DNA of 46,102 nt from positions 1 to 46,102 of the forward strand of contig JANYGC010000048.1 in assembly GCA_025359425.1 (NCBI GenBank), read 5' to 3'. The notes beneath the pieces were generated by a model. The model saw only the letters and a program-made list of their open reading frames with translations. It ran no database searches and was not told where the DNA came from. This document shows, piece after piece, positions 1 through 46,102 of this stretch. This DNA comes from Sphingomonadaceae bacterium. GTDB lineage: Bacteria > Pseudomonadota > Alphaproteobacteria > Sphingomonadales > Sphingomonadaceae. Made by a program: the position numbers and the translations under genes. The stretch's first letter is position 1; every line of letters begins with the position of its first letter.

Positions 1-180
1 CGCAAAAACCGAAAGGTCCAATATCACTACGACAAAGACCTATACCGACAGCGCCACAAGATCGAGAACGTCTTCGGCAGGATCAAAGACTGGCGCCGCG
101 TGGCAACCCGCTACGACCGATGCGCGCACACCTTCATGTCCGCCATCTCCATCGCAGCAACTTGCTGCTACTGGTTGTGA
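1..180 (+). CDS. IS5-family transposase, C-terminal fragment (cut by window edge)
   Basis: The frame is open from base 1 to a TGA at 178-180 and encodes 59 residues. They contain the Y(2)R(3)E(6)K signature of IS4/IS5-type DDE transposases, seen as YRQRHKIENVFGRIK, which carries the catalytic glutamate. The following WRRVATRYDR is typical of the IS427 subgroup. The protein would cut and join DNA for its own element. The N-terminal part with the two catalytic aspartates lies outside the window, so whether the gene is intact cannot be judged. The family call is secure; the exact IS name is not known. Confidence 0.75.
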   Translation, partial: RKNRKVQYHYDKDLYRQRHKIENVFGRIKDWRRVATRYDRCAHTFMSAISIAATCCYWL

Positions 181-196
181 TCAATGAGTCCTGACC
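1..196 (+). mobile_element. IS5-family insertion sequence, right end only
   Basis: This is the right end of an IS5-family (IS427-like) element that begins before the window. It contains the 3' end of the transposase (stop at 178-180) and a short tail ending in GAGTCCTGACC. The next four bases (197-200) are CTAG, the target duplication typical of this subgroup. The left end is not visible, so the duplication cannot be confirmed. The element differs in sequence from the IS5-family copy at 41.5-42.4 kb. Confidence 0.6.
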
Positions 197-441
197 CTAG
201 GTGTAGACGTTGACGATGCCCTGACTCTGTCAGAGCGGACCGACATTTAGTCGAATGCCGGCCTTCGGACACGTTGGGGGCCGGCAATTCGCTCTGGGTG
301 CTGAAAGCTGCCTGTCCGTACACGACAACATAGCGGACATTCGCGGACAAGGTTGATGGACGTGAGTTCCTACATAACAAAGGATCGTTAGTTGACCTGA
401 CTGTGCTTTCATGATGCCCTGCTTGCAAGGGGGAGCAGACG
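197..441. other. Intergenic stretch, no gene supported
   Basis: After the possible CTAG duplication I see no coding sequence I would defend. The stretch contains several copies of a GCGGAC-type word (around 235, 333 and 343), also seen at 3.4-3.55 kb. The last bases (AAGGGGGAG, about 427-435) form the ribosome-binding site of the TPR gene that follows. Confidence 0.4.
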
Positions 442-1869
442 ATGCGAGTCTTATGCCAACTTTCGATGGCGATAGCATTGGTATGGACCGGAGCACCGGC
501 AACTGCAGGGAGCCCCGATCCGAACATCAAATTGCCACCGCACGCTGACTCACCAACGTCGAGCCAGTGCGAGGATACCAGCGCCAGCGATGACGCGCGG
601 ATAGCTAGCTGCACGTCGGTTATCACGTCCAGACAACGCCAGAGCGCACCTCTCGCCGATATTTATCTCAGCCGTTGCAACGCACTGATATCGAGAGCCC
701 TTCGCGCCCGATATCAAAAAGACGGGTCGACATCGCTGGCGCCGGGCCGCAACCTTGATCAAGCACTTAAGGATTGCAGCCAGGCGATCGCGCTGAACCC
801 GACTGATGGCCGCGCCTATTCCTCTCGCGCAGAAATATACGACATGCGACGTGATTGGGACCGCGCCATCCCAGATTATGATCAGGCGATCAGACTAAAG
901 CCGATCGCCAAGGGGGCTTTGGACCTCGTCTTTCGTGGCACAGATTACGCCAATAAGGGCGACTACGACCGGGCGATCTCGGATTGCAGTCGCGCCCAAA
1001 GTCTTGGCGGCGAAATGCTTGGTGGCTTTGATGAGCTTTGCCTCGAGAACGCGAGGGGTTCGAAGGCGCGCGTCGCTGCAGGCCAAACACCGAGAAACAT
1101 GCGGGCATGGTGCCGCGGCAAGGCCCTCATTCAGGAGGGCGATCCTCGCGAGCTGGTGATTCCGGGGTGCACGGCGCTGATCAAGTCAGGCAAGGAAAAG
1201 CCCGGTGATCTAGCGGAAGCATTCTACAATCGCGCCCACGCCCGCTACTCCGAAGCCGATGCCGATAAAAACCTGGCCGATTACGGTGCCGCGATTCGGT
1301 ATCGCCCGCGCTATGCCGACGCCTATGGCTGGCGCGGGATCACCTACTATTGGCCTAAAGCTGATTACGATCGCGCCATCGCCGATCTCACCATGGCGCT
1401 TCGACTAAAGCCGAACGATAGGTTGTACCTCAGCTATCGCGGGAAGGCCTTAATCGCCAAGGGTAGCTACGCTGTGGCCAGCAAAGACTTCGCGCGGATA
1501 ATCGCGCTCGACCCTGGTAACGCCGAAGCTTTTCTGCGCCTGAGCGATGCGAAGATCGGCCTGCACGATTACGCCGGTGCAATCGTTGATGCGGATCAGG
1601 CGATCAAGCTGTCCCCTCTTTCGGGCGCGACCGAAGCTTATAACAATCGCGGCGACGCCCATTTTCATCTCGGCGCGCTAGCCGAGGCAATGGCTGATTA
1701 CGATGCCGCGCTGAAGCTGTATCCGGACAATTGGCAGTCGCTTTACGGGCGGGGGGTCGTAAAGCTGCGCGTGGGCGATACGGCTGGAGGACGAACGGAT
1801 ATTGACGCTGCAGTCAAGCTTCATCCCGGGGTGGCAGATGAAGAGCGGAAGCGCGGGATCGCTATGTAA
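442..1869 (+). CDS. Exported TPR-repeat protein
   Basis: This 475-residue protein begins with a likely Sec signal peptide (basic MR, hydrophobic stretch, cleavage near ATAG-SPD around residue 23). The rest is mostly tetratricopeptide repeats, visible as repeated 34-residue units with A..D.D.AI.L.P patterns from about residue 100 to the end. TPRs are protein-binding scaffolds, and no catalytic domain is visible. Six or so cysteines lie in the N-terminal and middle parts (for example SQCED, ASCTS, SRCN, KDCSQ), spaced as in Sel1-like or secreted TPR proteins with disulfides. A strong Shine-Dalgarno (AAGGGGGAG) precedes the ATG at 442. The gene stands alone between an IS remnant and a cupin gene. 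The partner and role are unknown. Confidence 0.75.
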   Translation: MRVLCQLSMAIALVWTGAPATAGSPDPNIKLPPHADSPTSSQCEDTSASDDARIASCTSVITSRQRQSAPLADIYLSRCNALISRALRARYQKDGSTSLAPGRNLDQALKDCSQAIALNPTDGRAYSSRAEIYDMRRDWDRAIPDYDQAIRLKPIAKGALDLVFRGTDYANKGDYDRAISDCSRAQSLGGEMLGGFDELCLENARGSKARVAAGQTPRNMRAWCRGKALIQEGDPRELVIPGCTALIKSGKEKPGDLAEAFYNRAHARYSEADADKNLADYGAAIRYRPRYADAYGWRGITYYWPKADYDRAIADLTMALRLKPNDRLYLSYRGKALIAKGSYAVASKDFARIIALDPGNAEAFLRLSDAKIGLHDYAGAIVDADQAIKLSPLSGATEAYNNRGDAHFHLGALAEAMADYDAALKLYPDNWQSLYGRGVVKLRVGDTAGGRTDIDAAVKLHPGVADEERKRGIAM

Positions 1870-2060
1870 GGAGTGCGATACACCGTGTGTTACGAAGCTT
1901 ACGAACAGCACGACCAAAACGTCGTTACTGGCATTTGGTTGCCTTCGTCTCCTACCGACGACTTTGCGGACATGAGCGTATCCGCTGCACCCCGTAGCCC
2001 CCCGAATGTCTTCGTGCGCTGCTTGGCCTTGTGATAAAAGTCGAGCGGAGGAGATCACCC

Positions 2061-2426
2061 ATGCATTCTGTGATAGAGACCAGACGGTTCGACCAGCCGG
2101 ACGACAGGCTCGACATGAAAGACGCGGGCGGCATCTCCATCATCAAGATGCGAGACGGCACGACCGGAATGCATGCCACTTTCGAACCGGGATGGACGTG
2201 GGAAAAGGACGAGAAGCCCCTCCTCGGTTCTCCGGCTTCTTGTCCGGCGCGTCACACTGGCTACTGTATCGCGGGTCAGCTGGTTGTTCGCATGGTCGAT
2301 ACGAACGAGGAAATACGCATCAGTAGTGGCGACTTCTTCGAGATTCCGCCAGGCCATGATGGCTTTGTCGAAGGTCCTGAGCGGGTGGAAATGATCCTGT
2401 TCGCCCCACCGGAACACAGCCACTGA
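2061..2426 (+). CDS. Small cupin-domain protein
   Basis: This 121-residue protein is a single cupin barrel. It has a GYCIAGQLVVRM strand pair resembling cupin motif 1 and a later GDFFEIPPGHDGFVEG segment that matches the motif 2 region (G-D-x(4)-P-x-G-H). The metal-binding histidine set looks incomplete, since only the PPGH histidine is obvious, so it may be a ligand-binding or sensory cupin rather than an enzyme. I chose the ATG at 2061 over one ten codons upstream because GGAGGAG sits at the right distance before it. There is no signal peptide. Neighbours give no functional hint. Confidence 0.75.
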   Translation: MHSVIETRRFDQPDDRLDMKDAGGISIIKMRDGTTGMHATFEPGWTWEKDEKPLLGSPASCPARHTGYCIAGQLVVRMVDTNEEIRISSGDFFEIPPGHDGFVEGPERVEMILFAPPEHSH

Positions 2427-2635
2427 GGCCGAGGGCCGTTCATTTTTCCACGCCGTCGCAGGACGGTCCTTCTCCCTTGGCCGACCCATCGACATTGAGA
2501 ACGTTCGATTGCTATGCACAAACTGCGCATGAGCTTGGGAAGCCGGAGGCGACTGGATGAAAGTTGGAGGTCACGTCTCAAGAGTTGACTCACTGAAAAA
2601 TGAGGCGGATGATTGTGCCGATCAGGAGAAAACTG

Positions 2636-3100
2636 ATGCGCTTTCATTTGTTGGCTGCTCTGACTGCGCTCATCGCGGTGCCGGCGGTCGGTGATGCGAC
2701 TGGCAAGTGGCAAGAGTTTTTCAGTAATAGCGGGTTATCTCGTCTTCAGGAATCAGATTGGCATCTCTTAACCACAAATCATGAGATGGACATAGGGCTG
2801 GCGAGCGAAATCAGTTATTATGTTGCTTGGCGCGATGGAGGGGATGTTGGCGTATTTATGCGCTACACATATTCGCCCGCGGTATCGCCGGCCGAACTAC
2901 CCGCTCCGGGGCCGCTCCAAACTGAATATGTGGAAACCACTATCACCTGCGCAAACTCCACTGTCCGGCTCCACCGCATGCATCTTTATGCTCCGGACGG
3001 ACGCAAGTTCGGAATGTGGTTTGACCCCGATGCTTCGGCCAATGCTAGTGCATTCGGTAGTGGCAGCCTGACCGGAATGACCGCGCGATTGGTATGCTGA
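2636..3100 (+). CDS. Small secreted protein, surface-adhesin-E-like (tentative)
   Basis: The gene encodes 154 residues. The start is the ATG at 2636, preceded by AGGAGAA; a longer frame begins at 2600 but lacks a ribosome-binding site. Residues 1-20 (MRFHLLAALTALIAVPAVG) are a clear signal peptide. The mature part has paired cysteines (TITCAN and the C-terminal LVC), and a pattern of polar beta strands ending in YAPDGRKFG that resembles small periplasmic proteins annotated as surface-adhesin protein E-like. I do not recognise a specific function. Base composition here is visibly lower in GC than in the central block. Confidence 0.6.
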   Translation: MRFHLLAALTALIAVPAVGDATGKWQEFFSNSGLSRLQESDWHLLTTNHEMDIGLASEISYYVAWRDGGDVGVFMRYTYSPAVSPAELPAPGPLQTEYVETTITCANSTVRLHRMHLYAPDGRKFGMWFDPDASANASAFGSGSLTGMTARLVC

Positions 3101-3677
3101 TCAGTTCAGGACATGCGTTTCTCTTATCATCTCGGCAACGATCGTAACCACAAGCTGATGATATTGCTTTGCTTTGTCAGTTTAGCGTCCGACAGAAGTC
3201 TCTAGGGCGAGATGCCGGGTCCCCAGCGCACAGAGTTTGCCATCTGCCAGAAGCTCGGTGTTTGCTGGTCATAGTGGGATGGCGTCGCTGAGCTAGACAT
3301 TATGAAAGTTACTTTTTGTGGGCCGCCACTGAGTGGAACTGTGACCTGGCAGACTAATGTCCGTCGTCAGAACATTTGGCGCAACTCGTGGCGTAGATTT
3401 ACGGAATGCGGCCAAGCTTGGGGTGGAACCGGCTGCGTTCCAACTACGCAGGCCGATCAGAATCTTCCGATGAAAGCGGACAGGCAGGTTTCCACCCTCG
3501 AAGCGGACAGTCCCATTAAGCAATCCTTTGCCCAAAAGCGGACTAGGAATTAATCGCTTAGATGATGCGGGTCGCCAGATCGGCGCTTCGACACGTTCGC
3601 CAAAACATTGAGGACCTGCCAATCTAGTTCGCAATTCGTAAATCTGAAGCGGGCCAAGAAGGCAGGGTCCGGGTTGA
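3101..3677. other. Intergenic region with repeated GCGGAC words
   Basis: No convincing gene lies here. A short open frame at 3302-3553 has no ribosome-binding site and no recognisable product. Between about 3470 and 3545 the word AAGCGGAC or GAAGCGGAC occurs three times with roughly 30-bp spacing, on a background resembling the non-coding stretch near 330 bp. It may be a decayed gene or a dispersed intergenic repeat. Confidence 0.35.
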
Positions 3678-5465
3678 TTAAGCCGACTGGGCCTCGGCAG
3701 CGAGCTGCATTTTACGCGCTTTGACCTGCTCCATAAGGCCAATGAACCGTGGATATTCGCGGATCGGGTCGAGGCTGTTGTCTTTTTCTATCCATTCGAG
3801 CCAACCTCCACTGACCCGGTCGACTACCCGGTCGAGCAGATTACAGGCTGTTTCGGCCTCGCCGAGCCCTGCCATGCCGCATGCCACATTGTAGCGCAGC
3901 CGCGCGTTGTCTGGATCGAAAAGGTCGATGCGGTTGGCCCAAAGTTTGGCGCGGTCGGCCTCGCCAAGCTCGCCCAGAGCCGTAATGAAGAAGCCCAGTG
4001 CGTTGCTGTGGTCGGGCTCCAGAGCGAGTGCGCGCTCGCAGCGCGCCAGCGCGCGTTTCGCGGCGGCGAGGGCCTTCGGCCGGTCACCGATCGCGGTATA
4101 GGCCTGGGTGACCATGCCGGCTGGCCGAACGGCATCGGGATCAAGCGCGCAGGCTTTTTCGAAGAAACGGATCGCGTCGGTCCATTGCGCTTGCTGAATG
4201 CTATAGTAGCCCGCCATCAGGTTGGCGTCGTAGTTTTCGGGATCGAGCGCTAACGCCTTGTCAAGAAACGGCTGGCCAGCAGCAAAATCCATCAGCCCGC
4301 CCCGGCCGATCGCTTCGGCCATTGCGGTATTGGTTTCGGCGATGCTGTCGTCGATTGCCAAGCCGCGCTCGGCCGCTTCGCGGGCGTGTGCGGCGGATGC
4401 GCCCGCGACCATTCGTTGCGCCATTTCGGTCTCCGCAATGGCCATCAGCGCCCAAGCCGGTGCGAATGCAGGGTCAAGTTCGACTACACGCTGGCAAATA
4501 CGGACGATCAGCGGCTTCATGCGTTCGCTACCACTGCGTTCAAACTGCCGGGCCATCAGAAACAGCTCGTAAGCTTCGGCATTGGCCGTCGGGCGGTTCG
4601 TGATCGCGCGCTTTTCGGCCGGCGCGAGGTGCAATTTGAGCGCCGTGGCAACCGCCACCGAAATTTCGTCCTGGATCGCGAAGATGTCGTCAAGCGTGCG
4701 ATCGAACCGCTCGGCCCAGATCTGTTCATCGCTTGCGGCGTCGAGAAGCTGCGCGGTGATCCGCACCCGGTCTCCCGCCTTGCGCACGCTCCCTTCGAGA
4801 ATGTGCGAAACCTTGAGAGCCTGTGCGATGCTTGCCGCGCTAACCGTCTTGCCCTTGTAGGAGAATGCAGCGCTGCGAGAGACCACCGAAAGCGCCGCGA
4901 CATGACCAAGATCGGTGATGATGTCTTCGGTCACCCCATCGCTGAAATACTCCTGCTCGGCATCTCCGCTCATGTTGACAAACGGCAGGATGACCACGCG
5001 GGGCTTGCTTGGTTCGGCAGTCGTTGGTGCCACGGGCGCAGCTCCGGTCGCGGTCTCGAGCAGGGGCGCTCGCTGCGCAATGCGGCGGCGAATATCGGCG
5101 AGCAGCCCAAGCCAGGCGCTGTCCTGGCGGTCGCCTTGCCAGTGCGCCAGTTCGGCGGTCTGGGTCAGTTCGAACATGATCGGCCGCTCGCAAGCATCGA
5201 CGGTCACGGGAACCATGGTGCCGTTGCGGTCGGCCACCGTCGCTTCGGCGCGGACCCAGCGCGAAACCACTGAACGCGGCGACCACAAGACCACCACTGC
5301 TGCGGCACCCTTGAGAGCCTGCTCGGTCACCTCGTCGTAGGCATCACCCGAACTGAGAGTGACGTCCCACCACACCGACAGCCCTGCATCGACAAACGCT
5401 TCTGCGAAATGCCGGGCGATCGCCTGGTCCTGACGGTTATAGGAAATGAAAATATCGGCCGACAT
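3678..5465 (-). CDS. TIR domain / TolB-like (FlgO-type) / TPR protein
   Basis: This 595-residue protein starts at the ATG at 5465 (MSADIFISYNRQD). A longer frame to 5516 adds 17 residues with no family support. Residues 1-125 form a TIR domain: DIFISYNRQD, then VWWDVTLSSGD, then SVVSRWVRAE, whose last glutamate (about residue 74) matches the catalytic Glu of NADase TIRs. After a linker, about 155-285 form the TolB-like/FlgO-type domain (ILPFVNMSGDAEQEYFSDG, then LEGSVRKAGDRVRITAQL). The rest is TPR repeats. Similar proteins are common in sphingomonads and are often labelled adenylate-cyclase-like although no cyclase domain is present. TIR domains can cleave NAD+ or act as scaffolds; which applies here is not visible. 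The gene is monocistronic and sits beside an IS6 remnant. Confidence 0.8.
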   Translation of the reverse strand: MSADIFISYNRQDQAIARHFAEAFVDAGLSVWWDVTLSSGDAYDEVTEQALKGAAAVVVLWSPRSVVSRWVRAEATVADRNGTMVPVTVDACERPIMFELTQTAELAHWQGDRQDSAWLGLLADIRRRIAQRAPLLETATGAAPVAPTTAEPSKPRVVILPFVNMSGDAEQEYFSDGVTEDIITDLGHVAALSVVSRSAAFSYKGKTVSAASIAQALKVSHILEGSVRKAGDRVRITAQLLDAASDEQIWAERFDRTLDDIFAIQDEISVAVATALKLHLAPAEKRAITNRPTANAEAYELFLMARQFERSGSERMKPLIVRICQRVVELDPAFAPAWALMAIAETEMAQRMVAGASAAHAREAAERGLAIDDSIAETNTAMAEAIGRGGLMDFAAGQPFLDKALALDPENYDANLMAGYYSIQQAQWTDAIRFFEKACALDPDAVRPAGMVTQAYTAIGDRPKALAAAKRALARCERALALEPDHSNALGFFITALGELGEADRAKLWANRIDLFDPDNARLRYNVACGMAGLGEAETACNLLDRVVDRVSGGWLEWIEKDNSLDPIREYPRFIGLMEQVKARKMQLAAEAQSA

Positions 5466-5712
5466 TCGCGATCTCCAATTTCTGCAAGGTATTAGGTTAT
5501 TGCAGCGCGGAGGCAAGTTCGCTTGGGCGACCCGCCGGAATGGTGCGGGCGATGTGTGAGCCGAGCGTCTAAAGCAGCATCAGCGCTTCCGTTTGGATCC
5601 GCTTCCAATGCTGACTTTTGTCAGCGCAAACGCACCGACTGGCTAGACAAGGCAGTGGCAGCCAAGCACGTCCACTGCCTCGAACTAGGATCGACGGTTT
5701 AACGCGGCCGGC
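5466..5712. other. Intergenic region upstream of IS6 transposase
   Basis: This region should contain the left end of the IS6-family element, but I could not match a terminal inverted repeat to a partner on the right side. No gene is supported. Confidence 0.3.
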
Positions 5713-6486
5713 ATGCCCCGCCCGCACAAGCCCGCCAGCCCATTCCGCTACTTCAACTCGTCCTCCGAGGTGATCCGCCTCGTGGTGATGATGTATGTGA
5801 AGTACCCGCTTAGCCTCAGGAACGTCGAGGACCTGCTGTTCGAACGGGGGATCGACATCTGCCACGAGACAGTTAGGAAGTGGTGGAACCGGTTTGGGCC
5901 GATGTTCGCAGGCGACATCCGCCGGCAACGCGGCTCACGCATGCGCGGCTTCCGCCACTGGCGCTGGCACCTTGATGAGATGTACGTGAAGCTGAATGGC
6001 GAAATGGTTTACCTGTGGCGCGCAGTCGACCAAGAGGGCGAAAACCTCGAGAGTTACATCACCAAGACCTGCGACAAGGACGCGGTGCTGACATTCATGA
6101 AAAAGGCGCTGAAGCGCCATGGGTCGCCCGAAATGATCACCACCGATGGGCTGCGCTCTTACCGCGCGGCGATGAACGAGCTCGGCAATGCCGACAAGCA
6201 GGAGATCGGTCGCTGGGCCAATAACCGGGTCGAGAGCAATCACCTGTCGTTCCGATGACGAGAGCGGGCGATGCTTCGATTCTGACAGATGAGATCGCTG
6301 CAGAAGTTCGCCTCCGTCCATGCCAACGTCCACAACCAGTTCAATCAGGAACGCCACCTCGTCGATCGGCAGACTTACAAGGAACGCCACTCGGCCGCAT
6401 TGGCCGAGTGGCAATCCCTCATAGCCTTGGCCCTCGCATCCAAAGCTACAGCTCCCCCAATGAGAGACGAGTTGCGATTAGACTGA
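5713..6486 (+). pseudogene. IS6-family transposase with two in-frame stops
   Basis: The reading frame spans 258 codons, the usual length for IS6-family transposases, but contains TGA at 6256-6258 and again at 6283-6285. Before the first stop it has the zinc-finger/HTH start (MPRPHKPASPFRYF), the first catalytic Asp (WHLDEMYVKLNGEMVYLWRAVD), the second (MITTDGLRSY) and the catalytic Glu (NNRVESNHL), so the DDE triad is complete. After the second stop the frame continues with QKFASVHANVHNQFNQERHL, the conserved C-terminus. Intact relatives have arginine at both stop positions, so both are explained by CGA to TGA changes. The truncated product would lack about 76 residues and is probably inactive. 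Confidence 0.8.
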
Positions 6487-6969
6487 CAGCACCCTCAGCG
6501 CTAATTGAGTTTGGGCTTATCAGAGGGATAGATCAGCACCGTCGATGCAATAACGGCGTGTTCGCTTTGCATCTGTGGACGCCCCAAAAGCCGCAAGCGA
6601 CAAATTTGGGTATCGGGCACGTAGTCGGATGGTGCCATCCGTCTGGCCTCTGATGCAGCACCAGGGCATTGTCAAACTAACCAGAAACCAGTTCAAACGG
6701 AGAGTTGCGCAAGGACTGTCTGCGACATAGTGCGAGCGAAACTGCGTACAAAGACATCTCAGATGGTGATCAATTCCGCACTAACGTGTCTAGGGTAAGT
6801 ATCCTTACCAGATTGGGAAACGGCGGCGCATTTGCTTCGACAGTACCTCCGGGAAGCAGCGCTCGGATCAAAGCTGTGTTTGATCTCAACCGAGATGGCG
6901 CAGACGAGATTGCTTGTCACCGTTGAATGCTCTGTTGTTGAGCGCCACACGTCCACGCGGCCGCCTTCA
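6487..6969. other. Intergenic region with repeat copy A
   Basis: No intact gene is visible. The stretch includes a diverged copy of a sequence also present at 40.5 kb (see the repeat entries). The 3' end of virB11 follows on the minus strand. Confidence 0.4.
6665..6842 (+). repeat. Diverged direct repeat, copy A
   Basis: Bases 6665-6724 align without gaps to 40518-40577 with about 47 of 60 identities (both contain CTAACCAGAAAC, then TGCGCA and CTGCG). After about 60 unmatched bases, 6785-6842 aligns to 40589-40645 (both contain ACCAGATTGG and GCATTTGCTT). Both copies are in the same orientation and lie on either side of the central block. Translated on the plus strand, copy A reads KLTRNQFKRRVAQGLSAT and then a stop, and copy B reads NLTRNWFSGRTAQGLPAA, so they may come from one ancestral coding sequence. 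Confidence 0.7.
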
Positions 6970-7944
6970 CTAGTTCGTTCGGAACTGCTTAATCGAGTTG
7001 ATCCGGCGCTCTCCGCCAACGCGTTCGAGCTGGACAATGAGATCGATCGACCGGCTGATGTAGTCGGCAGCATTGGCGAAGCTTAGGTTGCTGCCCGAGG
7101 CCAGCACAAGCAACGCGAGCTGGTCGATCGCCCGGTCGGGGGAATCAGCATGGATTGTGCTGATCGAACCGGGATGCCCGGTATTGACTGCGCGCAGAAA
7201 CGTCAGTGCTTCGCTCCCCCGAACTTCGCCCAGAATGATCCGGTCGGGCCGCATCCGCAGCGCGGCGATCAGCAGGTCTTCGGCTGAAACAGCAGCTTCG
7301 CCCATCGACCCGCGCGCCGCGATCAGCCCGACCGAATTGGGATGTTGCAACTGCAATTCTGGCGCGTCCTCAATCAAGATCAGTCGCTCGCTGCGGGGGA
7401 TTTCTTGCAGCAAGGCGTTCAGAAAAGTGGTCTTGCCGCTCGAGGTGCCGCCTGAAATGAGAATGTTCTTTCGGTCGCGGACTGCAGTGCGGACCCCGTC
7501 GATCGCGTCGGCAGGCTTGGTATTTTCGACCGCCCGGCTGCTTGCCAATACCCTTTGCGTTGCGGTGCCAGTTCCGCTCTCACGCCATGCGTCCAGCGAC
7601 AAGCCCGCCGAGACATGGCGGCGAATGGCGATAGCCACTTCGCCGCGGGTTGCGGGGGGCAGGACGATCTGGACGCGCGATCCATCGGGCAGGCTCGCGG
7701 CCAGCAGCGGCGCCTCGCGGTTGATCCCCTGTGCTGACGACGCTGCGATTTGCCGGGCAAGCCGCAGCAGTACTGCCTGCGAAAGCGCCAGCGTCTCGTG
7801 GCGCTCGATCTCACCGCCGAGCAGCTCGATCCATATCTCGCCGGGGCGATTGATATAGATGTCGGTGATATCGCTGCGCGAAAGCCACTTCGAGAGCGGA
7901 GCCAGAAAGCTGTCGAGATAGACCGGCTCGGTGACCGTGCTCAT
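6970..7944 (-). CDS. virB11: VirB11-type secretion ATPase
   Basis: This 324-residue protein is a hexameric traffic ATPase that powers type IV secretion from the cytoplasmic face of the inner membrane. It has a Walker A motif (ISGGTSSGKTTF), the Asp box (LILIEDAPELQL), a Walker B region (RPDRIILGEVRG) and the His box (GHPGSISTIHADS). Length and motif order match VirB11. Its start overlaps the end of virB10 by four bases, making it the last gene of the eight-gene virB operon transcribed leftward from 14607. No virD4 coupling ATPase lies next to it or elsewhere in the window. Confidence 0.93.
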   Translation of the reverse strand: MSTVTEPVYLDSFLAPLSKWLSRSDITDIYINRPGEIWIELLGGEIERHETLALSQAVLLRLARQIAASSAQGINREAPLLAASLPDGSRVQIVLPPATRGEVAIAIRRHVSAGLSLDAWRESGTGTATQRVLASSRAVENTKPADAIDGVRTAVRDRKNILISGGTSSGKTTFLNALLQEIPRSERLILIEDAPELQLQHPNSVGLIAARGSMGEAAVSAEDLLIAALRMRPDRIILGEVRGSEALTFLRAVNTGHPGSISTIHADSPDRAIDQLALLVLASGSNLSFANAADYISRSIDLIVQLERVGGERRINSIKQFRTN

Positions 7945-9005
7945 CGCTCGACCTCGGTAAAATCCAGATCGTGCGCGACAAAGACCGAAACCGGCGTGCC
8001 TTGCGCGACCTTGAGCGTCGGTTTGACGCTGTCGGCTGCCGGCGCAATCGTCTGCGAGCTGCCCGGAAGGCCCAGAACAACCGTACCGCCTCCGACGTTA
8101 CGGGTCGCAAGCCCAACCCCGAGATTGAGGGTCGATTGCAGCAACGCGCTGCCGAATTGCGCGAAGAAATGCGAGTTGACCTTACCTTTGACCCCGGCCC
8201 GCCCCAAGGGATCGGCCGAGGGGGAATCGAGCGCGATCATTACGCCGTCGGGACGCATCAACCGGGTCCACTGGATCATCGCCCGGTTTTGCCCTGACGA
8301 CACATCCGACTTGTATTCGCCGTAAAGTCGGCTCCCGCGCGGAATGAGCACCCGGGTGCCGTCAAATCCGCGGACGTCGCGCGATACGATCGCGCGGGCT
8401 GGCCCGGCCCGGGTCGAATCGAGCGCCGTCTCGAGCACCGCCTGGATTACGCTGCCTTGCGGGACTGTGGTTGCCGGGTTGTCGAACCGGCTTGCATGTA
8501 CGCGCTGCAATGTGCCCTGGGTGGTACCGGCCCCTTGGTCGGCTACTGAACCGGGATTGTTCTGGTAGACCAGAGCCGGGCCTGACGGGATTGGTGCTTG
8601 CGGCAGATAATATGGCGCAGGGCTGGACTGCATATAGGTCGGCGATGCGGCCTTGGTTAATCCGCGCGGGGCTGGTGCCAGTTGCACCGGCCTGATCTGC
8701 GGCACGACTTGAACATACTGCGCCGGCCAGTTCGGAGTTACGAATGTATTGGCCTGAACGCCGCGCTCGGCATCGGGGATCGCAAGCGGAGGCGGCGGCT
8801 GGATGAAGGCATTGTCCGGCGCCTTGCCCGGGGCAAGCTGGGGATCGGATTTTGCCGCGCGACGCGCCTCGAGCGTGCCAAAAAGGACAATCGCGGTCAG
8901 TCCCGCCGCTGCAGCAAATAGCCAGGTTGCGCGGTTGTTCACCGGTCGCGCCACCAGCGGCCGGGCGTTGTCGGTACTGACCGGAGGCGAGGCACTATCG
9001 GTCAC
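7941..9005 (-). CDS. virB10: VirB10-type core-complex protein
   Basis: This 354-residue VirB10 homologue spans both membranes in the type IV secretion core. It has a short cytoplasmic N-terminus, one transmembrane helix at about residues 27-45 (WLFAAAAGLTAIVLFG), a proline- and glutamine-rich periplasmic linker, and the C-terminal beta-barrel domain (VIQAVLETALDSTRAGPARA, IPRGSRLYGEYKSD, then the IQWTRLMRPDG region). It lies one base after virB9 and overlaps virB11 by four bases. It would form the outer ring with VirB9, but no virB7 lipoprotein gene is visible. Confidence 0.92.
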   Translation of the reverse strand: MTDSASPPVSTDNARPLVARPVNNRATWLFAAAAGLTAIVLFGTLEARRAAKSDPQLAPGKAPDNAFIQPPPPLAIPDAERGVQANTFVTPNWPAQYVQVVPQIRPVQLAPAPRGLTKAASPTYMQSSPAPYYLPQAPIPSGPALVYQNNPGSVADQGAGTTQGTLQRVHASRFDNPATTVPQGSVIQAVLETALDSTRAGPARAIVSRDVRGFDGTRVLIPRGSRLYGEYKSDVSSGQNRAMIQWTRLMRPDGVMIALDSPSADPLGRAGVKGKVNSHFFAQFGSALLQSTLNLGVGLATRNVGGGTVVLGLPGSSQTIAPAADSVKPTLKVAQGTPVSVFVAHDLDFTEVER

Positions 9006-9006
9006 A

Positions 9007-9693
9007 CTACTTGCCCTTGCCCGGCTCGATCCGGCTGGCCTGCGCCGAGCGCTTGCCGATGCGGAAGATCAGCCGCGGATAAGTCCGGTCGATGATCATC
9101 AGGCCGCCGCGCATGTAGCTGTCGACCGTCTCCTCCTCGCCGAGTGCGTTGAGCGCAAACATCGCGGGCAGCGCCTGATCATCCTGCCACTCGATATAGG
9201 TCTTGAGCCCATCATCGCTGACCTGTTTGGGCCGCAGGCTTGGCTCGCCCTTGAGCCCATATTGCTGGCTCGCTGACACAGGCGACACCATACTGGCGGG
9301 CGGCGCAGGTGCGGTCGCGGCAAGGCCAAACCGTACCGCATAAGCGACATCGTTGGCCGGGCCGACCGCAACCTTGAAGCGGTAATCGCGCAGCTGTGTA
9401 TGCACGGCGATCGATGCGTCCGCCGGCCGGCGCACGGTGCGCACGGTGAGGCTGTCGGCCTGGGGGGCAACCTGAACCTCGATCGCGGAGGGATCGCCCA
9501 CAATCACCGACTGGATCACTTCGCCGGGCCCAAAGATCATGACGAGGTTGCCGCCTGCAGTGGTGCGCAGCGGCAGATCGACCCCGGAACGCCATTCGAG
9601 CGTTTCGATGCGGGGATCGAATTCGAGCGGGCGCGGCGGCTGGCCCTGCGCAGACGCGGCGATCGCCAGACCCAGGACGGCAAGCCGCCTCAT
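9007..9693 (-). CDS. virB9: VirB9-type outer core protein
   Basis: This 228-residue protein has a signal peptide (MRRLAVLGLAIAASAQG, cleavage near residue 17). It then has an N-terminal beta domain with DPRIETLEW and VIQSVIVGDPSA, and a C-terminal domain containing YIEWQDDQALPAMFAL and GEEETVDSYMRGG, all typical of VirB9/CagX. It binds VirB10 in the periplasm and outer membrane. Its start overlaps virB8 by four bases. It is slightly shorter than the Agrobacterium protein but within the family range. Confidence 0.9.
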   Translation of the reverse strand: MRRLAVLGLAIAASAQGQPPRPLEFDPRIETLEWRSGVDLPLRTTAGGNLVMIFGPGEVIQSVIVGDPSAIEVQVAPQADSLTVRTVRRPADASIAVHTQLRDYRFKVAVGPANDVAYAVRFGLAATAPAPPASMVSPVSASQQYGLKGEPSLRPKQVSDDGLKTYIEWQDDQALPAMFALNALGEEETVDSYMRGGLMIIDRTYPRLIFRIGKRSAQASRIEPGKGK

Positions 9694-10439
9694 TGCGGAG
9701 CCGGTGCCAAAGGCGGCGGCGCAGCTACAGCCGGAACTGGTGCTGCACTGACTGTATCCGGCGCGATCTCGGCGCTCTTGCCGTAGCGCAGAACCTGGAA
9801 CCCAAGTGGGTTTTCAAGGCGGCTCGCCGCGCTCATTCCAGCGGCGGAAAACCTGTACCTGAGTTCGGCAGCCCAGATGCCCTGTTGTACCGGCTGCCCG
9901 CCCGGATCGGCCCGGGTAACCGCGAACCGGACCAGGACCATCTCGGGGCCAAGATTGGAAATGCTGCGGATCTCTGCCCGCACGACCGCCTGACGCGGCA
10001 GGGTGGCGAGCGGACTCGAGGGATTGGATGATTGCACCGCGGTCAGATACTGGCTGCGGGCATCGCCGCCCGACCACAGCGCAACCTTGCGGTAATTGTC
10101 CCTGAGCGCATTTATTTCGAACCCCTCACGCGCGATCACGTATTGCGCCAGCATTGAACGGGTCAGCGCTTCGTCCGGTGTAATGGTATCGGTCTGACTG
10201 AGGTTGAGCGCCTGGACGTAGCCGGTCTGCCTGTCGACCAGCACGGCATAGGGTTCGATCCGTTTGAGCGGCATCAGCATGATGAGCGCGATCGCCTCGA
10301 GCACCGCCACCGCGCATGCAGCTGCGGCAACACGCCGGGCACTGCGGAGGCTGCGCGCGGTATCCTCGGCGCGGTCATCGGCCCAGGTTTCGGCGGCTTT
10401 ATAGTATTCCGCGAGTCCGGCAGGATCGGGTTTGTTCAT
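9690..10439 (-). CDS. virB8: VirB8-type inner-membrane assembly factor
   Basis: This 249-residue protein has the standard VirB8 layout: a cytoplasmic N-terminus (residues 1-35), one transmembrane helix (AAACAVAVLEAIALIMLMPL), and a periplasmic NTF2-like domain that starts with RIEPYAVLVDRQTGYVQ and includes YVIAREGFEINALRDNYRKV. The C-terminus has an added alanine/proline-rich tail (about 20 residues). VirB8 nucleates assembly of the inner-membrane complex. It overlaps virB6 and virB9 by four bases each, so translation is probably coupled. Confidence 0.9.
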   Translation of the reverse strand: MNKPDPAGLAEYYKAAETWADDRAEDTARSLRSARRVAAAACAVAVLEAIALIMLMPLKRIEPYAVLVDRQTGYVQALNLSQTDTITPDEALTRSMLAQYVIAREGFEINALRDNYRKVALWSGGDARSQYLTAVQSSNPSSPLATLPRQAVVRAEIRSISNLGPEMVLVRFAVTRADPGGQPVQQGIWAAELRYRFSAAGMSAASRLENPLGFQVLRYGKSAEIAPDTVSAAPVPAVAAPPPLAPAPQ

Positions 10440-11644
10440 TTTGCGCCGTCCCTGTTCGATGCCGCAGCCGAAGCTCGGCGATGGTTGCGGCGGTATGATC
10501 CGCCCAGCGCATCCCGAACGATAACCCCGGTAGCTGTCCTGTCTCGATCAACCGGTTCACCCGTTCGCAGATCCACAAGCTGCCGACCGGGCTCGCCATG
10601 CCGGCTCTCGCGCCGCATCACCTGTTCGACCGCATCAGAAACCCGCTGCGCGCGGGCCGGTTCGAATGGTCCACTTGCCGCCATGGGCACCACCGCAAAC
10701 TCGGGCTGCATCCTTGCTCGACGTAACGGAGCAGCTACCGGGAGCCACTGCCGCCAATTTGGCGACGCAAAAAACACCAGCCGCATCACCAGAACAAGCG
10801 CGCCCACGGCCGCCAGATTGAAAGCCAGGGCCAGCGCCAGCAACTCGGTCGGCGCGGCGAAAGTCATGACATTGGCTTCGCGCTGACTGAGCGCGCCGCG
10901 TAGCCAGCCCTCGAGCATCGCGAGCTCGGCGCCGTAGATCAGCGTCAGGACAATCGCTCCGAGCGCGCAGGCTCCAAGCCCCCGCAGCCAGCCCATGAAG
11001 ACGTCTCGGGTTCCGCCGAACAGCAGCAGGCATGCCAACAGCGGCGCGAGCGCGAGCAGGATGCCGGCCGACAGGCGCACCAGCGCGAGCGGACCGATTG
11101 TGCCGGTGAGGAACGCAACCCGCCCCCAGGCGAACCCGCTCTGATCGGCCAGTGCGACGCCGCGGGCCGAGTCCCCGAGATCGGCCGAGCCCACGATCCC
11201 GCCGGTCAGCCGCCCGGTGCCGAAGGACGTCAGCGAGATTATCCCCTGATCGAGATTATCGAGCCGCTGGTTGAGGTCGCCCTGGCTGCCGGGCAAGCCC
11301 GAGGCCTGGCCGACGCTGCCAGCGATTCCCGATGGTCCCTGCAGCACGGCCTGGTAGGCCACAGTGCGCCAGGCGGGCCAGCTGGTCGCCAATGTCAGGA
11401 CGATGCCGATCTTGAGCATGGCGCCGACCATATCATGCCCGCTTGGCGCTTCACCGAACATCAGGCGAATGCCGAACAGCGCCACGAACAGTGTCAGCGC
11501 GGCCAGCAGCAAGGAAGCAACGGCTGAATTGGGGTCAGCCAGCGCGCCAAAGCCATAAGCGCCAATCGACTGTGCCTGACAATCGATCTGGCTTAGCACC
11601 CCGCCAAGGAAGTGGCCGCCGGTCTGGACCGCAGCGCAGCTCAT
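10436..11644 (-). CDS. virB6: VirB6-type polytopic membrane protein
   Basis: This 402-residue protein has at least five hydrophobic segments (for example SLLLAALTLFVALFGIRLM, ILLALAPLLACLLLFGG and LLALALAFNLAAVGALVLVM). Together with its position between virB4 and virB8 this identifies it as VirB6/TrbL-like, the inner-membrane channel component. The segment FGIRLMFGEA near residue 60 is typical. The C-terminal 90 residues are hydrophilic and arginine-rich, probably cytoplasmic. It overlaps virB4 by four bases (ATGA arrangement). VirB6 proteins diverge quickly, so the call rests on topology plus context. Confidence 0.88.
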   Translation of the reverse strand: MSCAAVQTGGHFLGGVLSQIDCQAQSIGAYGFGALADPNSAVASLLLAALTLFVALFGIRLMFGEAPSGHDMVGAMLKIGIVLTLATSWPAWRTVAYQAVLQGPSGIAGSVGQASGLPGSQGDLNQRLDNLDQGIISLTSFGTGRLTGGIVGSADLGDSARGVALADQSGFAWGRVAFLTGTIGPLALVRLSAGILLALAPLLACLLLFGGTRDVFMGWLRGLGACALGAIVLTLIYGAELAMLEGWLRGALSQREANVMTFAAPTELLALALAFNLAAVGALVLVMRLVFFASPNWRQWLPVAAPLRRARMQPEFAVVPMAASGPFEPARAQRVSDAVEQVMRRESRHGEPGRQLVDLRTGEPVDRDRTATGVIVRDALGGSYRRNHRRASAAASNRDGAK

Positions 11645-14016
11645 GACGCGCGCTCGAGCAGCTGCGCCATCCAGGCGGTGGGGTCGAGCCCGTTTTTGCC
11701 GGACAGTTCGTCGAACAACCGCACCGTCGCTTCGCGGCCAGACAGGATCGTCAGCAGGTCCTTTTCGCCCGACAGGTTGAGCCGCGCCACCACGCTGTCA
11801 TTGCCGTGCTTGATCAGGAAGCAGTGCGAATTGTCCGGCAGGGTCCGGACCAGTTCAAATTCGTGCGGGGTCAGCCCGAACCCGTCGATATAGTCCTGGG
11901 TCCGCGCCTTGGGATTGATCATGAAGATCTGCGTCGCGGCCTGTTCGACGATCGCGCTGGCGATCCGGCTTTCCAAAGCATCCTGTGCGCTTTGCGTCGC
12001 AAAACCGACGATCCCGTTGCGCTTGCGGATGGTCTTTTCCCAGTCCTTGATCCGGCGCACGAAGACATCGTCGTCGAGCGCCTTCCAGCCTTCGTCGACC
12101 ACGATGATCGAAGGCGTCCCGTCGAGTCGGTCTTCGACCCGGTGGAAAAAATACAGCAGCGCCGGGGTGCGTACAGTGGGATCGTCAAGCACCGCGGTCA
12201 TGTCGAAGCCCACCGTCGCTGCCGAAAGATCGGTCAGGTCCTCTTCGTTGTCGAACAGCCAGGCCCGCTCGCCCTCGCCCCACCACGGGCGCATCCTCGC
12301 GTAGAGGTCGCCTGCCTTTGGCCGGGTGTGGCCGCGCAGCAGCTCGACCAGATGGCGCAGCCGGCGGTGCGGGCGGATCGCGCCGAAATTTGCCTCGACC
12401 GCATCCTTGATCTGCTCGAGCTCGCCCGCATCGGCGGTGCCAGCCAGCAGGGTCAGCCAGTCGATCAGGAACTGCCGGTTGCCCGGCGTATCATCGAGTT
12501 GGAGCGGATTGAGACCCGAAGGTTCGCCCGGGCGGAGCCGGTCGTATTGACCGCCGATTGCCCGGATAAACAGTTCCGCGCCGCGGTCCTTGTCGAAGAA
12601 CACGATCCGCGGCGCGAACTTGCGAGCCTGGGCGAGGAGAAAGTTGAGCACAACCGTCTTGCCCGAACCCGATGGCCCGATGACCGTGAAATTGCCCAGA
12701 TCGTTCTGGTGGAAACTGAAGAAATATGGCCCGGCCGCAGTTGTTTCGAACAAGGTGACCGCATCGCCCCAATGGTTGCCGCGCGGACGGCCGATCGGGA
12801 AATTGTGCAGACTGGCGAGCCCGGCAAAGTTGGCGGTCGAGACCAGTCCCTTGCGCGCGATATAGCGGAAGTTGCCCGGGAACTGCGCCCAGAACGCTGG
12901 TTCAACCGCAATATCCTCGCGCACCGCCACGATCCCGAGGTCGGCCAGCGCAGCGATGACTTCGGCAACTTGCCCGTTCAGGGCCTCCAGGCTGCCAGCG
13001 TGAACCGCGATCGTGGTGTGGTGTTCGCCAAACCCGGCGCGGCCCGCGGCGACATCGTCTTTTGCCTGGGTCAGTTCACTGCGCAGCGACAAGGCCTCGT
13101 CCTCGGCCGAGCGCATCCGCCGCAGCGCCAGGTTCATCCGGTTCAGCGCCGCAGCGCGCTCAACGAATGCGAAGCTTTGCGAGACCGTGATCTCGAACGG
13201 CATCCGGTAAAGTTCGTCGAACATGCCCGGCAGCGTTTCGCCCGGATAATCCTTGATCGAGACCATCGCGCCGAATTTGCGGGGCAGGTCTCCGGCTGCG
13301 CCAAGCTCGTAAGCGTCAGCGCCAAAGCTGGCCCGCCGGAAGGGCAAATGGTTGCCGATATCGCCATGCGGCAAGCCGACGGGACGCATTTCTGCATTAT
13401 AGAGATAGGACAGGAACTCGAGCGGCTCGCTGCGGAAACCGCCTTCGTCAGGGTAGACTGACAGCAGCCGCGGCGAATAGGCCCCCAGCGCCGCGATCAT
13501 GGCTTCGCTCGCTGCGCCAAGCGCGCGCCGTTCTGCCGCCATGCTTGCTGACCGGTCGGTTACGGTTCGCGCCAGCAGTCCGCTGAACCGGTCAAGTAGC
13601 CCTATGCGGCCCCGCACTGGGCGGCGGACAATCGTCAGGAACAGCTCGTTGACGTACATCTCGCGCGCGGCGAGCCGTTCGCGCCAGCGCGCGTCGAGGT
13701 GACGGGAAAATTCGTCAGCAAAGCGCGCCTCGAGCGCGACTTCGGCCTTGCGGCGAATGACGTGGTGATAAATCGCAAATCGCGAGGAGCCGACTGACTT
13801 GAGCATCGCATCGCGCAAGATCGCACGGTAATTGAGTTCATCGGTATCGGCGGTTTCGAACAGCAGACCGCCAAGCCGGATGGTCTGCATCAGAAAGCCG
13901 TCGCGCGTCTCTATCGTGACGTCGTCGACATGCCGTGCGTAAGGCAAGTGATTGCCCGCAGCCACCTCGCGCGCAATCACGCGCGGGTCATCGGTCAGGG
14001 CCGGTAGGAGTTGCAT
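11641..14016 (-). CDS. virB4: VirB4-type secretion ATPase
   Basis: This is the large type IV secretion ATPase, 791 residues from the ATG at 14016. The frame is open to 14100, but that start would overlap virB3 by about 100 bases; 14016 gives a 22-base overlap and a typical VirB4 N-terminus. The N-terminal CagE/VirB4 domain covers roughly residues 1-400. The C-terminal P-loop domain has Walker A (GPSGSGKTVVLNF), Walker B (SIIVVDEGWKALDDD) and the region FATQSAQDALES. VirB4 energises pilus and channel assembly. All key motifs are present, so the machine should be energised. Confidence 0.92.
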   Translation of the reverse strand: MQLLPALTDDPRVIAREVAAGNHLPYARHVDDVTIETRDGFLMQTIRLGGLLFETADTDELNYRAILRDAMLKSVGSSRFAIYHHVIRRKAEVALEARFADEFSRHLDARWRERLAAREMYVNELFLTIVRRPVRGRIGLLDRFSGLLARTVTDRSASMAAERRALGAASEAMIAALGAYSPRLLSVYPDEGGFRSEPLEFLSYLYNAEMRPVGLPHGDIGNHLPFRRASFGADAYELGAAGDLPRKFGAMVSIKDYPGETLPGMFDELYRMPFEITVSQSFAFVERAAALNRMNLALRRMRSAEDEALSLRSELTQAKDDVAAGRAGFGEHHTTIAVHAGSLEALNGQVAEVIAALADLGIVAVREDIAVEPAFWAQFPGNFRYIARKGLVSTANFAGLASLHNFPIGRPRGNHWGDAVTLFETTAAGPYFFSFHQNDLGNFTVIGPSGSGKTVVLNFLLAQARKFAPRIVFFDKDRGAELFIRAIGGQYDRLRPGEPSGLNPLQLDDTPGNRQFLIDWLTLLAGTADAGELEQIKDAVEANFGAIRPHRRLRHLVELLRGHTRPKAGDLYARMRPWWGEGERAWLFDNEEDLTDLSAATVGFDMTAVLDDPTVRTPALLYFFHRVEDRLDGTPSIIVVDEGWKALDDDVFVRRIKDWEKTIRKRNGIVGFATQSAQDALESRIASAIVEQAATQIFMINPKARTQDYIDGFGLTPHEFELVRTLPDNSHCFLIKHGNDSVVARLNLSGEKDLLTILSGREATVRLFDELSGKNGLDPTAWMAQLLERAS

Positions 14017-14282
14017 CCCCACAGCCTGTAATTCTTGACCCTGGGACAGCGGCTGACCCGGGCGATCCACAAGTCGAAAAAGCGCGGTTCGCGAAGGCAC
14101 GCGAGCATGCCAGCGACGTGGACAATTGCCGCGAGTGCGATCGCCCAGAAGCTCTTGAAGATCAGGAAAAGCTCGGCGGCCAGCACCGCATTAGAAATGA
14201 AGTACGTGTAGGTGACGCCCGCGAACATCTGCGGCCGCGCGAGTGCCACAAACAGGGTGCTGCGATTGAGCGTGGATGACAT
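13995..14282 (-). CDS. virB3: VirB3-type inner-membrane protein
   Basis: This 95-residue protein starts at the ATG at 14282 (MSSTLNRSTLFVALARP). The pattern of polar N-terminus, LFVALARPQMFAGV, then a long hydrophobic stretch (FISNAVLAAELFLIFKSFW and AIALAAIVHVAGMLA), and a C-terminal cytoplasmic segment with EPRFFDLWIARVSRC matches VirB3. It lies 13 bases after virB2 and overlaps virB4. VirB3 works with VirB4 at the inner membrane in pilus biogenesis. Confidence 0.88.
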   Translation of the reverse strand: MSSTLNRSTLFVALARPQMFAGVTYTYFISNAVLAAELFLIFKSFWAIALAAIVHVAGMLACLREPRFFDLWIARVSRCPRVKNYRLWGCNSYRP

Positions 14283-14295
14283 GGGCGTCGTCCGC

Positions 14296-14607
14296 CTATC
14301 CGCCTGTGGCCGAGCGAATCCCGGCAACAATACTGGCCGCCCCAAACAACACGAAACAGCCAAGGATCACGATCGCGCCGCGCCGCCAGTCGATTCGGCC
14401 AGTAAGCATCATGAAACCGACCGAGGCAATGGCGATTACAGCTGCGACAGTTGCCACGGTGCCGAGCAAGGTGCCCTGCAACCAATTGAGGGCACCGATG
14501 ATCACGCCAGAGCCTTCTGGATCAGGTGCGACCATCGCAAAGGCCGCACGCGGAACCGGTAATAGCGAGAAGAATGCCAGACCTGAACTGAATTGCCGGA
14601 GCCTCAA
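14296..14607 (-). CDS. virB2: VirB2-type pilin (first gene of virB operon)
   Basis: This 103-residue TrbC/VirB2-family pro-pilin has a signal peptide (MRLRQFSSGLAFFSLLP then AAFA, cleavage about residue 24) and two hydrophobic helices (LLGTVATVAAVIAIASVGFM and AIVILGCFVLFGAASIVAG) joined by the basic loop TGRIDWRRG, the classic VirB2 hairpin. The start codon is TTG at 14607, supported by GGAGG six bases upstream (14614-14618) and by the complete signal peptide. It leads the operon virB2-3-4-6-8-9-10-11. Confidence 0.88.
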   Translation of the reverse strand: MRLRQFSSGLAFFSLLPVPRAAFAMVAPDPEGSGVIIGALNWLQGTLLGTVATVAAVIAIASVGFMMLTGRIDWRRGAIVILGCFVLFGAASIVAGIRSATGG

Positions 14608-14613
14608 GATTTT

Positions 14614-14618
14614 CCTCC
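14614..14618 (-). promoter_or_regulatory. Ribosome-binding site fixing the TTG start of virB2
   Basis: GGAGG on the minus strand lies six bases before TTG at 14607. The next in-frame ATG is after the signal peptide, so this site decides the start. Confidence 0.7.
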
Positions 14619-14633
14619 CTCCAGAGAATCAGA

Positions 14634-15143
14634 GTGCAGCAACAGAACTTGGCAGGTTCGCGAATGGCTGACCATAGTCATGGCAGCTCCCGTGACGAAT
14701 CTGGTGGAACCAAACGCGCGGTTGCATTCATCCAATTTGCGCGCGATCATCTCGGTACAATGCTGCTGCAACTCGCCCTCGACCAAACCGCGGCCCTGCG
14801 CGCCGCGCCGCAAGGCACTTTTTCCGCAGCGCAGTGGGTCCAACAGGTGTTGGTCGGCCCGCTCGGCACTTCTCTGGCCGTGATCGCGGTGGCCTCGTTT
14901 GGCTTCGCCTTGCTGGCGGGCAGGCTTTCACTGAAGCGTGGCGGATTGCTTGTGCTTGGCTGCTTTATGCTGTTCGGTGCGCCGGGCCTTGCACGGGCGC
15001 TGATCGGGCTGGCGCAAGCGACCAACACCGGCAGCGCTCCTTTGCCCCCTCAACAGATCACTGTTCCGCCCCCGCCCGTCGCAGCCGATCCAGCCCCGTT
15101 CGACCCTTATGCCGGGGCCTCGGTTCCCAACGCTGGAAATTGA
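14634..15143 (+). CDS. Second VirB2-like protein with proline-rich tail
   Basis: This is a divergently oriented paralogue of virB2. Its core (WVQQVLVGPLGTSLAVIAVA, then AGRLSLKRG, then LLVLGCFMLFGAPGLARAL) aligns well with virB2 of the main operon (LLGTVATVAAVIAIASVGFM, TGRIDWRRG, IVILGCFVLFGA). It then carries about 40 extra residues rich in proline (PPQQITVPPPPVAADPAPFD) absent from the other copy. The start is unclear: GTG at 14634, ATG at 14664 and ATG at 14760 are all in frame, none with a strong ribosome-binding site. The last would leave a 150-bp divergent promoter region and a 127-residue protein. It could be an alternative pilin or a pilus cap; this is inference. Confidence 0.7.
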   Translation: MQQQNLAGSRMADHSHGSSRDESGGTKRAVAFIQFARDHLGTMLLQLALDQTAALRAAPQGTFSAAQWVQQVLVGPLGTSLAVIAVASFGFALLAGRLSLKRGGLLVLGCFMLFGAPGLARALIGLAQATNTGSAPLPPQQITVPPPPVAADPAPFDPYAGASVPNAGN

Positions 15144-15311
15144 TTGCATCACGCGATCGGGCCTCACGGGCTGAACAGGGCGCGGGCGGTTAGCGAAGGG
15201 CTATGCAATGGTTCCACATCGGCATAGCTTGACCTGCGAAAGCAAGGAAGCGGTGCCGAGCCAAAGGTTGAACCACAGGCTGCCGGCCGCGCGTACGGGG
15301 GAGATGATCCA

Positions 15312-16667
15312 ATGGCCGTTTCTGACCATGTCGATTTCAACGACTTCATGGCGGGGGTCAAACGCCGCAACCCGCATCAGGATGAGTTCGTCCAGGCTGT
15401 GCAAGAGGTTGCCGAGGACATTTTCGACTTCATCGCGGACAAGGAGGATTACCACCGTCAGCAAATCCTGCGCCGCATTGCCGAACCCGACCGCGTGGTT
15501 TCGTTCCGCGTTTGCTGGGAAGATGATCAGGGCAATGTGCGCGTCCAGCGCGGCTGGCGGGTGCAAAACAACAATGCGATCGGCCCGTACAAGGGCGGGA
15601 TCCGGTTCCATCCCAGCGTCACCGAGAGCGTCCTTAAGTTTCTCGCTTTCGAACAGACCTTCAAGAATGCACTCACCGGCCTGCCGATGGGTGGCGGTAA
15701 AGGAGGCTCGAACTTCAACCCCAAAGGCAAGAGCGTGCGGGAGATTATGCGCTTTTGCCAAAGTTTCATGACCGAGCTTTATCGTCATATCGGCGCAGAC
15801 ATTGATGTGCCCGCGGGCGATATCGGCGTCGGTGGACGCGAAATCGGTTTCATGTTCGGCCAGTACAAACGCATCACCGGCGAGTTCACCGGCGTACTGA
15901 CCGGCAAGGGGCTCGAATGGGGCGGCTCGCTGATCCGCACCGAAGCGACGGGGTATGGCGCGGTCTATTTCCTCGCCTCGATGCTTGCCACCAAAGGTCA
16001 GGATCTGGCCGGAAAAACGGCGGTAATCTCAGGCTCGGGCAATGTCGCGACACATGCTGCCGAGAAAATTGTCCAGCTCGGCGGCAAAGTGCTGACCCTG
16101 TCGGACTCGGGCGGATATATTCACGACCCCGACGGAATCAGCCAGGAGAAAATCGACTGGGTCAAGGCGCACAAGACCCATCGACGCGGGCGGATCGAGG
16201 ACTATTGCGGCGAATTCCGAGGTGCCAGCTTCGTTGCGGGCAAAACCCCGTGGCACGTGCCGTGCGATGTCGCGTTGCCTTGCGCCACGCAGAACGAACT
16301 GCTCGGTGATGATGCCAAGGCGCTGGTTGCGGGCGGCTGTGTGGCGGTGGCCGAAGGCGCGAACATGCCGACCGATCTTAGCGGGGTGCATGTGTTCAAG
16401 GCGGCCAAACTGCTGTTCGCGCCGGGCAAAGCCGCCAATGCCGGCGGGGTTGCCGTATCGGGGCTGGAGATGAGCCAGAATTCGGGCCGACGCGCCTGGA
16501 AGGAGGCCGAACTGCAGCAAATGCTCAAGGATATCATGGCGGGCATCCACACCAGCTGCCAGACCTACGGTGATCAGGGGGGCGGATATATCGACTATGT
16601 CCGGGGCGCAAACATCGCTGGGTTCAAGAAGGTGGCCGATGCGATGCTGGCGTTCGGGGTGGTCTGA
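15312..16667 (+). CDS. gdhA: NADP-specific glutamate dehydrogenase
   Basis: This 451-residue enzyme catalyses reductive amination of 2-oxoglutarate with ammonia and NADPH, or the reverse. It has the conserved substrate-binding region (GPYKGGIRFHPSV), the catalytic lysine region (GLPMGGGKGGS), PAGDIGVGGREIG, and a nucleotide-binding fold (VISGSGNVATHAAEK). Length matches the small hexameric NADP class (about 450 residues). GGGGGAG precedes the ATG at 15312. It appears to form a two-gene unit with the PycTM-like gene five bases downstream. It may simply be a housekeeping gene; a link to the redox genes downstream (NADPH balance) is speculative. Confidence 0.95.
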   Translation: MAVSDHVDFNDFMAGVKRRNPHQDEFVQAVQEVAEDIFDFIADKEDYHRQQILRRIAEPDRVVSFRVCWEDDQGNVRVQRGWRVQNNNAIGPYKGGIRFHPSVTESVLKFLAFEQTFKNALTGLPMGGGKGGSNFNPKGKSVREIMRFCQSFMTELYRHIGADIDVPAGDIGVGGREIGFMFGQYKRITGEFTGVLTGKGLEWGGSLIRTEATGYGAVYFLASMLATKGQDLAGKTAVISGSGNVATHAAEKIVQLGGKVLTLSDSGGYIHDPDGISQEKIDWVKAHKTHRRGRIEDYCGEFRGASFVAGKTPWHVPCDVALPCATQNELLGDDAKALVAGGCVAVAEGANMPTDLSGVHVFKAAKLLFAPGKAANAGGVAVSGLEMSQNSGRRAWKEAELQQMLKDIMAGIHTSCQTYGDQGGGYIDYVRGANIAGFKKVADAMLAFGVV

Positions 16668-16671
16668 GGAG

Positions 16672-17205
16672 ATGGCGACCGAAACCGGTAAATTGTCGTT
16701 GCAGGCGGTCCACCTGGTTCGCACCGCCACGCAGACCAACCTTACGCTCAGCCAGATGGCCGATCAGAAAGCGAGCATCCTGATGGGTGCGACCTTCGTG
16801 GTCTTCACCATTGCGGTGGGACAGGCGCGCACCGGCGCAGTGCCCTTGACGCTGCTGGTGCTGGCGGCCTTTGCCTTCCTCTCAGCAATGTGCGCGGTGG
16901 CAGCGATCCTGCCTTCCGTGGCCACCAAAGCAAGCGGAGGCACGCAGCCCAACCTGCTATTTTTTGGCACTTTCACCCAGCTCGGCGAAGACGAATTTGC
17001 CGACCGCGTGATCGCCGAACTGCACGACGATGAACGTATCTACCGCGTGATGCTGCGCGATATCCATCAGAACGGCATGGTGCTGCAGAACAAGAAGTAC
17101 CGGCTGCTGAGGGCGGCTTACCTGCTGTTTCTCACCGGGCTGTTCTGCTCGTTCGCAATCTTTCTGTTCGAGAGCCGCGCCTTGTTCGGCGCAATCCGTT
17201 TCTGA
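16672..17205 (+). CDS. PycTM-like (DUF5706) membrane protein
   Basis: This 177-residue protein starts at the ATG at 16672, four bases after the gdhA stop. An N-terminal helix (LSLQAVHLVRTATQTNLTLS) leads into QMADQKASILMGATFVVFTI, the D-x-K-A-S motif at the start of the first membrane helix. A second helix (LTLLVLAAFAFLSAMCAVAA), a soluble segment with NLLFFGTFTQLGEDEF and DIHQNGMVLQNKKYRLLRAA, and a final membrane helix follow. This matches the DUF5706/PycTM family, whose characterised members are membrane effectors of Pycsar defence activated by cyclic UMP or CMP. No Pycsar pyrimidine cyclase is adjacent, so a defence role is not shown. The class III cyclases in this window are about 16 kb away. 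Confidence 0.65.
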   Translation: MATETGKLSLQAVHLVRTATQTNLTLSQMADQKASILMGATFVVFTIAVGQARTGAVPLTLLVLAAFAFLSAMCAVAAILPSVATKASGGTQPNLLFFGTFTQLGEDEFADRVIAELHDDERIYRVMLRDIHQNGMVLQNKKYRLLRAAYLLFLTGLFCSFAIFLFESRALFGAIRF

Positions 17206-17206
17206 A

Positions 17207-18184
17207 CTAGCGTACGCCCAGAGTAGCCGCCTGCTCGCGCAGCTGAGCCGCCTGCCCGGGATTTGCTGCCACCGCGTTGGCCAGGGTTTTGCGGGCCAGG
17301 TCGGGCTGGCCGAGCGTCATGCGGCTGCGGATGAGCATGATCCAGCCGTCAACATTGGCCGGATCGGCTTTGAGTTTGGCTTCGAGCCGGGCGACCATGC
17401 CCTCGGCCATGCCGCGTTGTTCAGACGGGCGCAGCGCTGACGCGCGGGCGATGTCTTCGTTGCTTGGCCCTGGCAGCACAGGCGGCGGTGCCGGAAGCTG
17501 CGCGGCGGGTTGCTCGACCGCAGCAAGCTGTTTGGCCACGGCGATATGGTTTATCTTGGCCGCCTGCGTAATCGTGCGCCGCAGGTCCGCTTCCCATGCC
17601 GCACCTGGCGGCGTATCGGCAAGCAGTGCCAGCCAGCTGTCGATAGCGCCCTGATGATCGCCGCCGAGGTCCTGCTTCACCGCAAGAAAATAGCGGGCGC
17701 GCGGGTCTTTTGGATCGAGCGCAACTGCGCGTTCGAAATCGGCTACGGCGGCGGCGGGCATCGGATCGTGCGCGCTGGCCATGACCCGCGCCTCGCCGCG
17801 CCCGGACCATAGCGAGGCTTGCTGCGGGGCCAGCTCCACGGCACGGTCGTAAGCGGTGACGGCCTCTTTAAAGCTCCCGGTTTCGAAATAGGCCCTGGCC
17901 AGCGCTGACCAAGCCTCACCGTCCTGGGGATTATCGCGGGTTTGCGCCTCCAACGCCAACAGCGGATCGACGATATCCAGCGTTTGAGCCGCTGGTGAGC
18001 CGGCTGCTCCTTCTGCGGCGCTCCCATGACGCCTGAGCGATACTCCGATGGCGTAACCAGCCACGAGGATTGCTACCAGCAAGACCAGTGTACTGACGCG
18101 CCAGCGTCGGGTCTGACCTTCTGCCATAGGTTTGCTCAACTTCATTGTTTGGTTGCCGCTGCGGCTTGCCAGCCATTCGTGCAA
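17207..18184 (-). CDS. CcmI/NrfG-like TPR protein (cytochrome c biogenesis type)
   Basis: This 325-residue protein has a short basic cytoplasmic N-terminus and one membrane helix (STLVLLVAILVAGYAIGVSL, about residues 31-50). TPR units follow (NPQDGEAWSALARAYFETG, LAPQQASLWSGRGEARVMA, LDPKDPRARYFLAVKQDLGG), then a proline-rich linker and a C-terminal TPR with MVARLEAKLKADPANVDGW. That last segment and its layout resemble CcmI/CycH, which holds apocytochrome c for heme attachment. The TTG at 18184 has GGAG eight bases upstream; ATG codons at 18145 and 18127 are alternatives. It is divergent from the oxidoreductase operon, where a dedicated chaperone for the 25-heme system makes sense. This role is inferred. 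Confidence 0.7.
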   Translation of the reverse strand: MHEWLASRSGNQTMKLSKPMAEGQTRRWRVSTLVLLVAILVAGYAIGVSLRRHGSAAEGAAGSPAAQTLDIVDPLLALEAQTRDNPQDGEAWSALARAYFETGSFKEAVTAYDRAVELAPQQASLWSGRGEARVMASAHDPMPAAAVADFERAVALDPKDPRARYFLAVKQDLGGDHQGAIDSWLALLADTPPGAAWEADLRRTITQAAKINHIAVAKQLAAVEQPAAQLPAPPPVLPGPSNEDIARASALRPSEQRGMAEGMVARLEAKLKADPANVDGWIMLIRSRMTLGQPDLARKTLANAVAANPGQAAQLREQAATLGVR

Positions 18185-18273
18185 TTGTTCGGCTCCGGTG
18201 TGGATTAGCCGCTCCGATTATGCAACACTTGGACAGCAGACGGGGGTCTGTGGGATTTTCCCGGGGAGAACCA

Positions 18274-20718
18274 GTGGCAGATCGCGTGCGCATTGCCATC
18301 GTCGGGTCCGGACCGGCCGGGCTTAGCGCGGCGGCGCGCGCAGCGGAGTTGGGGCTGAGCCATGTCTTGTTCGAAAAGAGCACGCATCTGTCCGACACAA
18401 TCTACAAATACCAGAAGGGCAAGCATGTCATGGCGACGCCCGCCGCGCTGGTGTTGCGGTCGGACCTGCCGTTCGATGCCGGCAAGCGAGAGGTGGTGCT
18501 TGGTGCGTGGGACCAGCAGGCAGAAAAGCAGGGCGTCTGCGTGCAACACAATGCAGATGTGCAAAGCATCACGGGCGGCGCGGGCAACTTCACAATCACG
18601 CTCAAGAACGGCGGCGAAGTCCTTGCCGAAACGGTAATTCTGGCGATCGGCACCCAGGGCAATCCCAACCTCGTGCGCTGCCCGGTGGGTGACGGCGCGG
18701 CGGTGCAGTATCAGCTCGACGACCCTGCAGAATATAACGACGAGCACATTTTCGTGATCGGCGGCGGCGATGCCGGGATCGAGAACGCACTGGGGCTTGC
18801 AGCCGACCCGGCACAGGGCAATGTGGTCAGCATTGTCAACCGTTCGGCCGATTTCGCCACCGCCAAGGACGCCAACGTCAAGGCTCTGTTCGCCGCGCGT
18901 GATGCCGGGCGGATGACGATCCACCTCGAAACCACCACCTCGCGGATCGACAAGGGCGAAGTCGCGCTGGATACCCGTGACGGCGAGGTCATCGTCCGCT
19001 GTGACCGGGTCATTGCGCGGATGGGTTCGGCCCCGCCACGCGCCTTTGTCGAGGCTTGCGGGATCGAATTCAGTGGTCCCGATCGGCTGGCGCTACCGGT
19101 GCTCTCCCCTTCGTTCGAATGCTCGGTTCCCGGCATTCATGTGATCGGCGCACTGGCGGGCTATCCGCTGATCAAACATTGTCTGAACCAGGGCTACGAT
19201 GTCGTTGAATACATCAGCGGAAACCGCAGCCTGAAGCCTGCTGACGAACCGATTCTCGCCGGCAAATTTGCTTCGCTGCCCGGACATCGCTCGGTGGCCG
19301 AATGGCTCACATTGCTGCGCAGCCAGATCGAGATTTTCCGCGAAGTCTCCCCGCTTCAACTCCGCGAGCTGATGCTTGACAGCGCCGCACGCAGCTTTGC
19401 GCCGGGTGAGGCGCTGTTTGTGCGCAATGACACTGGCTCGTCACTATTCGCGCTGGCCGAAGGTTCGGTGCTGGTCGAAATCGACAAGGACGATCCCGCC
19501 AAGGTTGTATCGATCGAACAGGGCCAGATCGTCGGCGAGGTCGGGCTGATTTCCGGACGCCGGCGCGGGGCAACGGTGCGCGCGGATGGGCCAGTGGTGG
19601 CGGTTGAACTTTCGCGCACCGCTGCGCTCAAGCTGATCGCCACTGTTCCGGCGGCCGGGCGCGCCATCGCGCGGGTTTCGATCGAGCGACAGCTGCTCCA
19701 GCTGTTCGGCTCGGGCCTGACCCGCGAGGATGTAACCGAAGTTGTCGAACTCGCCGAAGTGCAGACGATTCGGGCTGGAGATGTGGTGCTCACCGAAGGC
19801 GAGAATGGCAACGATATCTACGTTATCCGGCAAGGATCGATGATCGTCGAAAAGGCGATCGGCGGCAAACAGGTGTTCCTCAATTATCTACCCGCCGGGA
19901 GTTACGTCGGCGAAATGGCACTTCTCGATGGCACCCCGCGGGTTGCCACGGTCAAGGCGGCGGTGCGGTCCGAAGTGATCCGGTTGCCTGGTGATGCATT
20001 TGCCCGGTTGTTCGAGCGCAAGCCCGAGCTGCGCCGCAAAGCACTGGCTGACATGGCCGCACGGCGCGACATCAACGCCTTTATCGAAGGCCGCAAGGAC
20101 CAGTTCTCCGGCTCGGTCGACATGTATTCGCAGACCGCGCAGTTCCTGGTCGATAACGGCCTGGGCGAAGCAACCGATGTGCTGCTGATCGACGAAACGC
20201 TATGCATCGGCTGCGACAACTGCGAAAAAGCCTGCGCCGATAGCCACGATGGACTGACCCGGCTCAATCGCGAGGCCGGACGGACTTACGCCCATCTTCA
20301 CGTGCCCACATCCTGTCGCCACTGCGAGCACCCGCACTGTATGGCCGACTGCCCGCCCAATGCGATCACACGCGGTCCCGATGGTGAAGTCGTCATCGAT
20401 GACACCTGCATTGGCTGCGGCAATTGCCAGCGCAATTGCCCTTATGGCGTAATCCGGATGGACAGCATTCCGCCGCCAAAGCCGCCGCTGCTGTCGTGGC
20501 TGCTGTTCGGTGCCGGTCCCGGGCCAGGCGAGCCTTCTCACGCCTGGCGCAAGGAAAACGCGAAAGGCGCCGAGCAGCCCAAGAAGGCGATCAAATGTGA
20601 CATGTGCTCGGGGATCGAAGGCGGCCCGGCCTGCGTGCGTGCCTGCCCAACCGGTGCCGCGATCAGGGTTGCTCCGGAAGCCTTTCTTTCGGTGGCACGG
20701 CTGGCGAAAAACGACTGA
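18274..20718 (+). CDS. FAD oxidoreductase - 2x cyclic-nucleotide-binding - 4x[4Fe-4S] fusion
   Basis: This 814-residue cytoplasmic protein starts at GTG 18274 (GGGGAG upstream). Residues 1-320 form a thioredoxin-reductase/YpdA-like flavoprotein: FAD site GSGPAGLSAAARAAELG (11-27), TVILAIGTQG, second nucleotide site VIGGGDAGIENAL (161-173), and IHVIGALAGYPL. About 355-475 and 485-600 are two CRP-type cyclic-nucleotide-binding domains whose phosphate cassettes keep Glu and Arg (GEVGLISGRRRGATVRA; GEMALLDGTPRVATVKA). From 640 a DmsB/NrfC-like ferredoxin module has four cysteine sets: CIGCDNCEKAC, CRHCEHPHCMADC, CIGCGNCQRNC, and CDMC with PACVRACP. Predicted role: NAD(P)H to Fe-S electron transfer gated by cAMP or cGMP. 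It is first in an operon with a b-type cytochrome, an FHA-decaheme cytochrome and a phosphodiesterase. Confidence 0.88.
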   Translation: MADRVRIAIVGSGPAGLSAAARAAELGLSHVLFEKSTHLSDTIYKYQKGKHVMATPAALVLRSDLPFDAGKREVVLGAWDQQAEKQGVCVQHNADVQSITGGAGNFTITLKNGGEVLAETVILAIGTQGNPNLVRCPVGDGAAVQYQLDDPAEYNDEHIFVIGGGDAGIENALGLAADPAQGNVVSIVNRSADFATAKDANVKALFAARDAGRMTIHLETTTSRIDKGEVALDTRDGEVIVRCDRVIARMGSAPPRAFVEACGIEFSGPDRLALPVLSPSFECSVPGIHVIGALAGYPLIKHCLNQGYDVVEYISGNRSLKPADEPILAGKFASLPGHRSVAEWLTLLRSQIEIFREVSPLQLRELMLDSAARSFAPGEALFVRNDTGSSLFALAEGSVLVEIDKDDPAKVVSIEQGQIVGEVGLISGRRRGATVRADGPVVAVELSRTAALKLIATVPAAGRAIARVSIERQLLQLFGSGLTREDVTEVVELAEVQTIRAGDVVLTEGENGNDIYVIRQGSMIVEKAIGGKQVFLNYLPAGSYVGEMALLDGTPRVATVKAAVRSEVIRLPGDAFARLFERKPELRRKALADMAARRDINAFIEGRKDQFSGSVDMYSQTAQFLVDNGLGEATDVLLIDETLCIGCDNCEKACADSHDGLTRLNREAGRTYAHLHVPTSCRHCEHPHCMADCPPNAITRGPDGEVVIDDTCIGCGNCQRNCPYGVIRMDSIPPPKPPLLSWLLFGAGPGPGEPSHAWRKENAKGAEQPKKAIKCDMCSGIEGGPACVRACPTGAAIRVAPEAFLSVARLAKND

Positions 20719-21605
20719 TGGCCAGTAGTTCGCGCCCTTCGCGCTCAGGCGCAGCACAAACCGGGCGCCAACTCAACAGCGATCACGAAGGCTTCTTGCG
20801 CCATCGCAACTTCCGCTGGCTCAAGCGCGCAAGCGCTCTGTGCCTTGTCGCCATTCTCGCATACGCACTGATCGATGTGCAGCCCCGCCCGAACGGCGGA
20901 ACCTGGCTCGGGTACACTCTCGGCACTATCGGGCTCTTGCTGATCGTCTGGCTCTCGCTGCTAGGCGTACGCAAAAGGATGATGACGCGCGGGGCCTGGT
21001 CTCTCAAGGCCTGGACCTCGGCGCACGTCTACCTTGGCCTCGCGCTGATTGTGATTGCCACACTGCACACCGGCTTTGAATTCGGCTGGAACGTCCACAC
21101 GCTTGCCTATGCGCTGATGCTGCTGGTGATCGCCTCGGGCCTGTTTGGTGTCATCGCCTATTCGGTGCTGCCCGCTGCGCTCAGCAACAACCGCGAGGAG
21201 ATGACCCAGCCGCAGTTGGTCGAAGCACTTGGCGCAGTCGATCGCCAGCTGCAGAGCGCCGCGCAGCCGCTTGAACCCCGCTGGGCCGGGCAGGTCCTCG
21301 CCGCGCTTGGCGAAGGCCCATTTACCGGCGGCTTGTGGCAACGCCTGACTGGCACCAGGCAAGGCGGTGCGACCTTGCGAGCAATCGACGCCTTCAACAG
21401 TGCCAGCGCTGAAGAGGCTGACGATCCAGCCCTGGTCCGCGTCGAAGCGTTGCTCCAGAGACGCGCCGCTCAGCTCGCCCGGATGCGGCGGCATATGCGG
21501 CTCAAGGCGTTGCTCGAAGTCTGGCTCTACGTCCATGTTCCGGCGACCTTTGCTTTGCTCGCCGCTTTGACCGCTCACGTGATCAGCGTGTTCTACTACT
21601 GGTAG
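20718..21605 (+). CDS. Membrane b-type cytochrome
   Basis: This 295-residue integral membrane protein has four main hydrophobic helices: about 40-55, 65-84, 100-118 with a fourth at 128-150, and a last one at 272-293. Histidines sit in two pairs with identical 14-residue spacing: H103/H117 (SAHVYLGLALIVIATLHTG) and H273/H287 (VHVPATFALLAALTAHV). That is the pattern expected for two b-type hemes in a four-helix bundle, as in NrfD/NapH-linked or formate-dehydrogenase-type cytochromes. A soluble insert (150-255) lies between. Its ATG overlaps the oxidoreductase stop (TGATG), so translation is coupled. It is the natural quinone or heme link between the Fe-S protein and the periplasmic cytochrome. 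No close family was recognised. Confidence 0.75.
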   Translation: MASSSRPSRSGAAQTGRQLNSDHEGFLRHRNFRWLKRASALCLVAILAYALIDVQPRPNGGTWLGYTLGTIGLLLIVWLSLLGVRKRMMTRGAWSLKAWTSAHVYLGLALIVIATLHTGFEFGWNVHTLAYALMLLVIASGLFGVIAYSVLPAALSNNREEMTQPQLVEALGAVDRQLQSAAQPLEPRWAGQVLAALGEGPFTGGLWQRLTGTRQGGATLRAIDAFNSASAEEADDPALVRVEALLQRRAAQLARMRRHMRLKALLEVWLYVHVPATFALLAALTAHVISVFYYW

Positions 21606-21622
21606 CCGGGGGCGAGCGGGGC

Positions 21623-23323
21623 ATGATCTTTCGGCTCAGAACCACCCAGACCACCGCACAGGGACGCGAAATCGTGCGCGACCGCGAGGTCAGCGGGGAC
21701 CGCATCACGATCGGCCGCTCGGCCGAGAACACCCTGCACCTGCCCGATCTTGCCCTCGATCCGCATCATGCGGTGATCCAGGTCACCGAAAGCGGCAGGA
21801 TCGCGATCAAGGCATATGGTGCAACCGGGTTCGTGCTCGATGGCAGGAAAGTAGGCGAAGGGACGATCGATCCGCAGGCTGGCGGTGAACTTCGGTTTAG
21901 CAGCTATCGCGTTGCTGTTTCACAGTCCGACGATGGGGCAGTGCTGCTGAGCATAGGACAGATTGGCGAGGCAGTTGGCGACGAGACAGAGAAGGCCGGG
22001 TTTTCGCTCGCCGGGCGGCTGGCGGGCAAGCGGACAATGTCCTGGCTGCTGGGGCTCACAGTGCTGATTGCCTTCCTCGCGGTACCGATCATCAGCCAGA
22101 TGACGCGCGATCGGGCCGCCAAACAGGGCGTGGTCGGTGATGCGGCGTGGAGTTCGGGCCCGCTCAGCTTGGCGCACCATCAACTCGAGGGCAAATGCGA
22201 GGCCTGCCACGTCAAACCGTTTGAGGCGGTCCGCGATACGGCCTGCCTGACCTGCCACAAGGATGTCCACGAGCATGCCGCACCCGCCCGGCTGGCCAAT
22301 GCCCGCGGGCCCGGCAGCGCGAGCGACCAGATTGAGTGGCGGATCGCTCACCTGTTTGGCAAACCCGGCCCCGGGGCCTGTTCCGATTGCCATACCGAAC
22401 ATGAAGACGCCGGGCGGATGCCCCCTCCCGCCCAAGCCTTCTGTGGCGACTGCCACGGCTCGCTCAAGGAACGACTGCCCCACACCGAACTCGGCAACGC
22501 GACCGATTTCGGGAAGGTCCATCCCGAATTCCGCCCGTCGCTGGCACTCACAGTGGGCAGCGACCAACTGACCCGGGTCTCTCTGGCCGAGCATCCGCGT
22601 GAGGCGAGCGGGTTGACCTTCACGCACGACCAGCACCTCGATCCGCGCGGCGGGGTGGCTCAGATGGCGCAGCGGCTTGGCAAAGGGGCCGGCGGACTGG
22701 GTTGCGCTGATTGCCATCACCCAACCGCAGACGGGGTCCGCTTCCTGCCAATTGACATGGAGCGCGATTGCGAGGCGTGCCACAGCCTTGCCTATGACAA
22801 GGTCGGCGGGACCTTCCGGCGCCTGAAGCACGGCGATACCGACCAGATGATCGCAGATCTCTCGGTCGCGCCGCGCGCTGCCGCGCCAATCGTGACCGGA
22901 CGGGTGCGGCCCGGCGACTACGCCAACGGCGGGACCTATTTCGCCCGCTTTTCGCCGTCGGGCGGCGGGGTCGGATCGGTCACGCAAGCCTTATCACGCG
23001 ACGGGATTTGCGGCGAATGTCATACGCCAAGGCTGGCAGGCGGCCGCTTCTCGGTGGTGCCGGTGACCCAAACCATGCGCTTTTTAAATCACGGCTGGTT
23101 CAACCATGCCGCCCATAAAGAGGAAAAATGCACCAGCTGTCACGCCGCCGACCGCTCGAACTCGGCGAGCGACCTGCTGCTGCCCGATCTCAAATCGTGC
23201 CGCAGCTGCCATTCGGGCGAAGTGGCCCCGCGCGGCAAGGTTCCCTCGTCTTGCGCGATGTGCCACGATTATCATCTTAAGGCATTGGCCCCGCGCGGGG
23301 TCGAGCCACGGCGAAAACGATGA
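21623..23323 (+). CDS. FHA domain - TM - decaheme cytochrome c
   Basis: This 566-residue protein has three parts. Residues 1-110 form a cytoplasmic FHA domain (RITIGRSAENTLHLPD, then LDPHHAVI). The usual SRxH motif is changed to DPHH, so the phosphothreonine pocket is altered. Residues 139-158 are a membrane helix (MSWLLGLTVLIAFLAVPIIS). The rest is periplasmic with ten CXXCH heme motifs at about residues 192, 208, 253, 274, 361, 383, 463, 503, 526 and 544, plus many extra histidines as distal ligands. It would accept electrons from the neighbouring membrane cytochrome b. The FHA domain suggests input from a Ser/Thr kinase or assembly partner. It lies 17 bases after the cytochrome b gene, in the same operon. 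Confidence 0.9.
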   Translation: MIFRLRTTQTTAQGREIVRDREVSGDRITIGRSAENTLHLPDLALDPHHAVIQVTESGRIAIKAYGATGFVLDGRKVGEGTIDPQAGGELRFSSYRVAVSQSDDGAVLLSIGQIGEAVGDETEKAGFSLAGRLAGKRTMSWLLGLTVLIAFLAVPIISQMTRDRAAKQGVVGDAAWSSGPLSLAHHQLEGKCEACHVKPFEAVRDTACLTCHKDVHEHAAPARLANARGPGSASDQIEWRIAHLFGKPGPGACSDCHTEHEDAGRMPPPAQAFCGDCHGSLKERLPHTELGNATDFGKVHPEFRPSLALTVGSDQLTRVSLAEHPREASGLTFTHDQHLDPRGGVAQMAQRLGKGAGGLGCADCHHPTADGVRFLPIDMERDCEACHSLAYDKVGGTFRRLKHGDTDQMIADLSVAPRAAAPIVTGRVRPGDYANGGTYFARFSPSGGGVGSVTQALSRDGICGECHTPRLAGGRFSVVPVTQTMRFLNHGWFNHAAHKEEKCTSCHAADRSNSASDLLLPDLKSCRSCHSGEVAPRGKVPSSCAMCHDYHLKALAPRGVEPRRKR

Positions 23324-23339
23324 CGCGGGAGGTGCCCCG

Positions 23340-24197
23340 GTGCTGATCGCCCAGATCACCGATTGCCACATCGGTTTCTTCCGCAGCGATGTGGGCGGTG
23401 CCAATACGCGGCGGCTGCGCGCGGCGCTCGATCGGCTACGCGATGGCCCCAATCGCCCCGACCTGCTGCTGCTCTCGGGCGATCTCACCGAATTCGGCGA
23501 TGCGGCAAGCTATGCACGACTGGCGGCAATGCTGGCCGACCTGCCCTTCCCGGTCCACCTGATGGTCGGCAACCACGATGATCGCGATGCCTTGCAAGCG
23601 ACCTTTCCGGACACACCGTTCGACCAGGGTTTTGTGCAATACGTCCTGCCCTTGCCCGGACTGCGTCTGATCGCGCTCGATACGCTCGAGCCGGGACGGC
23701 ATGGCGGCGCATTCTGTGCTGAGCGGGCCCAATGGCTGAGCGACCAGCTTGACGCCGATCTGGTGACCCCGGTGGTGATCGCGATGCACCACCCCCCGAT
23801 TGCGGTTGGGCTGGACTGGCTCGACGGCGATGCTGACGCCGCGTGGATCGCCCGCTTCACCAAGGCAATCGCCGGACACCCGCAGATTCGGGCAATTCTC
23901 GCTGGACACCTGCACCGCACAATCCACGCGAGCGTTGTGGGTGTTCCGTTGACGATCTGCCCCTCAACCGCCCCGACTGTCGCGCTCAACCTGACCCCGG
24001 TAGACCCCGAGCGGCCCGATGGACGGGCGATGATCATCGACGAACCGGCAGCTTTTGCCTTGCACCGTTGGGAAGGCGAACGGCTGATCTCGCATTTCGA
24101 GAACCTGTCCGCTGGTCAACCCTGGGCCGTGCTCGCTGGCTATGACACAGCCTTCCAGGACCTCGTGCGCCTGAATGCCCGCGAGCGCCGCGGATGA
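23340..24197 (+). CDS. CpdA-like cyclic-nucleotide phosphodiesterase (metallophosphoesterase)
   Basis: The gene encodes 285 residues from GTG at 23340 (GGGAGG eight bases upstream). It carries all calcineurin-type metal motifs in order: ITDCHIG (D-x-H), LSGDLTEFGD, VGNHDDRDA, AMHHPP and LAGHLHRTIH. Length, spacing and the Leu-Ser-Gly-Asp-Leu-Thr-Glu segment match the class III 3',5'-cAMP phosphodiesterase family (CpdA/IcC, Rv0805). The enzyme would hydrolyse cAMP or cGMP in the cytoplasm. It is the last gene of the operon that starts with the cyclic-nucleotide-binding oxidoreductase. This suggests it resets the signal that the oxidoreductase senses; the substrate is inferred from family and context. 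Confidence 0.85.
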   Translation: MLIAQITDCHIGFFRSDVGGANTRRLRAALDRLRDGPNRPDLLLLSGDLTEFGDAASYARLAAMLADLPFPVHLMVGNHDDRDALQATFPDTPFDQGFVQYVLPLPGLRLIALDTLEPGRHGGAFCAERAQWLSDQLDADLVTPVVIAMHHPPIAVGLDWLDGDADAAWIARFTKAIAGHPQIRAILAGHLHRTIHASVVGVPLTICPSTAPTVALNLTPVDPERPDGRAMIIDEPAAFALHRWEGERLISHFENLSAGQPWAVLAGYDTAFQDLVRLNARERRG

Positions 24198-24207
24198 ATG
24201 GCGAGCT

Positions 24208-27200
24208 TTAGCGTGCGGCGCGCCAGGCGCTCATGTCGCCGTTGTCATTGACCCGGTAGAGGAAGCCCAGCTGGTTGAGGAACAGCTGCTCCATCTCAGG
24301 CCGGTTGAACGGGCGGGAGCCGAGCCGGCCGAAAACCGCGATCTGCCCTCCGGTTTCATCCACCGCGCGGTCGCGGTCGAGGCCCTTTGACATCGCAATG
24401 GCCGGCGACGGGGTCTTCGCCCAAGCGATCAATTCCGGCATCGGCGCAGGCGAAAAGCCGTAGAAGTTGCGCTGGCTTTCTGGCGAGGTCAGTTGCAGCA
24501 CTTTCATCCCGTTGCGACCATCCGCGACGTAGGCGAACAGCGAGGCGTTGGTCGAGGCGACCACAACGTCCTCGGCATCGTTGAGTTGTCCATCGAGGGT
24601 GACCTTCTGGTAAATCTGCGGGATGCGAGGGCGCGTGACATCGACAATCACCAGCCCGTCCGCCTTGGCCGCGACGTAAGCATAGGTGCGCGCGACATAG
24701 ACGTGCCGGGCATCGGCGAGCGGCACGGTTGCTTCGGGGACGGCGAGCGGATTGCGCAGGTCGGTAACGTCGAACAGCTTGAGCCCGTCGCGGTCGGTTA
24801 CCCACAAATAGCGGAACTGCACCGCGCTGGCCCGCGCATCGACCAGTTCCCGCACCGCAGCCAACCTGGGTTTGAGCGGGTCAGACAGGTCGACCGCGAC
24901 CAGGCCCTTGGTTGCGGTGATGTAAGCCACTTCGCCTGCGAGCACGATATGGCGCGCGCCGTTGAGCACCCCGTCGGGGTTCCAGGTCACCGCGCGCTGC
25001 AGCTTGTTGTTGCGAAACTCGCCGTCGGAGAAGGTGTCGATATCGACCAGGATCAGCCCTTCGACGCTGTCGGTGATCGCAGCGTAATTGTAGATCGGCA
25101 GGAACGGCTGTTCCTGGTTGGCGTCGCGCATTGCTGGCGTATTGCGTTCGGGCGCGATCGGCTGGTTGGTGGGCAGCGCCATGCAGGTCGCATCGGTGGT
25201 ATCGACTTGCGCGTCGCCGGCGAACGGGGCCGAGACGATCGGATCGGCGAAGCCCTTGTTGGCCACTGCCGCGACGTCATAGACGTGGAAGCCGCCCTTG
25301 CCTTGCGCGACGTACATATATTCGCCGCGCAGTTGCAGGCAGCCGACTTTGTCCGGCGTGCCCTGAACCACATTGCGGAATTGTTCGACCGGGTGACTGT
25401 CCCCCCCGCCGAGCGAAGCGGCGGGCTTGCCGCGCGTCCAGTTCTTGAGCTCGCGGCCGTTCTGCTCGACATGCATCCGGTAATAATCGGGGTAGGCATA
25501 GCGTTGCAGATAGGACCCGATCACCGCCTGCGGTTCGTCCCATTCGGTCACCCGCACCGCCTCGAGCCCGTTATCGAGCCCGGTCCAGGCGTTGAGGCCC
25601 AGGAAGTTGACGAAATTGGTGCCGAGCAACAGCGTCTGCGCCATGATCGCATTATTATCCTCGTTCATGCTGACGTGGCAATCGCTGCAAGTCTTGGTCT
25701 CTTGCGTGCGGACGGTATGCGGAAAATGCGGCGCGAAGGCCTGGCTTGAGAAGCCGGGCGCGCTGATTGGCGGTTGCTGGATATAGATCCGCTCGCGGCT
25801 GCTGTTGGTTGAGGACAGGATCAGCGCCGAGCTCGATCTGACCGGCGTCACCTCGCCGCCCTTGGTGGTCATATGCTTGCCGAGCTGAAACATGTCATCA
25901 CGCGCCACTTGCGGGTTGTAGGTTGCGAAATTGCGCGTTTCCTCACCCTCGAAATGGTTCGTCGATGTTTTCCAGTTGGCCTCAATCGGCAGGTGGCAGC
26001 CGCCACAACTGGTCGTCCAGGCGAGGTGGCACGAGAAGCAGGCGATCTTGCCATCCTGGTGCGCGCGGTCGGCCTTGGGCACTCCGGGCCCGAAGCCGAA
26101 GCTCCCGTCATCTGCCCCCGACCGGCTCATCAGCTTGGCGCGGGCGGCCTTGAGGTTGAAATTGGGCGACGCCGGATCGACGCTGTCCTTGGTCAGGTGC
26201 ACTTGCCATGAGAGATTAGGATCGATGATCGAGCGCTGGATCAGCACCCGCCGCCCAAACTCGTTATTGACCCATTCGAACCGGCGCTGGCCATCGGGGT
26301 TGCGGAGCAGGGCCAAATTGTTGCCCTTCGGCGGCGCGGCTGGCCCCGAAGTGAGCAGCTTGGGATAGGCATCGGCGGTGCCGTGGCAATCGGCGCAGCC
26401 GATTTCGACCGCGTTGGCGACCTCGCCATAGATCAACCCGTTGCCATGGCTGTCTTGCGCAAAGTGGCAATCGGCGCATTGCATGCCCTTCTCGGCATGA
26501 ATATCCATCAGGTGCACGCTCTTGCCCGGATTGACCCCCGGCGGGACGAACTTGCCCTGGCCCCGGGTGCGCCATTTCTCGGGATCGTCTGGCGATACAA
26601 TATGCGCGGTGTCGGTCCCCCAGGTCGCCTGCGCGCCGTCCGCGTCGAGCAGGTTCCCGGCCCGGTCGCGTTTGAACACACCGCGGAAATTCCAGCCGTG
26701 GCTGTGATAGTCGGCGAATTGCGTGTCCTTCAACTGCGGGTTGAGGTCATAGACATTGCGCAGGAAATCGACATCGCCCCACAGGCCCCGTGCCGCAGCA
26801 GCTTCGGGGTTGCGTTCGTTGACCGATCGGATTGTCGCGGCGTCGGGATAGCGCTGGTGCTTGTACAGTCGGTCGTAATCCGCATCGCTCATCCCGGGCG
26901 GGCGCGGGGTGCGGTTTTCAGGGCCGGGCCACATCGACGGCGCGTCAGCTTCATAGTCCCACATGGTGTACCCGAGGAACGAATTCACGAACACGTTGGG
27001 CTGGTGCATGTGGCAAGTCATGCACTGCGCGGTGGGGATCGCGCGGGTGAAGACGTGGCCGAGCGGATGGCCGGATTCCTTATCCAAGCCTGCGTCCGCG
27101 GAACCGTGATCGCCTTTAAGCCCGCCATGGCCGCTGGTCTTTTCGGCGATGGTCGGATCGACCGTGACGCTCTGTCCGTCGCGGCCGAACTGCGCGTAGA

Positions 27201-28254
27201 TCGAACTATGGCGCGGCTCGCGGTCGTTCGCGTAGATGACGTGGCAACCCGAACAGCCCGATCCGCGATAGTCGCCCGGCTGGTCGTTGGTCCCCATGAA
27301 CCACATGAACGGATCGTTGAGCCGGGTCTTGTGGATGTTGAGCACCGGGATGGCGACCCTGAGGCCGGTTCCCGGCCCGCGGTTCGATTGCTTGAGATCT
27401 GGCCGCCCCGGTTCCTCGAGCCGCTGGATCGAGCCGCTGGGGTTGGGCAGACCGACCTCGGCAAAGCCGGTGCCGTTATTCCGCCCGCCATCCTCGAACA
27501 CCCGGAACACATCGCCCGGCGGCACGACATTCCAGCGCGGCAAAGGGTAGAGCGCAGCCAGTGCACCACGCGCGGCCTGCCGTTTGCTGACCGTTCCCGG
27601 CGCGGCCACCTTCGCGGGCTTGCCGTCGCGGGTATAAGCCTCACCGAATATGTAGTTTTTGAGCGGGACAATCCCGTTGTTGTAGCTCGCTCCGCCCCAC
27701 AGCATCGCCCCGCTGGACATCAGCGAGCGCTCTGCGGCTTCGATTGTCGGCAAATGGCAGGCGCCGCAAGCCTCGCGCGCTGCACGGTAATCGCCGGGGT
27801 TGACGAACCGGACAAACTCCGGCGCTTCGCGGTTGAGCAAAGAATAGCCGCGCTGCGGATTGGCCGACGAGGGGAAATGCCAGGCCCCTGGGAACTGAGG
27901 CAGTACATGCGCCCGGTCACGCATTGCGGTGTAGGCAGGATCGCCGCGCGGAAGTGCGGGATCGCCGCGCACGCTGGCATCGCCGCCATGGCAATCGGTG
28001 CAGCCCAGCCGCACGGCGGGCGACACGTGCATGGTCGGCGCTTCGGTCTTGACGTGACACGATTGGCAGCCATCGGTCTTGGCCGCTGCCTGCTCTTCGG
28101 TTTGTCTGGCCGGGGCCGGTGGAGCCGTCACCAGTGCATAGTCACGCGCAATCTGCTTCTCACCCTCGCTGGCGCGGATGTTCGAGGAATGGAGCAGAAC
28201 GACCCCGGCGCAGATCAATGTGGCAAGGGCCAGGATAGCGCGCTGAAACGGCAT
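24208..28254 (-). CDS. Giant decaheme cytochrome c with C-terminal LVIVD propeller
   Basis: This 1348-residue exported protein has a signal peptide (residues 1-28) and ten CXXCH motifs at about 63, 85, 163, 334, 411, 593, 620, 739, 750 and 856. The hemes are separated by large insertions. From about 960 to 1300 the sequence becomes an LVIVD-type beta-propeller: repeats such as YMYVAQGKGGFHVYDV, AYITATKGLVAVDLSDP, YAYVAAKADGLVIVDVTRP and LFAYVADGRNGMKVLQL. No catalytic family is evident. Its ATG overlaps the stop of the outer-membrane barrel gene by one base, so it is probably exported to sit in or on that barrel at the cell surface. Alternatives are a periplasmic terminal reductase or an extracellular binding protein. 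Confidence 0.88.
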   Translation of the reverse strand: MPFQRAILALATLICAGVVLLHSSNIRASEGEKQIARDYALVTAPPAPARQTEEQAAAKTDGCQSCHVKTEAPTMHVSPAVRLGCTDCHGGDASVRGDPALPRGDPAYTAMRDRAHVLPQFPGAWHFPSSANPQRGYSLLNREAPEFVRFVNPGDYRAAREACGACHLPTIEAAERSLMSSGAMLWGGASYNNGIVPLKNYIFGEAYTRDGKPAKVAAPGTVSKRQAARGALAALYPLPRWNVVPPGDVFRVFEDGGRNNGTGFAEVGLPNPSGSIQRLEEPGRPDLKQSNRGPGTGLRVAIPVLNIHKTRLNDPFMWFMGTNDQPGDYRGSGCSGCHVIYANDREPRHSSIYAQFGRDGQSVTVDPTIAEKTSGHGGLKGDHGSADAGLDKESGHPLGHVFTRAIPTAQCMTCHMHQPNVFVNSFLGYTMWDYEADAPSMWPGPENRTPRPPGMSDADYDRLYKHQRYPDAATIRSVNERNPEAAAARGLWGDVDFLRNVYDLNPQLKDTQFADYHSHGWNFRGVFKRDRAGNLLDADGAQATWGTDTAHIVSPDDPEKWRTRGQGKFVPPGVNPGKSVHLMDIHAEKGMQCADCHFAQDSHGNGLIYGEVANAVEIGCADCHGTADAYPKLLTSGPAAPPKGNNLALLRNPDGQRRFEWVNNEFGRRVLIQRSIIDPNLSWQVHLTKDSVDPASPNFNLKAARAKLMSRSGADDGSFGFGPGVPKADRAHQDGKIACFSCHLAWTTSCGGCHLPIEANWKTSTNHFEGEETRNFATYNPQVARDDMFQLGKHMTTKGGEVTPVRSSSALILSSTNSSRERIYIQQPPISAPGFSSQAFAPHFPHTVRTQETKTCSDCHVSMNEDNNAIMAQTLLLGTNFVNFLGLNAWTGLDNGLEAVRVTEWDEPQAVIGSYLQRYAYPDYYRMHVEQNGRELKNWTRGKPAASLGGGDSHPVEQFRNVVQGTPDKVGCLQLRGEYMYVAQGKGGFHVYDVAAVANKGFADPIVSAPFAGDAQVDTTDATCMALPTNQPIAPERNTPAMRDANQEQPFLPIYNYAAITDSVEGLILVDIDTFSDGEFRNNKLQRAVTWNPDGVLNGARHIVLAGEVAYITATKGLVAVDLSDPLKPRLAAVRELVDARASAVQFRYLWVTDRDGLKLFDVTDLRNPLAVPEATVPLADARHVYVARTYAYVAAKADGLVIVDVTRPRIPQIYQKVTLDGQLNDAEDVVVASTNASLFAYVADGRNGMKVLQLTSPESQRNFYGFSPAPMPELIAWAKTPSPAIAMSKGLDRDRAVDETGGQIAVFGRLGSRPFNRPEMEQLFLNQLGFLYRVNDNGDMSAWRAAR

Positions 28255-30143
28255 CAGAAGGAGAATACCGTGTTGAGCAATACCGAATAGTACTTGTTAT
28301 GTCGCTGTGCGTTGTCGAACAGGTCCTGGAAACCGCCCCCGGGCAGCAGCGCCGCAGCCGATAACCGCAGCACAATATTCTGCGTCGCCTTTGGCCGCCA
28401 GATAGTCGAGAGCGAGAGATCCCAGCCGATATCTCGGGGGATGCTACCCTCATTGCGCAGATCCTGCAGGGTTGCGGTGTTGGCAAACCACAGATGATTG
28501 GCATTGACAGAGATACGCAAGGTCGGTCTCAGGTCGAAATCACCACCCAGACCGACCAGCACGGTCCCCGGATTGTTGAAGTTCGACTGGCCCTGCTCTT
28601 TGGACGAGCGCAGCGAATTGAGGATCCCGTTGCGGCCATTCACAGCAACTGCCCGCCCGCCACCGGCAAACGGAATGGTCTGGCGGATCCAGTATGAGGT
28701 GTCCGCCCCGGCAAACACCGGGTTCTCGAACACCGCGTCGAACCCGCCTTCGGTATTGTCGCGCGGGGCTGCATCACCGCTGGCGTATAACCCCGACAGG
28801 CGAATGCGTTTCCAGTCCTTGTCGTAGGATAGCTCGGCAGCCGCAAAGCTTGCCCGGATTTTCGCGGGGTTGCCGGTGAAAAAGCTGTTCCGATCCTGCC
28901 CCAGCGCGACATAGGTCGATCCGGTGAAGCCGAACCGGCCAATTCGCCCGTCGGCGTTGTAACCGAGATAGACCACATCGTATTCGCGTCCGCGCAACGT
29001 GCCGAGCAGCGCCGGGCGCACCGGAAATCCGTTGTCATCGACCTTGATTTGCCCGCCTTCGCGATTGCGGTTGTACACCACGGTCAGCTGACTGGTCAGC
29101 GCGGGCAGCGGGAAATCCTGGCGATAGAGGTTAGCGACGAACAGCCAGTCATTGCGCGGACGTTCGGTCACATTGTTGAGACCCGAATTGGTGTCTTTCT
29201 CCAGCCGCCAGAATGCCGCGAGGTTGTATTGCCAGCGGTTGCCGTCACGGTTGCCGAAAAAGCGCACGCCAAGCTGGTTATCGTTGAACAGGAAGCCGCG
29301 AAAATCGGACTGGAACGGCTGAATCCCAACCCGTACCGAGTCAAAATCGTAACGCACCGAGACATTGCGCAGGTGATAGTCGACGAACAATTCCTGCAGC
29401 CCGACAAAGTGATCGGCACGGTGGCTCGGCTTCGACGGATCGACAGACAGAACCCGGCGTTCGGGCACATCGACGTAGTTGAAATTGAACCCGAGCGCGA
29501 TCCGGTATTCGATCTCGGGCGGCTTGAACGCGGTGTTGCCCTTGGTCAGCGAGGCACTGACCACGAAAGTCTGCGAAAACACATAGCTCGCATCCTTGCC
29601 GAATACATCGAGGCCGCCAGGCCGCTCGGTGGTCTGCACGCCCACCGGGATCGGAAAGGTGCGCGGCTCCAGCACGGTGTCGGAGATCAGGCTGAGTGTC
29701 AGAAACCAGTCATCGCCCTTCAGAAAGCCGGGGCGCTTGCCCTCTGGCAAAGGCAGGTCACCCTTGAGCAGGTTCTGGTGAAAGGGGTCACGTTTCGAAT
29801 GGCAGACATGGCGCAGGTTGGGATAGAGTTCGATCAGCGTCTGGTCGGCACCTTTGACCGGGCACAGGCCGGTCATGATCCGCCAACGATCGGGCACAGG
29901 TATTTGATCGGTCGGAAAAGCCTCGGGCGGCGGGGCGCGCACTGCACCAGGATTATCTTGCGAAACCTGCTCAGGCAGCCCGGTCTCAAAGCCGGGGCGG
30001 CGGCGGCCCTCGATTACTTGCGGATCGACTTCGGGCGGACTGGCAACATCGGGATCGGCGACGGGTGGCGGCGGTGGAGGGGGCGGCTGCGGGTTCGTCG
30101 CTTGGGCCAGCAACAGCGGCAACAGAAGCGCCCCTGCCCCCAT
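28254..30143 (-). CDS. Outer-membrane beta-barrel protein (putative porin partner of decaheme cytochrome)
   Basis: This 629-residue protein has a short signal peptide (MGAGALLLPLLLAQA), a proline-rich linker, and from about residue 150 alternating amphipathic strands (FVVSASLTKG, YRIALGFNFNYVDV, VSVRYDFDSVRVGIQP, QYNLAAFWRLEKD, LRISVNANHLWFA). It ends in LLNTVFSF; a C-terminal aromatic residue is the outer-membrane insertion signal. Length fits a barrel of about 16-22 strands. Near the N-terminus lies a conserved-looking Cys pair (GLCPVKG and RHVCHSKRD). It is coupled by a TAATG overlap to the lipoprotein gene upstream and by TGATG to the decaheme gene downstream. The role as a cytochrome-holding porin, like MtrB or PioB, is inferred from context; no MtrB signature was seen. 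Confidence 0.8.
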   Translation of the reverse strand: MGAGALLLPLLLAQATNPQPPPPPPPPVADPDVASPPEVDPQVIEGRRRPGFETGLPEQVSQDNPGAVRAPPPEAFPTDQIPVPDRWRIMTGLCPVKGADQTLIELYPNLRHVCHSKRDPFHQNLLKGDLPLPEGKRPGFLKGDDWFLTLSLISDTVLEPRTFPIPVGVQTTERPGGLDVFGKDASYVFSQTFVVSASLTKGNTAFKPPEIEYRIALGFNFNYVDVPERRVLSVDPSKPSHRADHFVGLQELFVDYHLRNVSVRYDFDSVRVGIQPFQSDFRGFLFNDNQLGVRFFGNRDGNRWQYNLAAFWRLEKDTNSGLNNVTERPRNDWLFVANLYRQDFPLPALTSQLTVVYNRNREGGQIKVDDNGFPVRPALLGTLRGREYDVVYLGYNADGRIGRFGFTGSTYVALGQDRNSFFTGNPAKIRASFAAAELSYDKDWKRIRLSGLYASGDAAPRDNTEGGFDAVFENPVFAGADTSYWIRQTIPFAGGGRAVAVNGRNGILNSLRSSKEQGQSNFNNPGTVLVGLGGDFDLRPTLRISVNANHLWFANTATLQDLRNEGSIPRDIGWDLSLSTIWRPKATQNIVLRLSAAALLPGGGFQDLFDNAQRHNKYYSVLLNTVFSF

Positions 30144-32125
30144 TACAAGCCCTGACAGACATTCTGCGCATCGCTGCCGATAAGCGGCGCGAACGGACAG
30201 CTGACATAGCGCAGCCGCGCCGTCCTGCCCCCGCCGAGGTTGAACACGAGGGTGTCGGCGCGGACCGCAGAAGGTGCATTGCCAAGCGTGCCGAGTATTG
30301 TGCCGGCGTTGTTCAGCCCAAGGAAGGCGATCATGTCATCCTGGTCGATCCCGTCGCCCGAGACCCCGATCGCACCGATCAGCGTGTTGCCGCGGTAGAT
30401 CGGTACTCCGCCGGCAAAGATCTGGATGCCATTTTGCAGGCGGTTTTGCCCCGGCCTCGCGTCCGGAATAAAGCTGCACCGTGCCGGTGTATCGCTGCCG
30501 CTCGCCCCGGTGACGAAGTTGAGGTGCTGGCCAAGGTTGGATAGAACCAGCGCCGATTGCAGTCCGGTCGAGAACGGGCTCCACTTGGCAATCGGGCGCG
30601 ACAAGGGTCCGTTGGGACGCGCGACTTCGCCATCGGGGAAATAGGGCCGCGACAGGTTGCCGATCGCGCGTGAAGAAAACGCCAGTTGCCCGGTAAGCGC
30701 GGCCGGGTCAGCGAAGAAGCCGCGGATTGCGGGAACGAAGCTGCGAACATCCGGACTGGGATCGGCCAGCAGCTGCGTGGCGGCGTTGGGATTGGTGAAA
30801 AACGCCGCTGTGCGGGCCTTCTGGAGCGAAACGTCGATACCGAAGATGGGCGCGTCGGGCGAGCGGACCAGCCCTAATGCCACCCCGCGCGTATCGACCA
30901 GAGAAATCGTCACTTGCGCCCGGCTGTCGAGCGGCTGCCGGATCTGGGCCCGGGCATGTGCCATTGTACTGAACGCCTGCTCGAGAATGCGTTGCGCTTC
31001 GAGCGCCGAGATCGGCGTGCCCACTTCGGCGCCGTCACTGCCCGCGCGCAGCGGGAAGCGGTTGATGCCCGAGCCGTTGCTGAGGACGAATGCGTCGCTG
31101 GTGGCAAATTCGGCAGCGGTCGCTTGGCGCACCCCGGAGGCTTCGCTGCCATAGATTGCGCCTGACAGGACCGCTGCGACCGGGAAATAGCCGATAACCG
31201 GGGTCAGGCCCCCAAGCGCCGGGACAGTTGCCGCATAACTCGCCCCGGCAACATTGGTCAAACCGGAATAGTCTGTGTCGGTATAGCGCAACGAAGTGCC
31301 GTCGACCGAAATCCGGTTGGCGCGAACTTCGAGCGGTGCCTCGTACCCGACAGTTCCGGCAAGGCCGCTACGCTCGTCGGTGTCGCTGTCCACATCGAGC
31401 ACATCAGGGTCGAACCCATAGATGCCGTCCCCCAGAACGCCGACCCCGCCGACCACCACACCGTTCTTGTAGAGCGGGAACCCGCCGGGATCGGCCGACA
31501 GCCCGAGCGGTGAGCGCTTCGGCCCGATCAGGGTGGCCGGACCCGAAGCCAGCCGCGCGGCGAGGTCGGAGCAGGGCAATTGGCTGAATTGCACCCCGAA
31601 CAACGGGCCGCTCTCAAGCCCGACGGTCGACGCCGCAGGCGGAAAGCGCTGCTGGACGATCATGCTCGCGGTGCGGGTGGAAAAAGCGTTGCCACTGCTG
31701 GACAGGTAAGCCCCGGTAATCGCCTTGGCGATCGCGGCGGCTTCGGCAGGCACGTTCAGTCCCTGGATGTCCTGCTGCGAACCATCCGCCGCCCGGGGTA
31801 TCGCGGCAAGTGCCGGAGCGCCGGTCATGCGCAGCACGGCGAGCACATTGCCGACCCGGTCTGTCACCGCGATCACTGCCGGCCGGTTGTCGGCTTGCGC
31901 TTGCGCGGCGGCCTGTGCCAGCACCGCCTGCACATCGATCACGGATAACGACTGCGCCGCCGGAGCGGTGTAGAACGATCCCGTCGGCGGCACTGGAGCT
32001 GGCGTGGGTGTGGGCGTAACCCCGCCGCCGCCGCCCGAGCCGCCGCCGGCACTTCCACCGCTCCCGCAGGCCGCAAGATTGAGCAGCGCCAGCCAGCCCA
32101 CAAGATGTGCGACCCGGTTCCTCAT
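30143..32125 (-). CDS. Lipoprotein with two HbpS/GlcG-like domains
   Basis: This 660-residue protein has a lipobox (LNLAAC, acylated Cys at residue 20), then a glycine- and proline/threonine-rich flexible linker. Two similar domains follow. The first (about 55-250) has VIDVQAVLAQAAAQAQ, VIAVTDRVGNVLAV and GGVGVLGDGIYGFD. The second (about 380-620) has SALEAQRILEQAFSTM, ISLVDTRGVALGLV and IGAIGVSGDGIDQDD. These are signatures of the HbpS/GlcG/PduO-C fold, which binds heme in HbpS. Mature Cys occur near PCSDL, ARCSF and VSCPF. It overlaps the c554-like gene by four bases and the barrel gene by one. A heme- or redox-related surface role is inferred. Confidence 0.8.
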   Translation of the reverse strand: MRNRVAHLVGWLALLNLAACGSGGSAGGGSGGGGGVTPTPTPAPVPPTGSFYTAPAAQSLSVIDVQAVLAQAAAQAQADNRPAVIAVTDRVGNVLAVLRMTGAPALAAIPRAADGSQQDIQGLNVPAEAAAIAKAITGAYLSSSGNAFSTRTASMIVQQRFPPAASTVGLESGPLFGVQFSQLPCSDLAARLASGPATLIGPKRSPLGLSADPGGFPLYKNGVVVGGVGVLGDGIYGFDPDVLDVDSDTDERSGLAGTVGYEAPLEVRANRISVDGTSLRYTDTDYSGLTNVAGASYAATVPALGGLTPVIGYFPVAAVLSGAIYGSEASGVRQATAAEFATSDAFVLSNGSGINRFPLRAGSDGAEVGTPISALEAQRILEQAFSTMAHARAQIRQPLDSRAQVTISLVDTRGVALGLVRSPDAPIFGIDVSLQKARTAAFFTNPNAATQLLADPSPDVRSFVPAIRGFFADPAALTGQLAFSSRAIGNLSRPYFPDGEVARPNGPLSRPIAKWSPFSTGLQSALVLSNLGQHLNFVTGASGSDTPARCSFIPDARPGQNRLQNGIQIFAGGVPIYRGNTLIGAIGVSGDGIDQDDMIAFLGLNNAGTILGTLGNAPSAVRADTLVFNLGGGRTARLRYVSCPFAPLIGSDAQNVCQGL

Positions 32126-33477
32126 CGCAGCGCCCCGATGGCATTGACCGCCTGCCGCAACGCCGCCCGGAAAGCGCCCGGATTGTATTCTGCCGGGCTC
32201 GCCACTGCCGCGTAGGCGCGGTTTATACTCGCGCGAATCCCGGCTGCGGCGCCAACCGTGATCCGGCCTTCGCGGACCAGCAAGTTCAGCAGTGTATCGA
32301 CCGCCATGACTGACTGGGCCGATCCCGCGTAATCGGTGAAGCGTGCGGAAATCGCCCGACCGCCGATCGCGGCGATGACCCGGAAAGCGGGGTCGCTCCC
32401 GCCGGGCCCGCGCGCGAGTGCGTCGCCGAGCGCGCCTGCCGCCCCGCCCAGCCGCCCCGCAGCCGCTATTGCAGCAGGGCGCCCCGTGCCCATCGCAGCG
32501 TGGAAATTGCGCGCCGCGGCGTCGAATTGCGCGGCTTCGCCCGGCGCCAGGACCTGCGCCACAGCTGAGAGCATAATGATGTTCTCGTCATTGTAAGGCG
32601 GCTGCCCGAATGAAATTGGTCGAGCCGGATTGGTCTCAAACGTCCGTGCCCGCTCTGGATTGTCGTCGATCCCGCGATGGCAGCTGTGGCAATCGTAGAA
32701 CGTGAATTCGGGAAATATCCCGTTGTTGGCCAGATCAGCTCGCCCAAACAAGCTGAGCGAGCGTTGGACCGCCTCGGCCTGGCCCACGGCCCACAGCCGA
32801 ACACTGTCGCTGGAAGGTTTGCGCGCGGTGTAATCGACGTCCGCGTCCCAATGCTGCTGAAGCGAGGAGAACAGGTCGAGCTCGAATGACAGCCGCGGAT
32901 GCCCTGCGGCCATCATCGAATGGGTGACAAACTGCCCGGGTTGGCCGCTGCCAAGGTGGCAATCAAGACAGACCGCAGCGCGAACTTTGGGATTGTCGAG
33001 CGCGTTCATGCCGCCAGCGACGTTGCCCGCATGGCTCGCTCCGACTGCATAATGGCTGGCAATCCAGCCCGACGCCGGGCCGTGGCAGCCTTCGCAGCCG
33101 ACCCCATCGGAAATCAGGAAACGGTCACCGCGCGCCCCTGCCGGGGTGGCATGGCAGCCAAGGCAGGCAGCTGCCGACCCGGCCGGACCAAGCCCCAGCG
33201 TACTTGCAATCCGCTCGCCGCGCAGTGACGTCAGCGCCGCATATGTGCGGCTGTGTGCGCCGCCGCGCGATGAGGGTTCCTGCCACAACCGAAGTTCATC
33301 CTGGCGGACGACCTTGCCATCGCCATCGGCGCGGCCATGGCAGGTCGAACCGGCGCAACTGGCGACGCCTTCATACCGGCCTGAAGCAAGAGCTGCCCCG
33401 GTCGCCACACCGGCAAGTGCAGCCGCACCGAAAAGCGCAATCAGCCAGCGACGAAACGCAGTTCCGATACTCGGCAT
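32122..33477 (-). CDS. Pentaheme c554-like cytochrome c
   Basis: The protein has 451 residues from the ATG at 33477, preceded by GGGAGGG; the frame extends to 33606 but that part has no signal peptide. A signal peptide ends near residue 31 (AALA-SGRYEG). Heme motifs: one CX4CH (CAGSTCH at 41), then CLGCH (105), CEGCH (128), CLDCH (170) and CHSCH (263). The arrangement, including SDGVGCEGCHGPASGW and MMAAGHPRLSFELD, matches the cytochrome c554/c-prime family. The C-terminal 180 residues are alpha-helical and heme-free. It is the first gene of the minus-strand outer-membrane operon and could shuttle electrons through the periplasm between the inner-membrane decaheme cytochrome and the barrel complex. 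Confidence 0.88.
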   Translation of the reverse strand: MPSIGTAFRRWLIALFGAAALAGVATGAALASGRYEGVASCAGSTCHGRADGDGKVVRQDELRLWQEPSSRGGAHSRTYAALTSLRGERIASTLGLGPAGSAAACLGCHATPAGARGDRFLISDGVGCEGCHGPASGWIASHYAVGASHAGNVAGGMNALDNPKVRAAVCLDCHLGSGQPGQFVTHSMMAAGHPRLSFELDLFSSLQQHWDADVDYTARKPSSDSVRLWAVGQAEAVQRSLSLFGRADLANNGIFPEFTFYDCHSCHRGIDDNPERARTFETNPARPISFGQPPYNDENIIMLSAVAQVLAPGEAAQFDAAARNFHAAMGTGRPAAIAAAGRLGGAAGALGDALARGPGGSDPAFRVIAAIGGRAISARFTDYAGSAQSVMAVDTLLNLLVREGRITVGAAAGIRASINRAYAAVASPAEYNPGAFRAALRQAVNAIGALR

Positions 33478-33609
33478 CAGGCCCTCCCACCGGCGCGCAG
33501 TCTGGCATGGTGGGCCGCTGGGAGCAAGCTGGTCGTCACCGCTTTGCTCCGTTGCCACCCTGACCCGCGCGGCCCATAAGCCCAGCCGATGGGGAGTGGT
33601 CTGCAAGCG

Positions 33610-35445
33610 ATGATACGCCGCCTGCCGGGCGGGCGCTGGCTGGCGCTAGCGGCCCTGTTCGCGCTGCTCGCAGCCGCCGACTTCTTATGGCTCGATGCAA
33701 CCCGGATCATCGACCAGCGCGGCGGGGATGTGCTTCTGGCGCTCAACGCGCAGCGCCGGCCGCAGTCGGACAAAGTGGTGATCGTCGATATCGACCAGAA
33801 GTCGCTCGAAGAAATGAACGATGACGCTGGCTCCTGGCCGTGGCCGCGTTCGGTTCACGGCGAGTTGATCGAGCACATTGCTGCGCAGAATCCGCAAGCG
33901 ATCGTGTTCGACATCCTGTTCAACGAGCCGGACGTATTCCGACCCGAACACGATGCCGCCTTCGCCGAAGCGGTGGCGCAGCACCCCAACGTCTGGCTGG
34001 CGATGACGCTCAATTCGAATGGTACCGGCGCGGTGGTGAGCGAACTGCCACCTTCGGTCGGCGCACGGCCGGTGGGAAATCCAAAACCCGGTACGCGATT
34101 GCCGATCCTGCTGCCGCTGGTGGTTGCGCAGTATCCCGAAGCGATGCGCGGCGGGTTGATCAACTTTACCCCCGACAGCGACGGAACCGCCCGGCACCAC
34201 CTGCTCCATACCGATCGCAGTGGCTGGCGCTTTCCCTCATTGGCGGCGCGCGTAACTGCCGCGGCCGGATACCGGCGGCCAGAAACGGGCCAGCTCATGC
34301 TCAACTGGCGCAGCGGGTGGCAACATGTGTCATACGCCGACCTGTATCTCGACAGCCTGCGCCGCATACCGCAGCGGTATGCGGACGAGTTCAAGGGCAA
34401 GATCGTGGTGATCGGCACTGCCGCGCCAGGCTTGACTGACTTTCGCGTGACGCCGCTGGGCAACACCTACCCAGGGGTCGAAATCCTCGCCACTGCGCTC
34501 GACAATCTCGCGCGCGGGGATTGGCTGCGCGAGGTGCGCCGCTCGACCATGCTGCCACTGGCGCTCGCACTGATCGCTCTGCTGGCAGCGGGCTTCGCCC
34601 GTAATGTCAGCCCGCAGCGCGTGCTGATGGCGATGATCGCGACAACGCTCGTTGCCATCGCTGCAAGCTGGCTATTCCTCATCGGCGGCACCTTCGTGCC
34701 TGTTCTGAGCGTTTTGGCATTCGGCTGGGCCTATTACCTGGTCGCAAGCGGTCTTGCTTACCTCGATGAACGCGCGCGACGGCTGCGCACCGCCAACCTT
34801 TTTTCCCGCTTCCTCGACGCCCGCGTGGTCGCCGAGTTGATCGACAAAGGCGAAATCGACTTCCGCCAGCAGGCCGAAGCCCGCGAGATTTCGGTGCTGT
34901 TCTCGGATATCCGCGGCTTCACGGCCCTGTCCGAAGTGTCCGCGCCGGAAGCCGTCGTGGCGATGCTCAATGGCTACTTTTCACGGCAGGTGGGGGTGAT
35001 CTTCGCGCACGGCGGGACGCTCGACAAGTTCATCGGGGACGCGATCATGGCGTTTTGGGGCGCACCGGCATCGCAGCCGGATCACGCGGCCCGCGCGGTT
35101 TCCGCAGCGCTTGAAATGTCGGAAGCGCTGGAGGAAATGCGCGGGCAACTGGGCACCATCGGGGCCGAGCTCGAGATCGGCATCGGTATTCATTCAGGGA
35201 ATGCCGTGGTCGGTCTGATCGGATCGAACGACCGGCTCGATTATACCGCTATCGGCGATACGGTAAATCTCGCCAGCAGGGTGGAGAGCACGACCAAGGG
35301 GATCGCCCGGGTGCTGGTGACCGAGACGACCCGCAATGCGGCCGGTGATGCGTTCGCATGGCGCGACTGCGGTGTTCACCGGGTCAAGGGCCGCGAAGAA
35401 GGCGTTCGCCTGTTTGAACCTTCGCGCAAAGCTGTTACGCTCTGA
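33610..35445 (+). CDS. CHASE2-domain adenylate cyclase (class III), copy 1
   Basis: About 611 residues from the ATG at 33610 (GGGGAG upstream); ATG 33589 adds seven residues and is an alternative. An N-terminal helix is followed by a periplasmic CHASE2 sensor (VVIVDIDQKSLEEM, WPWPRSVHGEL, AIVFDILFNEPD), then three membrane helices and a cytoplasmic cyclase domain. Catalytic residues are present: metal Asp in VLFSDIRGF and KFIGDAIMAF, the purine-selecting Lys in LDKFIGD, Thr in YTAIGDTVN, and Asn/Arg in VNLASRVE. The Lys-Thr pair indicates an adenylate cyclase of class IIIb. It is divergent from the cytochrome/barrel operon with about 130 bp between, and first in an operon with SH3, M48 and a second cyclase. 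Confidence 0.92.
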   Translation: MIRRLPGGRWLALAALFALLAAADFLWLDATRIIDQRGGDVLLALNAQRRPQSDKVVIVDIDQKSLEEMNDDAGSWPWPRSVHGELIEHIAAQNPQAIVFDILFNEPDVFRPEHDAAFAEAVAQHPNVWLAMTLNSNGTGAVVSELPPSVGARPVGNPKPGTRLPILLPLVVAQYPEAMRGGLINFTPDSDGTARHHLLHTDRSGWRFPSLAARVTAAAGYRRPETGQLMLNWRSGWQHVSYADLYLDSLRRIPQRYADEFKGKIVVIGTAAPGLTDFRVTPLGNTYPGVEILATALDNLARGDWLREVRRSTMLPLALALIALLAAGFARNVSPQRVLMAMIATTLVAIAASWLFLIGGTFVPVLSVLAFGWAYYLVASGLAYLDERARRLRTANLFSRFLDARVVAELIDKGEIDFRQQAEAREISVLFSDIRGFTALSEVSAPEAVVAMLNGYFSRQVGVIFAHGGTLDKFIGDAIMAFWGAPASQPDHAARAVSAALEMSEALEEMRGQLGTIGAELEIGIGIHSGNAVVGLIGSNDRLDYTAIGDTVNLASRVESTTKGIARVLVTETTRNAAGDAFAWRDCGVHRVKGREEGVRLFEPSRKAVTL

Positions 35446-35468
35446 TCCCGGATCGGAGTGTGGAGGTT

Positions 35469-35957
35469 ATGCGAAACACGCGCGTCATCCTCGTCGCCGC
35501 CATTGCCATGCTGTCGTGGACTGCGGTGCAGGCCAATGAACGCGGCATTGTCATCCGTGCCGGAGACTTGTTTGCCGAACCCTTCATCGACGCAGCCAAG
35601 CTTGGTCCGCTAACTGGCAACCAACCGGTCACGATTACCGAACGCCGGGGCGGCTGGCTGGCAGTCGAAGTCGGCGGGCGGCGCGGCTGGGTGCGCATGC
35701 TCAACGTGCGCCTTGAAGCCGCGCCCAGACCTGGCGCCAATACCGCAGCGATGCGCACTGGCAGCACCGGGCGCACGGTCGCCACCGGGGTCAAGGGTCT
35801 CGACGAGGTCGATATTCGAGGTGCCTCGATTGATCGCGAGCAGCTGGCCCGGCTTGACCAGTTGGCTGTAAGCGAAAGCGATGCGCGCCAGCACGCTGTC
35901 CAGGACAACCTCAAAGAGTCCAGGGTCGATTACCTCAAGCCGGGCAAGGTCAAGTGA
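35469..35957 (+). CDS. Exported SH3-domain protein
   Basis: This 162-residue protein starts at the ATG at 35469 with GGAGG five bases upstream. A signal peptide (residues 1-22, ending WTAVQA-NE) precedes a bacterial SH3 domain: VIRAGDLFAEPFIDAAKLGP, VTITERRGGWLAVEVGGRRG and WVRMLNVRLE. The C-terminal half is charged and predicted helical. Bacterial SH3 domains often bind peptidoglycan or proteins in the envelope. It lies between the first cyclase gene (24 bases upstream) and the M48 protease, with which it overlaps (GTGATG). It may help anchor the envelope-spanning system; the specific role is unknown. Confidence 0.78.
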   Translation: MRNTRVILVAAIAMLSWTAVQANERGIVIRAGDLFAEPFIDAAKLGPLTGNQPVTITERRGGWLAVEVGGRRGWVRMLNVRLEAAPRPGANTAAMRTGSTGRTVATGVKGLDEVDIRGASIDREQLARLDQLAVSESDARQHAVQDNLKESRVDYLKPGKVK

Positions 35958-36871
35958 TGCGTCGGCCCCGCCCGCTGTGGTCGCTGCTGCTCGTCTGCGC
36001 GCTGTCATCGACAGCCGCATCGGCGCAGTTCGGCCCGCTGAATAGCATCGTCAGCAAGGCCCGCTCGGCGCAGAAGATCGGCGAGGGACTGCGCTCGATC
36101 AACGAGCAGGAGGAGATCAAGATCGGCGGGGATCTGGCCGGGATGCTGCTCGGAGCCGCTCCGCTGCTCGATGACCCGGCCAAGCAACGCTATCTCAACA
36201 CGCTCGGCGGCTGGCTGGCGCTGCACAGCGAGCGGCCCCGCTTGCCGTGGAAATTCGGGATTCTCGACAGCAATGATTTCAACGCCTTTTCGACCCCGGG
36301 AGGCTATGTACTGATCACCCGCGGCTTGTTCGACCGGATGCGCAACGAATCCGAGCTGGCAGGCGTCCTCGCGCATGAAATCGCGCATGTCGTGCGCAAG
36401 CATCACCTCCAGGCGCTCCAGAAAGGTCTGCGCGAACAGTCGCTGAGCGAAATGCGCAATTATTTCTCGGTTTCGACCGGCAACGGGATTGCCGATCGGT
36501 TCGCGGGTGCCCTGCTCAGCGCCGGCAAGGAAATGTACATTCGCGGCCTCGACCGGGAAGATGAGTACGAGGCCGACCGGATGGGCGTGGTTATTGCGGC
36601 ACGATCGGGCTTTTCGCCTTACGGGCTGGTGGGCGTGCTCCAGACCTTGTCCGCGACCACTGACGAGAAAGGCTATGGGCTGCACAACCGGACCCATCCG
36701 CTACCGCTCGACCGGCTGGTGTGGCTGGATGCGGCAATGGGAACGCGGTTCGACAGCATGCAAGGTCTGGTCGACGATGTTCCAAGCTTCGTCACCCTGC
36801 GCAATCCGCCACCGTCGGCCGCTCCACCCGCCCGCCAGATTAAGCCCAAGCCCAAGCGGCCCAAAGGTTAA
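35957..36871 (+). CDS. M48-family periplasmic metalloprotease (BepA-like)
   Basis: This 304-residue protein has a signal peptide (MRRPRPLWSLLLVCALSSTA, cleavage near ASA-QF). It has the zinc-protease motif HEIAHVVRKHH, the third zinc ligand in DREDEYEADRMG, and the typical preceding segment FNAFSTPGGYVLITRGLFD. No TPR domain follows, so it is shorter than E. coli BepA. M48 periplasmic proteases work in quality control of outer-membrane proteins, including barrel assembly. Placed in the cyclase operon next to the barrel/cytochrome operon, it may process or check the conduit proteins. It overlaps the SH3 gene (TGATG) and the second cyclase gene (TAATG). Confidence 0.88.
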   Translation: MRRPRPLWSLLLVCALSSTAASAQFGPLNSIVSKARSAQKIGEGLRSINEQEEIKIGGDLAGMLLGAAPLLDDPAKQRYLNTLGGWLALHSERPRLPWKFGILDSNDFNAFSTPGGYVLITRGLFDRMRNESELAGVLAHEIAHVVRKHHLQALQKGLREQSLSEMRNYFSVSTGNGIADRFAGALLSAGKEMYIRGLDREDEYEADRMGVVIAARSGFSPYGLVGVLQTLSATTDEKGYGLHNRTHPLPLDRLVWLDAAMGTRFDSMQGLVDDVPSFVTLRNPPPSAAPPARQIKPKPKRPKG

Positions 36872-39111
36872 TGGCCAAAGAGGTTAAGCAACGCTCGGGC
36901 AGCCGCGGGGCAGTGCTGGCCGGGATCGGGCTGGTGGCGCTGGTGGCGCTGCTTCATGTGCTTGGCCTGCCCACGCTCGACCGGCTCGGCTTGCTGTTGT
37001 TCGACAGCTATGAACGGGCCGCGCCACGCGTCTATGAGGATGCCCCGGTCAGGGTGATCGATATCGACGATGAAAGCATTCGCCGGCTTGGCCAGTGGCC
37101 ATGGCCGCGCTCCGATATTGCCCGGCTGACCGACCGGCTGGGTCAGGCCGGAGCTTCGGTGATCGCCTTCGACGTGGTCTTTTCCGAGCCGGACCGCACT
37201 TCGCCCGCGCGCATCGCCGATCAGCTCGCGCGTGGCGGGGCAGAAGCCGCGACGGTCGCTGCGCTGCGCCGCTTGCCCGATCATGACACCCAATTGGCGC
37301 AGAGCTTCGCCGCCACCCCGGTGGTGCTGGGTTATTTCCTGGTCAATGACCACGCCGGGCCGCAAGTCGCCAGCAAAGCGGGCTTTGCGATCGGCGGTTC
37401 GCCGCCGGGCGATGCGGTGCCAGCGTTCCGACGCTCGATCGAATCGCTACCCGAGCTGAATGCCAGTGCCGCCGGAAGCGGCTCGGTCAGCCTCGCGGCG
37501 GATAGCGACGGCATTCTCAGGAGTGTTCCCCTGATCGCGCGGCAAGGCAACCAGCTGCTGCCATCGCTCTCGCTCGAAGCACTGCGGGTGGCGCAGGGGG
37601 CGGGTTCGATCATGGTCAGGACCAGCGATGCCAGCGGCGAGACGCGCGGCGCACCCGGCCAGATCGTCGCGATCAAAGTCGGCCAGTTCGAAATTCCCAC
37701 GACTGCCGCGGGCGAGCTGTGGCTGCACTATACCCGACCGGTTCCTGCCCGTACCATCCCGGCGTGGAAGATTCTTGACGGCACGCTCTCACCCGCCGAG
37801 CTCGAAACAGCGGTTGCCGGGCGAATCGTCTTTGTCGGAGCCGGGGCGATCGGTTTGCGCGATCTGATTTCGACCCCGCTGCGCGACCACGAACTGGGCG
37901 TGATAGCGCATGCCCAGGCGGCCGAACAGGTCATCCTCGGGCACTTCCTGCACCGGCCTGACTGGGCACCGGGCCTCGAAATGGCGCTGATTCTGGGGTT
38001 GGGTCTGGGGCTCGCAGTGCTCCTGCCCCGGCTGGGCGCAGCGCGCGGCGCGTTTGTAGGGCTCGGTGCAATCGGACTGGTTGGCGCCGGGAGCTGGCTG
38101 GCCTTTATCCAGCGCGGCTATCTGCTCGATCCGACTTATCCGGTGCTTGCGCTGCTGCTGGTCTACAGCGCCCAGACCGTGCTGGTGTTCTACCGCGAAG
38201 AACGCCGCCGCGCTTATATCCACAGTGCGTTCGACCGCTTCCTCTCGCCCGAAATGGTCCGGCGGATCGCCGCCGATCCCGACCGGCTCGAACTCGGCGG
38301 CGAAGAGCGCGAGATGACCGTTCTGTTCTGCGATGTGCGCAATTTCTCGGGAATTTCCGAGCATTTGGCCCCCAAGCAGGTGATCGACTTCCTAATCACG
38401 CTGCTGACCCCGCTGTGCGACGTTTTGCTGGCGCGCAAGGCAACGATCGACAAGTTCATCGGCGATGCCATAGTGGCGTTCTGGAACGCGCCGCTCGACG
38501 ACCCCGACCAGCACCGCAACTCCGCGCGCGCGGCGCTCGAAATGGTGCGAAAGCTGGGCGCCCTCAATGCCGGCGAAGGACGCGACCCCGACTTGGCCTG
38601 GCCCGGGCCTGTGCGGATCGGAATCGGGCTCAATTGCGGGCTGTGTTGCGTCGGCAACATGGGCTCGGCGCAGCGGTTGTCCTATTCGCTGATCGGCGAC
38701 ACGGTCAATCTCAGTTCGCGAATCGAAGGCCTGACCAAATTCTACGGGGTATCGATCGCGATCGGCAAAGCGCTTCACGACAATCTGTCGGAATTTGCAG
38801 CGCTGGAGATGGACCTGGTCCGCGTGGTGGGTCGCGACGCGCCCGAACGGGTCTTCGTATTGCTCGGCGACGAGGAATTAGCTGGTTCGTCCAAGTTCGC
38901 CGATTTGCGCGAGCGGCACAATGCTATGGTCGCCGCTTATCGGGCTGCCGATTGGGATGTTGCGGGCCAGCAACTGCCGTTTTTGATGGAGCATGGCAAC
39001 GTGCTTGGCCTCACCAATCTTTACGCGCTTTATCGCAAGCGGATCGAGACACTGATTGCCCACCCGCCGCCAGCCGACTGGGATGGTATATACGATGCGC
39101 GCAGCAAGTAG
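36871..39111 (+). CDS. CHASE2-domain adenylate cyclase (class III), copy 2
   Basis: This 746-residue relative of the first cyclase has the same order: N-terminal helix, CHASE2 domain (VRVIDIDDESIRRLGQWPWP, VIAFDVVFSEPD), three membrane helices (around residues 370-450) and a cyclase domain with VLFCDVRNFS, IDKFIGDAIVAFW and YSLIGDTVNLSSRIE. The metal Asp residues, Lys, Asn and Arg are present; the second purine-contact residue is Ser rather than Thr. The CHASE2 part is longer than in copy 1, and a C-terminal extension of about 70 residues (HNAMVAAYRAADWDVAGQQL) follows. Its ATG overlaps the M48 stop. Two different cyclases in one operon suggest two inputs or a heterodimer. Confidence 0.92.
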   Translation: MAKEVKQRSGSRGAVLAGIGLVALVALLHVLGLPTLDRLGLLLFDSYERAAPRVYEDAPVRVIDIDDESIRRLGQWPWPRSDIARLTDRLGQAGASVIAFDVVFSEPDRTSPARIADQLARGGAEAATVAALRRLPDHDTQLAQSFAATPVVLGYFLVNDHAGPQVASKAGFAIGGSPPGDAVPAFRRSIESLPELNASAAGSGSVSLAADSDGILRSVPLIARQGNQLLPSLSLEALRVAQGAGSIMVRTSDASGETRGAPGQIVAIKVGQFEIPTTAAGELWLHYTRPVPARTIPAWKILDGTLSPAELETAVAGRIVFVGAGAIGLRDLISTPLRDHELGVIAHAQAAEQVILGHFLHRPDWAPGLEMALILGLGLGLAVLLPRLGAARGAFVGLGAIGLVGAGSWLAFIQRGYLLDPTYPVLALLLVYSAQTVLVFYREERRRAYIHSAFDRFLSPEMVRRIAADPDRLELGGEEREMTVLFCDVRNFSGISEHLAPKQVIDFLITLLTPLCDVLLARKATIDKFIGDAIVAFWNAPLDDPDQHRNSARAALEMVRKLGALNAGEGRDPDLAWPGPVRIGIGLNCGLCCVGNMGSAQRLSYSLIGDTVNLSSRIEGLTKFYGVSIAIGKALHDNLSEFAALEMDLVRVVGRDAPERVFVLLGDEELAGSSKFADLRERHNAMVAAYRAADWDVAGQQLPFLMEHGNVLGLTNLYALYRKRIETLIAHPPPADWDGIYDARSK

Positions 39112-39129
39112 GCAGAGATTCAAAAACTT

Positions 39130-40023
39130 CTAAGGCTTGCCCGGTTCACTTGGCGGATCATTTGGCGAGCTGGAGCCAGTTGGCGTCCTGCCCCCACCAT
39201 TGATAACGCTGGGCAATATCCTCAACGCCCCACCCAGAAGCGCCTTACCCAGCCCCCCGCCGCTCACTTGTGCCGGGAACACCTCATCATGAAGGCTGGC
39301 GAGCCCTTGGGGCGAAATCCGGAACGGACCTATCGGTGCAGCACCCGCGCGGGGCACAAAAGCCGCCTGCATCGGCTCGGTGAGTTCGACCGTGACTCCG
39401 CCCGAAGTCACAGACGCAGAGCCAACCTCGGCTCCGGGCTCAGTCCCCGGGCCAGGCCCACGCAACACGACCAGCGTTGCTTCTTTTTTGTCGGCGTCCG
39501 CGTCACGCACCGCTTTGATTTCTAGCTTTGCAATATCCCGGGCGCCGTCACCGACTACGCCTTCAAGGATGGTTCCCCGGATGCCGATGGTCGCAACCGG
39601 CGAAGATATCGTTGCGCTGTTGCCGCGATTGGGCTGCCCGGACATGAAGCGGAACGCACCGCGCAAAACGGTCGCACCCGAAGTCCGCCCACGAGCCGGA
39701 TCATAGACGAAACGGTCGATCCGCAGCGCGGAATTGGCTCCGATGGTGAATGTCGAACGATCGAGTAACAACACTTGCAGCCGGCCACTTTTGCCGGTTT
39801 GAATCAAATCGGCCAGCGCAATCCGTTGCCGAACCGAGATGGCTTTTGGCTTAGGCGATTGGGCGTTGCTCAGCTTGACCTCGCCAACCACCGCAGCAGC
39901 CACGCCGACTTGCGCCGAATTGCTTTGCGCATTGGCGTACCCTCCGCTCACCGTGGCTATCGCCGCTCCAACTGCGAGAAGCCTTCGCAATGCACGCGGG
40001 AACTTGTGCAGGGGAATCCTCAT
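39130..40023 (-). CDS. FecR-domain periplasmic protein
   Basis: The protein has 297 residues from the ATG at 40023 (GAAGGGG upstream; the frame extends to 40056). A signal peptide (about residues 1-33, ending YANA-QSN) precedes a FecR domain: AAVVGEVKLSNAQ, LADLIQTGKSGRLQVLLLD, FTIGANSALRIDRFVYDP, and a repeat-rich segment with SPVATIGIRGTILEG. The C-terminus is low-complexity and glycine/proline-rich. FecR-domain proteins of this type are frequently found with CHASE2 cyclases in alphaproteobacteria, where they may be envelope ligands or sensors. It overlaps the TPR gene by four bases and converges on the second cyclase gene, 18 bases away. Confidence 0.85.
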   Translation of the reverse strand: MRIPLHKFPRALRRLLAVGAAIATVSGGYANAQSNSAQVGVAAAVVGEVKLSNAQSPKPKAISVRQRIALADLIQTGKSGRLQVLLLDRSTFTIGANSALRIDRFVYDPARGRTSGATVLRGAFRFMSGQPNRGNSATISSPVATIGIRGTILEGVVGDGARDIAKLEIKAVRDADADKKEATLVVLRGPGPGTEPGAEVGSASVTSGGVTVELTEPMQAAFVPRAGAAPIGPFRISPQGLASLHDEVFPAQVSGGGLGKALLGGALRILPSVINGGGRTPTGSSSPNDPPSEPGKP

Positions 40024-40415
40024 GTGCTGGGCCCCTTCAACGCTGACGCCGAACATGGTTCTCGTGCAGCAGCCCAGTCAGGCTTTTTGAAATCCTTGGA
40101 CTTCAACCTGGCAAATTCCACAGCTGCACCATCCCGGTCGTCGATCCGGCACAATATGCTCGCATGAAGTAGACGAGCCGGCTTGTTCGCCGGATCAGTC
40201 AACAATGTGCGCTCAAGTGTTGCCAGCGCATCGAGCAACGCACCCGACACTGCTTGCGACCGGGCCAAGGCCAACCCACCTTCTGACTTGGCACTGGCCA
40301 GCACGAGCTGGTCGAGTGCTTCCAGGGATTGCGCAGTCGCAGATTGCGACATGATCGCGAATGCCGTCACGAATGCGAATGCCGCCGAAATTCCTCTGAT
40401 TGCGATGCCTGTCAT
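40020..40415 (-). CDS. Small exported TPR protein
   Basis: The protein has 131 residues from the ATG at 40415, preceded by GGGAGG 12 bases upstream. A signal peptide (GISAAFAFVTAFAIMSQSATA) precedes about two TPR-like helices pairs (ALLDALATLERTLLTDPANK, PARLLHASILCRIDDRDGAA). It is the first gene of a two-gene unit with the FecR protein (ATGA overlap). TPR plus FecR next to CHASE2 cyclases is a recurrent grouping, so it likely supports the same envelope sensory function. No catalytic residues are seen. Confidence 0.78.
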   Translation of the reverse strand: MTGIAIRGISAAFAFVTAFAIMSQSATAQSLEALDQLVLASAKSEGGLALARSQAVSGALLDALATLERTLLTDPANKPARLLHASILCRIDDRDGAAVEFARLKSKDFKKPDWAAAREPCSASALKGPST

Positions 40416-40517
40416 GATCGCTGCGTCCTCCCGCTGATCACATTGGAACAAGATACCTATCACTTAGGAAATCAAGCAGCAATCGAACTGACAAGGGCAG
40501 GAAAGATGCAGTCTGCA

Positions 40518-40645
40518 GGCACTGTCAATCTAACCAGAAACTGGTTCAGTGGGAGAACTGCGCAGGGGCTGCCTGCGGCAGGCATTATCGTGCTTAGCAT
40601 AAACGTCCTAACCAGATTGGAGAACGAAGGTGCATTTGCTTTGAC
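40518..40645 (+). repeat. Diverged direct repeat, copy B
   Basis: This is the partner of copy A at 6665-6842, in the same orientation. It contains a short palindrome (AACCAG-AAA-CTGGTT at about 40532-40546) that is degenerate in copy A. It is followed directly by the PepSY-like remnant. The two copies enclose about 34 kb. Confidence 0.7.
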
Positions 40646-41010
40646 TCTATTAGCATCGGCCAACGCCCAGGCGACGTGGAGATTGGCAACCAAGCCCGGG
40701 TCCACAGTGACGAATGTCACCGAAGAAAGCCCCGAGTATCGTGGTGCGCTTCCCGCATGGCGGGTGGCCTTTCCCGATCCGACGCCACAAGTGTTTCGTT
40801 GCCGCTGGAACTGGCAGGATCACCGCCGTCCGCACCAGCAGTTGGCGGCTCTACGACTTCTTCTGGAGTCTCGACATCATGGACTGGAAGAACCACGAGG
40901 ATTTCAACACGCCGTGGCTTTTGGCATTCGCCATCGGCGGTCTGTTTTTGGGCTGGCAGGCACGGTGTTGCTGTTCATGCGCTGGCCGATTCGGCGTCGG
41001 TGGACCGGCT
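40640..41010 (+). pseudogene. Remnant of a PepSY-type membrane protein gene
   Basis: Three consecutive plus-strand fragments in alternating frames read like the C-terminus of a PepSY-associated membrane protein: EESPEYRGALPAWRVAFPD, then FVAAGTGRITAVRTSSWRLY with DFFWSLDIMDWKNHEDFNTP and a membrane helix, then GLAGTVLLFMRWPIRRRW. At least two frameshifts (near 40785 and 40955) separate them, so no intact protein is made. PepSY membrane proteins are found in iron or heme uptake and redox loci. No start codon region is preserved. The family call rests on the W-R-x-(Y/W)-D-F-(L/F)-W-x-L-x-I-M-D pattern. Confidence 0.6.
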
Positions 41011-41076
41011 CAAACGCGAGAAATTCGACATGACTTCAAATAGATTCCCGGACCGTTCCACCAAGTCCAAACTCCG

Positions 41077-41541
41077 CTAATCAACATTCCATGGATCGCT
41101 GTCGTAATCTGATGGCTGTGCGCCATACTCATCCATGATCTCGGGGCCAGCATTCGATGGAACAAATGCAACAGCGTCGTGCTCGCGAATCCATTCTAAC
41201 ATCTGCCTGAATGCATCCACCTGATCGAGGTAACGAACGTTGGAAAATCCCAACAGTTCAGCCTTGAATTCGCCGAGCCAGGCCGACTCTGTGGGCAGGA
41301 ACAGACGGCCGTTCTCCACGATCGGGCTCACACCCTCGGCACGCGTCACCTTGTCAGTGGTGGGGTTGCGTGGCATGGGACAGTGGTGGGTGGGCAGTTC
41401 CATACGCAAGAACTGGATCAGCGCTTCGCCCGATGCCTTGTCTTCAATGAACAGGTGCTGCGGCCGATAGTGCATGGCGAGCTCAACGGCCTTTTTGACC
41501 AAGTCCGGCATTTCGAGGCGGATCCGGCAGACATCGAGAAT
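41077..41541 (-). pseudogene. Phage terminase large subunit, C-terminal fragment
   Basis: The minus-strand frame runs from the IS junction at about 41541 to a stop at 41077 and encodes about 154 residues. It includes ILDVCRIRLEMPDLVKKAVE, FIEDKASGEALIQFL and NGRLFLPTESAWLGEFKAE, which match the RNase-H-like nuclease end of phage terminases (TIGR01630 type). The first ATG inside it is at 41511. The N-terminal ATPase half is missing; the IS5-family element sits exactly at the break, and I could not follow the gene on the other side. It is a prophage relic, not a functional packaging enzyme. Confidence 0.75.
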
Positions 41542-41545
41542 CTAG
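41542..41545. repeat. CTAG target-site duplication (left)
   Basis: CTAG at 41542-41545 matches CTAG at 42393-42396 on the other side of the element. Read on the minus strand, the first three bases supply the TAG stop codon of the transposase. Confidence 0.75.
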
Positions 41546-42323
41546 GAGGCGTTGACAAATTGGCGGGTCCACAGGCGGATTGAGACGATGTGGATGAAGC
41601 CGAGGTAGCTGTCGGCGGTTTTATCGTATCGCGTTGCCAGCCTGCGGGCATTCTTGAGCTTGTTGAAGCAACGCTCGACCATGTTGCGCAGGGCATAGAT
41701 GGCGGCATCCACGGGTAGCTGGACCAGCCGGTTGCGCTTGGTCGGGATCATCGCGGTGCCGCCGCGCTTCTCCATATCTTCGCGAATGAAGTCAGCATCA
41801 TAGCCCTTGTTGGCGAGCAGCACCTTGGGGGCCGGTCCGTCGGCATCCATGATCGGCAGATAGCCTTTGTAGTCGGAGACTTCGCCGCCGGTCAGGGCGA
41901 AGGCTATGGGCAGGCCCAGCGCATTGATGCGGAGATGGATCTTGGTCGTAAAGCCACCTTTTGAGCGGCCAAGACCCTGGCGCGGAGTCCCCCTTTAGCG
42001 CCGGCTGAACACTGGTGTGCCCGGATTATTGTGCTGTCGATCATTTGCAGGCTGGGCTGGCCACCGCCGCTGTCGTTGAAGGCTTCGAGCAGCAACTCCC
42101 ACAAACCGGACAGCGTCCAGCGCCGGAACTGGCGGTAAACCGATGACCATTTACCGAAATGCTCGTGCAGATCGCGCCAGGCCACGCCGGTGCGGGCAAC
42201 CCAGAATATCCCATCAAGAACAAGCCGATGATCCCTCGGTCGCCGCCCGCTGCGCGCACCGCGCTCGATCACGAACGGCTCAAGACAGCCCCATTCCTCA
42301 TCGCTCATCAAACCCGGGATCAC
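41542..42323 (-). CDS. IS5-family transposase, made by -1 frameshifting
   Basis: Two frames encode the enzyme. The first (42323 to 41904) has the N-terminal DUF4096-like domain (MSDEEWGCLEPFV, ARTGVAWRDLHEHFGKW) and the first catalytic Asp (MIDSTIIRAHQCSAGAKGG). The second, in the -1 frame, continues with GTPRQGLGRSKGGFTTK, carries the second Asp (LANKGYDADF) and ends with the Y(2)R(3)E(6)K signature (YALRNMVERCFNKLK). A slippery AAAGGGGG at 41996-41989 lies at the junction, as in related IS427-type elements that use -1 frameshifting. The fused protein is about 260 residues and its DDE set is complete. The stop codon comes from the target duplication. Confidence 0.85.
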
Positions 42324-42392
42324 AGTAGCCTCCCCAAAAGCTACCTTGAATCAGATACTCAACCTCTTGGGAATCCCCTTTGTCAACACATC
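41546..42392 (-). mobile_element. IS5-family (IS427-like) insertion sequence, complete
   Basis: The 847-bp element is bounded by CTAG direct repeats. Its ends are imperfect inverted repeats: GAGGCGTTGACAAATTGG at 41546-41563 and, as reverse complement of 42375-42392, GATGTGTTGACAAAGGGG (14 of 18 match). It encodes one transposase in two overlapping frames. The element interrupts or abuts a terminase remnant. Size, ends and target fit the IS427 subgroup. Confidence 0.85.
41989..41996 (-). promoter_or_regulatory. Probable -1 ribosomal frameshift site in IS5-family transposase
   Basis: AAAGGGGG on the minus strand lies where the two transposase frames overlap. A slip of one base back after AAA GGG yields the conserved GTPRQGLGRSKGG sequence of the second frame. 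Confidence 0.65.
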
Positions 42393-42396
42393 CTAG
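42393..42396. repeat. CTAG target-site duplication (right)
   Basis: Matches CTAG at 41542-41545 on the opposite end of the insertion sequence. Confidence 0.75.
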
Positions 42397-42440
42397 GTCA
42401 TTGGCGACCGGCCGTGTATAGGCAGTGTTGAGGATCAAGC

Positions 42441-43637
42441 GTGAAAGAGCCACAATCTACCGGGGAAACAACAGTCGACCATTCGACAAACGTTTCCGCA
42501 CAAAAAATCCAGGCTGCGATGCCGAACGAGCCACGTATCGGCATGCTCGAATTCAAGGCACTCGCAGAGACCATCCCCAACTTGGTGTTCGTCACCGACA
42601 GCAATGGATCCAACATCTACACGAACATCGTGTATTCGCGGTATAGTGGCGTTGCCCCAGAGTCGCTACTTGGCGACGGATGGGTCTGCGCCCTGCATCC
42701 CGACGATCAGGAACGAGCCAAGAAGCTTTGGGCTGAATGCGCTGAGTCAGGAAAAGCCTACGACGTACGCTACCGGTTCAGGCGCTTTGATGGTGATTAT
42801 CGCTGGCACGTTGTCCGCGGCTTGCCGTTGCGCGACGCGCGCGGCGCGATCGTACGCTGGATGGGGACGTGCACCGACGTTGATGACCTCATCACATCGA
42901 TCGGTTCCAAGACAAACTCCGAGGCAGTTCTCAATGCATTGGGGCACGACACCGGAATAATCCTGTACGCAAAGGATTCCGCTGGTCGCTTCATATATGC
43001 CAATGACGCGACGATCGAGACGATTGGGCTGCCCATGGAACAAATCCTCGGCAGATCAACAGACGATTTTGCTCCGGGATCAGCGCAATCTGCATCAATT
43101 CAGGCGAACAACGACCTCGCCTTGCGGTCCACGGACGGTGTCGTCGTTGAAGAGAATTGGCTCGCTCCTGATGGAACCCTGCGCACATACCGGTCGCGCA
43201 AGGCAAAATTGCAACTGGCCGACGGAACCATTGGGCTGGCTGCGGCGATGATTGACGTCACGGCCGAGAAAAACCTGGAGAAGTTGCTTCTCCAATCAAG
43301 TGTACGATACCGCAGCTGGCTGGATGCAATTCCGGTTGCGACCTTCGAGGCCGATCGCCTGGGCCGCATAATCGGGCTCAATCAACATTGGCTGGACACG
43401 TGCGGGATCAGCGTTTGCGATGAGCCTCACGCGTTGAGCGATCTGATTGTGCAAGAAGCGCAAGAAGATTTTGGGGCAGAGTGGGCGGCGTGTGTGAAAC
43501 ACGGTCAACCCCTCAGTCTGGACCTGCCAATTTACGATCACTTCGAAAAGCGAGTGCGCATTTCTAGCGTGACTGCATTTTCGGGCTCCATGCTTGGAGC
43601 ACCGGATAGCGACCATTGGTACGGCAGCTTTAGTTAG
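42441..43637 (+). CDS. PAS-domain sensor protein without output domain
   Basis: The protein has 398 residues from GTG at 42441 (GAGGATC upstream). Three PAS domains are visible: about 38-160 (ALAETIPNLVFVTDSNGSNI, ending VRWMGTCTDVDD, a PAS_3-like fold), 165-285 (GIILYAKDSAGRFIYANDAT, then GTIGLAAAMIDVTAEK) and 290-390 (WLDAIPVATFEADRLGRIIG). There is no histidine kinase, GGDEF or other output domain; the protein ends shortly after the third PAS. It may act by protein contact or be a truncated sensor kinase. It begins about 45 bp from the IS5-family element, which could have altered its promoter. Soluble, no membrane helices. Confidence 0.8.
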   Translation: MKEPQSTGETTVDHSTNVSAQKIQAAMPNEPRIGMLEFKALAETIPNLVFVTDSNGSNIYTNIVYSRYSGVAPESLLGDGWVCALHPDDQERAKKLWAECAESGKAYDVRYRFRRFDGDYRWHVVRGLPLRDARGAIVRWMGTCTDVDDLITSIGSKTNSEAVLNALGHDTGIILYAKDSAGRFIYANDATIETIGLPMEQILGRSTDDFAPGSAQSASIQANNDLALRSTDGVVVEENWLAPDGTLRTYRSRKAKLQLADGTIGLAAAMIDVTAEKNLEKLLLQSSVRYRSWLDAIPVATFEADRLGRIIGLNQHWLDTCGISVCDEPHALSDLIVQEAQEDFGAEWAACVKHGQPLSLDLPIYDHFEKRVRISSVTAFSGSMLGAPDSDHWYGSFS

Positions 43638-43783
43638 CGTGGCAATCACCGCACTTGTCAAATTTGCAATTCAACTTTGGGCGTTTTCCATTACTGGTCG
43701 AGACGTAATTCTCGACGACTGTATTCTTTCCCTCCGCCATCACAAGGTCGGATCCAGGTGAACATTGTTAGCTTGATGCCCTC

Positions 43784-44146
43784 ATGAGCTCATCGCAGCA
43801 AGGTTTCGGTGCCATGGCCGCTTCGCCTCTTCAACTCGCGAAAATTGCCTATGCCGAGCGTCGACGTCGCGATCAGGAAATAGCTGGATCAGAGATATTC
43901 GGCGAACCTGCCTGGGACCTATTGCTCTTTCTTTTCATTGCTATGCAGGAAGGTAGGATCGTGGCGCTCTCGACACTGCTCGATGCCATCGCCGTTCCGC
44001 CAACGACGGCTATCCGCTGGTTAAAGGTGCTGGAGACCAAGGACTTCGTTGAGCCGACACGACAAAACACCGATCATCAAAGCTCGGTTACATTATCCGA
44101 ACATGGAAATTTGACGATACTTCAGTTCTTTAGCGAACGTCGTTGA
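43784..44146 (+). CDS. MarR-like winged-helix regulator
   Basis: This 120-residue protein has an N-terminal helix (LAKIAYAERRRRDQEI) and a winged-helix core: EPAWDLLLFLFIAMQEGRIV, then LLDAIAVPPTTAIRWLKVLE (recognition helix) and the wing ETKDFVEPTRQNTDHQSSVTLSEHG. This is typical of short MarR-type regulators common in sphingomonads. The operator and target genes cannot be named. It lies between the PAS protein and the glycosyltransferase genes with its own spacing, so it is probably monocistronic. Confidence 0.78.
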   Translation: MSSSQQGFGAMAASPLQLAKIAYAERRRRDQEIAGSEIFGEPAWDLLLFLFIAMQEGRIVALSTLLDAIAVPPTTAIRWLKVLETKDFVEPTRQNTDHQSSVTLSEHGNLTILQFFSERR

Positions 44147-44427
44147 CGTCACTGTTGCTTCTAAAAAATCCCGTTTGAAACCCGACGAAGCCTGTTGATG
44201 GAAAATCAAGCGTGATCAACGGACCGACGTCGTTCAGACCGATGTGACGCTGACGGGCGTGCCGATTCGCGACAACGGCGAGGCTGCCGCGCTAGGCGGT
44301 GATCGGTAAGGCCCAAGCGACTCCCCTGGTCCGTTCGGCTCGTCAGGATCGCGAGCGTGACCAACCCGACGTGAAATGTTCACAGCGCTTCGTTGAACTT
44401 TTACCGGCACGAGAGCGCATACCCGCG
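44147..44427. other. Intergenic region, nothing recognised
   Basis: The region between the MarR-like gene and the 3' end of the glycosyltransferase has no supported gene and no clear hairpin terminator. It is AT-richer near 44160-44215. Confidence 0.4.
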
Positions 44428-45984
44428 TTAGCCAGCTGCACGCCAATCATCGGCCGTAGAATCGTCGGCCGGCAATCCAGGCGTCGGTTCGCCGTCGGGG
44501 TTTTGTCGGCGATCAATCAAGCCAGCCTGTCCCGGTATTCTGATCGCTGCCTGCACATCACTATTAAACCCGCTGCGCGGAACTGCGGCCCAATTCGTCT
44601 CCTTGCGAAGATACGAGTGGATGCCCCGTAACCGATAAATCAAATTGAGCTGTCTATAGCCGAAATTCTCCATGATTGCGGCGAGCGAGATCAAGGCAAG
44701 CGTGCGGGCACTCGGTGTACGCCGCAACTGTTTTTCTTCCAGCACGAGAGCACCAATACTAACGCCTGTACCAAAAGCGAGCGTGAGGCTGAAAAAGGAG
44801 AGTGCGATCGTTGGTGACACGGTTCCCACTGCCAGGGACGCCAAGACGCTCAGGTAGCCAATCAGTTCGAGCGGGGGGCCGATGACGTCTTCGAGGATCA
44901 GGAGCGGCAGCGCGATCATGCCGATCCGGCCATACTTCGGGTTGAACAGCATGTTGCGGTGAGCGACGACCGTCTCGATCGCGCCCTGCTGCCAGCGTGA
45001 GCGCTGGTTGCGCAAACCGACCAGCCGTTCGGGTACCTCGGTCCAGCAGACTGCTTCGGGAACGAAGCCAATTTTATAATCAGCCTTTTTGTTGCGCATG
45101 TGTCGATGGAGGCGCATTATTATTTCTAGATCCTCGCCCACGGTATCGTGGCGGTAACCACCGACTTCGACCAGCACCGACCGGCGGAACACGCCGAATG
45201 CGCCGGATATGAGCAGCAACATCGACAGCCGCGAACTTGCAACCCGCGAAACAAGGAATGCGCGCATATATTCCACAATCTGGAATCGCGGCAGCCAACG
45301 TGGCGACAGACCAGCGCGCGAAATGTGGCCACCGCGTACGGTACTGCCATTGACGACCCGGATGGCCCCCCCCACGGCGATCAGGCGTCCATCATCCCAC
45401 AAAAACGGCTCGATCGCGCGGAGCAGGCCGTCAGGCTCGATGATGGAGTCGGCATCAATCACGCAGACAAGCGGGCGCTGGGCATAACCCAGCCCGGCGT
45501 TGACGGCGTCGGCCTTTCGGCCATTTTCCTTGTCGATCACGACGAGTTTTGGGTGCGATGGCGAACTGTAGACTCCGCGCACACGCGTCCGGTGAAGCAC
45601 CGTCACGGGCGATCGCTCGAGCGGTACCAACTGAAACGCCTCGAGTAACTGGCTCAACGTCTGGTCGGTAGAACCGTCGTTGACGACGATGACTTCGTGA
45701 TCGGGATATTGAAGGGCGAGAAGGGCGCTGACGCTCTCGACGATGGACAGCTCTTCGTTAAACGATGGCGCGATGACCGATACGGGCGGTACCAGGCTTT
45801 CGCTGCGCGACCAGAGATCGACCGATCTTTCGAAGGGTCTTAGACGGATGGCAAACACCCACGACGCCGTCGCGAGCTGAACGAGCGACACGAAATTTCG
45901 GCAGAGAACGGAGATGATTCCAGCCCAGGCAAGGCCAGTAACAACCGCTTTGCCGGTCTCGATGAGATGATCAATCACGGTCAC
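44428..45984 (-). CDS. Processive family-2 glycosyltransferase (PgaC/hyaluronan-synthase-like)
   Basis: The protein has 518 residues from GTG at 45984; the GTGA there overlaps the stop of the upstream HEAT gene, which decides the start (the frame stays open to 46068). N-terminal membrane segments (about 10-60) precede a GT-A domain: VSVIAPSFNEELSIVESV, VIVVNDGSTDQT, VCVIDADSIIE (DxD-type), VGEDLEIIMRLH, and QRSRWQQG (QxxRW), the full set for a processive beta-glycosyltransferase. C-terminal membrane helices follow (LPLLILEDVIGPPLELIGYL and more). It would polymerise and export a beta-linked polysaccharide such as poly-N-acetylglucosamine; the sugar is not determined. Confidence 0.88.
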   Translation of the reverse strand: MTVIDHLIETGKAVVTGLAWAGIISVLCRNFVSLVQLATASWVFAIRLRPFERSVDLWSRSESLVPPVSVIAPSFNEELSIVESVSALLALQYPDHEVIVVNDGSTDQTLSQLLEAFQLVPLERSPVTVLHRTRVRGVYSSPSHPKLVVIDKENGRKADAVNAGLGYAQRPLVCVIDADSIIEPDGLLRAIEPFLWDDGRLIAVGGAIRVVNGSTVRGGHISRAGLSPRWLPRFQIVEYMRAFLVSRVASSRLSMLLLISGAFGVFRRSVLVEVGGYRHDTVGEDLEIIMRLHRHMRNKKADYKIGFVPEAVCWTEVPERLVGLRNQRSRWQQGAIETVVAHRNMLFNPKYGRIGMIALPLLILEDVIGPPLELIGYLSVLASLAVGTVSPTIALSFFSLTLAFGTGVSIGALVLEEKQLRRTPSARTLALISLAAIMENFGYRQLNLIYRLRGIHSYLRKETNWAAVPRSGFNSDVQAAIRIPGQAGLIDRRQNPDGEPTPGLPADDSTADDWRAAG

Positions 45985-46102
45985 GCTGCAGTCGCCAACA
46001 CCGAGAGGCCTCCGAGTGGAGCGGAACGCAGCTTCTGCAGTGCCTCGGTTGCGCGCGTGCGTACCCACCAGGATTGATGCTGCACGAGGCTGAGCAGGAT
46101 CA
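45981..46102 (-). CDS. HEAT-repeat protein, C-terminal end (cut by window edge)
   Basis: A minus-strand frame enters from the window edge and ends at TGA 45981-45983. The visible 39-40 residues read LLSLVQHQSWWVRTRATEAL and continue to a short tail, matching a HEAT repeat (paired helices with the W-x-R-x-x-A pattern). Its stop overlaps the GTG start of the glycosyltransferase (GTGA), so the two are translationally coupled. HEAT proteins paired with such glycosyltransferases are seen in other proteobacteria. The rest lies outside the window. Confidence 0.65.
   Translation of the reverse strand, partial: ILLSLVQHQSWWVRTRATEALQKLRSAPLGGLSVLATAA

Follow-up and report, generated by a model that had tools for sequence, protein, structure and literature searches.

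The locus described here lies in a 46,102-nucleotide stretch of DNA from a Sphingomonadaceae bacterium (contig JANYGC010000048.1; hereafter, the window). It is likely to encode a trans-envelope electron conduit, and cAMP is predicted to switch the entry enzyme of this conduit, by means of predicted cyclases and a predicted phosphodiesterase encoded by neighbouring genes, a reading that we hold with somewhat better than even confidence. A more specific proposal is put forward tentatively, at rather less than even confidence: that cAMP directly opens an NAD(P)H dehydrogenase with tandem cyclic-nucleotide-binding (CNB) domains, that this enzyme exports electrons to the cell surface through a set of proteins unlike Mtr, and that the class III cAMP toolkit of sphingomonads exists almost entirely for this purpose.

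Soil and water commonly harbour sphingomonads. If the reading is true, a surface conduit is present in about one third of the sampled genomes of the family (72/199) and in relatives from other families and classes, and a nucleotide switch is built into the entry enzyme itself, beyond promoters alone. The conduit would also give cAMP signalling in sphingomonads an explanation open to test. Among the literature matches listed, none was found to describe a surface electron conduit in these bacteria, and the string "Sphingomon" is absent from the main text of PMC11475568.

Organization of the locus

The genes form two convergent operons, one on the forward strand (18274-24197) and the other on the reverse strand (24208-33477; Table 1). 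The first-pass annotation had claimed seven genes in two facing operons, and open reading frames and Pfam searches find all of them with the strands and domains described; the domain assignments agree with Pfam for the entry protein (two cNMP_binding, Rossmann FAD/NAD(P) and Fer4), the decaheme cytochrome, the lipoprotein and the C554-like protein. Missing from that account were the CpdA-type phosphodiesterase that closes the forward operon, both CHASE2 cyclases and the FHA domain. The start of cyclase 1 is approximately 110 bases from that of the C554 gene, on the opposite strand, and the gene of the TPR_CcmH_CycH family is a frequent neighbour of the entry gene, found at 18 of 20 detached entry-gene loci. 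The cofactor motifs are conserved across relatives, as described below, and therefore the gene set is not a product of chance.

Table 1. Genes of the predicted conduit and its surroundings, with positions in the window.
Feature	Position	Strand	Basis
Entry protein, 814 aa: FAD and NAD(P) Rossmann domains, two CNB domains, four [4Fe-4S]	18274..20718	+	Pfam, conserved motifs
Membrane cytochrome b, predicted two hemes b	20718..21605	+	Conserved W/H/G motifs, hydrophobic segments
FHA domain, one membrane segment, decaheme cytochrome c	21623..23323	+	Pfam FHA, cytochrome c7/c3; 10 CXXCH
Predicted CpdA-type class III cyclic nucleotide phosphodiesterase	23340..24197	+	Pfam Metallophos; start inferred from relatives
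Giant cytochrome: signal segment, 10 CXXCH, C-terminal LVIVD repeat region	24208..28254	-	Pfam LVIVD
Predicted outer-membrane beta-barrel, AlgE-like, ~18 strands predicted	28254..30143	-	AlphaFold2 model
HbpS-like lipoprotein	30143..32125	-	Pfam HbpS-like; lipobox
C554-like cytochrome, 4 CXXCH and 1 CX4CH	32122..33477	-	Pfam C554; motif count
CHASE2 class III cyclase 1	33589..35445	+	Pfam CHASE2 and Guanylate_cyc; catalytic residues
CHASE2 class III cyclase 2	36871..39111	+	Pfam; catalytic residues
TPR protein matching CcmH/CycH (cytochrome c maturation) TPR family	17207..18184	-	Pfam TPR_CcmH_CycH

The two operons as one system

The annotation had treated the seven genes as a single chain, a model that would fail if the two operons occurred independently in most genomes. 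Among 199 genomes of the family, the barrel is present in 72, and the entry protein is found in 71 of these 72 but is absent from the remaining 127. Co-inheritance extends to the class sample (289 genomes: barrel in 20, entry protein in 26, nested) and to the phylum sample (398 genomes: 12 and 15, again nested); in these last two samples, nine genomes carry the entry protein without this barrel. Gene order tells the same story: the barrel loci retain the C554-like and giant cytochromes in 40/40 cases and the HbpS-like lipoprotein in 39/40, at the detached entry loci cytochrome b and the FHA-decaheme are still encoded in 20/20, and outside the family tblastn places all six core genes on one strand in each of 15 loci. 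That the two operons constitute one system is supported by this co-inheritance and synteny across genomes. Within the family, the barrel and the entry protein are often encoded at distant loci. In Sphingobium herbicidovorans MH, pMSHV is the carrier of the set.

The inner module

In an alignment of 21 entry proteins, with 59-71% identity to that of the window, the 16 cysteines of the Fe-S clusters are invariant, and so are the FAD and NAD(P) motifs. Both CNB domains contain the Gly-Glu and Arg of the phosphate-binding cassette (G421 E422 R431 and G546 E547 R556), also invariant in the 21 proteins. The solved structures nearest to the CNB stretch are mostly regulatory subunits of PKA, and the nearest solved relative of the Fe-S stretch is subunit 2 of formate hydrogenlyase. 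Among 15 entry sequences from outside the family, two (L197 and L206) show only the first CNB motif, as judged by our own pattern, and two others are short fragments that show only the second.

The four histidines of cytochrome b (103, 117, 273 and 287) are invariant in 21 sequences, as are the motifs W99-H103-H117, G141/G144 and W269-H273-H287, with S140 nearly so. The Pfam ferric reductase (FRD) domain was not found in this protein, whose sole Pfam match is weak and unrelated, and its alignment gave no match against PDB sequences. At one locus (L216) the entry protein and cytochrome b are fused in a single frame of 1118 residues.

The FHA-decaheme, with one hydrophobic segment (residues 139-157), has 10 CXXCH sites in all 40 family members and in all 15 sequences from other families.

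The outer module

The C554-like cytochrome had been called a pentaheme, which holds if the CX4CH site is counted, since the CXXCH sites number only four; the two Cys and the His of the CX4CH site are invariant in 41 sequences. The lipobox cysteine of the HbpS-like lipoprotein (Cys20) is invariant in 40. The giant cytochrome has 10 CXXCH sites in the copy of the window and in 15/15 giants of other families; among the family giants listed, L060 has eight and L066 nine, both with late called starts. Its AlphaFold2 model (pLDDT 48) was left out of the fold searches, its alignment gave no match against PDB sequences, and the literature matches listed make no mention of LVIVD.

The product of 28254..30143 has no Pfam match, and its nature as a barrel is predicted from an AlphaFold2 model of middling confidence (pLDDT 69). 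The modelled fold is nearest to AlgE and to OprD-type solute channels, with which it would share the 18 strands. The MtrB-type Pfam family was not detected in 30 members of the barrel family at E values up to 1, and MtrB is not among the best 50 matches listed by Foldseek or VIA for the model, which is no proof alone. It is doubtful that a decaheme is threaded through the barrel as in MtrAB, because the AlgE-like model of about 18 strands would be narrow for an insertion of that kind. How electrons would cross the outer membrane is the weakest point of the proposal, since the modelled barrel would be narrower than MtrB.

The resemblance of the modelled barrel to solute channels also suggests that the outer part could be a periplasmic redox enzyme system, in which the barrel admits a soluble substrate that the giant reduces or oxidises in the periplasm. 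The giant has a signal segment, and its location at the surface is a prediction. We nevertheless regard such a system as unlikely: the conserved histidines of the giant would suffice to ligate every heme from both sides, leaving no obvious open site, and elsewhere the same inner module is paired with an unrelated pentaheme cytochrome and a barrel-like protein, an arrangement that fits interchangeable outer conduits.

A predicted cyclic nucleotide circuit

The two CHASE2 class III cyclases are located just beyond 18274-33477, and no further one was found in this genome. Among the family genomes tested, a class III cyclase is present in 40/40 conduit holders versus 3/40 non-holders, and the phosphodiesterase of the conduit in 40/40 versus 2/40, contrasts that are inflated by shared ancestry. 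In 34/40 holders a cyclase is encoded no more than 25 kb from the barrel (1.3 would be expected under random placement), and in the other six none is found at that distance. The cyclases near the conduit are of at least two types, and relatives of cyclase 2 (55-85%) adjoin it at other loci. Cyclase 1 of the window has the catalytic Asp, Lys-Asp, Asn and Arg, and the metal-binding Asp pair, Lys, Asn and Arg are kept in all 34 aligned cyclases. An apparent loss of the catalytic motif in the conduit-adjacent cyclase of Sphingobium herbicidovorans was due to a first pattern that was too strict; the alignment shows that its residues are kept.

The two cyclases were also considered as Pycsar defence cyclases, given that PADLOC matches both to PycC and that a PycTM-like gene is found at 16570-17205. 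This reading was dropped because that gene is approximately 16 kb from them, with the conduit in between, and because the cyclases track the conduit in other genomes.

Class III phosphodiesterases of the CpdA type have the metal motif DxH, GD, GNHD, H, GHxH. This motif is invariant in a set of 36 sequences and in one of 14. The window's enzyme scores 151 bits with the NCBIfam model of SpdA and 72 bits with that of cAMP phosphodiesterase, both below the cut-offs (SpdA, CpdA). Outside the family, tblastn found the phosphodiesterase in 0/15 loci and the cyclase in none.

A cyclic nucleotide input had already been claimed, and the link has become stronger with the co-occurrence of cyclase and phosphodiesterase and the invariant CNB cassettes; sequence comparison strongly indicates such an input to the conduit, and from it we infer the gating of the entry protein by cAMP. 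The circuit could instead act on transcription through CRP-type regulators, its association with the conduit being incidental; the entry protein's CNB domains would then be structural or bind another ligand. Three further proteins with CNB domains (frames of 225-249 aa) are present here, and in the accessible text of PMC4417206 the transcription of omcA and mtrC in Shewanella oneidensis is activated by cAMP-CRP. Two observations make a purely transcriptional role improbable in our estimation, namely the invariance of both cassettes at the divergence noted above and the location of the phosphodiesterase in the same operon in 20/20 linked and 17/20 detached loci.

Proposed mechanism and direction of flow

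In the proposed mechanism, electrons would pass from NAD(P)H to FAD and to the four [4Fe-4S] clusters of the entry protein, then across the inner membrane through the two hemes b of the cytochrome, and from these to the decaheme of the FHA-anchored protein. The latter would deliver them to the outer set, formed by the C554-like cytochrome, the HbpS-like lipoprotein, the AlgE-like barrel and the giant decaheme. The CHASE2 cyclases may respond to a cue from outside the cytoplasm by making cAMP, whose binding to the tandem CNB domains would open the entry enzyme, and the phosphodiesterase would reset it.

Both the crossing of the outer membrane and the direction of flow are inferred. An outward flow, that is, the disposal of electrons to an external acceptor, is favoured because outward electrons run with the membrane potential and an exporter that is always open would drain NAD(P)H. 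The same conduit could work inward, from a donor outside the cell (Fe(II), Mn(II) or a cathode) to quinone or NAD(P)+, but we give this a low probability, since the step from the periplasm to NAD(P)+ goes against the membrane potential and the entry protein has FAD and NAD(P) motifs and is fused to cytochrome b at one locus. In its favour, PCC3 and PCC4 have been modelled as taking electrons from an extracellular donor and delivering them to the quinone pool, and the two-heme cytochrome b may be active with quinones (PMC5566968, in the part accessible).

Comparison with known systems

The locus resembles MtrCAB, MtoAB and PioAB in the combination of a barrel, multiheme cytochromes and an electron source in the inner membrane. 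The entry enzyme here uses FAD and Fe-S clusters in place of a CymA-type quinol oxidase, and the barrel, of about 18 predicted strands, is not a recognisable member of the MtrB family. With NADPH oxidases and ferric reductases it shares the HX13H pairs and, as predicted here, the order NAD(P)H-FAD-two hemes b and the outward direction of the electrons; it differs from them in the lack of a Pfam FRD match and in the additional Fe-S clusters, CNB domains and multiheme chain.

The cAMP-CRP system of Shewanella places surface electron transfer under cAMP, as predicted here, but through transcription (PMC4417206, in the text accessible), unlike the CNB domains described here, which sit within a protein predicted to carry electrons. 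In the accessible text on Desulfovibrio ferrophilus, the clusters described contain NHL proteins, and a porin conduit is not apparent in them (PMC9769857).

The comparisons that follow refer to the accessible text of He et al. (2017; PMC5566968). PCC3 has an inner membrane protein of approximately 300 residues with the same type of motif, a porin and two large multiheme cytochromes, as here; its cytochromes, however, carry medians of 34 and 21 hemes and its porins reach up to 42 strands, whereas the two in the window have 10 hemes each and the barrel about 18 predicted strands.

PCC4, also named in PMC13264449, is a putative porin-cytochrome conduit with an inner membrane protein that carries SGxxG and two WX3HX13H motifs, an Fe-S gene (pfam13247) upstream of it, separate cytochromes of 4, 5 and 10 hemes, and a porin. 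The cytochrome b of the window has these motifs, and PF13247 matches the entry protein, encoded directly upstream (E 2.6e-10); the Fe-S gene, the SGxxG/WX3HX13H protein and a 10-heme cytochrome are common to both, and the porin of PCC4 has a predicted barrel as its counterpart here. The set of 4-, 5- and 10-heme cytochromes, which loci L209 and L210 fit, is not reproduced here, where the 10-heme cytochrome is accompanied by one C554-like protein instead of two and by an extra giant. No tblastn match (E 1e-4) was found between the window's barrel and the barrel-like proteins of L209 and L210, comparators that are not the published PCC4 porins. As for the CNB domains, the word "cyclic" is absent from the main text of PMC5566968, to which this comparison is limited.

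The view of the first-pass annotation that this is a separate design is not wholly right: the inner half matches the published description of PCC4, and the outer module differs from it. Here there is an HbpS-like lipoprotein, an AlgE-like barrel, a giant decaheme, and a cyclase with a phosphodiesterase, while PCC4, as described, is without a large extra decaheme. The locus is a new variant among the predicted porin-cytochrome conduits, with a predicted cAMP circuit of its own.

Organization of the proposed conduit locus

The proposed electron conduit to the cell surface is encoded in the window by two convergent operons, with 10 bases between the end of the phosphodiesterase gene and that of the giant decaheme gene. 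Operon A carries the inner module, formed by an entry protein (FAD, NAD(P), tandem cyclic-nucleotide-binding (CNB) domains and four [4Fe-4S] clusters), a cytochrome b and an FHA-decaheme, and operon B carries the outer set.

Features of the window at and around the conduit locus
Feature	Coordinates	Strand	Remark
TIR-TPR protein, IS240-type transposase fragment, run of Trb/VirB conjugation genes	3678-14100		mobile element adjoining conduit locus
Glutamate dehydrogenase	15312-16664		Pfam match
PycTM-like (Pycsar effector) membrane protein	16570-17205	+	beside conduit; PADLOC and Pfam matches
Entry protein	18274-20718	+	operon A
Cytochrome b	20718-21605	+	operon A
FHA-decaheme	21623-23323	+	operon A
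Phosphodiesterase	23340-24197	+	operon A
Giant decaheme	28254-24208	-	operon B
Barrel	30143-28254	-	operon B
HbpS-like lipoprotein	32125-30143	-	operon B
C554-like cytochrome	33477-32122	-	operon B
CHASE2 cyclase 1	starts 33589	+	beyond C554
SH3-domain protein and M48 peptidase	35460-36868	+	between both cyclases; tblastn matches in just 1 and 2 of 120 loci
CHASE2 cyclase 2	36871-39111	+	second cyclase of window
Short frame	41077-41511	-	match to phage terminase RNaseH-like domain

Inheritance of the inner and outer modules

Of 199 Sphingomonadaceae genomes, 72 have the barrel, and all of these but one also encode the entry protein (71); the exception, G022, is 67% complete. Of 289 genomes sampled across the class, 20 have the barrel, and the entry protein occurs in these 20 and in 6 more (26 in total); for a phylum sample of 398 genomes the figures are 12 and 15, again nested. 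The two operons do not occur independently of each other in most genomes, as expected under the first-pass annotation's single-chain model.

Among 40 barrel loci drawn from the 72 family genomes, all 40 include the C554-like gene and the giant, and 39 include HbpS. Operon A is part of the stretch in half of them (20), always with the phosphodiesterase; it is not in the stretch of the other 20, one of which contains the phosphodiesterase alone. Detached entry loci contain entry protein, cytochrome b and FHA-decaheme in 20/20 cases and the phosphodiesterase in 17/20. Usable loci came from 15 of the 17 out-of-family barrel genomes of the class sample, and in tblastn all 15 have the full six core genes on one strand; the entry gene leads the set in 14 and stands last in one (L194). 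C554 is found in 7 of them, and phosphodiesterase and cyclase in none of the 15 (tblastn). The contig fragment L213 provides a sixteenth locus, in which the genes for barrel, giant, entry protein and C554 are seen, and two loci from outside the class (L217, L218) have the same set as the 15, the giant of L217 lying beyond the stretch examined. Across 80 named loci, many of them cut by contig ends, the giant was counted in 79, HbpS in 76, C554 in 71, cytochrome b in 43 and the phosphodiesterase in 42. Based on this co-occurrence and on the shared loci inside and outside the family, we read operons A and B as one ancestral operon that would have been split in sphingomonads.

A GTDB scan gave at least 552 confirmed stretches, the best 80 of which belong to Sphingomonadales (among them Novosphingobium, Sphingobium, Sphingopyxis, Sphingomonas, Erythrobacter, Blastomonas), except one labelled just Pseudomonadota. 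Of 7997 candidates scored in the protein collection, 7058 match the giant; those of the 120 listed matches that bear a name are annotated as hypothetical, LVIVD repeat-containing, cytochrome c3 family or multiheme cytochrome. The giant is also present on 13 plasmid records, including pMSHV of Sphingobium herbicidovorans MH. Upstream of C554, many loci have recurrent frames of about 477 and 451 residues (by eye, aldehyde dehydrogenase-like and glutamate dehydrogenase-like, respectively). Directly upstream of C554 in locus L221 (4530-12683), and in several other loci, there is a two-partner secretion pair, in L221 a ShlB/FhaC transporter and a 2092-residue exoprotein, with exoprotein relatives in 19/120 loci (tblastn).

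Nine genomes have the entry protein without this barrel. In G222 the contig edge falls inside HbpS. In G257 and G302 (loci L209 and L210) the inner module is next to one or more C554-type tetrahemes, a pentaheme, and what by eye looks like another barrel protein, for which there was no Pfam match. In the stretches examined of G249 and G453 a C554-like gene accompanies the inner module; G317 has the entry gene alone. G484, G509 and G617 belong to other classes; in G509 (L216, 7850-11203, + strand) entry protein and cytochrome b are fused in one 1118-residue frame, and G617 has an open frame of similar length. These loci suggest that the inner module is an electron injector that can be reused, combined in different genomes with two or more outer sets.

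Conserved motifs and proposed direction of electron flow

An alignment of 21 entry proteins shows no variation in the Fe-S cysteines (16), in the glycine motifs for FAD and NAD(P) or in the Gly-Glu...Arg cassette of either CNB domain. Out-of-family sequences or fragments keep both CNB motifs in 11/15 and one in 4/15. The solved structures closest to the CNB stretch are a large multi-domain protozoan chain, then PKA regulatory subunits, and the closest to the Fe-S stretch is formate hydrogenlyase subunit 2. The cytochrome b alignment keeps W99-H103-H117 and W269-H273-H287, a predicted two-heme pattern. The FHA-decaheme has a single hydrophobic segment, between FHA and hemes; since G31, R32 and H49 of the FHA domain are invariant yet its remaining positions vary (n=41), phosphothreonine binding is considered a possibility. 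The giant has 10 CXXCH motifs and enough conserved histidines for two ligands per heme.

The direction that we favour is outward, because the predicted sequence of carriers, NAD(P)H-FAD-heme b, is like that in ferric reductases and NADPH oxidases, and because outward electron transfer runs along the membrane potential.

A proposed cyclic nucleotide circuit

The cyclase survey covered class III enzymes in 40 of the 72 barrel-containing family genomes, selected for long contigs, and in 40 of the 127 others, sampled in list order with one congener added. Class III cyclases are present in 40/40 holders (87 matches, 1 under the cut-off) and in 3 of the tested non-holders, and the operon A phosphodiesterase in 40/40 versus 2/40, contrasts that are inflated by relatedness. 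Five genera (g1, g29, g37, g38, g54) had both holders and non-holders among the tested genomes, and in each of them conduit, cyclase and phosphodiesterase are together present or together absent. The two phosphodiesterase-positive non-holders, G011 and G038, also carry a class III cyclase and are exceptions to the link with the conduit.

A cyclase is at most 25 kb from the barrel in 34/40 holders, versus 1.3 expected under random placement, and in 12 of 13 single-cyclase genomes. In G072, G030 and G173 operon A is without the phosphodiesterase, and the gene is instead at most 400 bases from a cyclase domain. Two or more types are represented among the cyclases near the conduit: one resembles the window's second cyclase (55-85% identity at ten loci, leaving aside a distant match in L058) and another the CHASE2 protein encoded on pMSHV. 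All 34 aligned cyclases retain the catalytic residues, and the 36 phosphodiesterases aligned have the entire metal motif. In the window's genome (94% complete), PF00211 matches only the two CHASE2 cyclases, and further CNB matches occur in 3 frames of 225-249 residues, one under the family cut-off.

Comparison with known systems

PCC4, a putative porin-cytochrome conduit, was predicted from Fe(II) oxidizers (He et al., 2017; PMC5566968). As described in the main text of that paper, where the word "cyclic" is absent, it has the same inner-membrane motifs and an Fe-S gene upstream, and the gene sets of L209 and L210 fit the published description. Among the papers searched, none combined CNB domains with multihemes and porins or with Fe-S flavoproteins, and in Shewanella cAMP works via CRP at promoters (PMC4417206). 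On these grounds we call the conduit a novel combination, as predicted from its genes, of a PCC4-type inner module, a different outer module and a putative dedicated cAMP circuit.
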